Below are positions 1 through 64,000 of a stretch of 64,000 nucleotides of DNA, piece after piece. How positions within the stretch are numbered: position 1 is the first letter of the stretch; each line of letters begins with the position of its first letter. Where the stretch lies: positions 7,434,869-7,498,868 of the forward strand of contig NC_088711.1 in NCBI RefSeq assembly GCF_963576615.1. The letters are read 5' to 3'. The position numbers and the translations under genes are program-made. The notes under the pieces are model-generated. The model worked only from the letters and a program-made list of their open reading frames with translations, was not told the DNA's origin and did no database searches. Source of the DNA: Watersipora subatra (Eukaryota; Bryozoa; Gymnolaemata; Cheilostomatida; Watersiporidae).

Positions 1-113
1 TCAGAACTTGGGGTAGATGAAATTAGAGAACAGTTCACCCAAGTAACCTCGACCAACAAGGAGTGCATACCCCATACATATCAACACACACCGCCACACA
101 TACACAATCTTGA

Positions 114-2980
114 GTTGACTCACAAATTGAAGAAGACAAGCACTTTGACCTTGACCCAAGGGTGAAGGAGCTTGCGAATAATATCATCAACAGGATGCCA
201 GCTGCTAATGATTATGGAAGCAGGGTACCACTACGGAGAGTTAGCAAAACCATACTCAAGAAGCTGGTAGAATACATTAACTTGGCACTGGAGTCGATCT
301 CAACTGAATCGATCAGTGAGACTAATGCCTTAATCTACAGTATGGCAACCGTCGTCTTGGAGGAGATGGGTATTAAGCCACTGTCAACAAGGCTTCAAGA
401 CATTCCATCTTGGCAGCTGAGGCTACAAAATAAGATCAAGGACTTGCGCAAGAAAGTTAGTAGGCTCAGTGAAAGATCTAACCACAGTTTGGAGCGTCCA
501 AAAAGGGAAGCCACAATAGAAGCTCTAGAATCTGCCAAACAGCAGCTAGTAGCACTCTCGGCACGACTGAAGCGGTACACCAAAGAGCGGGATAACAAGA
601 GAATGAACAAACTGTTCATCAATAATCTATCCAAAGTGTATTCTCAGTTCAAACGTGAATTGAGGAGGCCAATGTCAGATCCTCCCCGATCCAGCACCTC
701 AACATTCTGGAAGGACATCTGGGAGAAAGAGACTACTCATAACACCACTGCAAATTGGCTGAAGAGGCTTAAAGAAAGCCACCAACACACTGTGGCTCAG
801 CAAGGACTCACCATCAGCGAAGTGGACATCAAGTGCAGAGTGCAACGTATGAAAAACTGGGCAGCACCTGGCCATGACATGATTCAAGCCTTCTGGTTGA
901 AGAAATTGACATCACTTCACACTAGAATGGCTAAGCAGATGGAATGCCTAATAGAAGAAAGCGACCATCCGGAATGGCTGACCAAAGGACTAACTGTACT
1001 TCTGATAAAAGATCCAAAGCAGGGGCAGATTCCCAAAAACTATCGACCAATAACGTGCTTGCCCACCACCTGGAAACTGCTCTCAGGAATAGTTGCAGAC
1101 AAACTGGAAGAGCACATGAGTCACTATATGACCAGTGCTCAGAAAGAAATTGGGCGCAACACCCGAGGAGCCAAACATCAGTTACTGGTGGATCGGACGG
1201 TCTGTCAAGACAGCAGGAGAAGGCATACCAATCTTTCCATGGCTTGGATCAACTACAAAAAGGCCTATGACTCAATTCCCCATAGTTGGATACTTGAGTG
1301 TCTCAGTATGTGCAATTTTCACCCTGCTCTTGTGGCATTCATCAAGATGTCAATGACCAAATGGAAGACGGAACTGGAGGCTAATGGCAAAAAGCTGACG
1401 AGTGTAAAAATTAAGCGAGGCATCTATCAAGGTGACTCCTTATCACCGCTGCTCTTCTGCATATGCCTAAACCTTCTAAGCAATATGCTGGAGAAGACTC
1501 AATATGGGTACCAGTTTAAGAGTGGCACCAAGATAAACCACCTCTTCTACATGGATGACATCAAGCTGTACGCTAACAAAGAAAGGGACATTGATTCGCG
1601 AGTACACCTCACTCAGGTATACAGCAAGGACATCGGAATGACCTTCGGTATTGAGAAATGTGGAAGGCTAATTCTTAAGAGAAACCATTCTATGCTCACA
1701 GATGGCCTAAAAATGCCAAATGGTACCATCAAAGATATAGAAGATGGGTACAAGTACTTGGGGATTATGCAAAGCAACATCAACCATGAAGCCGAGGTAC
1801 GTCACAAAGCCATTACCGAATACAAGAAATGCCTTCGGCAGGTCCTATGGAGCCAGCTCAATGCCAAGAACCAAGTCATGGCAATAAATACCTATGCACT
1901 ACCAGTAATAAGATATCCAGCAGGCATATTAAAGTGGACTGAGAAAGCCATCAAGGAGACAGATATAGCAACTCGTAAACTGCTGACCATGCATGTAGCA
2001 CTCCACCCAAAATCTGATACTACTAGATTGTATCTCGATAGGAAAGATGACGGTAGGGGACTCAAAAGTGTACAGCAGACAGTGAAGGAGGAAGAGCAAA
2101 GCATCAAAGCCTATGCAGCCTCCATGGCCACTTCAGATAAGTTGCTAGCTGAATTTCAATCGGCTGCTCTTACAATGGACCTTCGCCCTGACGATGAGGA
2201 AATTGACTGGCACACGAAACCTCTTCACGGTGCTTACCACTGACAAATATCTAAGGTTGGTGATCTTCACCAACATATATGTGGCTGAACAAAGGAAACC
2301 TAACGGCCAATACAGAGTCGCTAATCATGGCAGCCCAGGAGCAAGTGCTCCAAACAAAGTAACTCCAAACAAAAATCTATCACACTAGAGACGATCCTGG
2401 ATGCAGACTGTGCAAAAATGCACCTGAGACCATCCAACACATCATCAGTGGATGCAAGCAGCTAGCAGGAAATGCATACACTGAGCAGTATAATCATGTC
2501 GCAGGTGTGGTGTTTAAAAGTCTATGTGACGAGTATGGCGTTAATAAACCACAACACTGGTGGGAAACTCTTGGTAAGGTCAATGAAAATGACCGCGCTA
2601 AGATCCTCTGGGACTTCTACATTCGGACTGACAAGCATGTCCTAGCAAACCAACCAGATATAGTGGTGGTGGACAAGGAGAACAAGAGGGCTACTATAAT
2701 AGATATAGCAGTACCCAATGACTACAATATAGCCAGCAAAGAAAAAGAAAAGGTAAAGAAATATCTTCCTCTTGGAGAAGAGATTGAAAAATGCTGGGAT
2801 GTAAGAACAACTGTAATCCCAGTAGTCATTGTGGCACTGAGCGCAATAACATCGGCGCATAAAATGTGGCTTGCCCAAATACCAACAGCAATCAACTCAG
2901 GTGAGTTGCAGAAAAGTGCGCTATTAGGAACAGCTAAGATCTTGAAGCGAGTGCTCAAACTCCCAGGTCTCTGGTATATA
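114..2980 (+). pseudogene. Reverse transcriptase / restriction-like endonuclease, broken
   Basis: The frame is open from 114 (just after a TGA) to a TGA at 2241-2243. It holds an RT domain with the YQGDSLSPLLF motif (residues about 422-432 counted from position 162) and YMDD at about 463-466, then the RT thumb. A frame change near 2270 and a TAA at 2360-2362 follow. The frame resuming around 2380 encodes a CX2CX7HX4C knuckle (CRLCKNAPETIQHIISGC) and a nuclease core with QPDIVVVD then IIDIAVP, the PD-(D/E)XK type. The family's C-terminal LKLPGLW is reached at about 2974. Three lesions make it inactive. The RT and nuclease identities rest on visible motifs. Confidence 0.9.
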
Positions 2981-3542
2981 GTCAGCAAAGGAAAAGAAAA
3001 GGTAGAGAAATGTCTCCCTCTTGGAGAAGAGATGGAAAAATGCTGGGATGTAAGAACAACTGTAATTCCAGTAGTCATTGGGGCACTGGGCGCAATAACA
3101 CCGGTGCAAAAAATGTGGCTTGCCCAGATACCGACAGCAATCAACTCAGGTGAGTTGCAGAAAAGTGCGCTATTAGGAACAGCTAAGATCTTGAAGCGAG
3201 TGCTCAAACTCCCAGGTCTCTGGTATATAGTCAGCAAAGGAAAAGAAAAGGTAGAGAAATGTCTCCCTCTTGGAGAAGAGATGGAAAAATACTGGGGTGT
3301 AAGAAAAACTGTAATTCCAGCCATTGATGCACTGGGCCCCAATAACTGGAATTACAGTTGTTCTTACATCTCAGTATTTTTCAATCTCTTCTCCAAAAGG
3401 GAGACATTTCTCTACCTTTTCTTTTTCTTTGCTGGCTATAGTGTAGTCATTAGGTACTGTTATATCTATTATAGTAGCCGGCTTGTTCTCCTTGTCCACC
3501 ACTTGTCCACCCTTGTCCTATATCTGGTTGGTTTGCTAGAAC
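2638..3542. repeat. Inverted repeat: LINE endonuclease segment folded back
   Basis: Positions 3343-3542 are the reverse complement of about 2638-2840, the PD-(D/E)XK segment, with a small insertion near 3490-3515. The arms enclose the 249-bp tandem copies, so the whole could form a long hairpin with a roughly 500-nt loop. Confidence 0.85.
2731..3342 (+). repeat. 249-bp tandem amplification of the LINE 3' coding end
   Basis: The block beginning AGCCAGCAAAG (2731) recurs at 2980 and 3229, exactly 249 bp (83 codons) apart, giving about 2.5 copies in frame. Each copy repeats the C-terminal nuclease region from KEKVKKYLPLGEE to LPGLWYIV. The third copy breaks off near 3342, where the inverted arm begins. 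Confidence 0.9.
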
Positions 3543-3650
3543 AATATATATATATATATATTGTCCAAGCAAACAATATATATATACTGTATGTATATAC
3601 TGTATATATATACTGTATATATATACTGTATATATATACAATATAACAAC
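3541..3650. repeat. TA-rich microsatellite
   Basis: Alternating TA runs and TATATACTG repeats directly abut the outer arm of the LINE palindrome. Confidence 0.9.
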
Positions 3651-4679
3651 ATATACATACGCAAATGTACATCTATAACAATGTATGCCTTTGATTATTG
3701 ATAGATTATGATAGAAGCTTGATTCTATAATATATATATTAGTGGATTGATGTACATAGTAGTTTTGTTTAGCTTCTTCAGTAGTAACATTTTTATATTT
3801 TTGTTTAGCTTTCACTTCGCTTGTAGCAGTATTTCTGCAAATGGCATTATATTCATATTTACTCTCGCGTGTGCATTATGACGATTGTGGCAATACACAG
3901 TAGTTGCCAGTCTTTATTCATTGCTCTGCATGTTATATACACAACTATAAAAAAACACCAGCCATTTCTTGAAGCACAAGTATGATAAAGTACACACTAT
4001 TTGTCATCGCAGAATATGCTCTGTAAGTTGCTGTTTGGTGAATGTTTCATAGTTACCTTTTCATGTTTTGATTCCCACAGTCAAAAATATGCATAATAGG
4101 TTAGGATGGTATGGTTTAAATACTCTAAACGCTTAGGACAAATGATGGCTTTACCAATTTAGATTTCCAGCATTTTCATCAGGTCGTCGTTGTATACGCA
4201 GTGATCGCCATGGTGATCGACTGATCGCCGGATAAAACAAACGTCAGACAAAAAACATAAGTGGGTCTCCGTTGGCTTAACGCTTTTCGCTCAGGTAGAA
4301 CTATCCAGCGTCGTTTAGGACGAATTACGCCACCGAAGTTCAAATATTTTCAAAAGTTCCAAACAAACTCACATGACTGTATAAAGTTCTGTTGCAAATT
4401 AAGGTATTGAATCAGATATACGATTTATACACAGATGCAATCACCATTTTTCCAGCCTTTTTATATACCACAAAAATCATCAGGATTCTCTGATTTTTGA
4501 TGTATAGCACTAACATCTTATCTGTGGTTAGTTAGGTTTACACCAAGCTAAAAGCAAACTCCCGTTTATCTGACAGCGTGACATTAAAAGAATTATTTCA
4601 ATCTTTGCGTTAACACTTTTTCACTTTATTTTTTATAAATATTAAATATAATAGTAATTTAAACAGCATCTTCATCATA
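3651..4679. other. Non-coding AT-rich stretch before the THAP gene
   Basis: No coding signal was recognised. Around 4262-4360 a segment with CGTCGTTTAGG resembles, in opposite orientation, the sequence at 10208-10300, so it is part of a dispersed repeat. Confidence 0.5.
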
Positions 4680-5787
4680 ATGGTTAATTGTTGGGCTGTG
4701 GAATGCTCAGGCAGATCAAAGTTCGGCCTACAGGTGTTTCAGTTCCCAAAAGATCCTGAAAGAAGGAATTCATGGGTTGTTAAAGTGGGCAGGTAAGGTT
4801 CACGTTGTTTTTAGTGTTTGCAATTGTATAAATTTAGATATTACTATTAATTTTAGTTTATTCTAGTAGTAGTTACATTTACTGTCCACAGTTTTATCTA
4901 ACATAACATGAAATTTTCACTGATTAAGGTCAGTTGTTCATATTTTTTGTTTTCATGAATTCTTGTGGACATGAGGGATGAGGAGCGATGAGAGTTCAGT
5001 TGGATGTTGAACTGACCAGTAGAAAGGCTAAGGATAGTTGTATACTATTCACAGCATTGTCAGGCATATGTAAACGGAGTCATTTTTTATTATTTCTATT
5101 ATTTTATTTATTTAATCAGTGTCAATGTGAAAATCACAGGTTGAATCATGGAAATAACAAAAGGAATCCAAAACTTCTGCAGCCAACTGCTTCTTCTAAA
5201 CTTTGTGAGGTTAGTCAAAATATAACTTAAAGTTATGTTGTTATACGTACATGTATATAAGTTTTTAAATCATACGAGTATTGATATTTTTATTGTCATT
5301 GTAATTATTGCTACTAGTTGTTAGAATACATTTTATAATGATAATGATAATAAATGCTATCCATAAGTTAGTTGTGTGTATAGTACTGTTATTTATTATC
5401 ATGTTTTATTGTTGTTACAAAAGTTTTCTTATCTGTTGTATTGCTTTGCATTTGTGTTATTATTGAAGTTGATAACAATAGCATATAGTACGTCGCATTC
5501 ACTAATAGATAACCGATTAAAATTATTGGATAAAGTTGTATAGCCGTCCAAGAAAAGGTTGAATAGTAATAGTAGTAGCCCTATTAATAATAGTAGTAAT
5601 ATTCATATTACTGTTTCCCTTGCTTGCCTTTCCTCTTTTTTGTTTACTTATAGAGGCATTTAAAAAAACGTGTTTTACACTGACTAAAACGGGAAAACGT
5701 CGATTGACAAGTGATGCCATTCCTACTCTGTTCACTCGCAGGCCACCAACTGTCTCTGAAAAAGGAACTGCTTTGAAAATACTATAA
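4680..5787 (+). pseudogene. THAP zinc-finger gene, three exons, one frameshift
   Basis: Exon 1 (4680-4792) starts with ATG and encodes MVNCWAVECSGRSKFG, then VFQFPKDPERRNSW, the N-terminal half of a THAP (C2CH) DNA-binding finger; donor GTAAGG. Exon 2 (5140-5209) joins in phase and ends QPTASSKLCE, giving the third cysteine. Exon 3 (5654-5787) supplies CFTLTKTGKRRLTSDAIPTLF and stops at TAA 5785-5787. At the exon 3 start, AGGCATTT reads R-H, the expected zinc-binding His, but the next codons are out of frame by one base just before a seven-A run. Either the gene is dead or the assembly dropped a base. Using the AG two bases later restores the frame but loses the His. THAP fingers occur in P and Kolobok transposases and in host regulators; no transposase domain is seen downstream. 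Confidence 0.75.
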
Positions 5788-6667
5788 TCACAAGCTGCAG
5801 CTTTTTTGCATCCCCCCAGCACGAGCTGACATATGGGTGAGGAAATTTAGGTCAATAAATTTTATATCCGATGTAAGTTTCTTGTTTATTGCTTATGATA
5901 TATCAAAATGTGCAACAGATTTTTGCTAAAGTAATTTTATATTACAATCAGTTTTGGTTATTAATTTACGTGTATCTTTTAACAGGTAACTACAAAGAGG
6001 TATGGGTACAAAAATGCTGGGTGATTAACAATTGTAGTCTTTATGTATGCTCTCTTATTTCTTAGCTGACACTCACTTCTATAGTATTTTTCCTACTAGC
6101 GTGTACAGCAATTATCTTATCAGTTGTTGTAAACAGTAGAACTTAGGCACTGAGGTATAAGTGATATGTATGATAATGTATGTAGTATAATATGCTCTTA
6201 GCACTCAGTTTTTACTTAGAAAGTTGTTGAATTTTTATGTTGTGTTTCATACTTTTTGCACTTTTAGTTACAATCATTGTCCGTAATAAATCTGTGGTTG
6301 TTATTAATTTGCATAAAACAAGCCTCTTTATAATTTTCAAAACTACTGAGAACAAAGAAATTGGCAATTGATGGTATTATAAATATAATTATCATTGTGA
6401 ATACGTTAAATTGTTTGTTTGGAGACCTAAAGCTTTAAAATCGCAAGTAAACACAATTAAGCTAAGACATGCTAGCACATATAATATGAGTTATATACTC
6501 TCAAGTAGCAGAAAACTTGTAAATATGGAGTTGTCACCTTTGTAACTGCAGTGTGAGTTAGAATAGAACCTGAGCTTTTACGGTATACTTGATAGTGCTC
6601 TAAGGCTACCCAAAGTAGTTTTATTGGCTGATAAACGAAGACAGGTAAGACCGGTTCATTGTAATCT
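5788..6667. other. No gene recognised
   Basis: AT-rich sequence downstream of the THAP exons. I see no splice-linked coding segment or repeat of note. Confidence 0.5.
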
Positions 6668-6830
6668 ATATATATATATCTCAATGCATGTCTGTTTTCG
6701 GTATGTCCAGCTATAGCTATTAAAACTTTGGATATAAAATTCTACATTACGCTGGACTTGAACTCACAACGAATGCATTGACAAGTTTCTTACCAAACCT
6801 TCTACCACTGAACTACAATGGCATAGTAAT
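6668..6830 (-). mobile_element. tRNA-derived SINE
   Basis: Read on the minus strand, the head has an A box (TAGTTCAGTGGTAGAAGG, complement of 6797-6814) and a B box (GAGTTCAAGTCC, complement of 6754-6765) at tRNA-like spacing. It ends in a tail with AGCTGGACATACCGAA and TA repeats. The tail matches the SINE at 26055-26225, showing a family. The body is too degenerate to be a functional tRNA. Confidence 0.75.
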
Positions 6831-6969
6831 CATATACTGAATACATCATGCGCGCTGAGTGGAAGAATGAGAGTGGCTGCAACTCAGTCCAAGGCTATTT
6901 GCGTTGAGCTCCTAGTACTGGCAGCGTAAAACGGCGTATTCTATTGAGTTCACCATGGCACTGAAATTG

Positions 6970-7500
6970 TTTTTGTCTAATAAACTATGCCACTCACAGG
7001 CTAGTCATAATTTGAGGTATATTGAGCGAAAATGTTATACCTGTGGAGTCTATTGAAAGTACAATAGTCAATATAGCAGGTAAATCTTATGATTTATTTA
7101 ATATTTATTTAATAATTTATTCAATTAAACTTTCATTTACTATATTTATATTAAATTATATTTTATTGTAAAATGTATATTATATTATTAAATTAATAAA
7201 TATTAAGCTTAAATATATGTAAGACTATGATATTAAAATTAAATATTTTATATTATAACAACAAATCATATAAAAATAATACATATCTATGAAATCAACT
7301 ATATTTTGCAATCATATCTTTGACTGCAATTGTATTTATTAATTATCAAAAAAGCATTCTACTTTCAGTCAATCACAAAATATATTATGTTATATGATTA
7401 AACTTCCATTTAGTACCATTTACTACCACTAATACATGCAGGCTTGTTATTTTGAGATTAAACTCCTTCTGGCTACACATTTGGAATATAAAACTTTCTT
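6970..7500. other. Very AT-rich non-coding stretch
   Basis: Between 7080 and 7340 the sequence is almost all A and T. No gene or named repeat is recognised. The right end grades into the 3' region of the minus-strand LINE. Confidence 0.5.
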
Positions 7501-8546
7501 TTATGTACATATATTCGAATCTGTCCAATACGCCCGAGGGCATTATATGAACATAAAATTTGAGATAAAATGGTTGATAAGAACGCTAAAACCTAATTTG
7601 TTGCAACACTAAGATCGTATTAAAAACTGAGGGAGCCACCAACGCCCTGACCCACAACATTCGGTGCCATTCTATTATAAAAAGAGTGCCTATATTGGTC
7701 TATCCTAAAATGTGGGTGGACTACTCCATGACGGGTTTGGTGGGATGGGTTAAAAGAGATATAGTTATTGAGGTCTAGTTCATATAGACCAAACTCAATT
7801 CTTTTTAAAAATTTCAAATCCAAATCTTCTCTTCTATCTTTTAGTTCTTGGATGTTATTTACACGCATGCACTCTGTGACACTATCCATAGGCCCGAGTC
7901 TGAAAATCCATCGAACCCCCCGTCTTTGAATTGTTTCTAATTTGTCAGTTAAGCCTTTTGCGTGCGGTGACCATACCTGACAGGCATATTCGAGTAATGG
8001 TCGAACAATTGTGTTATAGGCGACAATTTTTGTTGATATGCTTGCATTAAAAAGGCAGCGTCGGATAAGTCCGAGTGCCTTATTACTTTTCTTAGTAATG
8101 TTTAAAATATGCTCGTGCCACTTGATGTCGCTTTGTATGAAAACCCCCAAATATTTCAGACCATTCGCCTGTGGTATAAAAATTCCGTTCATAAAAAGTT
8201 TAAAATCTGGTGTCGACCTGCCCACCTGCATGTGGATACACTTTTCTGGATTAAATGTCATGCCCCACTGTGTGGCCCAATGCTGTAATGCTGTAACGTT
8301 AGTCTGCAAAGCCAGCTGGCTGGTGTTTGTCAAATCCATGCACAGCAGAGTATCATCGGCATACAGTCGACAGTCAGCGTCTTTCACACAGAGTGGCAAG
8401 TCATCGATGTAAAGAATAAACAATAGGGGTCCCAGCACTGAGCCCTGAGGTACTCCTGATTTAATACTAAAATTATGTGATGTATAACCATTCACTTGAA
8501 CCACAGAAGCTCTGTTTCTGAGCCACGCTTCTATCCATCTATACAT
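7500..8546 (-). mobile_element. 5'-truncated Jockey/CR1-type LINE
   Basis: Only the 3' half of the pol gene and a short 3' region remain. The truncation near 8546 falls inside the RT domain, the normal outcome of incomplete target-primed reverse transcription. Clade assignment within the Jockey/CR1/L2 group is inferred from RT motifs. Confidence 0.8.
7620..8546 (-). pseudogene. LINE reverse transcriptase, C-terminal half
   Basis: This open 308-residue minus-strand frame contains SGVPQGSVLGPLLFILYIDDL (residues about 30-50), the catalytic box YADD (about 62-65) and GLKYLGVFI (about 128-136). It ends with the thumb region RPLLEYACQVWSP and ETIQRRGVRWI, typical of Jockey/CR1 elements. There is no internal stop, so the copy is fairly young. 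Missing are the endonuclease and the RT fingers, so it cannot act on its own. Confidence 0.85.
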
Positions 8547-8610
8547 ATTTACATATACACATTAGTTGCATACATGATAAAATGATATCATGTACCATGT
8601 ACAGATATAC

Positions 8611-8645
8611 ATCAATGATATACAGGGGGACTGTATATCATTGAT
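8611..8645. repeat. Perfect hairpin with GGGGA loop
   Basis: ATCAATGATATACAG (8611-8625) and CTGTATATCATTGAT (8631-8645) are perfect reverse complements around GGGGA. Neighbouring ATGATATCAT and CCATGTA motifs extend partial symmetry outward. Confidence 0.85.
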
Positions 8646-9119
8646 ACCATGTAACCTGGTTAATGTATAACATAATATGAGGGGAATTAGGCACTCATGT
8701 ATACATTCTGGTGAGTAATTTTCTAGGGAGATGTATATGAGTGAATAGGGCACATTTTGAGCTTTTTATTGGTTACTTACTCCTGTTAGAGCCTTTGCTT
8801 CTAAGGAGTTTGATATTTCAGAGGCAAAAATTACGACAATCCGTATTAGCTCTAATGGTATAACTGGATATCCGCCGCCAGTGCTTCACCGAAAGTCGAC
8901 CAATGTATCCACTTTCATTCTTCCACTCAGCATGCGTGGGCTAATCATTTTAGTCTTGCGTCCAAGAGTTACGATGTTTCTGTTCAAAAATATTTTGCAA
9001 AAATATGCAACGAGATGCTTATTCGTCTTTTCTCGTTAAGGCTAATTTATTCGGCCCAACGATACCGACAATATTTTATCTCAAACTTAAAATTTGGCGA
9101 TTTGTATACTGATTATATA

Positions 9120-9833
9120 CAGTGGAACCTCGGCTTTTGGACGCTTCGGTTCTCTACCAACTTGGTTATCAACTGAAGATTCTGATATTTGTTCGTCTCG
9201 GATCGCGAACATAAATTCGAGAGCCTGCGCTTTGCAATTGGAACAGCTCCGGAAACAGCATGCGTGCATTCGTTAACAAACGGAGAAGCATTTTACGCTT
9301 CATAAATTCTTTACAAAAAGGGAGGAACCATCTGGGACGAAGAGATTTACCGAATAGATTTGCTAGAGAGATAACCTCTTTAGTCGAGTTATCCTAAATT
9401 GGTTAGGAGGAGGATTCTCCTTCGAAGATGTAAAGTAAACCTGCCATTGCTGTTTATATTTTCCTACGACTTTTGATGTAACTGATCTGTTGCATTTTTT
9501 TGCTGTTTCATAATCAATTGCTGCAATCTTTGTCGTTTTATCTTAACTTTTAATGTCTTTGATGTTTTAACAGCAAAGCATACGGAATGTTTACTTTTGT
9601 TTTATTTTTCCATCATCATAAATGGTTCACCTTTTATTAAAATTAAACACGATCTATATCTACCCGTTTTTATTTATAGTATGCAGTATACAGTACAGTT
9701 TATGGTGTAAAATACTTTACCCAAGTTGAATGGAATTAAAAATAGAATGGATTAAAATTTACTTACATTCATTCTAATGGAAAAAAGTGTTTCGGATCTC
9801 AAACAACTCGGTTTTCGAACCGAGGTTCCACTG
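9120..9833. mobile_element. 714-bp MITE, TA target site (pogo/Tigger-like ends)
   Basis: The ends are inverted repeats CAGTGGAACCTCGG and CCGAGGTTCCACTG, flanked by TA at 9118-9119 and 9834-9835. These are features of Tc1/mariner/pogo-type non-autonomous elements. Internal sequence has no transposase; the small opposing ORFs at 9087-9276 are shadows. Confidence 0.85.
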
Positions 9834-9904
9834 TACGTTATTAAAAAGTATACGTAGCTGAAAGTTATGAAATTTTAAATTTACCGTGGTTTGAAAATCT
9901 TTAC

Positions 9905-10190
9905 AATTGTTTTATTTATTTTTAATTTAGTTGTCCCTCACAAAACTTTTTCCTCATGATATGAAGTTTGAAAGTTGAAACTTTGAAAGTTGCAGTTGTT
10001 TGACAAAGCTTGAAAACCTTTACAGTTGTTTTTATTTTCTCTTGTACTTTATTTCAACCACACAAAACACTTCTCTCATGATATGTAGTTTGAAAGTTGA
10101 ATGGCAAATATTGTAATATGTTGAATACAAAACAATTTTTTGTCCAAAGAATTCTTTGTTACCCGGGCAACGCCGGGTAGCACAGCTAGT
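9905..10190 (-). repeat. Dispersed repeat with ACCCGG-CGTTGC-CCGGGT hairpin head (family R1)
   Basis: Read on the minus strand it begins CTAGCTGTGCTACCCGGC, followed by GTTGCCCGGGTAA, then an AT-rich body containing TTTGGACA and CATATCATGAG. Related copies lie on the + strand at 25119, 26893 and 29232. The head holds a 6-bp stem with a 6-nt loop. Class unknown. Confidence 0.7.
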
Positions 10191-10207
10191 TCCATATAAA
10201 AGTAGGT

Positions 10208-10300
10208 GTGGCCAATGTTTATTTGGAACTTTCGATAGGTTTACATAGGCTCCGTTGATGGCGTAACTCTCCCTAAACGACGCTGTGACTATCTACCTCA
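10208..10300 (-). repeat. Short dispersed repeat shared with about 4262-4360
   Basis: The complement of this stretch contains CGTCGTTTAGG followed by a TTACGCCA-like motif, as at 4310-4340. No function is suggested. The sequence from 10300 to 10935 holds no recognised gene. Confidence 0.45.
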
Positions 10301-11002
10301 ACGGTTTTGACTATATATATACATACATCTATGGTTTTGTTACACCAGTCTAACAATGACTCAAGAACAAAAAACGGCGTGTTATCTTCATGTATATGGT
10401 TGCCTGTTGCATGCTCGCTTGCTTTGCAGGAACTTGGGTTAAGAAGGCCAGATCTGCATTGGGAGGTCACGTCTCAAAATACATGGACCTATGGGAGCCC
10501 AAAGTCTGCTCAAGTTTAGGCGCCCCAATCATATCTACATGTATATATATACAGCAGTGTATTGAGAAGCCAGCTTCTTCTAACTACTGGTGATCGAGGT
10601 GAGTACTTATCCAACAATGTCAACTCAGCTACGTGACGCAGACAAGCTAATCAAACTTTACCGAATTAGTTATAAACAGTGAAATGGTTCGTGCTAGCAA
10701 TGGCACAAAATCGCCTTCTGATAAAAATCCATTTGTAACGAAAGCGTCTTTCTGTTTTGTTATTCAAAATTGCATTCATTCGGGTTTGTTCACTCATCTA
10801 CTAGACCTTATGTAATATTTCCAGCAGATGGCGACGCAAAAAGGTGCACGATAACACTACAGTGTATAAATATATTCTACTGAATAACAAAAACATAAAG
10901 TTATGTTTTCGTTATCTATGAAGATGAGCAGGGATTTCCGATTCAATACGTAACAGCAAACCCGCAATCCTGCGTGGAAGTAGATATGTTTGGTTTCTTG
11001 TA

Positions 11003-11750
11003 CAGTCAAACATGAATAACTCAAACTTCATGGGACCGAGCGAAAGTGTTCGAGTTATCAGAGCGTTCAAGTTATCAGAGTACTGTCACAAGTCCATGTA
11101 TTTATTAGTAGATACGTGTACATATACAAACTATAATATAAATCAAAAGCATAAATGGCTTGTTTCAAATTAATGCTTCTAATGTAAAGTTTTAAAAAAT
11201 TTTATCAAAAAGTATAGAGATTTTTCCATCACTTGAGATTGGTTTGTTGTTAGAGGTGATGTGATTGCCAGGATGATTTTTAGATTAAAATTGGCAAAAC
11301 TTGATCGCTGTTGAAATGCTCAGAAGAGAAGACGTCTTTTTCTTTTGAGCGTTTTAACCAAGATCAATTTTGCCGATTTTTCTTGAAGTTTATGCGAAGG
11401 TTACCTCACTTTTCCTTGCTTCCAGAGGGCCTAAACGGATGTTTGGTAAAAATCAAATTTCACCAAACCTTTAGAAGAGTCGTTGACAAAAATATTTTGC
11501 CGACGATGATAATAACGACGCCTATGAACTACGAAAAGTTGAGGTTTACCTCAATGGCTTGGAATAAAGTGATTTTCTAAAGCGATAACAACCGTTTTGG
11601 TAGCCGTTGGGCAAAAAACTGTTTGAGTTAACAAAGTTGAGGTCGAGTTATCTAAAGCAATTTATCATTACGTGGGAACGGACCAAACAAAACCATTCGG
11701 GTTAACCATGTGTTCGAGCTATCCGAGGGCGAGTTATCCATGTTTTACTG
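11003..11750. mobile_element. 748-bp MITE with TA target site
   Basis: The ends CAGTCAAACATGAATAACTC and GAGTTATCCATGTTTTACTG are near-perfect inverted repeats flanked by TA (11001-11002, 11751-11752). Internally GAGTTATC motifs recur. The 89-codon ORF at 11311-11580 matches nothing I recognise. The element splits the unit-A start; units B and C lack it at the matching place. Confidence 0.85.
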
Positions 11751-12499
11751 TATATGTTTTTGTGTGTGCATTAATGTATTTCATCACATTTAATTGCTTA
11801 TTTTAACACATGTGCTAAAGTTATTCTCTTAAAGGAAAAGTCTCTTGGATAACTACATGTATCGCGTTTAATTTGACTGGCGTTGGCCGCATCAGAGTTT
11901 TGAATTTTTATAAAAGTTCTATACTAAATACATCGAAATTAGATTTTTGCGATGGAAGTTACCGTTAACTTTGTGTATAATTATTATGCTAAACATGCCC
12001 CGAACCATACTGGATTATAATGGTCACTATAGGGTCTCAAAGAAGGGATTACCAAAAAGAAAAATTTGAAAACTAAAAATGAAAATGCTGAAGATGAGAT
12101 ACAAACAAGTGGAACATTTGAAGTAAAAGCATATACCACGGCCGTGCATTGTGAAAATATGACTTACAGCAGAGATTTAATGAGATGTAATGGGCGTGTT
12201 ATGATCTAAACACAGCTGGCGTCAATGCTAATACTTGTAATGGGTAAACTCTAGTGAATACTTCAGTTGAACCCTCTGCTCATAAATTGGATTCAACATT
12301 TTTTCAGCAACAGAAGACACCGAGTGTTCATAAGTGATGAGCAGTCTAGTGAGCTTCCATCAACATTGGGAGTGTTGCAAGATTGGGAGTTAGGTCTACG
12401 GTATTCCTGATCGACATAAACAGTCTGTCAGCCACTATTACTGTAATTTGAGCGTATATTTTGACTATACAGTGCTTTATCAAATAGTAAGTAGGCCTA

Positions 12500-13393
12500 C
12501 AGTAGATGCTCTTTTAATGTATACCTCCTATTATGTAAATTCCAGATAACGTTAAGAATTTATGTGAAGTTTTAGCTCTGTACTACGTAAAAAATTCGAT
12601 ATAACGTAAAGTGTCAAGTCGGGTGAGTTGTCCAATTCGATTTGAATGGTAACCTATCTTGCCGCACTTGCAAGAGAAAAAAGACGTGTATATCGCGTTT
12701 ATCTATTTATATATACAACATCCGTGATATTCTAGTTCGTCGTGATAGATCGTCAGATGAGTTGACAAAACAGAGAATATGTAGCAGCGCAATTGTTCAT
12801 AAATACTTGAAGGTGATCGATTAGTGCAGGTGCTACAGTTTAGGTCTACCAATCTAAATGGCATAAGTTGAAGTATCGTCAAATGTTTATCTTAATCTTA
12901 ATCAAATTTTATCTTAATCTTGACTCTTGGGTACAGATAGACGAACATGTAGTAGGCCTACCGCTTTTTTTATAGTAAAAAATATTGTTTTGTTTCGCTT
13001 GATTGTAGATGTATAAAATATTTATTATTAGTTTTACTTTGCAGAATAGACTTCGCTGTTTAGAAAAAATAAGTAAATCGTTGTGAATGAATGTCAAAGA
13101 TGTGCGCTCCCCATCAAGTTATTGTAAAATTAACGCAATTGTGGTCTATGAAACTCAAGTGAAGTTAATAAGAAGGAAATTTGTCGATGCAAACCAATAA
13201 TAGTTACGGTACAGCCCACACATTAAAAAGTTATGTCTAGTTTTCTTTTATGTCCTGCCAAAGGTGTGAGTTTGGAAAGATCTTGAAACGGATTAGGCAA
13301 TTTACATGCGTTTTACTGTTCCTATAATGTAAAATCCCGTAATAGCGTAAATGTTCTTGGAGCAGATCATTTATGTTGTAGGAGCGTCTACTG
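12500..13393. mobile_element. 894-bp MITE with TA target site
   Basis: CAGTAGATGCTC at the left and GAGCGTCTACTG at the right are inverted repeats flanked by TA (12498-12499 and 13394-13395). Repeated motifs of the type AATGTAAA and ATAACGTAA lie inside both ends. No transposase is present. Confidence 0.8.
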
Positions 13394-13736
13394 TATTGCC
13401 CATGGTGCCTTAGCTTTCCTAAAAATGTATAGAGACTATTTACTTGCCATCTATGTTTATGCTTTCAAAAAGACCAAACAAACACATTTCACGCTTGGAA
13501 GGGGTTTATATAAATGGCTCCAATAGATACATTTCTTACATTTAATAATTTTCTAAATTTATACTAGAAATCATAATCAACTGATTCTCAATTGTTTGAA
13601 CCTAACTGAACTTTGATTGCAACTGTGATGCTCAAATTTGTTAGTCTTCTCCGATATCCAGAGTAACGGAATTCATTTTAAGAGAGTCAACTATACTTGG
13701 ATTTATAAAACATTCTCTCTATGATGCCTCTGCCTT

Positions 13737-13930
13737 TAACTCATGTCAGTCTATACTGTCCAATCTTGAAATATGCTAACACTGTGTAGGATTCAATCCA
13801 AAGGACTGCCATTGAAGCGATAAATAATATACAGAAAAGGGTTATTAGATGTATCAGCAAGCTTGAAAAAAAGGTAAAAAAATGCTCTGTACGAGTTCAG
13901 GCCTGTAGATATTTTAATCTTCACTGCAAA
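13737..13930 (+). pseudogene. LINE RT fragment, degenerate
   Basis: A + frame reads LTHVSLYCPILKYANTV, a stop, then INNIQKRVIRCIS. This resembles the P-LEYA-VW then IQ-RA-R segment of LINE reverse transcriptases, as in the intact copy at 7620-8546. It carries a stop and lacks everything else. I recognise no gene between it and FMO-A at 17395. Confidence 0.55.
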
Positions 13931-14320
13931 AACACCAGCTCTCATTTATGAAAATGCTGTGAGATAAGGATTGCCATCAAGATTTATCATTTGCGTATAC
14001 AGAAATAATGAACAGCCACTTCGAGATGACTATCGTAACTAGGTCTACAACTAGAGGAGAGTTAACACCTCAAACGTCTATCTTCATAGGTTTTTGCCTA
14101 GAGAGAACTATCAGGGATATGCGTGGAACGCGAGACATATTTGACACTACTGAATTAATGCATTGACCCCTGTTCATAACTTTAGTAGATTGCTTAGAAT
14201 GAGTAACGATAAACAATTGAAATCCTAACGGCAAGACGCTGTTAACCTTGTGATATATCCTTATTGGGCAGGCTGTAAGCACTCATGAAGCTCTAAAATC
14301 TAAATTGTTCAAAAAACGTA

Positions 14321-14324
14321 TTAA
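14321..14324. other. Empty TTAA site matching the MITE at 45255-46130
   Basis: ACGTATTAAAAGGCTAAATATTACAAG in unit A corresponds to unit B with its 876-bp element removed (flanks AATGTATTAA and TTAAAAGACC...ATTACAAG). The surrounding 14080-14345 block is homologous to 45120-45254. Confidence 0.75.
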
Positions 14325-15896
14325 AAGGCTAAATATTACAAGTCAATCCATTTGCTGTTTTGTTATGAAGAAGGCGCATAGAAAACCAAAATTTAGGATG
14401 ATGATGTGAGACAATAGAAATATTATAAACAAAACAATTTTAGTTGACTTTGTCAAAAGTATATACATGTATAAGCAACATGGAAGAGGTAGTAGAAAGA
14501 GCTCTGTAGTATTACAATACACATTACTACATTGTATTACTACACTAACCACATCACTTGACTGGTTAAGAAAAGACAATTGTGACAAAAATTATGGCAA
14601 ACTTGTGACATAGAAGGTTATATCCTAAACTGAATTTGCTTTTTTTTGAGAAGCAGCAAACAGCTGTAGCGTTGAGAAAAACATGCTGATAGAAGTGCAA
14701 TGTTATAAGTGCCACATGAATCTTTTTTGGGTTTGTATTAATCCTTTTTTGTGTAACTGATCTAGCTGATGATTTATTTTGCATTACTAGCTTTTACACT
14801 AATTTTACACTTTCTCATCACTGTTGACAATTCTACAGATACCGAAAATTTTCAGAAAATATTAATTGTAGCCCATAACATGAATGATCAATGGAAACAA
14901 GCGCTAATCTGCATGTTTAAGAAACATACTAAAACGTCATATATCAATGGCTTTCCTTCTCTTGATGGTCTGATTGCACCAAATACATGTATCTTAAAAC
15001 TGTCTTAATATCAGAAGTAGCATTAAGTAGCTTTTGTATAGAACACCCAGAGAGGCTATGTTGCTTGTGTACACAATCCTGTGCAGACTATTCTTTAAAT
15101 GAGCTGTTCGAGTGAGGGATCATCAGTGCGATGTCATATCCCTTGTATAGATTTATAGGTTTAGTTTATTCTCAATTTTTAGAGATTAATGTTATTTGCT
15201 ATGTTTAGTGTAAACATTTTACCTCGTCAAATTACTCCTATGACAGCTGTCTATAAGCAATTCTCACATAGCCATCTCAAAGTAATTGGAAGACAGCATG
15301 TTGATGTTTGTAGTCATACTAGTTTAGCCTTAATTTATAATCTGTAAATCCATCGCATTAATCTCTGATATCAACAAATTCATCAAAGAATTATTTATCG
15401 CTAACAATTATGCATTTTCAATTCGGTTTTGTTGTTGTCTAATATTGTAGCGATATATGTGCATATATTACATACATCTTACAATATATTATGTATGTAT
15501 TGTTATATTGTACATGTACAAATATAGCAACAGAGAGCTGCCGGTAGGTCATGATTATGGTTACCTAAATGATGGTATTTTTTCTTGGCTGTCTTGCTAT
15601 CTGCTTCAAGATTTCTATTCAATGAGACTTTAAAGTAATTAAAGTACACTTGCACTTTATTTATGGTTTGTTTTTAGTTACTATCATAAGTAGGAGAATT
15701 GGATTTTATTAGGATCACCTCAAAGCAGTGGCTAGAGCTAAAGTGTCTTTTTATTGCTAACAGGATACTTGGCAATCAACATGGCAGTTGCTCATTGCGA
15801 TCGATTGTTATAGTAGCGATGCAGTATTTAGTCACTTCTGTTGAGTACTGAATTCATATTCAGGTTGAAAAAATAACGACTTATTTTGTTAGATTA

Positions 15897-16349
15897 ATGT
15901 GACAATATTACAGTATTAGTGTTACAGTATTAGTGTTACAGTATTACAGTATTAGTGTGACAGTATTATAGTATTAGTGTGACAGTATTACAGTATTAGT
16001 GTGACAGCATTACAGTATTAGTGTTACAGTATTAGTGTGACAGTATTACAGTATTAGTGTGACAGTATTACAGTATTAGTGTGACAATATTACAGTATTA
16101 GTGTGACAGTATTACAGTATTAGTGTTACAGTATTACAGTATTAGTGTGACAGTATTACAGTATTAGTGTGACAATATTACAGTATTAGTGTGACAGTAT
16201 TACAGTATTAGTGTTACAGTATTACAGTATTAGTGTGACAGTATTACAGTATTAGTGTGACAGTATTACAGTATTAGTGTTACAGTATTACAGTATTAGT
16301 GTTACAGTATTAGTGTTACAGTATTAGTGTTACAGTATTAGTGTTACAG
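15897..16349. repeat. 22/14-bp minisatellite, expanded in unit A only
   Basis: About 450 bp alternates the units GTGTGACAGTATTACAGTATTA and GTGTTACAGTATTA. The matching place in unit B (about 47624-47652) has a single ATTACAGTATTAGTGTTACAG. It lies about 1 kb upstream of the FMO-A start codon. Confidence 0.9.
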
Positions 16350-17200
16350 AGTTTGAAAGAGCTGTCTCTTTTTTGAGACTGAGGAGTTATATTGGTAAAA
16401 GGTGTAATCATGTAATAGCTACTCTTAGTAAAACCTTCATTGTGGAGTCTCATTGATTAAGTCATCACGTATTGTTTTATATGCTTGACTGATTCAAAAT
16501 GTTGTGGAAGTGGTAGACAATCATTGACTAATTAGCATAAACCATTGTAAAAAGTTGTTGAATAGGAAATATCAATATTAAAACGATTTTTATGATGATC
16601 ACTTCATCTTTAACAAAAATGCATTTCATACAAATTCTTAAAGCTTACCATGTATGTAGCTTTTACTGGTAAGTGTTGATTTGATGACATAGTACATGTA
16701 TTCTATATTTTTTATAACCAAAGATTTGTATATTCTTAATAAGTAAAACTTGGTTCGCACAAGTTGCCTCATCAATTTTTGAGAGATGTAGCCAGACTGC
16801 ACCCTCTCATTTTTACTGGTCTTTTGTCAAATGGTTTTCGAATTCATGTAACCGACCTGAACTTGTTGAAACAACAGATTTGGTTGGGCTCAGGATAATC
16901 AGATTTAGCACTGATAGGTAATACGTACACTCACTGCCTTCATAAGAAGAGTCTTGCAGCATTTGTAGAAAAGAGTGTTTTGCGGAGCCCATGGGCAAAA
17001 AAAGGACAAAGCCCATGCTGCTACAATTGAGTTACTCATATCGACAGTTTGAATATCACATGAATAATATTTGCTTATAATCTATTATTGTTTATCTTGT
17101 AATGGTCTTGTCATTTGTCTTAACATTTATTACTTCTATGTAACATTCATTACTGGATAATAGGTAGAAGGCCTTTAGAATGTACGTCATTGATCAGCAA

Positions 17201-17210
17201 GATATATAGG
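17201..17210 (+). promoter_or_regulatory. Possible TATA-like element upstream of FMO-A
   Basis: GATATATAGG lies about 190 bp before the start codon and is kept at 48476-48485 in unit B within a well-conserved block. Conservation may simply reflect recent duplication. Confidence 0.2.
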
Positions 17211-17394
17211 TATGGGTAGATGTTTGGATTCACTTGGTTGTTGGGTAAACATTGCAATGTTGATTGCTTCTATAGCTGAGAGGAGTTTTTGACAGTTTGC
17301 TATTTTATGTAAAATTTGATCAATTATTACCTTGATTAAGAAAAATCAAACAATTGATGGTAACTGGCGCTGTTACAGATCCTACCCAGAGACC

Positions 17395-20300
17395 ATGAAG
17401 AGAGTGGTAGTTATTGGAGCCGGTGCAGCTGGTCTGGCAGCACTCCGTTCACTAGTCTCAGATAGCAACAAGCTACATTACGTTGCTTATGAAAGAAGTG
17501 ACAAAGTTGGTGGCACTTGGATACTAGATGACCCCTACAAGCCTACCAGCATGTACAATCAGTTGAGGTGTGGTTCTTCTTAGATTCGTAATCAACTATG
17601 ATGTGGCTCTTTTACTTATATTTGTTGATGTTGTTTACTTATACATCAAGTGATATTTTACTGCTTTTGCTTCTTTCAGGATTCGGATGTTAAGCTATGT
17701 TCAGACTAGACAACATTAAAACACTTTTAATTAAATTTTCGTCTCTCATCGAGAAATTACATTTGCATAATCTCATATAGCGTTTTTTATGGTTGTCCTA
17801 CTGTAAGCTCTGCTTATGCTAATAGGTTCAGCGCAAAATTTGCATGGTTTAAAGATGTAGTTGCATCAAAAAAGTCAATTAGGACCCATAAAAGGCTAAA
17901 ACATCAGCTACAATTTGATGCCATTTTTGTCTTTGTAGACCAACCCTGTCCAGAGATATATGCGTTTGAATGAGGCCCTCTTTTAAAAAGCTCACGTTCC
18001 AGCGGGTGCCTATTTCGTGACGTCACAAGCAAGGTATCTGAAACGAAACCACGAGCAATAAATATGAGGTCGATTCGTTAGCCAATCATGCGCGCGAAAT
18101 TTTTATATAGGCCGTAATAAATGTTATCACTCGTAAAGCGCGTTGTCTGTGATCTCGAAGATTCTCCTAATTAGAGAATTCATTCTCATTCGTTGCTGAT
18201 TCAACGCGTTTCAACAATTACTAAGTTATACATAGTTTTAAAATGGCTTCAAGTTCGAGCGACCGCTACTCAGAGTTATCTGAGCAACTTTTAGTATAAG
18301 ATTAGAGTAGACAGCCTATGGCCAAAGCTGACAGGGGTCAGCAGCGTTTTGCTGCAGAAGAAGACAGAATGGAGGTAAATTAACTTAGAGTCTTCTATAC
18401 TTTAGTAAATGTAATGTTTTTTATAGTCATAAATACATATACTAATTAATAAAATGATAATTCTTTGCTATCTCCAATCATCGTTTCATAGCTTATCTGC
18501 CGTTTTACCTAGCTATAATATTTTTTTCGAATTTTCTTTGGTAAATTAGAGTCATGATTACAAATTATTTTCACTCGTAGGAAGTGGGTAAAATCGATTG
18601 ATCATTGCAAATCTTTAATTTCCAGAACCAAAGCTTCGAATCGTTGGCTTGGCGTACCGGTGCCTTTATTAAATGTTTATTCGTTTTTAAAATTACACTC
18701 GCAATCTATTTAACTCCCAATTTGGAAGCTGTCAATAGATACGCTTTAGAATGACATATCTATGAATGACATATTTATTGCATCTACTTTGTTTACATTT
18801 ACTTGTTTTACTGATTACAGAATGTTTATGTCATCCCACCAGCCGAAGAAGCTTTGTCAGTGTGGAAACTGCCATAAAGGAGAAAGCGAGACTTGAATGC
18901 GTGCTGGATAAGCCATGATGTTTTGTTTGAGTTTGTTGCAGTAGATGAATTTGTCTTATTGTATCAGCTAATACTATGTGAGTGGCCACGACTTGATGAA
19001 TATTTTTAATAAAAGCTTTATGCCGAGATGAAAATATTTTTGCTTGTAAAAATTATATAATAAAATAATATTGTTAAAGATAATGCAAAACATGATTTGC
19101 AGAATATTGTAGTAAATCGGATATGGTATATGGGTGTCCGCAGAACGGGAGAATGTGAGTTCAAATCCAGTTTGCAGCAGACTTCTCATCCTTAAAACTC
19201 TATCCTTGTCTATATTCTTTTCAAAGAGGTGGCTTGCTTATTTCACTTATCTAGTATTCGGTAAGAATACTAGTAAGAAACTAGTACGTAGGCAATAGGT
19301 AATAGGCGACATAATGTGGGCGGGGCTTATGGGAGGCTGTATATCGTTTGTATGGGTAGCTGCAGAACTGAGCTGATACAAAGACCGCGTTCTACAATAG
19401 TGACTTGACAGAATTACCGTAGACCGGTAGAATTGGTAGTCGGTACCCAAATGTTTACACAACATTTGGAGAAAGTGAGTAGAACAAATTTTCAATTTTC
19501 GTTATTTGAGGCCTTTGAAACATTCATAATCATGCATCTGTAGCAGGATTTAAAATTTTATTCTAGCCAACATGAGCAAATACAAAATAAGATATATGCC
19601 AATAGAGCCGCGTAAGACTAGACTTTTATCGCAAATACCCGATGTGAATACGAGAGATAAAGACAGGTTGCCAAACGCGTGACATCATTTTGGGCAAGTC
19701 TGGGCACGTTTTGGTGGCCTGAGCGTTTTTACGGCGATCAGATTTTTTCGGTTTTAATCTTCAAATATCTTGGCAATGCGATCGCGTAACACAACAAACA
19801 ACATATCAACTGATAGAGAAAAAAAATGCTTTCTTTTAAGATCAACTTAAATTTTGACGCAACTACATCTTTAAGGTCATCGTAATGCTTCGTTTTCACG
19901 AGTTAATAAGTTTGTAAACCATAAGAACTTATATTTACATTGTGTAGATCGTAAGCGTAGTCTCTTTGCCAAACTATACAATATTCTTCAGTATATTATT
20001 CTACTAGTCTTAATGATAGAGATTGTCAGGTGTATATATAAAGCAATTGAAGTTTGAATTTAAATTTAGCAAATGCAGTATAAAGCCAACCACATGGTTC
20101 AAATTGGCCAAGCAGAGATGAAATTTGACTTAGCCAGGCATTCCCATCTGCATCATATTCCTTTGGTATGTCTATTGCACAAATCGCATCAGTTTACCAT
20201 CAGTAGTGTGTTAGAACAGTGTTGAGTTTGAAGGAGGCTTCAAAACAACTACAAATATTTTTTATTTGGTTAGTATGCTTTGTGTGTTCACCTGTAAACA

Positions 20301-23300
20301 ACCATAAGTAAAATTTCAGTTTCTCAAATTGAGAGGTTGCCAACTCACGTTCTGACCACAATCTCCCACAATCTTCCCGTGCAGGCCATCGCAGGGTGGA
20401 TTACCAACAGGCCATTTTTTGGAACCAACTCCCTAAGACTATTAAAAGCATAGAGGTGGCCAGTTTTAAGAGAGAACTTAGGTTGCATCTTTTAACAGGT
20501 GAATGAAACCTAATTACCCATAAAAATTGACGTTGATTACACTATGACGACAAGCCCAATGCCATGACTAGCTATGCTATTGCGTATTCTGGGCTTTATC
20601 ACTCTTCCAGCTTTTTTCTTTTGTTTAACTAATTTAGTTGATGAAAATAAATCACAAATCATCCTGCCCGTGTCTCAAGGTTACCCTTCATGCATAATTC
20701 TGATGTCATTTTAACTTGCACGCTACACACTGTGCTTAATTGGCCACACAAATCATCTTTGGCAGTTTTCGTTGTGTAGTATTCCACATATACATGCATA
20801 GTAAGGCCTCCCACTCTGCAATTTCAACTATCAGGCTTCAACGATTTCCACTCAGGCTGGTATTTCGGATTTTCTGTTGGACTTCATTGGATACATATAG
20901 CGATACATTATGAATGTGCCCCCACCCCATAAAGTAGGAGGGCTTACTGAAATGTTTTGTTTTACTCTTACATGCCTATCTAAAGGATTATAGCATGATT
21001 GTAAACTCTTTTTCGTGCTTCTGTTATTTCACAAGTCAACATAATCTACGGGTTTGATTATCTCACATAACTAATTTACCAAAGGAAGTGATGGCTGACC
21101 CGCGATCTCCGTTCTAAGATAAGATCTATGAGAAAAGGAAAACGTGAGAAGATATGTTTTGTTGACGTGAATATCTATTAGTATTTTAGAACAGCGAAAT
21201 TTATATATTTTTTTTAATTGTTGATGACCAAATAGGAAGGAAGGCCTCTGACGCAGTCGGCTGATGATGAGGGCAAAATAACTACCAGGATGCTTGATAA
21301 TCTATTTTAGAAAACGTTCATCTTTTAGCTTTTTTTCATTGAAAATATTATTTGAAATTTGGAATATATTTATTCCATATCTTTAGGCTCTGAATTGCAA
21401 AAGCTTGCAAATATGCTACTGCTTTTATTTGCTTCTTCCAGGTTTCAGACGTTAAGCTATGTTCAGACTAGACAACATTCAAACACTTCAGATTATATCT
21501 TCACCTCTCATCGAGAAACTATGTTCCCATAAACTTATACAGGGTTTTCTTATGGTTGCCCACTGTACGCTCTGCTTATACTAACTGGTTCAACGCAAAA
21601 TTTGCATGGGTTAAGGTCATCGTAATGCTTCGTTTTCACGAGTTAATAAGTTAGTAAACCATAAGAACTTATATTTACGTTGTGTAGATCCTAAGTGTAG
21701 TCTCTTTGCCAAACTATACAATATTTTTCAGTATATTATTCTACTAATCTTAATGATAGAGACTGTCAACTGTATTTGTGCCATCAACATGAATATTGAT
21801 TTGTCATATGCATTCCTTTATGGTTAGTTTCTGCTTATAAACCTTTAGCTGAATCGTGTGGGTTTCGATAGGGTAAATTATAGAAAAGATGTAACAACTT
21901 CTAAATAATGTATATTTAAAGTATTTGATGTTCAAATTTAAATTTAGCAAGTGCTGTTTAAAGCCAACAGCAGGGTTAAAGGCACTGTTAGGCCTCACAT
22001 TGGTCAAGCAGGGATGAAATTTGATCAACCCAGGCATTCCCGTCTGCATCATACTGGAGGGCTATGTCTATTGCTTAAATCTTTTGTAGAAATCTCATCA
22101 GTTTGCTATCCACATCGTGTTAGAATAGAGTTTGAAGGAGGCTTTAACAACTGTTATTAACCAATTAAAAGTATTTATTGTTTGGTTAGTAAGCTTTGTG
22201 TGTTCACCTGTAAACCGAGTAAAATTTTAGTTCTTTACATTGAAAGTTTGCCTACTCAAGTTCTCACCCTGCTCTTGTCTCTCAAGGTTAGCCTTCATGC
22301 ATAATTTAGGTTTGCAATAAATAGGCAAATGGCCCATTTATTACAAACCATATACTTTTACAAACATGTGTCATCTTAACTTGCACATTAGATGCTACGT
22401 ATGCTCAATTGGCAAAGCAAATAATTTTTGGCAGTTAACGTTATGTTATGTAGTATTCCACATATACACGCATAATAAGGCCTCCCACTTTGTGGTTTCA
22501 ACTATCAGGCTTCCCCGTATTGGTTATTTTTTGTTGCCCTTCGTTTGGATGCATATAGTAATATTTAATGAGCTCATTCTAAAGGATTATAGCATGATTG
22601 TGAATGCTTTTTCATGATTCTGCTATTTCACAAGTCGACAGACTCTAATGGTTTTATTATCTCACAGAACTAATTTACCAAAGGAAGTGATGGCTTTCCC
22701 AGGATTTCCATTCTCGGATAAGATCTATGAATCATTTATCGGCCATAAAGATGTGCTGGATTACCTGGAGAGCTTTGCTCAGCACTACCAGCTTCACAAG
22801 TACATCAAGGTAGTTGTCACAATCTAACATGTATGAAAATAGCTTGGGTAAAACATGACTAGGTTTCATTTATGCTTGCCTGTCTTGCTAAAGCCTGAGT
22901 TTCGTGTCATACCGATATTATGGCATGGTAATATATGACTATTCTCATTGGTTGCACCCACAAGCTTGGTTTCCTGAGAAACAACAAATAGATTACTCCT
23001 TTACGCACTATTGTTCTGCCATTGGTAAGTTCTGGTGTTGCCAATACTTGAGCTTCAATACAGAATGTAACCTTGTTTGACACACGGGTGGAGGTGAAAA
23101 ATAAATAAATGTCTGAATGCCCATATTTGAGGTCAATTGTAAAGTAAGTATATTGAATGCTTAGATATGTATGTATATATAAAGGAATATATATGTAGCA
23201 TGTATATACACATGTATAACGCTTAAATGCTGGGTTATACATGTATTCAATGAATAGGTATATATCCAATTTATTTATACCCTACAGGAGGAAACTATTC

Positions 23301-26300
23301 GATGGATTTAATAATTCGCGTAGTCAATTTCGTGAATTATTAAAATCCGGGAATAATTAGTTTTATTTTTAACACAAAAGAGAATAACTACTACCTCAAA
23401 TTAAAAACTAGCCGCTAAGCAGAGTTAGTAAACGTAGCTGAGTTCCAAACTCCTTTAAAATCATCTCTAGGGCTTTAAGTTAACCCCATTGCGAATGCAT
23501 CACCAAAGCAGAGCCGTGTAGCTTCGCAAGCTATGTGAAGTTATACGGCTCGGGTCTCAAGTTATTCGGAATTCGGCACGGCATCATCATCGCAAAAATC
23601 CCTCATGCAGTTCTTTACGTTAAAAAAATCTCATAACTTAACACAAGTTGTTGGATCTCTAAAGGCTTTCAAATCGATGAATATTTATGGAAACCTCTGG
23701 ATGCAGCCAAAGATTTTTAGCTTACCATGATCGACATAATTTTCCTAAGTAGAAACCTAAACACGTGGTATACGCATGTGAACGTTTTACTCTATTGCTA
23801 GCTGCATTCACGGATTAATTTATTCTCGAATGTGTTCATCCGCTAATAAATTAGTCCGCCAATATGCATGAAAAAACAATTTTCGTGAACTTTAACTCTG
23901 CGTATAATTTCATCCTGTAGGGTATACACATTGCATATATCGTAAAACCTCTAATTGAATGCCACCTCAATTTGAACGCTACCTTTATTTGACCACCACT
24001 GTGAGAGAAGGGTGGAAAAATAGGGCGCCACACTCTAATTGAACGCCACCTCCATTTGACCACCACTTCGACAATCTTTGTTCTTTACGAAACCATAATA
24101 TCAACTGATAAGTAGAAAAGTGTCCACAAAATCATTTTAATAATGAATCGTTTACCTCAATAACAATTAATTCTCTCATTGTCCAACTCCAAAGCTTTTC
24201 ATTTTTTTCGTTAAAACTTTGAAAGCAGTGCCATAGAAATAATTAATAACTGTCTCAGGCTATTAGTACCTTGTTTAACGCGGTCTTGATACTTCGAAGT
24301 ACACGTATATAAAAACGGTTTACATTTACGACGGTAGGTGAACAACTAGTTTTAGGCTAAAGATTTCGTTTAGCGAGCAAAACTTTTACGCATTGAGTTT
24401 CGTGCTAAATGCAACGCGTAAAAGTATTGCTCTGCCAACAAATTGTTTGGGCACTAATACCGATTAGTTCAGCAGTGCAGAAGAAGAGTTGAAGTCAGAA
24501 TACATTGTGGAAGGTATTGGACAACCAGAAGATGTTCGTTCCATCAAAAGCAACAATCAGAACGCAGCTATCCGACCAAATGATGCAAATATTTTAGTTT
24601 TAAAAACGTTAAACTTGGTTTTTGCACGTAATATAAGTATGGTTCGCTTATGTCACTTGTTCATGAATATATATATTTGTAGGGTTTGATTGATTATCAT
24701 TATATGTACATATTATAGTAAAAAGTATATATATATATTAAAAAGTAGAGCGTCATGGCGCTCAATTAGACATGTTATGGTATGTACACCCACCGTACTG
24801 TACGTATTAAAAATTAGTAGCAAAGTAGTATAGTAAGTAATACATACTTATATAATTTTACACATTACAGTACATTATGATAACATATAAATACAAGTAT
24901 GTAGTGTAGAAGGAAGCTTTTGATAATTGTTCCAATTGTCGATTGGTTACACAGCCTTAGCGAGCTTTATGCCCTGCGAACCTTCTTCATATTTCTTGAA
25001 TATCTACAGCTGCGTTTCCATAGTAATCATTTGCTTACTTCTCCTTTCAGCATCACTAGCTATCTTGGGACCCATGGCTAATGAATTGAAGTTTGTATTA
25101 AGCACTGAAACATTATAAACTAGGTGAATGCCCGGCGTTTCCTGGGTAATAAAAAAGTCTTTGGACAGAAAATTTATGGTTTTTTAACATATACAACATT
25201 TTACTATTCAACTTTTAAACTTCATTTAAATTTGAAAACAACTAAAGGTTTTCAAACAACTGCAACTTTTAAATTTCATATCATGAAATAAGTGTTTTAT
25301 TGAAATAACTTAGGAGGGAAAATAAAACTGTAAAGGTGTTTGTTTAAATGTAAATGTGAAATCATTAGCAAGTAATGGCTAAATATAGTCTGTTTTGCTA
25401 CAACTACTATGAAAAATTATTTGGTATACGATTATATGATTTTATTTCGTTTCAGTGTTAGCGTCATAAGACGAAAATATCGTATAGACACATAGAGTGG
25501 TATAGAAACCCATAGTAATTATCTAATGCAATCACTGCCGGTTAAAAACCATCATCATTGAAAAATAGTGACAAATCAAAATGTTAACCTTAGTAACTGT
25601 AGTTATCTACAATAACTTAAGTGCATTTTGTGGGTTTGATCCGGAAAAAATGTAACATTGCTGCAGCGTGCTACTTGCAGAGTTCTTACCTTCAAGACAG
25701 ACGTGTAACATGAACGCTGAATCTAACATATATGACTTTAGCTTACTGCAAACATACGAGAAAAAAGTTTCCGTATGCATTTTAGTAAACTTTCAACTAA
25801 AATTTTATCACTTATCTGTTTGCGAACCAGTTTTTACTATAATGGATGACACTGAACTGAGATACAATATCCAAATTTTGATTTTGAGAGAAATTATGGT
25901 TGATATCGTTTTGAGGAAAGCAATTTAGCCCGAGTACGGCGAGGGCGAAAAAGTATCGTGTTTCATAGAGTTAATAGTTTCAATTAATACGTCATTTAGC
26001 GTGGGCAATCGAGAAAAGGTGTATGGTGTTTGATAAGTTCGGTATCATGGTAAGGACTGTATAGCTGAGTGGTTAAGCGCGTGGTTTGGAAACTTTCGGT
26101 TGCGATCACCGTGAGTTCAAATCCAGCAGATTGTGAGCTTTTAATTCCAAGATTTTAGTAGCTATAGCTGGACATACCGAACTACACACATACAGACAAA
26201 CTGAGATTTATATAAATATAGATACAATATCGTATTACTCCTGCAAGATCCAGACTTGCCTAGTCATACCGCAGGCACACCGACCACCGAATTAGAATTT

Positions 26301-29300
26301 TGGAAAGACATCGTTGTTGATGCTATATGATAGGAAAATGTCATGCCAAGAGACCGGAAGAAACTTCGTATTCCCCTTTAAAATGCGAAAAAACTGTAAG
26401 GTAGGGTTGTCGTAACTCGGGCTCCACTGTAAATGGAACTGCACTCATTCTCCTAAATTTGACATTGTCTAAGATGAGGCTCTAGCTTGCTGCTAAATAT
26501 ATATATATACCAGCCGAATGGAAATGGAATAATTACCTAATGAATTTGAGTAACTTACCTGGAAAGCTAGATCTTTACTAAGACCTTTACTGAAACAATA
26601 CCCGCGTTTTGGGCCAGCTTTACAATTGTTATTCGTAACGGTCAACAGTGCTGGTGCAACCAAGCAAGCGCTTCAAGAGCGAGTATCTTAACCGATGTAA
26701 TGACTATTTGACCTGTGAATCCATTGTATTCTGCGCAGCTTAATGGTTAAGTTTGTTATTTCCAACTCTGGAGGTCCTGAGATCAAATCCACTGCTGTGC
26801 GGATTTTTCATTGTTAGATTTTAATTGCTATATCTGGACACAAGGTTTGACAAACAGGCGAAAAGACAAACACTGAGATTTATATATATATACTAGCTGT
26901 GCTACCCGGCGTTGCCCAGGTAATAAATAAGTCTTTGGTCAGAAAATTAATTTGTATTTAACATATAACAACATTTGCCATTCTAACTTTCTAACTTCAT
27001 ATCATGAGGAAAAGGTCTTGTGCAGGTCAAATAAATTACAAAAAATAAAACAACTATAAAAAGGTTTAGATATAAATGTGAAATAATTAGCGAGTAATAG
27101 CTAAATTAAGTCGGTTTTACTACGATTACAATAAAGGATGATTTGGTAATGATACAATTATTACGAACTGGAAAAACAAAATAAAAATCCTGAATATGTT
27201 AAATTAATAATAACAATTCTTGTATAACATCCATGTACAAATTTAGCTATCGGCCTACGGCCAGCCATTTTACCGAAAAATGCCGATATTGCTTCATGAT
27301 ATGTAAACAATATTTTTTCTATTTCAAACTCTATCTAAAACAGTCTTGTTACATATTTTATTTCTCCAATATGTTAAAAAACACTGCCATGCAATAAATT
27401 CACTGTATCTATACTTTGTGTGTTGATAAAGCGATGTGAAGCTACGATCACTATGAAGCTAAAACGATCCTCTACAACGTTACAAAACTATTACTTTCAC
27501 CACCATCAGAGTGAGTGCTGCTATTTTACTTATTTGTGTAATCACGAAATCTGAATCAGCTATAATGCCATCAACATAAGTAATTATCTGTTTTCTAACT
27601 TGGGAGGTACTTACATAAAACTTACACAAAAAAGTTACACAAAAACTGTGAAATTGAAGTTCTTCCATAAAAGTGTGTGTGTATGAAAAAGATTACTGTT
27701 CCACCAGAAGATTGATATACATCAAAACTTTGAATACGACGATACTATTATCTCTCGATACTGGTACAAATGTAAAAATGTGATATCGTACTTTGTCTGA
27801 CCGAAAGGTGAGAGAATGTCGAGGCTCTTCTCACGAATACAGTTTACTTGTCCGCGCCGGAAGAATATAGTAATTGAACCTTACGAAAAATATTTCTTAA
27901 CAAGGGCGTCACAACGCGTGGCCGCATCTGTAAAAAATCAGCTTGCGCTAAAGCTATATCTATAGCCGGAATGGGTACAAATCCTTATACGACATACTTT
28001 GAGAGATAGATATATAAATATGAGAAAATAATTTTTTATAAATATGAAATTATCCCTCACCCCTGTTGACCCCCGTGGGGTAATAATCACTGTGTTTCCA
28101 TGCTTAGTATGGGTTAGGAGTTGCTCGCTGCCGACAAATTCGTACCTTGCCGTTTCAATAACTCGGAGTTGCAATACGATGTATCCCTCAAAGCAAAACT
28201 GGTTAAGGTAGACTTACTTTTTCACAACCAATGCTGTCACACAAATCTAGCGAAGCATAATGGTGCAGAATGCGTGCAGATTTTACTGTTCCTGTAATTC
28301 GGATTGGAAGCAACTCCGAATCCAATCGCAGCATGGAAACTGGAGCACCAAAGACCTGGGAGTTTGGGCACTCCCCTCAAGATCTTACCCATTCACAATA
28401 GCACATTTTCTTGCAACTCACTTGAGTTGATTGTTGCTAGTATTTGGGGCCACATTTGATGTATAGGTGTTTTTGTTCTTTCATTACTTTGTAAAATAAG
28501 ATTTTTTTACTGTAAATAATTTTGTTATGATTAAAACAGCATAAGGAGTTTTCACTCTCTGAGACAGAGAGAAAAGGTGGATATCCTGACTCGCTTGCAC
28601 ATCTGTCGATACCTATTGAAGCGAAAGCACCTGTTAACTTTATGTTGAAGTTCAGACACGCTGTTTTGGAAGTCGATCCAGTCCTGGGAGCAGACGGCGT
28701 AACTCAGTGGAATGTAACGGAGGAAGACTGTGAGACCGGTGTTCAGAGCACCCAGAAATTTGACTCAGTCATAGTTTGCAATGGGTAAACTTTTCTTCTG
28801 CTTGCTAGACTTTTCATTTTTATCCTCTGTTTGCTCTTCCATTCACTCATCTTTTAATATTTACACTCCTTTTAGTTCCCCCTGTCTATTCCTATTTCTA
28901 TTCTGTACATTCATTATATATTCCTTCATTCAATCCTACTTGTCTCTAGTTTTCCCTTTTCGCATTAAATTGGACCATCTGATATTAAAGTATAGAAATA
29001 TATCTGAAATATTCACTAGTAAATTTCTGTGTTTGGAAAAAATTATTATCCTTATGTTGAATAAGATGTGATATTACAGATGGGAGCGGTGCTAAATATA
29101 TTAAGTATTACAAGATATTGTCAGGTGAGTTATTTCGACTGAATTGTGCAACACATTGTTTAGCTATTCTATCTGTATTGCATATATTTCACCATTCCAT
29201 GAAAAAGCTGAAGGTGATATTATATCTATACCAGCTGTGCTACCCGGCATTGCCCGGGTAATAAAAACTTCTTTGGACAGAAAATTGATTACTATTTAAC

Positions 29301-32300
29301 ATATAACAATATTTGCCATTCTAACTTTCCAACTACATATCATGAGAGAAGATTTTTGGCTAGTTAAAATACATTTAAATTAAAAAGAAAATAAAAACAA
29401 CTAAAGGTTTTCAAACTTTGTCAAACAACTGTAGCGTTCAAACTTCATATCATTAGGAAAAGTTTTGGGTCAGGACAACTTAATTAACAGCATTCCGAAG
29501 TTTCAAGTCTGTTGAATTACTAGTTCATGAGATATCTTCAAAATACTGAGGGTATATCAAACAGGCTGAGAGATAAAAAAGGCTGCTGACAGGAAATTAG
29601 TTTCCAATAGCACACTGGCTGAATTTCTCGGTAATAAAGGTGCAGCAATAGACTCAGATAGAGGTTCAAGTAGGTGTTTCTACTCCCTCACACTAGCTCA
29701 TAACCTGTTGTTATTGCAAACAAAAAGTCAATTCATTAATAAATGAATTAAAAAAGAAAGTTATTAGAGTTCATCCAATTTGAAGGCAGCACACAACGAG
29801 GCCTAGATTTCTGTGGGAGTATGCAACCATAGCTGTATTGAAAAAGGTATAGTCACATCGATGGTACAACGAAACTTACCTTCTTTTATTTACTTGCATG
29901 TACACGTATGTATTCTGCACTACAACAATATCGATAAGTATACTTGGGGCCGAGGTTCAGGGCTTGGCTCATAGTTGTGATTCATTGTGCACAAAGGTTG
30001 AAAAGGACTTGGAATCTGCCAATGATAATATAAGGTGATCTATGAGGTTCTTCTGTTAGCTCTAAAGCTAAGCTTGAACTTTTAAAAAGGCCATAGGTAT
30101 ATCCATTTTAAACAAATCTAAGACGCCGTTACACCGATCAATGAGCTCAAACTAAATCTCAAATTTACAGCATGAAGTTGGCTCTTCTCAGAGTTCATGG
30201 TGCTAGAAACCTTAGCGACGTGTAAACAATCAAATAGTAGAGTTATGTTCTACGATATATCATTTCTAGGTCTCTCTGTAGGCATTACACAGAGCCCCTA
30301 GTGCCTGACATCAAGGGAAGGACCTCATTCACCGGAGAAATCATGCATTCACACTACTATCGCTCCCCTATCAAGTATAAGGGTAAGGTAGTCTTGGTGT
30401 TCGGATCAGGCCCTTCGGGCAAAGAAATAACTGCAGAATTGCTTCCTCATGCTTCAAAGGTACAAAGTCTTAAAATTTTAATCTTACATGTATTTCTTAA
30501 ACATTTTTATTAATAGTTGTATGAATGTATATTCTAAGAGGAATACGTAATGTTAGTTATAAGACAATTAGTTTTTGCCTATTATAGATCTGGTCGGTGA
30601 ATACAGGATATTGTGGTATATTGTACCTGTTATGCCTTATATTGTACCTGATATACCCTGGATTAAACAAAGTGTTTGTAAAGTGCATGTGTTGAAGTTG
30701 AATGAGACGAGCAAGTAAACTGCTGCATACTGACTCGAATCTACAACTGAATTGTACAGGTCTACCTCAGCCATAATAGGATAGGCACTCAGTTCACACC
30801 AACACACCGACAAGTGCTGGAGGTGGCTGGTGTTGATAGCATCACTGGAGATGACATTCATTTGATAGATGGGAGCATTGTGCACGCTGATATGATAATC
30901 TTGACCACAGGCTATAGGTATTCTATTTACTTTTTGTTCTGAATTGCTTCTCTACTAGCTCATATTTGCATTCTGACAAAGTAGGCATTTCATAATTTTT
31001 AAAGACTTGGTACCATCATTGGTAAGTACTAGTATTTATTTTTTTAAATCCGTTTATCGTTTTTTGATGCATCAAATCAGCTCTTGCTTTTGCTATATGT
31101 TGACATCGTCGTTATTAACTTCAATGACAATTGTTCATTTGTTTAATGCAGTAATCTTCGACGTTACAATTTACACTTGCTTGTAACATACTAGTGACAA
31201 CTCTAGCAGGTGAGGTAAAATGATCGTCTATCCAACATTTATCCTATGATTCTCTATTCTCACAAGCCTGTAGTGAGTTTTTTCTCACTTTAGGTACGCT
31301 TTTCCATTTCTGTCAGCGAAATGCAGACCAGTTATTGAAGACGAACATGTATCTCATATATATCAGATGTTGAGAGACATTAAACATCCTAGTCTCTACT
31401 ACATCGGCCTCAACAAGGCCCTTGTTCCCTTCCCTCAATTTGCCTGTCAAGCAGATTACATTGTTGGCTGTATTACCGGGCGTATTGCACAAGAAACCCA
31501 AGAAGTGAGTGGAGATCGCTGCTTGCAACTACTACTAGTACTAACCAGCTTTGTGTGAACTAGACAAGGCTTTTGCCTGTACAATTACATTCTCATCTGC
31601 ATACTGTGAAACCATTGCCTGAAAAATTGCCTTCTGATGAAAACAGTAAAACTACGTACAGTATAACCTTGGCATGCGGAGTTGATCCATTTTTATATCT
31701 GTTATAGTTTAAAGGTTGACTTGCAATAAAATTCACATTACAGTTATTTGGTATCAAAAGATTCGCCATGTCTTACTCTGTTGTGTTGTAGGTGCCAAAT
31801 ATGTGGGAATGTGATTAAAAGCTCTTAAAAGCTAAAAAACGAAAAGCCGCCGTAGATTGGAATCTCTTGATTTCGATGAAGTATCCGCGGAGTTTGGTTA
31901 TTGTCTTGTCACGTGATGTTCTCGCGTGAATTGAAAGGCCAATAAAAAGCTCAATATAAAACTTATCGTAGCAATAGTTTATGACAAACACTTCGGGTTT
32001 TACCTAAGACCCCGTATCAAATATAGATGCTCGCTACTTTACAGTTTCAGCTTGGCCATTCCATCCGACAATTCAACATACGTGTACATGTCCGAGTTGC
32101 GATCATAAAAAATGTCAAACTCTGAAGAGTTAAGACCCTGGCGTTTCGAGTCTGACGCTCTATCTGAAGAAGATCCTCAACAGAATCAAACCTCCCAGCA
32201 AGTAAGCACCGCCACTCGCCAGCTCTTATGTGCCAAGCTAGCTAGTAGTAATAGTTTTAGCTAGAGAGTGATAGAACGAATATTACTATATATATATGAT

Positions 32301-35300
32301 TTTTATGATGATAATTATCGCTTCATATTGCGAAAAAATAATTACAGATTTTTCTCGAATGACAACATTAACAATTTTAATATTTAAATCTAGTGCTGCA
32401 CTGATATACTGTTGGATAACATCAACCTGATGTATTATTATGGTTGCATAGACATATCTGTTCATTTCTTTAGGAGCTAATACCACTGGCTACAGAGTGG
32501 TGTGTCTGCAAGCGCTGTCAAGACATGCCATCTCTTCCTGAATGTTTGTGCTGCCATGATGCTGAGTTTGCGCATCGTCTCCATGACTGCGGGGAGCATG
32601 AATGCCTGTGTATGCATCCTGATGTGGACGAACTTGTGGCGCCTGCACCCCTTGAGTTGCGGTGGAATAATTACTTGCGATATCATAGTGAGTTGGATTT
32701 TCATTTAATGCCAACAACATCAAAGCTATGCTAATGTGTCAAGCATTATCTACAATTCTTGTGTTACACATTTAATGCATCGGTTGAACACACATATTCT
32801 GAACTCGTGGAACACAAGGAGAATTGTTATATTTGGCTTGTACACTTACTACAGCAGAGAGTGTATTAGTTTTATGATTTTATTATATAAAGATCGAGAT
32901 TATTTTGATGATCAGCAATTATTGTTTTTCAATAATTGTTTTGGTAGATAATCTATTCCCATTTGGAGAGCCATCGCCAAATGCTTGGAAAAGGTTGTGT
33001 GCATACCGCAATCTTGTGTTTTGGTTTATGCCGCAAATCTTGTTTGCAAGTCTGCAAACTCTTCTTCATGATCCGTTGGTGGAAAAAGAGCCCGAATCTT
33101 AGACACCAGGCAGGTAGAGGCCGTCGCTCACCACGACGAATTTGCGGCATAAGCCAAAACACAAGCTTGCGGTATGCGCACAACCTTTGTAACAACATCC
33201 GTTGTAATGGACCTCACTCTCAGGCCGTGGAAATTAGATCGGACTGGCATCGCTTGAAGCCTTCCAGCTCCATGGCGTTAGAGCTGGTGGTCTCCGTTGA
33301 CTGCAAAGTAAAAAAAGTTACGACCAAAAATCACTTTCACATTATTTGAATGAATTATTTAGCTAAATCAGCAACTTCATGTTTATGTATTGATAACTAC
33401 TAAAAAATTTGGGTTTTTGTCAGGCTGTGAAGTCAAAACTGTCAAAGTTTTACCTTGACAAGATGGCTGCTGACTATTAAGCCGCAGCTCTGATCCATCA
33501 TAGTGTAGGCCCCGTATAGTGCGCAATGCCCCGGACTATCGCATCTACCGTCACCTGCCAAATCAAGCTCCCAATCGATTGCTGCCATCAATCCCTCGTT
33601 ATGCAGGGTGTACTGCTCAGCAATACACTGTAAAATATTGTAAAACTTCATTATACAAGATTAATTCGTATCATTATCATTAGTCTAAGAATGTAGAATC
33701 CTCTTCCCCCTTTTTTTGTTATATTATGATGAAGAATCAGAATTTTAAATTATAATATATTTCGCTTGAAGGATGACATATTTTCATTTCAAGAAAAAAA
33801 TTGTTTCTAAATGCCGTTATTCAATTAGTGTGCCTAGCTTTTACTCACATTTTCCAAGTTTATGGGTAAATATTAACACTCACACCATGTAAGTATTCTC
33901 TTTGTTGGTAGAGGCAAACGCTGTGGCTTGGTATCGCGATGTTCATGACAGAAAACGGAGGTTCTGCGTAAGGCATCCGCCAGAAAAGAGTGATGCAGCT
34001 GCCAGCAGGGGGTTGATGACGTGAGCTCTGTTCACCCTGGCAGTTGTTTCCCAAGTGTACAATTGGTGACAGGAGGCACATGTAACCTTGAACTCTACCC
34101 ATCCGCCTTCTCGCACCATCGTGAATGAGCAGGGGAGGGCGCAGGCGTGACAGTGAAATAGTCGCTGGAGTGCTGTCACACTATTATTTTTTCCTCTTTG
34201 AAGGAGGATTCGGGTCTGAAATCACAACACAATAGTTGACTTGCAATAAGATTTGTACAACATCATTTCCTGTTATTATATCATATTTGCTTGATCAGAA
34301 AAAGAATAAATATATAGCCATGCAATCATGACACAGATTTTACAAAACCTTATCAGAATTCATGATATTGTAAACATAAAAATGTGAGTAATAACTCTAT
34401 GGATATTCTTTATATTTTGTCAAGTTTGGTTAAGTTCAGCTCTATCTTACATGTAATTGGAGAGTGTTTGACGCTGGCCAACATAGCGCTCAAACTCTTT
34501 CCAGTCTTCAGTGGTTGGCACAAACTCTTCATCATCTAATACTAATAATAATCATCTAATAATACTAATATGCTATTAACGATGATACCAGAAAATGACA
34601 ATAACTATTTTATATAACATATCTATAAGTGAGTGGGGTTAAGAAATTTGGCGAAATTAATCGTGAAACGTATAACATTATTTTATCAATTATAGATTAA
34701 TATATTACGTTTTACATATAGATATGCAGTATGAGTTAGTTTTGTTATTATAATAAGAATAATACACGTAATTAAAAAGATAAAATACTAATAATATCAT
34801 ATTACAATTAAATGACATTAATATTGTTATATTAAATATAGATTAATACAGTAGTATTAGGAGAATACTAGAAAATAACCCGAGTTACTACTACTAATAC
34901 AAGTAGTTCATAAAATAAATTACTCACGTGCTTTGGTGACATGTGGAGTATGCAAACAGGTTAGAAAACATGTCGTCTTTGAAATGGCGAAAACAAAGGT
35001 AAGAGTAAGCAGGTGAATAAATAAAGTTTGTCACATCCAGCTTCACCCAGTTGCTCCACGCCCGGTGATGGTCTGGTCTTTTCTCTGCTCTTGGCCAAGA
35101 AAAAAGGTGCTTCTCAGCTTGCCAGCTGCACAAACACGATGTGGTGCGTTAGACATGACGAATTGAAATTAACAAATTTAATACGAGAAAGCATATCTGT
35201 TATTTGCGATAGATCAAACTTGAACTGAAACTAAAATTATCTGATCATGTGACTTACAATTCCCGCCATATGGCGCGAACAATTTCTACAGCATTTTTCG

Positions 35301-36549
35301 ACCATCATAGCGGACCAAAAGGCTCATCATGTTTGTCAGAGGATGATAAGCAATCGTTCAAGCTAAGTTTAAAAAATTAAACATATTTTTATGCTAGGTT
35401 TTGAGATATCACTGCTCAAAGTTGCAGCATTACGATGCCGATAAAATAGACGCGTAAGAACAATAGACATGGTTTTTATTGCAAGCGTGAAGTATATTTG
35501 TGAAAATAGTTCGACGAATAAGGATGCATGAAAGTGTAAACATAAACTATCTCGCACACATACGTCACATTTTAGCTGTTTTGGAAAACGAATCCAAACT
35601 AGGGCAGTCTCATGTGGCTGCGATTTTCTGTTCGTTTTTGAGCTTTTAATCACATTCCCACATATTTGGCACCTACAACACAACAGAGTAAGACATGGCG
35701 AATCTTTTGATACCAAATAACTGTAATGTGAATTTTATTGCAAGTCAACCTTTAAACAAATAGTTTTATATGATTATGTTGTATTTTGTTTAATTTGTTC
35801 AATAGCCAAAAAATATATACTCCAATTAGTTACATAACATCAAAATTGGATTGGAAGTGTGAACTCTGTGATGTAAAGGTGGCAGTAATAAAACTAAACA
35901 CCCTAACATACTGTTAACTACAACTAGATATAATCTAAATTAACTTGATTTATACGTTTTGTTATTTTGACATCTAAATCAGCGTTTTTACTTTTATTTA
36001 CTATTTGTAATCCTTCTAAATATTACTTCGGGTGCCACTACAAATAGTTGCTCATAATTTACATTGTATGTCATGCAACCAGTAATTTAAGTTTTGAGTG
36101 TGATCGCTTTACATAGCCAAGGTTCTAGAAGATACTTTTCATGCGTACAACTGTGCTTTTGTTGAAATTGTCTTCTCTTTAAATTTTATATTTGTGAAAG
36201 GTATGTTTAGGACCATCTTTTATTTCACATATAAGACTGGTGGTAATTCTCACTGTTACTTATTACGCAGAATATGGAGAGAAGTTACCAGGAGAAGCGA
36301 GACCGGACTGTAAAGGAGCGTGGCCGGCTCAAATTATTTCATGACATGAGGGCAGAGCAATGGCCATATAATGATCAGCTAGCGATTGCTAGTGGAATGC
36401 AAACTTTGCCTAATTGGATGAAAGAGCTGGACAAGCGTGTTTTACACCAGAGAAAAAGTAATTTACGCGGATATAAGAATGCTGTATATCGGTTAAGTGA
36501 AGACCAAAAAATCATAACCTTAAATACTGCAACAAATCTGCAGAGCTAG
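17395..36549 (+). CDS. Flavin-containing monooxygenase A (7 exons, 424 aa)
   Basis: Exons: 17395-17567, 22668-22809, 28651-28784, 30282-30459, 30760-30917, 31294-31504, 36271-36549. The phases agree and no stop interrupts. FMOs use FAD, NADPH and O2 to oxygenate nucleophilic N or S. Visible motifs are the FAD site VIGAGAAG (residues 6-13), [18 protein letters not shown] (59-66), the FMO signature [11 protein letters not shown] (166-176), the NADPH site GSGPSG (191-196) and TTGYRYAFPFL (258-268). There is no C-terminal membrane anchor, as in many invertebrate FMOs, so it is probably soluble. The start is the Met before KRVVVIGAG; an upstream in-frame extension looks like 5' UTR. The exon 3 acceptor is an unusual AAG. 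Where FMO-B has LD after the NADPH glycine motif, this copy has KE (197-198). Substrate unknown. Confidence 0.92.
17853..19870 (+). mobile_element. 2,018-bp TTAA transposon in FMO-A intron 1
   Basis: The ends AGATGTAGTTGCATCAAAA and TTTTGACGCAACTACATCT are inverted repeats flanked by TTAA (17849-17852 and 19871-19874). The duplicated intron copy at 21592-21630 has the uninterrupted GCATGGGTTAAGGTCATCG, the empty site. TTAA targets suit Kolobok or piggyBac families. Inside, a palindromic GTGACGTCAC lies near 18017, and a B-box-like GAGTTCAAATCC at about 19158-19169 marks a possible SINE scrap. Confidence 0.85.
18243..18905 (+). pseudogene. P2X7 ballast-like gene remnant inside the TTAA element
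   Basis: A first exon starts MASSSSDRYSELSEQ, is broken by stops, and resumes MAKADRGQQRFAAEEDRME before a GTAAAT donor. A second segment after an acceptor near 18820 reads KKLCQCGNCHKGESET, similar to the CXCXXC start of the P2X7 cytoplasmic cysteine-rich domain. It is badly decayed. The assignment leans on the better-preserved relative at 32112-32697. Confidence 0.35.
20345..20650 (+). mobile_element. LINE 3'-end fragment
   Basis: The frame FWNQLPKTIKSIEVASFK, then RELRLHLLTGE and a stop, is the usual C-terminus of Jockey/CR1-type pol proteins. About 130 bp of 3' region follow, ending in TGATGAAAATAAA. It interrupts one copy of the duplicated intron sequence. Confidence 0.75.
21066..21132 (+). 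pseudogene. Dead extra copy of FMO exon 2
   Basis: ACTAATTTACCAAAGGAAGT and GATAAGATCTATGA match exon 2 of FMO-A. The splice acceptor CACAG has become CACAT, a TAA interrupts the frame where the gene has TCG, and homology stops after KIYE. It lies about 1.6 kb upstream of the true exon 2 and cannot be spliced in. Confidence 0.85.
23280..23922. mobile_element. 643-bp MITE with CCCTACAGGA ends
   Basis: CCCTACAGGAGGAAACTAT and its imperfect complement (ATAATTTCATCCTGTAGGG) bound the element, with TATA on both sides (TA or TATA duplication). It is in FMO-A intron 2; the same intron in FMO-B lacks it. Confidence 0.75.
23938..24780. mobile_element. Probable MITE with CTCTAATTGAA ends
   Basis: ACCTCTAATTGAATGCCACC at the left and GGCGCTCAATTAGACATGTTA at the right form an imperfect inverted repeat. 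The left motif recurs at 24034. An internal inverted pair GAGCAAAACTTTTACGC and GCGTAAAAGTATTGCTC lies near 24376-24436. Boundaries are approximate. Confidence 0.5.
24795..25660 (+). repeat. Dispersed repeat family R3, two partial copies
   Basis: Segments at 24795-25118 and 25440-25660 match pieces of the elements at 50707 and 53124 in unit B, sharing GTATTAAAAATTAGTAGC-type, TTAACCTTAGTAACTGTAG-type and ACCATGGCTAA-type motifs. An R1 copy (25119-25330) sits between them. A matching right end (GTCGTAACTCGGGCTCCACTG) is at about 26411-26431. Confidence 0.5.
25119..25330 (+). repeat. R1 repeat copy, degenerate head
   Basis: CTAGGTGAATGCCCGGCG, then CTGGGTAATAAAA and TTTGGACAG, follow the R1 pattern at 29232. 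Here the stem of the head hairpin is damaged. Confidence 0.6.
26055..26225 (+). mobile_element. tRNA-derived SINE
   Basis: A box TAGCTGAGTGGTTAAGCGCG (26062-26081) and B box GAGTTCAAATCC (26113-26124) are at tRNA-like spacing. The tail AGCTGGACATACCGAA and GAGATTTATATAAATATA is shared with the SINEs at 6668 and 26728. Confidence 0.8.
26728..26892 (+). mobile_element. tRNA-derived SINE followed by R1
   Basis: An A-box-like CAGCTTAATGGTTAAG and a B box GAGATCAAATCC precede the same tail (CTGGACACAAGG..., GAGATTTATATATATA). The TA tail runs straight into R1 at 26893, suggesting the two may travel or insert together. Confidence 0.7.
26893..27100 (+). repeat. R1 repeat copy
   Basis: It starts CTAGCTGTGCTACCCGGC, then GTTGCCCAGGTAATAAA, CTTTGGTCAG and CATATCATGAGG. 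Right boundary approximate. Confidence 0.65.
27100..28430. other. Intron 2 sequence without recognised features
   Basis: No coding segment or terminal repeat pair is recognised. Homology to FMO-B intron 2 resumes near 28380, so most of 23.1-28.38 kb is unit-A-specific insertion. Confidence 0.5.
29232..29480 (+). repeat. R1 repeat copy in FMO-A intron 3
   Basis: It starts CAGCTGTGCTACCCGGCATT, then GCCCGGGTAATAAAA and TTTGGACAG. The hairpin stem ACCCGG/CCGGGT is intact. Intron 3 of FMO-B (638 bp) lacks it. Confidence 0.7.
32112..32697 (+). pseudogene. P2X7 ballast-like gene, first half
   Basis: Exon 1 (32112-32201, donor GTAAGC) encodes MSNSEELRPWRFESDALSEE and ten more residues. Exon 2 (32474-32697, donor GTGAGT) reads ATEWCVCKRCQDMPSLPECL, CCHDAEFAHRL and the histidine/cysteine-rich stretch HECLCMHPDVDEL, then LELRWNNYLRYH. 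This matches the start of the zinc-binding cytoplasmic domain of P2X7 (WCxCxxCxxMP...CLCC). No channel domain is present. Stand-alone relatives occur in invertebrates. The expected second half is not next but lies inverted at 33040-33196, so the gene is rearranged. Confidence 0.65.
33040..33196 (-). pseudogene. P2X7 ballast-like gene, second half, inverted
   Basis: On the minus strand, RLCAYRKLVFWLMPQIRRGE, then RRPLPAW, and in another frame VSKIRALFPPTDHEEEF resemble the AYR-F-W...RR-LPSC-V--IR--FP half of the same domain. It directly follows transposase-like sequence on this strand. Part of it (33130-33196) is copied in reverse at 32975-33055, where the + strand reads RLCAYRNLVFWFMPQI, so the pair forms an inverted repeat. 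Confidence 0.6.
33200..35156 (-). pseudogene. THAP-domain Kolobok-like transposase, broken
   Basis: Minus-strand exons in order: 35156-34928 begins MSNAPHRVCAAG and, after a frameshift, HHRAWSNWVKLD and YLCFRHFKDDMF, a THAP finger; donor GTGAGT. About 34216-33876 encodes CHACALPCSF, then CASCHQLYTWET and NPLLAAASLFSGG, a zinc-ribbon and conserved transposase segment, with a frameshift after LRFLS. 33627-33454 encodes LAGDGRCDSPGHCALYGAYT, a likely acidic catalytic block, between good splice sites. About 33290-33205 gives NAMELEGFKR and, after stops, LRVRSITTD. Frameshifts and stops rule out a working enzyme. The C-terminal third is missing or replaced by the P2X7-like fragment. Confidence 0.7.
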
Positions 36550-36589
36550 ATTTTATCTTGCAAATTTCAGTCTGTCAAAATACTGCAAA

Positions 36590-36595
36590 AATAAA
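36590..36595 (+). promoter_or_regulatory. Polyadenylation signal AATAAA of FMO-A
   Basis: AATAAA lies 41 nt after the stop codon. In FMO-B the aligned sequence is AAGCTAAAG (about 56631-56639), so the signal is lost there and B must use another. Confidence 0.5.
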
Positions 36596-38286
36596 GACTG
36601 GCATTTTAGTATAATTAGTGAGTGCAAAAAATATTTTTACATTTCATAATTTTTGGCCTTTTTATAAACTTGATTCCTTTTACTAATCAGATAAAGTTTT
36701 TATCGCCAGACTTTTTTTGCTAGACAACTAAACAATGATGAAATTGTTAGATGGTGGAATTGAACAACGATGAACAACATATTGCTACGTTCATAGATAT
36801 TTTAATAAAATAGAAAACAATATGATACATGTGCTGTCATTAAACTGGCATTAAACAAAGAAGGTGAACCTACAACCATAGAGCACAAAAATATAGATGA
36901 CAACAATGTATTGAGCAGAAGGATTGCTTCTATAAAATTTGATCTGATTTTTTGATAGGCGTTCCGATGTAAATAAGCAAAGATAAAAACTTTTTATAAT
37001 AAATATCAGAACAGATGAACAAATGTTGTTGGACTAGGAGAACGTAGCAAAGTTGAATGTTAATCCATTTCCATATGCAGGGCCTCTTCAAGCCGCTCTG
37101 CATAACTATGTAGCTTGTCGACACTCCTTGTTCACCAAGGTAAAGTTAAAGAATCCATGAGGCGCCTCATCTACATGAGTCATGAAACTGGGTCAACTCA
37201 TCGGAGTCTGTTGATTGGCTGCTGGCCAGTCTCAGCCTGAAGAATGATTTGATCTCTTCATCATCTCGAGCATCCAGTCTCAGCCTGAAGAATAATTTGA
37301 TCTCTGCATCATCTCTTGTGTCCTTCAAGTTTGAAGTAGTTCAAAAAAATTCCTTTTCAAGTCGCTCCCTGCACAGCTCTGTAGATTGTCGACACTTGCT
37401 CACCAAGGTAAAATAAAGGCATCCATGAGGCACCTCATCTACAGCGTCCACATGTACATTAGACGAGTTAATCTAGCTTCTTCGCAAACATGCCGGAGTC
37501 ATCCAAGTAGTGGTAGCTAAAATGCTTAGCAAAAGGAAAGAAGTCAGTCTTGATAATATATTAGTAATTCTAAGTTGTCAGATATTGCCTAGGAGAAAAT
37601 TCTTTATCCTGGTAAGTACGACAGGAAGTCATAACAACAACTTGTGTAAATGAATGCTGGCAAATAAAAAAATTGTTATTACACTCTTGTTTTAAGTTAT
37701 AAAAGCTAGTAACAAAGGCTATAACAAATGTCAACTTCAGTGAAATACTAGCATTTAGTGACATGGCCTTAGTAGAACATCGTTGCTCTCTACTAATTTT
37801 CAGCCGAAAATGAGCACTCACACTTGAAGATGAAATTATGTTGCATTTCTACTCAAAAAGGCTTTATCAAATAATGCTTGCGTAATTTGTGACTCATGCT
37901 TTTGAGATAGGCATTTAGGAGATAGCTAAAGTCATGCAACAAGAGCAGAGGGCATATCATAATTAGTGAAACAATGGTTAAGGTGGGTCTCAGGTGTGTC
38001 CTTAACTAAAGGAAAACAGCGCTGCATGGAAAAGAAAAGGTAATATTTTTATGTTATAAATCACAAGGTGAGTTGAAAAGGCTGCGGAGCAGCTCATCAC
38101 TTACAAGCAATGAAGAGAGCAAAGGATCCTAAATAATGCAAATCTTAGCAAACTTTTAAAGGGGGCTTTGTGCAAAGTGTCTCCAATGGTTGCGTCTATC
38201 TGGCTCCACTTGAGGTACTCTAGTTGTAACCAGCAGTGACTCGGTCTTGCTGTGGATCAAGCCACGATGAGAGAAACACCTGTGAG

Positions 38287-38556
38287 CAGGCCTGCCAACC
38301 CTGGAGTTGGTAAAGGAGTGAGAGTCTATCTTGAGGGCAATGAAAACGCGAGGATTTAATAAGTGGGGTAAATTTTCATAGCGTATAAAAACACCACAGC
38401 GAAAGATAATATAATTCCATACAGGTACTGGAAGATTGAGGCAAAAATAGGTTCGCTTGGGTAAAAGGGGCAATTGTGTGACACGGGCGTGAGATGCCTG
38501 AGGCATGGGGCAATTGCGTGTTTCTCACGCCCAATGCGTGAGAGTTAGCAGGCCTG
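38287..38556. mobile_element. 270-bp hAT-like MITE
   Basis: The ends CAGGCCTGCCAACCC and GTTAGCAGGCCTG are inverted repeats, flanked by the 8-bp duplication CCTGTGAG (38279-38286 and 38557-38564). Unit B at about 60127-60140 is uninterrupted. A relative sits at 62766-62943. Confidence 0.85.
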
Positions 38557-38639
38557 CCTGTGAGTAAAATTGCTGGTGCCCGGATCTCTGATGACTACAG
38601 GGTGCAGCTTGAAATTCGACATCACTGACACAGTCATGA

Positions 38640-38915
38640 AACTGGGTCAACTCATCCGAGTATGTTGATTAGCTATTAGCTAGTCTCAGCCTGAAAAATG
38701 ATTTGATCTCTTCATCAACCTCATCATCTCTGGCGTCCATCAACTATCAAGGTTGAGGTAGTTAAAAAAATCCACATAGAAACCCGCACATATTGGCTTC
38801 CATGTCTTGCAGATCTTCTGAGTTTATTTGGAGAAGTACATCTCTAAGTGACCTAGTACGATCTTCAATGACCCTCCTTTTTTCTGATTGCCTAGATCCA
38901 CCTATCCAAGGTTAG
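38640..38915 (-). pseudogene. Unrecognised coding-like remnant, unit A
   Basis: The minus strand reads EDRTRSLRDVLLQINSEDLQ and DMEANMCGFL, then, past stops, DEEIKSFFRLRLANS and STYSDELTQFHDCVSD. Unit B has the same at about 60240-60500. The composition and charge pattern look like real, now-dead exons of a neighbouring gene dragged along with FMO; the family is not recognised. Confidence 0.4.
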
Positions 38916-41014
38916 ATTAGGTCGCACTGCATATGCTAGCAATATAACACAAATGTTCAGAGGTCCTGCTCATTTGCTGTGTATCAATACTGTTCATTAA
39001 TAAACTTTTGGAAGCAGCATTTTACAGTTGGTATAGCAATGTTTATCCCAAAGAAGGTGCGATGCTGAACATCAGCAAAACTTCATGACAAATTTAAAGC
39101 CAAAGTTTATAATTTAGTGATGACTTGGTGAGATTTACCATTTTAATTGTTAATAGAATTTAAGTATTCAATCTAAAGAGCTATGAATGGTGCTACTAAT
39201 TTAAGTATTCAATCTAAATAGCTATGAATGGTGCTACTATTAAGTATGTGTGCTTTACTACAACAAATTATCTTATAATATCTTGACAGTTGACAATAGG
39301 CCTACTACTACTTTTGTTATACGGTAGTTGATGAACAACCTGAGTTCCATACATATAAGAAAAATTAATTTATATAACTTCAGCCTTTTTTGTACCATCT
39401 AATAGACAACTGACACTAATTAATTTTTTTTTTCATCACAGATTGATCAACATGTAATACTTGTGATCACATTCACTTGCTATCCTATGCGCACCAAGGT
39501 ATGAACACGGAACGGTATGTATGCAAAGTGGACAAGAGAGTCCGTGACTTCCAATGACATATAGCACGGCTTATCAAAAGCCCTGGTGTAATTAAAACAA
39601 TGCGCTAGGGCAAATACGTTTGGACTGAACACTTAGTTGGTTAACTGACCAAAAACTTGCCCGGCTGAATTAGATCGAAGACTGACCTGATTAGCTGGAC
39701 CTAAAGCTGGCCCAGTCGACTGACTCGCTATTCTAAACTCATTAAGTGGAATTATAGTCAATTGTAAACTCACAAGGTAGAATGATAGTTTAAGTAACAA
39801 TGCCTCACAAAACAAATTGGATAGAGGAATGTAAACTCCTCAGTAGTTTGCTGCCTTATATTAAATGTATGCTACCCAAAGTTACAATATCCTATGCCAT
39901 GGTTTATCAGGCAATAACAGAGAGATTTTGAGATTTTTGGTCTACTACTGATCCAGTAAGCAGTAATTTTTGTGAATTAGTTTTTAAGTTTATTAAAATA
40001 AAACTCAACCTGGAGCCAGATCAAACAGCCCAAAATACAGGTCTTATATACAAACTAAAAAAACTAATAAACAACATTAATTGGTAGAGAATAAACATAG
40101 GTCAAGCAAGCATTTTGGTTATCACTGGTTAAATTACATACCGTATGACAAGGAAAGGAAAACAACACATACATCCACCATTAAGGGTTTACTGCAATAA
40201 ATGCCTGCTTATGTTAATCATAGTTCTCATTCAACCGCCTAATGCTTGAGTATAAATTCTGCTCGCAATTTTCAGGTTATTTGACAGCAATCACGGTGCT
40301 ATGCTGTATAGAATGTTTATATAAGATGAACAGTCTTCGCGACTTCGAAAAGCACAAGTGTCTCCACTGCTGTTGAGTATGCTACTCCAAGTGAAGTGTT
40401 CAACCTTTTTCTTAATATTCACGCATGGTGTTGATGTTTGTGACTCAAACATAAATACTTGATAATTAGAAGTTGTCCGCTCAATGTAACCGTTTCATCG
40501 AACTGGTTTTTGGGCCATCACCATACTGTATATTGAATAAGTTTTTTGGTTACCGTTTTTTGCAGTGCTATTCAACTTTGAGCTAGTACAGTTAGACTAA
40601 TCAACATTAAATATAAATCAATCGCTGATACTCACTAACATTCACTCATACTTAATATTAACTTGCACATCATAAAACATATGGAGCACAAAAGGCTATT
40701 CTTTCGGATCGGTTCACTCAACTACTAGCTAATGTTGAAAAGTATTTCGAGTAGATAGTTCTGCAAGAAGGCGTGGTTTTGCAAACACGACAAAACACGG
40801 ACCGCTAATATAGTAGCCTTTTATCTTTAAAGGTTCTGTTGATATGAAGGTTCATGGTGTCGTCATTCAGTAAGCAGACACTATAAGTTACGATTCAATA
40901 CGCAGCAGCAAAACTCAGTCGGACATGCCTCTCGAGACTAGACGCAAGTTATAGGTGTGTTATTGAAACCAGACAGTTCTACGAAAGCTAACGCAGAACG
41001 AAATGTTTTGATTC

Positions 41015-41240
41015 GTGTACATGTATCTGTGTGTACATGTATCCGTGTGTACATGTATCCGTGTGTACATGTATCCGTGTGTACATGTATCCGTGTGTAC
41101 ATGTATCCGTGTGTACATGTATCCGTGTGTACATGTATCCGTGTGTACATGTATCCGTGTGTACATGTATCCGTGTGTACATGTATCCGTGTGTACATGT
41201 ATCCGTGTGTACATGTATCCGTGTGTACATGTATCCGTGT
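41015..41240. repeat. 16-bp minisatellite GTGTACATGTATCCGT
   Basis: About 14 near-perfect copies. Unit C at 62604-62632 has one degenerate copy, and unit A has only TATATGTTTTTGTGTGTGCA at the matching point. Opposing ORFs over it are artefacts of the repeat. Confidence 0.95.
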
Positions 41241-41302
41241 GTGCATTCAGGTATTTAATCTCATTTAATTGCTTATTTTAACACATTTGCTAACGGTATT
41301 CG

Positions 41303-42951
41303 CAGTGCTTGAAGTGTAAGGGTTGTTATGGGGGTACTCTATGGTGACGGGTAGGCAAGACGACTCTCGGGCCAGTGATCTGCCTAAGCCGCGTAGCGGC
41401 GCGGGGAGAGTCCGAGAGGGGTGGCGGAGCGCCCTTTCGGTAGAAGGGGTGCGGGGAAACCCCCCGCGAAAATTTTTTTAAGATAGTCTGTCTTATACCT
41501 AATTAACCACAGCTTTTCAGTGAGAGAACAAATATTTTGCAATGGTATAATTTGTATTATTTTATTACACAGTAAATTCATCTTGAGTGCTTAACTTCAC
41601 AGATATATTCATTAAAATGGAAATTAAATGAGCTTGGAAGAAACAATCAGTGTAACAAAAAAATAAGAAGGGAAATTTCAAGTTTTCCCAAGAAAATCAA
41701 CTACTCAGGAAAAATGAGAATGGTTTAATTCTTAAGCAAGCACATACAGCCTCATCTTTTAACATAGAAACAAAAAGAAACCTAGCAAACAGAGATCACC
41801 TTAAATCTCAATAATTTCCCCAATTAAAGGTGTGCCCCAAATAGCTAAGAAACCAGCAGGTCTTAAATTAAAATTTAATGGTCTCCGACTTCCATCATTC
41901 CTAATCATCTAAGATGAAGCTTAGGCTTGATGTAGTATTAGCATATTTTAGGTAATGAGTCGGTCAGTTATACATAATACATTAATTTACAAGCATTGCC
42001 TTGCATGATACTAAATATTTGGAGCTGTGTGATACACATACACTCCTCATCAGATATTCTGCAAAAAGCTTTGTGATTAATTGAGGTTTCATTATAGCCT
42101 GTGCACCTGATATGAAAATGCTACCCCTTCCACTTGAGAGCTATTTGGGGAGCACCTTTAAATAAACTGAGAGATTCAAGTTTGCATCACAATGAAGGTA
42201 AATGATCCTACTATTTCTTTGCCATATTTCCATCATTTTTAGTGGCAGGACTGTGATAAGCTATCATTTCTAGTTCAGGTCATGATAAGTAAGAGATTTA
42301 TAAGTTTCTAGTGCAAAAGGTAGATAGTTAGTATGTAGAATGTTAGTAAGGTAAATCACTCATCACATACTCTCACTCACCTTTGAAGTAACTATCAATT
42401 GGTCCATGACGATTCATCATTAATCAAATAAGAATGATAATGAAGAAACAATTCGCTTTAGAACTTAAATTAGATAAGTTTTCTGAGAAAGTTTACTTCG
42501 GTTAGCTGAAGACCAAAAAATGCCCACATAGGGAATAATCTCAAGCTATTTGATGATGTCTTTGGACAGGTAACAAGAACGCCCGTTGATTGTGTTGCTT
42601 GAAGAAAAGTTGAAGGAATTTATGCTTTTCACAAAGTAGCATAGTTGATTCGTTGAGACGAGGACTTGTTCAATGATTAGTAGCGCGGACGTAGTGTCAC
42701 CCCTTCCGATTGTGCTTACTGTTTTCGGTTTAAGAGACGCTCGGGTTAAAAGATTGAGAAAATAGTTATGTGAATATTTGCTGACTTCATAGCGATTTTA
42801 TCGCTATGTAGTCATTTTATCGCTATTTTATAGCTTTTTTTATCGTATATGAGCAAACTAATGTTAGGGGATACGCTTTCTAAAGAGTACCCCCATAAAT
42901 TCTTCTTAGGGATACGCCGTATCCATGCGTATCCCCTTATTTCGAACACTG
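41303..42951. mobile_element. 1,649-bp hAT-like non-autonomous element
   Basis: The ends CAGTGCTTGAAGTGTAAGGG and CCCCTTATTTCGAACACTG are inverted repeats. The flanks GGTATTCG and GTTGTTCG (41295-41302, 42952-42959) are diverged 8-bp duplications of the GTTATTCG kept in unit C (about 62676-62683). A perfect subterminal pair TTATGGGGGTACTCT (41326-41340) and AGAGTACCCCCATAA (42884-42898) lies inside. A GC-rich 90-bp patch at 41380-41470 is out of character with the AT-rich rest. No transposase is seen. Confidence 0.75.
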
Positions 42952-43181
42952 GTTGTTCGTTTAAAGAAAAACCTCCCGGGTAATCATAGCGTTTGATTTG
43001 AAAACGTGACAGCCGTAGCAGAATTTTGAATCTTATGAAAACTTCACAGTGAATAAATCAAAATTTCATATTGTGGATAGAAACTCTGTGTGAACATCGT
43101 ACTTTCCACGTGAGAACCATGAAGGAAGCACTATTAGACATCTTATCGTCAATTAATTGAAGATCAATATCATATGAGGAG

Positions 43182-44576
43182 ATGGCTGCTAATCTCTTAG
43201 ATGGGGCAGCAATAATATACAGCCCCCACAGTGTGTTTTAGGTGATGGACAGATAGTCCCTGAGTTGTTTAAATTGGCTGGTCTAACATATGACGATTTC
43301 ATCATTTGGTCTCGCTATACAGACCTTCTTGCATCACAAATGGGCTTAACATCACGCCTAAGAAGATGGTGTGATGTGTTATCACACATCAAACCAACTT
43401 CTTGTGCCTGCATCATATGTTATCACTGGTGATAACACATGATGCGGGCAACACTTGTGTCATCACCAATGTACATTGTAACTGAGTCATTTATGGCCGT
43501 AGCCATGGCACTTCAAGGGGGTGTTGGTGTGATTCACCACAACTTTACAATAGAGTTCCAAACTGAGCAAGTCAGAAGAGTAACTAAGTATGAGCAAAGC
43601 GTTATTACTGAACTCGTGGTTATGCCCCCAACCGCAACAATCGGTGAGAGTTGTGCAGCTAAGAAAAACACGGTTTTAGTGGTTTTCCTGTAACCATCAC
43701 TGGTAAAATAGGTAGCAGACTGGTTGGCCTCATCACAGCTCAGGATATAGATTTTGTTACAAAAGGATCAGCACTCAAGGGAAGTGCGAGAGGTGATGAT
43801 GCCGTTGGAGAATCTCATTGTGGCTAAATCCAATGTCACATTTTTAGAAGCAAACGGACTATTGGAAAAAAGGGAAACTGCCAATAATAAACGAGAATGG
43901 GGACCTCGTGTCAATCATTGCCAGAGCTGATCTCAAGAAGAATCGAAACTATCCAAGAGCAAGAAAAGATGGCAGCAAGCAACTATTAGTGTAAGCTGCA
44001 GTCAGTAAGCATGATGATGACATCGCTAGAGTAGCTGCCTTAGTATCAGCCAGTGATGACTTTTTAATCATCAACTCGTCACAAGGTGACTTGATATATC
44101 CGGTAAACGTGATTAAGATGGTCAAATCCAAATACCCTGACATGCAGGTCATCGTAGGAAATGTAGTGAGAATGTCATAGGCCAAAGACCTTATCGACGC
44201 TTGAGTTGATGGCCTCCGGGTCGGCATGGGCTGCGGAAGCATCTGCATCACACAGGAAGTGATGGCTGTGGGTAGGGCTCAAGGCACAGCTGTCTACAAG
44301 GTAGCTGACTATGCAAGGAGGTTTGGTGCACCTGTGATAGCAGATGGTAAAATCAAGTCTGTCAGTTACATCATTATAGCCTTAGCTTTTGGTGCTTCTA
44401 CTGTAATGATAGGATCACTATTGGCTAGCACCACTGAGTCACCCATAGAGTACTACTTCTGAAATACAGTTAGGTTAAAAAAGTATTGTGATATGGGATC
44501 TGTTGGAGCTATGCAGAAGTTCCAAACGAGTGCTGGTCGATATTTCAATGAGAATGAAAAAGAAATACATGGTCGC
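43182..44576 (+). pseudogene. IMP dehydrogenase pseudogene, intronless, C-terminus missing
   Basis: IMPDH makes XMP from IMP in guanine synthesis. Across several frames the sequence reads [105 protein letters not shown] (the catalytic Cys loop), [16 protein letters not shown] and [19 protein letters not shown]. It ends after RLKKYCDMGSVGAM and NENEKEIHG, so the last roughly 80 residues are absent. Many stops and frameshifts are present. The lack of introns suggests a retrocopy, though no poly-A or target duplication is visible. It interrupts a block that is continuous in unit C (GATAGAAACTGCAAAACTAT, from 62949), so it arrived after duplication. Confidence 0.9.
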
Positions 44577-45254
44577 ATTCTTATTCAACTGTCACAAAAC
44601 TATTATGCTAAACACACTGCAAACAATACTGGATAATAATGATCGCTTTAGGGTCTCAGAAGAAACGATTCTCAAGGGGAAAAATTGAAGATTTCAAAAT
44701 GATAAAAACGCTGATGACGATGTACGAACATGTGGAACATTTCAAGAGAAAGAATATACAATGGCAGTAAGTAGTAAAAATAAGGCTTGCAACAGCAATT
44801 TAATAGGATGTGTTGATTGTTGATTGATGATACAAACAACTGACTTCTGAAGTAAAATCAGGGCAACCTCCGTACCAGGCCACCCAAGAACTGACGTTTG
44901 GTTATAGGAGCTGAGACACCTTCAATGATTAACCACACGCTTTGACACTACCTGCGTAAGAGCCGACAATACAAACTCAACATCACAGCCGATAATAAAT
45001 TATGTATATACCAGCATAAATCAAGCAAGAGCTTGAAATCTGCACTGACAACAGAAACTGGAATCTCCATTGAGAAAACACCAACTGTCATCTATGACAA
45101 TTATGTGAGATGAGGATAAGTTTTTGTTCAGAAAGATCGATCAGTGATATGCATGGTAAGATGCTGTTAACCCTGTGGTGTAACTGTATTGAGCGCTCTT
45201 TAAGCACTCATGAAGCATTCTGCTTATTAAAAATTCTGCTTCAAAATGTATTAA

Positions 45255-46130
45255 AGGCTGATTTGCAACAAAATTCACATTACCGATATTTGATATGAAA
45301 AGATTCACCATGTCTTACTCTGTTGTGTTGTAGGTGCAAAATATGTGGAAAGGTGATTACAAGCTCTTAAAAGCTCAAAAACGAACAGAAAATCGCAGCC
45401 ACACGAGACCGCTGTAGTTTGGATTCCCTTTCCAAAACGGCTCAAATGTGATGTAGTTGTGAGAGATGGTTTCTGCTTACACTTTCTTGCAACCTTATTC
45501 GTCGAAATATTTTCACAAATATACTTCACGCATTCAATAAAACCATGTCTATTGTTCTTACGCGTCTGTTTTATCGTCATTGTAATGCTGTCACTTTTAG
45601 CACTGATATCTTATAACTTACCGTAAAAAATCGTTAAACTTTTTAACCTTAGCTCGAAGGAGTACATATCATTGTCTGATAATCATGACAAGCTTGTTGG
45701 TCACCTGTGATAATCGAAAAGAGCTGCAAAAATTATTTGCAAAGTATTGTGTCACATGATCAGATTTCAACTTGACGATTGAATAATGTTGAAACAAAAC
45801 TGTAAAGTAGCGAGCATCTATATTTGATACGGGGTCTTCGGTAAAACCTGAAGTGTTTGTCATAAACTAGTACTACGATAAGTTTTATATTGAGCTTTGT
45901 ATTGGCCTTTCAATTCATGTGAGAACATACCTGACAAAACGATAACCAATTTTTGTGGTTTCGTCATTGAAATAAAGAAATCCCAATCTACGTCGGCTTT
46001 TCATTTTTGAGCTTTTAAGAGCTTGTAATCACATTTCCACATATTTGGCACTTACAACACAAAAGAGTAAGACATGGTGAATCTTTTGATACCAAATAAC
46101 TGTAATGTGAATTTTGTTGCAAGTCAACCT
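45255..46130 (-). mobile_element. 876-bp TTAA MITE, relative of the 4-kb element
   Basis: The right end AAGTCAACCT and left end AGGCTGATTTGCAACAAAA, with TTAA at 45251-45254 and 46131-46134, match the family at 31713. Internally it joins left- and right-end sequence of the big element, inverted relative to it, with no transposase. The empty site is at 14321 in unit A. It is older than the 31713 copy, judging by its diverged left end. Confidence 0.85.
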
Positions 46131-46134
46131 TTAA

Positions 46135-48671
46135 AAGACCACCTATTACAAGTAAATATGTCTACTATTACTGTTTTGCTGTGAGAAAGCCAACATAAAA
46201 ACAAAAAATTAGAACAGTAACACAATAAAAAAACCACACCTTAGTTATCATTTTCAAAAGTATACCTATACATGTATAAGCAAAGTGGAAGAAATAGTAG
46301 AAAGTGCTCTGAGCTATCCATCAAATGTACTACACTAACCACATCTCAAGCAGTAAAAAGCCCCCTACTGAGGAAGGCATGCCGATAGAAGTGCAATGTT
46401 ATGAGTGCTACATGAATCTGTTTTGGCTTTATTTTAATCCTCTGTTGTGCAGCTGATTTGTCTGATGGTTTATTCTGCTGTACTAGCTTTTACAGTAATT
46501 ACACACTTCCTTATCAAGCTATTGACAACAGATACTGAAAATTTTCAGAATAGAGTAAATGCTGTCCATAGCTAGTCAAAAAGCTGAAATATGCAGATCA
46601 ATTGCCAAGCTCTATGTTTCATTAACATAGCTACCAAAACAACAGATCAAATATATTAACACAGTCATAATATCAAATTTAATATCTAATCAACATATAA
46701 ACAATAATGTACCAAGTTCAGAAGGACCGTTTTGGGGATTGAAGTAGCTTTTGTATGGAGCACCCAGAAAGGCAATGTTGCTTGTGACACAAGCTTGTGC
46801 AGACTTATTTTGGAATAAGCTATTCCAATGAGGAATCATCAGTGCGATGTCATATCCCTTTTATAAGTTTAGCTTTATTGCTCAATTTTTAGAGATGAAT
46901 GTTATTTGATATGTTTATTGTAAACGTTTCACCCCATCAAATTACTTCTACGACAGCTGTCTATAAGCAATTCTGACATACCCACCTCAAAGTAATTGGA
47001 TAACAGCATGTTGGTTTTTGTAGTCATACTAGTTGAGTCTTGATTTATAATCTGTCATCCATCGCACTAATCTCTCTGATATCAACCAATTCATCAAACA
47101 ATATTTTATAACTAATGTGTAATTTTTTTTCAGTTTATATTTTGTTGTCTGGTATTGTAGCGTTCCGCATGTATGTATTATGCACAATCTATTCCCATGT
47201 ATATGTTTAAATATGGCAATAGAGAACTGCTGGCCGATCATAATTAGACAGCATAAATAAATGATGGTATTTCTTATTGCCATCTGCTTCATCTGCCATC
47301 TCTATTCGATGAGACCTTTTAAGGCACAGTTGTACTTTACTTATGGGTTGTTGCTGTTGTTAGTTAATGTCATAAGTAAAAACATTGGATCTTTCAGGAT
47401 CACCTCAAAGTGATGGCTAGAGTTGTAGCCAAAGTTACAAGATATGTCGTATTTAGCTAAAGTGTCTTTTTATTGCTAACATGATACTTGGCAATCAACA
47501 TGGCAGTTGCTCATTGTAATCGTCCTAGTAGTGATGCATTAAAACAGGATTTAATCTTTGGGTATTAAATTCATTTTTAGGTTGAAAAAGGACGGATTTA
47601 TTATTTATTTTGTTAGATTAATGTGACAATATTACAGTATTAGTGTTACAGAGTTTAAAAGGGCTGTCTCCTTTTTGAGACTTTGGAGTCACATTGGTAT
47701 TAGGTCTAATCATGTGATAGCTACTTTTGGTAAAAACTTCACTGTTGAGTCTCACTGATTAAGTCATCACGTATTGTGCTATATGCTTGACTGATTCAAA
47801 ATGTTGTGGCAGAAAAATATTAACTGGGTAGCATTAATTATTGTAAATAAGTTATTTGATAGGAAATATCAATATTAAAATTATTTTTATGGTGATCATT
47901 TTATCTTTAACAAAAAAGCATTTTATACAAGTTCTTCAAAGCTTGCCATGTATGTAGTTTTTCGCTGGTAAGTGTTTATTTGATAGCATAGTAGTCTATA
48001 TTTTCTATAACAAAAAAATTTAACAAGTAGCATGCTTTTAACAAGTAGAACTTGGTTCACACAAGTTGTCTCATCAATTTTTGAGAAATGTAGCCTGACT
48101 GCACCTTTTTGTTTTGTGCTGGACTTTTTCAAATGAGTTTCAAATTTATGTAACTTGCCTGAACTTGTTGAAACACAGATTAAGCTGGCCTCAAAATAAT
48201 TAGGTTTAGCACTGTTAGGTAGCAAGGGTTGCCTTCATAAGAGAGTTTTGCAGCATTTGTAGAACAGAGCATCTTGTGGTAGGTCATGAGCCAGGAAAAA
48301 AAGCTCGTACCGCAATATTGAGTTACTCGTGTTGACAGTTTGGATATCACATGAATGATATTTGCTTATAATCTATTATTGTTTATTTTGTCATGTAACA
48401 TTTATTACTTGTATGTAACATTCAGTGCTGTATAATAGGTAGAAGGCCTTTAGAATGTACATCATTGATCAGCAAGATATATAGGTATGGGTAAATGTTT
48501 GAATTAACTTGATTGCTGGATGAACATTGCAATGTTGAGTGCTTCTATAGCTGAGAAAGGTCTTTTGACAGTTTGCTATTTTATGTAAAATTTAATCAAT
48601 TATTAGCTTCAATAAAAAATAACCAAACAATCGATGGTAACTGGCGCTGTTACAGATCCTACCCCGAGACC
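46135..48671 (+). other. Upstream region of FMO-B, homologous to 14325-17394
   Basis: Block-by-block similarity to unit A holds up to the start codon. I see no separate gene. ORFs here are short and not conserved between units. Confidence 0.6.
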
Positions 48672-51600
48672 ATGAAGAGAGTGGTAGTAATTGGAGCCGG
48701 TGCCGCTGGTCTGGCAGCACTCCGTTCACTAGTCTCAAATAGTAACAAGCTACATTACGTTGCTTATGAAAGAAGTGACAGAGTTGGTGGCACTTGGATA
48801 CTAGATGACCCCTACAAGCCTACCAGCATGTACAATCAGTTGAGGTGTGGTTCTTCTTAAATTCGTAATTAACTGTTACTTGAAGTTTGTTGGAGTTGTC
48901 TACTCATACATCAATTGCTCACATTGTAGCAGTCAATTATTAAACACTGTTTGAATTAAATGGCCTGTTTTAAGTCTTTGTTTCTTGTGCACCAATAGTA
49001 GCATCAGGTTGTAATAGACTAAAGAATTTTTATTTCAACCCAAATCTCATCAGCTTACCTAGGGTACAGTTTTAAAGTAGTGTTGAGTTTGAAGGAGGCT
49101 TCAAACCAATCGCAAGAATTTCACATTTGGTTAGTATGCTTTGTGTGTTGACCTTTAGAAAACAGTTACTAAAATTTTAATTTTCAAATGGAGTGTTTGC
49201 TGGCTCAGGATCTCGCCCTGAACTTACTTAAGGTCAGCCTTTATGCATAATTTTTGTCTATACTAAAGAAATAAATGACCATGTATGGTTATTTTAATTG
49301 GCCAAACTAATGATTTTTAGCTGTAATCTTTGTGCATTATTCTACATATCCATGTAGATATATAGTAAAGTCTTCTATTTTGAGGCTTTAGCTATTGCGC
49401 TTCCCTCCATCCTTTCGTTGGCCTTTATTTGGATTCGTATGGCAATGTGTAAAGAACCCCCACTTCTCCTGTCAAGTGAAAGAGTTATTCTAGTGCTTTT
49501 TCATCCTCTCACGTGTGTACTTAAATTATTTTTGCATGATTATAAACCCTTTTTCATGATTCTGCTATTTCACAAGTCGACAGACTCTAATGGTTTTATT
49601 ATCTCACAGAACTAATTTACCAAAGGAAGTGATGGCTTACCCAGGATTTCCATTCTCGGATAAGATCTATGAATCATTTATCGGCCATAAAGATGTGCTG
49701 GATTACCTGGAGAGCTTTGCTCAGCACTACCAGCTTCACAAGTACATCAAGGTAGTTGTCACAATCTAACATGTATGAAAATAGCTTGGGTAAAACATGA
49801 CTAGGTTTCATTTATGCTTGCCTGTCTTGCTAAAGCCTGAGTTTCGTGTCATACCGATATTATGGCATGGTAATATATGACTATTCTCATTGGTTGCACC
49901 CATTAGCTTGGTTTTTCGGAGAGGCAACAAATAGATGACTCCTTTACGCACTATTGTTCTGTCAATGGTAAGTTCTGGTGTTTCCAATACAAACTTAAAT
50001 ACAGAATGTAACCTTGTTTGACACATGGGTGGAGGTGAAAAATAAATAAATGTCTGAATGCGCATATTTGAGATCACATTTTGCAACAACTGTAAAGTAA
50101 GTAAATTGATTATTTCGAACTGCACTCATTCTAAATTTAATGTTCGTTAAGCTGAGACTCAAACATGCAGCTATAAATATATGTATATATATATATATAA
50201 ATATATATATATATACATATATATGTGTATATATCTATATATATATATTTATGTATATGCATATATATACATATAATGTATATATACATATATATATACA
50301 TGTATATATATACATATATATATATGTATATATTTATATGTATATATTTCTATTTATATATATAAAACTGTAAATATATATATATATATATACAGGTATA
50401 TAGTTTTGCAACATTTTATTACAATTTAGTTTCGTACTAAACTCGAAACTAAATAGTATTAATATTAAAATGTTGCCAACTTTTTAGTTCTATGGTTTAA
50501 TACATTTTATATATGTATTTATATATATATACACTGTATATAAATATAGATACATGTATGTCATTTTAAAGTGATTAAGTTAATACAGCTAATTCTAAAC
50601 TCTATGAGTTGAGTATATTAAAACTACATGACTTTGATGTCTAATAAGTTGCCACAAGAAATTCTAGTCATGAAAATTATCTAGTATTTATATGTATATA
50701 TATGTACAGTCAACCCCTGCCATATGACATTAATTTGTTTTGGCGTTGTCATTGTAAGGCGAAAGTGTCGTATAAAGGGGTGTAAAACCTACTGTAATTA
50801 TTTAATGCAAACGCCCCTTGTGAACACATGAAAATTTTATATACATACCATACATATTAAAAATTATTAACAAAATACTATATATATATTAAACTTAGTA
50901 AATATAGTTACTTGCAGTACATTTAGTGTATTTAGTGATTTTATGATCTGCTTATGATTATTGTTATGATTCTTACTTCTTCCTTTAACGTCGTTATCAG
51001 TCTTAGGAACCATGGCTAACCAATTAATGTTATACAAACCCGTGTAGCTATATGGTTATAATACAAGTAAAGTTAATTAAATTTTATAGAAAATATTATA
51101 TTTAAACACTAAAATGCTCTATAGATTTTCACATTTGCTTATGTTTCACTAATTTTCATTTTACTCACGCAATATCAAGCATGTACTCAGGCATGTATGA
51201 AGCGCCAAGAATGTTGAACTGAGAGAGATCGTGAACATCGTATCTCTTTTGTGCATTGTGGGAGGGATTTCGTTGAATAGTATAACCCAAATGGTTGTGA
51301 GCTTAACCCAAGTGGGATGGTAATGTCTACACAAGCCCGGGTTTTCTACCAGGGACCTAAAGTTAAACCACTGGCCTCAAATTCTTATCCATTCTCAATA
51401 GCGCATTTTCCTGCGACTGACTTGTGTTGATTGTTGCTGGTATTTGGAGCAAGCCGCATTTGATGCATAGGAGCTTATTGTTTTCTTTCTTTTCATTTTG
51501 TAAAATAAAACTAATTTACTATAAAATATGATTAAAATATAACAATTTATTTTTACTCTGAGCCAGAAAGAAAAGATGGATAACCTGACTTGCTTGCACA

Positions 51601-54600
51601 TCTGCTGATACCTATTGAAGTGAATACACCTGATAACCTCATGTTGAAGTTCAGACACGCTGTTTTGGAAGTTGATCCAGTACTGGGAGCAGACGGCGTA
51701 ACTCCATGGAATGTAACGGAGGAGGACTGTGAGACCGGTGTTCAGAGCATCCAGACATTTGACTCAGTCATAGTTTGCAATGGGTAAACTTTTCTTCCAC
51801 TTTGCTGGACTTTTTTTCATTTTTGTCTGTTCCTGTTTGCCCTTTCTCACTCATCTCTTAGTATCTACACTCCTTTTAGTTCCCCCCGTCTATTCTTTAC
51901 ATCTATTCCTTCGTTTAATCCGAGTTGTCTTTTCACTTCTCCTTTTTTCATTCAATTGGGCCATCTGATATTGTAGTGTGAAGACAGATCTAATATATTA
52001 TTTTAGTAGATTTGTATTTTTGAAAGAAGCTTTTATCTTTGTGTTGAAAAAAAAGTTTGGTAGAGACACGATACCACTGCTATAGTGCTGCCAGTAATAT
52101 CATGTGTTACAAGACATTATCATAGGAGTTATTTCGAGTGAACTTTGCACATTATTGTTTAGAAATTCTATCTGTATTACGTGTATTCCACTGTTCTATG
52201 GAAAAGCTTTGAGCTCTTAAAAAGTTAAAAAGTCCATACACAGCTCTTTGGTCAAGAAGTCCAAGAAGCTTTGACGCTGATCAATGAGCTCACACTTAAT
52301 CTTAAATTTACAACTTGAATTTGGCTCTCTGAGTGTTCTAGAAATCATAGTGATGTGTAAACAATCTCATATATCAAAGCTATATTTTTCTACGATATAT
52401 CTATTCTAGGTTTCTCTGTAGGCATTTCACAGAGCTTCTAGTGCCTGACATTAAGGGAAAGAGTTCATTTACCGGAGAGATCATGCACTCACACTACTAT
52501 CGCTCCCCTTTTATGTATAAGGGTAAGGTAGTCTTGGTGCTTGGAGCAGGGCCTTCGGGCTTGGACATAACTACAGAATTGCTTCCTCATGTCTCAAAGG
52601 TACGTAACTCCTAAAATTTTAATCCTAGTAACCATTCTTTCCTGATGTATGTATGAATGTATATTTTAAGTGCGCGATGCAATGTTAATTGCAAAACAAC
52701 CAGTTATTGTTTATTGTTAATCTGGTCGGTGAATACAGGATATTGTGGTGTATTGTACCTGTTATATCTTATATTTTACCTGTTATGCTCTGGATTAAAC
52801 AAAAAGTGTTTGTAAAGTGCATGTGTTGAAGTTGAATGAGAAGAACAAGTAAACTACTGCATGCTGACTCAACTCTACAACTGAATTGTACAGGTCTACC
52901 TCAGCCATAATAAGATGGGCAGTAAGTTCACACCAACACACCCACAAGTGCTGGAGGTAGCTGGTGTTGATAGCATCACTGGAGATGACATTCATTTGAT
53001 AGATGGGAGCATTGTGCAGGCTGATGTAATAATCTTGGCCACAGGCTATAGGTATTCTATCAATTCTCCTTTCTGAGTTTGCTTTTCTGAATGCTCAGCT
53101 TTCCTATCTGACAAAATTAGGTTCAGTGGACCCCTCGCCATACGACATTACTTCGTTCTAGTGTTGGCATTGTAAGTCGAAAATGTTGCACAGAGGGGTA
53201 GAAAATTTTGTATAGAGGGATGTAGAAACTCATAATAATTACCTAATGCAAACACCTCTGGTAAAAACATCAAAATTTTCTTCACATACTGTACATATTG
53301 AAAATTAGTAACAAAATAGTATATTAACCTTAGTAACTATAGTTACTTACAGTAACTTTAGTGTATTTAGTAATTATGATCTACTTGTGATTATGGTTAT
53401 GATTCTTCTTCCTTGAACGTCGTTGTCAGTCTTAAGAACCATGGCTAACAAATTAAAGTTATATATGTAGTCATATAGTTATATACATATAATTAATTAA
53501 AGTTTATAGTAAATATATTAAACGCTAAAATACACAATAAATTTTAACTTTCGCATACTTTTCACTAATTTCCATTTTACTCACGCGATATCAAGCATTT
53601 ATGAAACAAAAACAATGCTGAACTGAAAGCACGAGCATGATATTTCTTTCAGGCACTGTGGGGAAGTATTTCGGCGTTTAGTGTATCAGCATCTTCATTA
53701 TTCCAACGTATGCAGCATACAAACCGCCAAATTTGAGTTTCGAGAGACATTTTTATTGATGTCCCATGGCGAAAAATCCAGATAGAGAAGACAGATAAAC
53801 ATTGTGTTCTACATCCTAAGGCTAAAAAAAAGTAAAGCTGGAACATCTTATCTCGAGGGTGCTATGTATGTCATACTTTTTTATAGCATTGGTATATACC
53901 ATAGATCCCCGCTTCTTCAGACTTCACTTCTCTGGCCTTCCATTGTCTGGACAATGTCTTAGCTTTGCATGATCGTCCAATGGGACCATGTCTGTTCAAA
54001 GAATGACAACTTTGACTGATGGGTGGCTCTTGTGACAGACAAGTGAGCGACGCATGCGCGTGAATTTCCAGCTAGTGTTGTACTGTAATTTCCGACTGTT
54101 ATTGCTATTAATAGTACACTGTACCCGATTGTGGGTACAAACATTTTTTACTTTCAAATATAGATACTTTATATTCATGCCGTACCATATTGTAGCCTAG
54201 GAGTATGTGTCCAGACAATATTGACTTGTAGCCTAGGAGTATGTGTCCAGACAATATTGACTTGTAGCCTAGGAGTATGTGTCCAGACAATATTGACTTG
54301 TAGCCTAGGAGTATGTGTCCAGACAATATTGACTTGTAGCCTAGGAGTATGTGTCCAGACAATATTGACTTGTAGCCTAGGAGTATGTGTCCAGACAATA
54401 TTGACTTGTAGCCTAGGAGTATGTGTCCAGACAATATTGACTTGCAGCCTAGGAGTATGTGTCTAGACAATATTGACTTGTAGCCTAGGAGTATGTGTGC
54501 AGACAATATTGACTTGTAGCCTAGGAGTATGTGTCCAGACAATATTGACTTGTAGCCTAGAAGTATGTGTCTAGACAATATTGACTTGTAGCCTAGGAGT

Positions 54601-56590
54601 ATGTGTCCAGACAATATTGACTTGTAGCCTAGAAGTATGTGTCTAGACAATATTGACTTGTAGCCTAGGAGTATGTGTCCAGACAATATTGACTTGTAGC
54701 CTAGGAGTATGTGTCCAGACAATATTGACTTGTAGCCTAGGAGTATGTGTGCAGACATTATTGACTTGTAGCCGAGGAGTATGTGTCCAGACAATATTGA
54801 CTTGTAGCCTAGGAGTATGTGTCCAGACAATATTGACTTGTAGCCTAGGAGTATGTGTCCAGACAATATTGACTGTTTAATGTGCAGCACTCATTTTTCA
54901 TTGTCCACACTTTTTCATTGTCCAGACTTTTTCAATGTGTGGACATGGCTCAGTCTGTAATATTATGAAGGAATGAGGGTTGTCTGTACTAGCATTTAGT
55001 TATAGATTATCAATTTATCCTCTCTGATGCATCAGATCTGCTCCTGCTTTTTTTATATGTTCAAAGTTGACAGCATCATTATCAACTTCAGCGAGAACTG
55101 TCATTTGTCTAATGACTCTGCAGTAACCTTCTGTTACAATTTACACTTGCTTGTAGCATATTAGTGACAACTCTAGCAGGTGAGAGAGATCTTCTGTACA
55201 ACATGTACCCTTATGATTCCATATTCTCTATTCTCACTAAGTTTTTCTCACTTCAGGTACTCTTTTCCATTTCTGTCAGCAAGATGCAGACCAGTTATTG
55301 AAGACGAACATGTATCCCATATATATCAACTGCTGAGAGATATTAACCATCCTAGTCTTTACTACATCGGTCTCAACAAGACCATTGCTCCCTTCCCTCA
55401 ATTTGCCTGTCAAGCAGATTACATTGTTGGCTGTATTACCGGGCAGATCGCGCAAGAAACCCAAGAAGTGAGTGGAGATCACTGCTTGCAACTACTACTA
55501 GTACCTACCAGCTTTGTGTGAACTAGACAAGGCTTTTGCCTGTACAATTAAATTCTCATCTGCGTACTGTGAAACCATTGCCTGAATCTCGTGATATAAA
55601 ATGTTTCCAATAAGACAAGCATGGGAAAAGATTTTAATGAGTGGTTGCTAAAGTATAACCTTGACATGCGGAGTTGGTCCATTTTGATACTTGTTATAAT
55701 TTAAACAAATAGTCTTATACGATTATGTTGTATTTTGTTTAATTTGTTCAATAGACAAAAATAAATACTCCAATTAGTTACATAACATCAAGACGAATGT
55801 ATTATATAAGCCAATTTAAAAAACTAAACTAGTAAAGTAATAGTCAGTAAAATGTGTGTTTTACTGTTAATTTACATTAGAAAATCGTGATTGGAAGTGT
55901 GAACTCTGTGATATGAAGGTTCAGTGATAAAACTAAACACTCTATCATACTGTTAACTACAACTAGATATAATCTAAATTAACACGATTTTTATATTTTG
56001 TTATTTTGACATCTAAATCAGCGTTTTTGCTTTCATTTACAAATTGTAATCCTTCTAAATATTACTTTGTGTGCCACGACAAATAGTTGCTCATAATTTA
56101 CATTGTATGTTGTACAACTAGTAATTCAAGGTTTGAGTGTAATTGCTTTACATAGCCAAGGTTCTAGAAGATACTTTTCACTTATACAATTGTGTTGCTG
56201 TTGAAATTGTCTTCTCTATAAATTTTATATTTGTGAAAGGCATGTTCAGGACCATCATTTATTTCACATATAAAACTGACGGTAATTCTCACTCTGTTAC
56301 TTATCACACAGAATATGGAGAGGAGTTACCAGGAGCGGCGAGACCGGACTGTAAAGGAATGTGGTCAGCTCAAGTCATTTCACCACATGAAGACAGAACA
56401 ATGGACATATAATAATCAGCTAGCAATCGCTAGTGGGATGCAAACATTACCTACTAGCATGGAACAGCTGTACAACCATGTTTTAGACCTGAGAACAAGT
56501 AATTTATGTGGATATAAGAATGCTGTATATCGATTAGGTGAAGACCAAAAAATCATAACCTTAGATACTGCAACAAATCAGCAAAGCTAA
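48672..56590 (+). CDS. Flavin-containing monooxygenase B (7 exons, 424 aa)
   Basis: Exons: 48672-48844, 49610-49751, 51650-51783, 52422-52599, 52894-53051, 55257-55467, 56312-56590, all GT-AG and in phase with FMO-A. Motifs: VIGAGAAG (6-13), [18 protein letters not shown] (59-66), [11 protein letters not shown] (166-176), NADPH site GAGPSGLDI (191-199) and ATGYRYSFPFL (258-268). The NADPH and ATGY motifs are closer to the family norm than in FMO-A, so B looks the more conventional enzyme. Exon 7 is the most diverged from A (for example [16 protein letters not shown] versus [16 protein letters not shown]), while exon 2 differs by one residue (Y68 for F68). No signal peptide or membrane anchor is seen. 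The exon 6 donor, if read through, gives a short alternative tail ([17 protein letters not shown]) in both genes. Substrate unknown. Confidence 0.92.
50155..50400. repeat. TA-rich microsatellite in FMO-B intron 2
   Basis: About 240 bp of TATATACA and TATATATG repeats. The 77-codon ORF over it (runs of Ile/Tyr) is an artefact. Confidence 0.9.
50707..51240 (+). repeat. R3 repeat copy in FMO-B intron 2
   Basis: It begins CAGTCAACCCCTGCCATATG after TA and shares internal blocks (ATGATTCTTACTTCTTCCTT, GGAACCATGGCTAAC) with 53124-53866. The right end was not found. Probably a DNA-transposon derivative. Confidence 0.6.
53124..53866 (+). repeat. R3 repeat copy in FMO-B intron 5
   Basis: The left end CAGTGGACCCCTCGCCATAC and a possible right end TCTCGAGGGTGCTATG form an imperfect inverted repeat. 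Intron 5 of FMO-A is only 376 bp, so this and the next element are B-specific. Confidence 0.6.
53899..54986. mobile_element. Probable DNA element containing a minisatellite
   Basis: The ends CCATAGATCCCCGCTTCTTC and GAAGGAATGAGGGTTGTCTG are imperfect inverted repeats with TA outside. Inside both ends TTGTCTGGACAATG and TGTCCAGAC motifs echo the minisatellite unit, which suggests the array grew from the element's own subterminal sequence. Confidence 0.5.
54193..54874. repeat. 36-bp minisatellite, 19 copies
   Basis: The unit TAGCCTAGGAGTATGTGTCC + AGACAATATTGACTTG repeats with exact 36-bp spacing and few substitutions. As 36 is a multiple of three, long ORFs run through it: 260 codons on the minus strand with the 12-residue repeat [12 protein letters not shown]. 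Lying in an intron of FMO-B, it is most simply non-coding. Confidence 0.95.
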
Positions 56591-57905
56591 ATTTCATCTA
56601 GCAACTTTCGCAGTCTGTCAAAATGCTGACAAGCTAAAGACTGGCCTCTAGTATATTTAGCGATTGCGAAAGATGACCAATATTTTTACATTTCAAAATG
56701 TGAGCCCTTTTTATAAATTTTTAATTGATTCATTTTTATGATCAGATAAGACTTTTATTGCCAAACAATTTAACAATGATGAAATGAGGTTGATGATGGA
56801 ATTGAATAATGATGGACAACCATAGATATATAAACCTAGATTGGCCAATAGGGATAAAGCCTGTCAGACTTAAATAGCATGACGTAACGTCATTGTATTG
56901 TACCTCACGCTTGACTGCACTGTTGATAACAATGGAGCTTATGAGAAGAATTTGACAAAATCACATTTATTTTCACATAAAAACTTTCTTGGATACATAA
57001 TCCAGTAAACTAAAGCAATTTTGTGATAATATCGGATAACCACCTTAGATTAAAACTATAAAAGCTATGAATTGTTACGAACAAGTCATGAGTCATCAGG
57101 GCTTTATTTGCCACCCTTTCCTATCCCCGGTCTCTCTTTTCCCCTTCTCCAAATAAGAAGTGAGAAGGGGAAAAGAGAGAAGGGAGAAAGGAGAGGGGGG
57201 CAAATGGCCCACCCACTCAAAGATCCAGACCCTGGCTAAGTAAATAGACTAATATCATGTTGAACTAAACATGACTAAATATGATGAGCCTGTGAAGATT
57301 TGATCTGATCAGGGAAATGGAATCAATGGCTTTCTTAGCTACAGCTGGAACGAGACCAAGGAATGCAGGGTCGGACCAGACTCGGGGTCAGCAATGAGGG
57401 CCAAGATCGGGTCGAACCAGGTCAGCACGCGCGATTTTTTACTCATTTAAGGTTAAGAGATAGTTCCATTACAGCCTAATGTTGTGACATCAATAAACTG
57501 AGATAGAAGAAACCCTTATCACACCAATCATTATATTTTGTGACTTGGTTTATAGATGCAATCTACAATTTATGGCTAGACATTGGTGGATCAATGCTAT
57601 TCAATGGGTGATAGATTAATGGCATGATTTGGCTAGTGTTTTTATTACAGATTTTATTTTCAACTGCTATTATAATCAACAAGAGATTAGTTAAGAAATA
57701 CTTTACAAATATAGAAATAGATAACCCAGCATAGTGGAAAGCAAAACTCCATCACTTCCCTAAAACTTCTGGTATTAGTGAAAGAAACTAAAAATAAAAT
57801 AAATTTGCTGGATTGAAGGTTCTTAGATGCGCTTTTAAGTTCCTCAGGATGCCCTCGTTGTAAATGCCTCAATAGTATTGACGTGGATCGTTCTTTGTAG
57901 CTTAA

Positions 57906-58850
57906 AGGTTGACTTGCAACAAAACTCACATTACAGTTATTTGGTATCAAAATATTCACCATGTTTTACTCTGTTGTGTTGTAGGTGCCAAATACGTGGA
58001 AATGTGATTACAAGCATTTAAAAGCTCAAAAATGAAAAGCCGCCGTAGATTGGAATCTCTTTATTTCGATGACGTAGACATTACAGTTTGGTTATCGTCT
58101 TGTCACGTGATGTTCTCACGTGAATTGAAAAGCCAATAAAAAGCTAAATATAAAACTTATCGTAGCACTAGTTTATGACAAACACTTCGGGTTTTAGCGA
58201 ATACCCCGTATCAAATGTAGATGCTCGCTACTTTACAGTTTTGTTTCGGCATTATTCAATCGTCAAGTCGTCATCTGATCGCGTGACCCAATACTTCGAA
58301 AGTAATTTTTGCAGCATTTTTCGATTATCACAGGTGACCAACAGGCTCGTCATGATTATCAGACAATGATATCTACTCCTTCGAGCTAAGGTTAAAAAGT
58401 TTAACGATTTTTTACGGTAAGTTATAAGATATCAGTGCTAAATGTGACAGCATTACAATGACGATAAAACAGACGCGTAAAAACAATAGACATGGTTTTA
58501 TTGAATGCGTGAAGTATATTTATAAAAATATTTTGATGAATGAGGTTGCATGAAAGTGTAAACAGAAACCATCCTGTAACAACTACGTCCCATTTGAGCC
58601 CTTTGGGAAAGCGAATCCAATGGCTTTTCAATTCACGTGAGAACATCGCGTGACAAGACGATAACCAAACTGTAATGTCTACGTCATCGAAATAAAGAGA
58701 TTCCAATCTACGGCGGCTTTTCATTTTTGAGCTTTTAAATGCTTGTAATCACATTTTCACATACTTGGCACCTACAACACAACAGAGTAAGACATGGTGA
58801 ATCTTTTGATACCAAATAACTGTAATGTGAATTTTATTGCAAGTCAGCCT
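57906..58850 (+). mobile_element. 945-bp TTAA MITE nested in the P-like element
   Basis: It starts AGGTTGACTTGCAACAAAA and ends GCAAGTCAGCCT, with TTAA at 57902-57905 and 58851-58854. The inverted ends are about 229 bp each (57906-58134 and 58622-58850), longer than in the 31713 element, so it is a fold-back derivative of the same family. TCACGTGA occurs in the left end. Confidence 0.85.
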
Positions 58851-58854
58851 TTAA

Positions 58855-59126
58855 ACAATAGCATGATGTTGAACCTCAGCAACTTCTCCATGGTAGCACT
58901 TAGTGCTAGCCTGGGAAAGTTTTTCACCAATCCAGTACTACTAAGCAACACTCTCGTCGCTTTCTCACTGTCGTTGCAAACCTCAATCACCACAGGCGAA
59001 GACAAAGTCAAGCCACCACGATTCTTAACTGTGATTAGGGAATTCGTTGCTTGGTTTACATCATAGTTGGTAACATCTACGATGCTAGTGATACAATCAT
59101 TACGTTTCAGCTTTGGTGACCTAGCC
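58855..59126 (-). pseudogene. P-element/THAP9-like transposase, C-terminal exon fragment
   Basis: After an acceptor ending TTTTACAG, the minus strand reads QLARSPKLKRNDCITSI, then NSLITVKNRGGLTLSSPVVI and EVCNDSEKATR. The K-RGGL-PS--V---C--AEK pattern is seen near the C-terminus of P-type transposases. The frame runs into the TTAA element at 58850 and may resume at 57901-57760 (HPEELKSASKNLQSSKF). Upstream exons are gone. Confidence 0.55.
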
Positions 59127-59969
59127 AGCTGTAAAATAATCATTCTGTCTCATTTTTGACTTAAGACATACTTGCATACTCATCATATTTAGTCATGTTA
59201 AGTTCAGCATGATATTAGTCTATTTACCTAGCCAGGGTCTGGCTCTTTGAGTGGATGGGCTATTTGCCCCCCGCTTCCTTTCCCCCTTCTCTCTTTTCCC
59301 CTTCTCACTTCTTCTTTGGAGAAGGGGAAAGGGGAGAATAGGGATAGGAGAGGGTGGCAAATAAAGCCCTGATCGCAACAATTCATAGCTTTTATAGTTT
59401 TAATCTAATGTGGTTATCAGACATTATCACAGAATTGCTTTAGTTTACTGGATTATGTATCCAAGAAGGTTTTTATGTAAAATAAATGTGATTTTGTCAA
59501 ATTCTCCTCATAAGCTCCATTGTTACCAGCAGTGCAGTCAAGCGTGAGGTACAATACAATGACGTTATGTCATGCTATTTAAGTCTGACAAGGCAACAGA
59601 TAGGAATAGCTATTATTGGCCAATCTAGGTTTATATATCTATGTGGACAACATATTGCTATGTTCATAGCTATTTTAATAAAATAAAAACAATATGATGC
59701 ATGTGCTGTCATTAAATTGGCATTAAACAATTAAGGTAAACCTACAACAGTAAAGCACAAAAATATAGATGATAACAATTCATTGAACAGAGTTGCTTTC
59801 ATAATATTTGATCTGAATTTTTGATAGGCTGTTCCGATAAGATAGATATTTTTGATCAGGTGTAAGGATAAGAGTTTGTTATAATGAATTAAAAATACAT
59901 AAATAAATGTCGTTGGACTAGGAAAAGGTATTAAGGTTAAGGTAGCAAAGAAGGTAGAATGGAAATCCG

Positions 59970-60520
59970 GTTTCATATGCAGGGCCTCTTCAAGTCGCTC
60001 TCTGCATAACTCCGTAGCCTGTTGACACTCCTTGCTCACCAAGGTAAAGTCCTTAGGCATCCATGAGGCACCTCATCTACAGTGTGCACGTGCCATCATC
60101 CTGCGGATCAAGCAGCCATGAGAAAAACCTCTGTGTGTAGAAGTGCTGGTGTCTGGATCTCTGATGACTACTGTGTAACAGGGTGCAGCTTATCAGCTTG
60201 AGATTTGATCCCATTGACACAGTCATAAAACTGCCTCAACTCATCTGAGTCTGTTCATTAGCTACTAGCCAGTCTTGGCTTGAAGAATGATTTTATCTCT
60301 TCATCATCCTCATCATATCTGGTGTCCATCAAGGTTGAGGGAGTTCAAAGATTTTTTATGTAGAAACCCACACATATTGGCTTTCCATGTTTGACAGATC
60401 TTCTGAGTTTATTTGGAGAAGTTCATCCCTAAGTGACCTAGTACGATCTTCAACGACACTCTTTTCTTCTGACTGCTTAGATCCACCTTTCCAAGGTTAG
60501 ATTAGGTTGCACTGCATACG
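59970..60520 (-). pseudogene. Unrecognised coding-like remnant, unit B
   Basis: Minus-strand pieces read GGSKQSEEKSVVEDRTRSL and RDELLQINSEDLSNMESQY (about 60500-60370), DEEIKSFFKPRLASS (about 60320-60250) and MPKDFTLVSKECQQATELCR, then ERLEEALHMK (60060-59971). The matching pieces in unit A carry different stops. They are probably exons of an unidentified neighbour gene caught in the duplication and decaying in both copies. Confidence 0.4.
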
Positions 60521-61509
60521 CTAACAATTTAACACAAATGTTCAGAGGTTCTGCATATTTTGCTGCTGATCAATACTGCTCATTAATAAACCTTTGGAAG
60601 CAGTTTTTAACGGTTGGTGCAGCAATGTTAATCCCAAAGAAGGTTAGCTGCTGAACGTGAGCAAAACTTCATGACAAATTCCAAGCCAAAGTTTAAAAAT
60701 TTTGTGATAACTTGGTGAGATTTACCATTTTAATACAATTTGAATATTTAAACTAAATAGTTATGAATGGTGCTACTAATAGCTATGAGTGCTTTACTGC
60801 AACAGATTATCCTATAGTATCTTGACAATACTGCTGCTTTTTTTAAAGTTGATAGAAACAACCTGAGTTCTTCCCATACATATAAAAAGGACTAATTTAT
60901 ATAACTTCAGCATTTCCTTCGCCGACCAATAGACAACTGACAATATTGCTTTTTCCTCTTATTATATTCACGTGTACTTACTAGCGTATGCACCCCGAGA
61001 TATGAACACAGAAGGGTATGTATGCAAAAAACAAGAGAGCCTGTGACGTCCAATGACATCGAGCACAGCTTATCAGAAGCCCTGATGTAATCAAAACAAT
61101 GCACCGGGTCAATACGTTTGGTCTAAACACTGAGTGGGCTAACTGGACCAGACATTTGTTTGGCTGAATTAGATGAAGACTGACCTGATCAAATGGACTG
61201 AAAACTGGCCCAGTCGATTTTTCCTCGCAATCATCAACTCATAAGGTGGGATGATAGTCTAAGTAACAATGCCTCACAAAACAAATTAGATAGAGGAATG
61301 TGAACTCCTAAATAGTTTTCTGCCTTATATCACATGTATGCTACCCAAAGTTACAACTAAATCTACTAATTAGCCACAGGAAGTGTAGCTACAGCTCTGA
61401 GAAACTGTTCTATGCCAGTTTGTCAGGAGATAACAAAAATATTTAAATAGTATTTGGCACTAAATAGTCTACTGCTGATTCAGTAAATAGTAAATTTTGT
61501 GAATTACAA

Positions 61510-61830
61510 ATGTAATTTTGATTGGGACTATTTAACGCGTTCCGCTATATAAACTGGCATGAATCATATGATTGGCAGAAGCCTTAGTGGGAAAGCAAGT
61601 GAGCTGATCGTGTATATTGCATTACAAGCAATGTGCAGCTGTGGAGATTGGACTTGAGAGTTCATCGTGTAGCAGCAAGGCTGCTGATTTGGTTTGCCTA
61701 CAGGTTGGCAGCAGGGACTGTCGTGAGATTCGTGACAGCATTCTGCTGTGGGTGTGTATCGCCATGGTGAAGAATGGTGGCGGCTTGGTGGTGCGCAACA
61801 ATATCTTTGTTGTATTGCTGACAAAAATCA
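61510..61830 (+). other. GC-richer stretch present in unit B but not unit A
   Basis: About 300 bp between AATTACAAATG and AAACTCAACC is missing at the matching place in unit A (about 39985). An open + frame (61617-61919) matches no family I know. It is either an insertion in B or a deletion in A. Confidence 0.4.
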
Positions 61831-62765
61831 AACTCAACCCAGAGCCAGAGCAAACGGCCCAACAGTCTAAAATACAAGCTTTTTATATTACATCAAAAAG
61901 AACTAACAAACAACATTAACGTGTTGAGAATAAACATAGGTCAAGCAAGCATTTTGGTTATCACTGGTTAAATTATACATGACAAGGAAAGAAGAAAACA
62001 GCACGTACATTCTTCAATAAGGTTTTGCTACAATAAATGCCTGCTCATGTTAACAGTATTTTTTATTCATCCGCCTATTACTCATAAATTCTGCTCGCCC
62101 TTTCAAACTTGATGATGGCATTCATGGTGCCTAACTGCTTATACTGTATAGAATGCTCATATAAGATAAGCAGTTTCTGTGACTTGAAGAAGCACAAGTG
62201 TATCCATTGTTGTCGAGTATGCTGCTACTTTCTTTGTAAAATTCACTAATGGAGCACGAGGGGTAATTTCTTCGGGTCGGTTCACTCAACTACTAACAGA
62301 GGTGGAACAGTGTAAACAACAGTGCGGACCAGAGTGCCGCAAGAAGGCGTGGTTGCACAAACACGACAAAACACGAGTCGTTATATAAATAGCCCCTGAT
62401 CTTTAAATATTCCGTTATTATGATAAGGTAGTTTAGGTATGCTTTTGTCATTCAGTAAGATCAGCTGCAGATACGGAAAGTTCCGATTTGATGCAGCAGC
62501 ATAACTCTCAGTCGTACATGCCTCCAGACGAACGTATTAGTGTAGGTACGCTATTGAAAACACAACGTTCCATTAAAACTAATGCAGAAGGAAATGTTTT
62601 GATTCTTGTACATTTATCTGTGTGCGTTCAGGTATTTATTCTCATTTAATCGCTTATTTTACTACATTTGCTAACGTTATTCGTTTAAAGGAAGGAACCT
62701 CTTAGGTAACCATAGCCTTTTATTTGAAGACGTGTCAGCCACAGCAGAATTAGAGATTTTGGATA

Positions 62766-62943
62766 CATACCTGCCAACTCTCACGCATTGGGCGTGAGAC
62801 TCACGCAATCACCTCAAAGAAAAAATGAAAATGCGTGAGATTTTTGCCCCAATTTCCACAATTTTATATATACTATCATTGATACATCAATTGCCCCAAA
62901 ACCAAATCTTACGCATTGCCCCATTCTTGGGTTGGCAGGTCTG
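62766..62943. mobile_element. 178-bp hAT-like MITE
   Basis: The ends CATACCTGCCAACTC and GGGTTGGCAGGTCTG are inverted repeats, flanked by 8-bp TTTGGATA (62758-62765, 62944-62951). Internal CACGCATTGGGCGTGAG-type sequence is shared with the 38287 element. Unit B has the empty site TTGTGGATAGAAAC at about 43073-43086. Confidence 0.85.
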
Positions 62944-63433
62944 TTTGGATAGAAACTGCAAAACTATTATGTTAAACATACTGCGATTAATATTGGATAA
63001 CAGAGATGGTTTAAGGCTTTAAAAATGACTCGATTTAATCCAGTTCTCATTAAAAATTAGTAATTCAATTTTTTTGCATCGTAGATCATGTAAGAATCGA
63101 TTCATTTCAATTCGATAAGCAAAACACTACAGTTTCGTTCTCAATTCTTTAGCTGTCATAACTCCCAATGAATTGACTCAATTCAGTTTTTTAGACAAAA
63201 CCAATTCTTTATCAATTCGCCACCTGTCCACTAGCTAGCCTGTTCAGCCTTTGCTCTGAATAAATCTGGCTTACTTACACAAATGTTGTTAGATTACTCC
63301 TATGCAAAACAAGTTTAGAAATAAAATAAAAATTGATTGTTGCAGTTTTATTTCATCATATATCATAGGACAATTTCTCAATACTCTTAGTGGTTACATT
63401 TACAAAATATAAGTTTTGCTAAAGTTGCTGGGG

Positions 63434-63548
63434 TCATCCTCGATCTATGGGGTGCATGGTAATGCCCCCATGGCTAAATACGTGCTCCACCAGAGCACTG
63501 GTTGCAGGCGGAGTCCATAGAATCTCCTTTATTTCAGTTAACTTGGGC
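63434..63548 (-). pseudogene. hAT transposase C-terminal dimerisation fragment
   Basis: The minus strand reads PKLTEIKEILWTPPATSALV and EHVFSHGGITMHPIDRG, then stop. The P-ATSA-VEHVFS-GG----P pattern is the end of the hAT dimerisation domain. The catalytic part is not seen up to the window edge. The rest of 63020-64000 holds nothing else I recognise. Confidence 0.7.
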
Positions 63549-64000
63549 ATGCCTCTTGTTTTTAGTCCAACACTCTATACCGGGACCTGTGATGACAATC
63601 AAATTGTTTATACAGTTTGTCCAAAATGCATATTGAAAAGCACCAAAGCATGACATTTCTCATTTATCGAAACTAGCTACCAGATGTGCATCATCACCAA
63701 CACTCGAGTGATATCACATAAGAATAGTCAAAACATCACTACATATAGCTTACAATTACGGCAGCAAAAGCAGCAACCACTAAATCAATTTCAAATGTAT
63801 CAAGTTTGTTTCATTAATCTTTATGGTACAACCAATTTTGGTTGGAGGCATTAATTCCTGGAACATTTAAGCAATAATATTTATACATACATTTACTTGA
63901 CTAGTTTTCTATATGCCTGTACTTGACAAAATCAACAACACTAAAGCAGTCATTTCTGCCATTTGACATATCCAAACAACTAAAATAGTATAATACAGGC

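Follow-up and report, generated by a model that had tools for sequence, protein, structure and literature searches.

The window analysed here, a stretch of 64,000 nucleotides of the bryozoan Watersipora subatra (contig NC_088711.1, positions 7,434,869 to 7,498,868), carries a TTAA-flanked transposon with two genes on opposite strands, namely a gene for a small protein resembling the cytoplasmic ballast domain of the P2X7 receptor, designated here as KolX, and a THAP-type transposase (Table 1). The element proper starts with AGG at position 31713, immediately after the left TTAA, and its termini (AG...CT) show the 5'-RR and YY-3' form used to define Kolobok transposons. The sequence-only reading of this locus had reported identical 112-bp ends, which was confirmed, and across 123 nt the two ends are 98% complementary, with 120/123 positions in agreement. 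The empty insertion site that had also been reported was recovered at a paralogous locus, where the joined flanks of the element align without interruption to nt 55649-55791 (144 bp, 91.7%) and a single TTAA is present. Agreement between the two ends of the same copy ranged from 113 to 118 of 123-125 positions in 14 other copies, a rough comparison with the window copy, since these were picked for having one end resembling that of the window and L009, whose left end is cut off, was not counted. By end identity the window copy looks young.

All exon borders of the window KolX gene follow the GT/AG rule. The spliced P2X7-like exons previously proposed are two of its three exons; the third, starting at nt 32948, had been missed. 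The reading frame stays open as far as the middle of exon 3, where it enters an inverted fragment, and six of the seven cysteines are kept. The similarity to P2X7 had been claimed for the piece 32474-32697, and for that piece the claim literally failed, as exon 2 alone matched 0 Pfam families; the spliced product, on the other hand, reached 20 bits with the P2RX7_C family (E 0.00071), under the cut-off of 23.5. In our reading this score is weak because exon 3 is truncated, the intact KolX of a longer relative (L032, see below) reaching 45.7 bits (E 9.1e-12), so that the similarity was upheld for the gene. The inverted second copy of exon 3, which forms the right arm of an internal hairpin, was absent from the five longer relatives examined (L029, L031, L032, L033 and L040).

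On the minus strand, the transposase is broken, as the sequence-only reading had stated. The exon with the first catalytic D and the zinc-ribbon exon are kept, whereas the second D, the DxxH motif, the E and a stretch nearer to the start are lost as a result of two deletions. The N-terminal THAP piece (nt 34924-35148) scored 17.5 bits (E 0.0074), under the Pfam cut-off of 23.9.

Table 1. Features of the KolX-bearing element, of related sites in the window and of two family-2 loci (window coordinates unless a locus is named)
Feature	Position	Strand	Remarks
Whole element	31709-35755		TTAA-flanked transposon, internally deleted copy of a 6.9-kb family
Left TTAA target-site duplication	31709-31712	.	
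Left terminal inverted repeat, TTAA included	31709-31820	+	112/112 identical to the right end
KolX (P2X7-ballast-like) exon 1	32112-32201	+	ATG start, donor GTAAGC, 30 aa
KolX exon 2	32474-32687	+	acceptor TTTAG, donor GTGAGT; 6/7 conserved cysteines
KolX exon 3, truncated	32948-33102	+	NNLFPFGEPSPNAWKRLCAYRNLVFWFMPQI, then inverted fragment; seventh cysteine gone
Internal hairpin, left arm (forward exon 3 piece)	32990-33038	+	94% complementary to 33140-33188
Internal hairpin, right arm (inverted KolX exon 3 copy)	33140-33188	-	at the deletion breakpoint
First internal deletion junction	33188-33198	.	~1.7 kb between the KolX 3' end and the second-D region of the transposase, replaced by the inverted fragment
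Transposase exon with first catalytic D	33442-33660	-	GDGRCDSPGHCALYGAYTMMD
Transposase zinc-ribbon exon	33943-34221	-	
Second internal deletion junction	34549-34557	.	lacks about 1.58-1.6 kb that L033, L029/L030 and L040 retain
Transposase N-terminal THAP exon	34924-35156	-	frame-shifted; start codon at 35156
Right terminal inverted repeat, right TTAA (35752-35755) included	35644-35755	-	
Second Kolobok-like element, 2.03 kb	17850-19876	+	relic of the KolX start
Short family derivative	45251-46134	.	both ends, no gene core
Empty TTAA site, paralogous locus	55701-55704	.	
Short family derivative	57902-58854	.	both ends, no gene core
Inverted KolX-end pair, family 2	L037 3228-3415 and 4021-4213		
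Inverted KolX-end pair, family 2	L038 4835-5022 and 5624-5816		

To place the window copy within its family (family 1), the genome (784 Mb) was searched and 20 loci were taken around strong matches to the element end sequence. Fifteen of these could be delimited and, together with the window copy, gave a set of 16 copies of 3.2 to 4.5 kb, L009 lacking the first 44 bases. Of the remaining five loci, L012 and L028 extend beyond the stretch retrieved, a single end was seen in L025 and L027, and L016 is a 0.7-kb copy with neither KolX nor the transposase core. TTAA flanks both ends in 14 of the 16 delimited copies, the left end being CTAA in L015 and cut off in L009. All 16 match the first two KolX exons and part of the third, with exon 2 partial in L018 and interrupted in several others. 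Eight of the 16, the window copy included, share the exon-3 truncation; in seven, more of the forward exon 3 is present and its inverted copy comes next, and in L017 the forward exon is reduced to its first 12 residues, with the inverted copy alongside. No copy of at least 3 kb without KolX was found among those that could be delimited.

Longer copies were reached through the exon-3 places obtained with the Pfam P2RX7_C profile; one of the loci, L034, is a 4.5-kb derivative and was left out of later comparisons. Joining L030 to L029 gave an end-to-end element of 6,863 bp, which is flanked by TTAA at either end and exceeds the window copy by 2.8 kb. L029/L030, L031, L032, L033 and L040 all carry KolX and the transposase core exons on opposite strands, with L031, L032, L033 and L040 read short of the far end and L032 and L033 also short of the THAP exons. 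Exon 3 of KolX is intact in L032 and L033. In L032, the KolX gene, spliced from three exons on the plus strand with GT/AG borders, encodes 180 aa without a stop, and this product had P2RX7_C as its sole Pfam match, with no P2X channel domain. The spliced transposase core of the same copy, on the minus strand, matched the Mutator-like family PF20700 (42.1 bits), and its core residues were placed by eye as D (DGRCDSPGHC), D (TTDRH), DxxH (DAWH) and E (NTAELESFH), with H and C residues (HMRDDHRLCDH, also read by eye) between DxxH and E. The THAP start of L029 scored 17.4 bits, below the Pfam cut-off; stops interrupt both genes of L040, L029 misses most of KolX exon 2, and no copy was found, as far as each was read, in which every exon of both genes is open. 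The complete family is an element of ~6.9 kb with two convergent genes, KolX reading inward from the left and the THAP-DDE transposase inward from the right.

The association of the two genes was also evaluated across the genome, using 71 transposase places hand-picked, one row each, among the listed rows of 257 matches, and two KolX searches in each of which at least 150 places were scored; all 150 rows of the first were compared, and of the second those on the contigs concerned. At 28 of the 46 transposase places with at least 60% identity a KolX match lies within 8 kb, in every case (28/28) on the opposite strand, against a chance expectation of about 0.003 per place; 12 of the 28 are outside both the C2:46-54 Mb cluster and the small contigs. 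The other 18 places are not to be counted as negatives, because the KolX matches compared stem from the 150 candidates scored per search, and the two of them that were read (L040 and L009) both carry KolX. Among the places with less than 60% identity, none of 25 had a P2RX7_C match within 8 kb among the matches listed. These looked like KolX-free families, but L039, the sole one of the 25 that was read, carries a KolX; since this KolX scores under the Pfam cut-off, absence from the lists of P2RX7_C matches is no evidence of absence of the gene.

The 8-Mb stretch C2:46-54 Mb holds 25 of the 46 hand-picked transposase places with at least 60% identity. Common flanking DNA was found for L029, L031 and L040, so that the copies of this stretch are not independent insertions, the shared flanks indicating one insertion multiplied within a larger repeat.

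Three further KolX groups were recognised, each with a transposase on the opposite strand: family 2 (L037), family 3 (L035 and L036), in which KolX consists of one exon, and family 4 (L039). A second family-2 locus, L038, carries KolX, with no transposase match within its 8 kb. Identity of KolX to family 1 is 45, 38 and 26%, families 2 and 4 being compared without exon 1, and the seven cysteines, together with R118 and R150, are invariant across the four KolX proteins compared. P2RX7_C scores were 33 for family 2, 58.4 for family 3 (the one-exon KolX of L036, over profile positions 25-192) and 18.5, below the cut-off of 23.5, for family 4; THAP scores above the cut-off were obtained for L039 (29.8) and L035 (39.5). 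Among families 2-4, element ends were found for family 4 only.

The ends of family 4 link it to the second Kolobok-like element of the window, at nt 17850-19876. L039 is an 8.0-kb element with the same ends, carrying KolX, THAP and transposase, and it aligns to the window element at 90% over the first 0.8 kb and 94% over the last 0.5 kb. Because both the ends and the alignment agree, we consider the 2.03-kb element to be derived, by deletion, from a Kolobok-like element that carried KolX. The sequence-only reading, which had suspected a P2X7-like gene in the element starting at 17853, was right about its kind, through L039, while in the element itself the relic is at the limit of detection (best E 0.016 and 0.032). 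A copy of this 2.03-kb element (95%) also lies at 4477-6463 of L012, between parts of a family-1 element copy. Upstream in the window, at nt 15910-16350, a long short-repeat array of type ACAGTATTAGTGTG was seen by eye.

Several structural peculiarities were observed at the other loci. In L036, nt 1-3424 and 6471-9894 form a 3.4-kb palindrome (99.97%) with two one-exon KolX copies, and a transposase remnant is present at 3344-3577. On C9, three KolX matches (16086053, 16094958 and 16103863; L037) are exactly 8,905 bp apart, a spacing that suggests a tandem array of the family-2 element; comparison of the two ends of L037 gave no match. In family 2 too, an inverted KolX gene end lies just downstream of KolX, as in the family-1 derivatives.

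Selection on KolX was estimated by counting synonymous and non-synonymous differences, leaving out L009 and, from the final full-length group, L031, which is a near-duplicate of L029. Comparison of the majority bases of 15 derivatives with those of four longer copies gave 12 differences in KolX, nine synonymous and three non-synonymous (pN/pS 0.09; Fisher p 1.1e-4), whereas the ratio within the 15 derivatives was 0.67. For the two transposase exons, the pN/pS values between groups were 0.25 and 0.14, and those among the derivatives 0.76 and 0.51. When the four longer copies were compared with one another, KolX gave 0.31 (58 summed differences), the zinc-ribbon exon 1.11 (27) and the first-D exon 0.52 (28); a different set of copies, with a shorter part of exon 3, gave 0.13 for KolX among full-length copies. 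The 12 differences between groups indicate that KolX was under purifying selection before the derivatives arose. Small as these numbers are, KolX thus acts like a core gene of the element until the birth of the derivatives.

The sequence-only reading had left two possibilities for a P2X7-like domain in a transposon: the gene is cargo, or the domain was a transposon protein from the outset. That KolX is a fragment of a host gene, carried passively by one transposon family, would agree with the amplification of derivatives that have no intact KolX, with the exon-3 truncation shared by half of the delimited copies, and with the relaxed ratio of 0.67 within derivatives. The derivatives, however, amplify without the transposase core too, and the two transposase exons are equally relaxed in them. 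Moreover, all four KolX groups have the same convergent arrangement with a transposase, their seven cysteines are invariant, and selection is seen between the full-length and the derivative lineages; given purifying selection, KolX belongs to the transposon's own genes and is not carried along passively. We therefore regard passive cargo as very unlikely and rejected it, the longer copies and three further groups all pairing KolX with a transposase. The second possibility, a domain belonging originally to the transposon, is the one upheld by the presence of KolX in every delimited copy, by its position beside a transposase in the other groups and by the selection signal. A single locus, L038, points in the opposite direction, having KolX and no transposase match within 8 kb.

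As regards the link to P2X7, a single KolX searched against PDB sequences found P2X7 at E 0.0069 only. A profile of four KolX proteins searched against 177,635 PDB sequences ranked the four P2X7 sequences first, with E values from 8.1e-7 to 2.4e-5, and the match that followed had E 0.2. With rat P2X7 (E 8.1e-7) the seven KolX cysteines align with cysteines of the receptor, and KolX R118 and R150 align with R546 and R578, two of the five rat GDP-contact residues; H547, R574 and K583 are unmatched, by eye, in the family 1 KolX. As described by Rump et al. 2020 (PMC7016195), R546 and R578 are the only GDP-site residues kept in invertebrate domains, and ballast domains occur in sponges, cnidarians, arthropods, nematodes and molluscs. 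In the account given by Kojima and Bao 2022 (PMC9587614), Kol0-lineage KolX is similar to residues 476-595 of human P2X7, a region corresponding to the cytoplasmic ballast fold with seven conserved cysteines, and P2X7 originated when a P2X4-like gene became fused to KolX. Further papers linking KolX, the ballast or P2X7 to Kolobok were not found among the literature-search matches listed.

Two other explanations of this similarity are extremely unlikely. Transfer in the opposite direction, from a P2X7-type receptor gene to Kolobok, draws on the fact that sequence comparison alone gives no direction, but the KolX groups are deeply divergent, Rump et al. (PMC7016195) describe the ballast as unjoined to a P2X receptor outside vertebrates, and the argument put forward by Kojima and Bao (PMC9587614) runs from transposon to receptor. 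Chance resemblance between cysteine-rich proteins, which the window exon alone and the single-KolX search would allow, was rejected on the intact relatives L032 and L036 and on the profile match to rat P2X7 with all seven cysteines aligned, and is hardly credible.

The P-element transposase needs GTP and has a built-in GTP-binding domain. By analogy, KolX might be a guanine-nucleotide-binding cofactor of the THAP transposase, acting in trans as that domain does within its protein; we consider this improbable, although the counterparts of R546 and R578, being invariant in the four KolX proteins, agree with it. If it were true, transposition control would survive as a fossil in the GDP pocket of vertebrate P2X7.

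When compared with known systems, the element shares with the Kol0 type of Kolobok carrying KolX (Kolobok-1_XT type), as described in PMC9587614, the TTAA target, the 5'-RR...YY-3' ends, a DDE transposase with DxxH and KolX as second gene. The C/DxxH DDE pattern of Kolobok is present in the relative L032, and the window copy retains the first D alone. Unlike the Kol0 type, the window copy is a deletion derivative, and the L035/L036 group has a single-exon KolX; the putative membership in Kol0 is based on KolX and on architecture. KolobokP, from the description of Kojima and Bao 2022 (PMC9587614), belongs to the same superfamily and likewise has its second gene on the strand complementary to the transposase. 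Of its traits, long terminal direct repeats were not found in the window element, whose ends are inverted, and no nuclease family, such as its His-Me nuclease, was matched by any of the proteins scanned against Pfam. The C-terminal ballast of P2X7 (PF20478, P2RX7_C) has the same seven cysteines and the two arginines, but is joined to a channel, while KolX is a small free-standing protein. Nanor/ZCD proteins, according to Rump et al. 2020 (PMC7016195), are also short and have the same zinc motif as KolX, but are encoded by one or a few (<10) genes per species, whereas at least 150 KolX places were scored here. With the exception of L038, every KolX place that was read is within or next to an element with a transposase or a derivative of such an element, and in the main text of Rump et al. 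(PMC7016195) the string 'transpos' has 0 occurrences.

Taken as a whole, it is highly probable that the window element is a non-autonomous, deleted copy of a KolX-bearing (Kol0) Kolobok transposon and that the P2X7 ballast is a captured transposon protein. The structure, the TTAA insertion with its empty site, the coding relatives, the conservation and the selection signal were observed; as for the mechanism, the THAP domain of the transposase would bind the ends, and the element would be excised and inserted at TTAA. KolX may act together with the transposase, as a small protein stabilised by zinc and able to function when supplied in trans. Neither protein can be made whole by the window copy, which would have been mobilised by fuller relatives; the deletion with an inverted exon-3 fragment at its breakpoint probably arose when gap repair following excision was interrupted and switched template. 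As published (PMC9587614), the ballast of vertebrate P2X7 would be the captured transposon protein.

The transposon origin of the P2X7 tail is thus already in print, in the account of PMC9587614, since 2022. Measured against published descriptions, what is added here is a genome with four KolX groups, the selection signal and the anatomy of derivatives with an inverted exon fragment. The occurrence of four KolX groups in one genome supports the published transposon source of the P2X7 tail. It also means that the 'P2X purinoreceptor 7 intracellular domain' model can mark transposons, and that gene counts made under that name can mislead.
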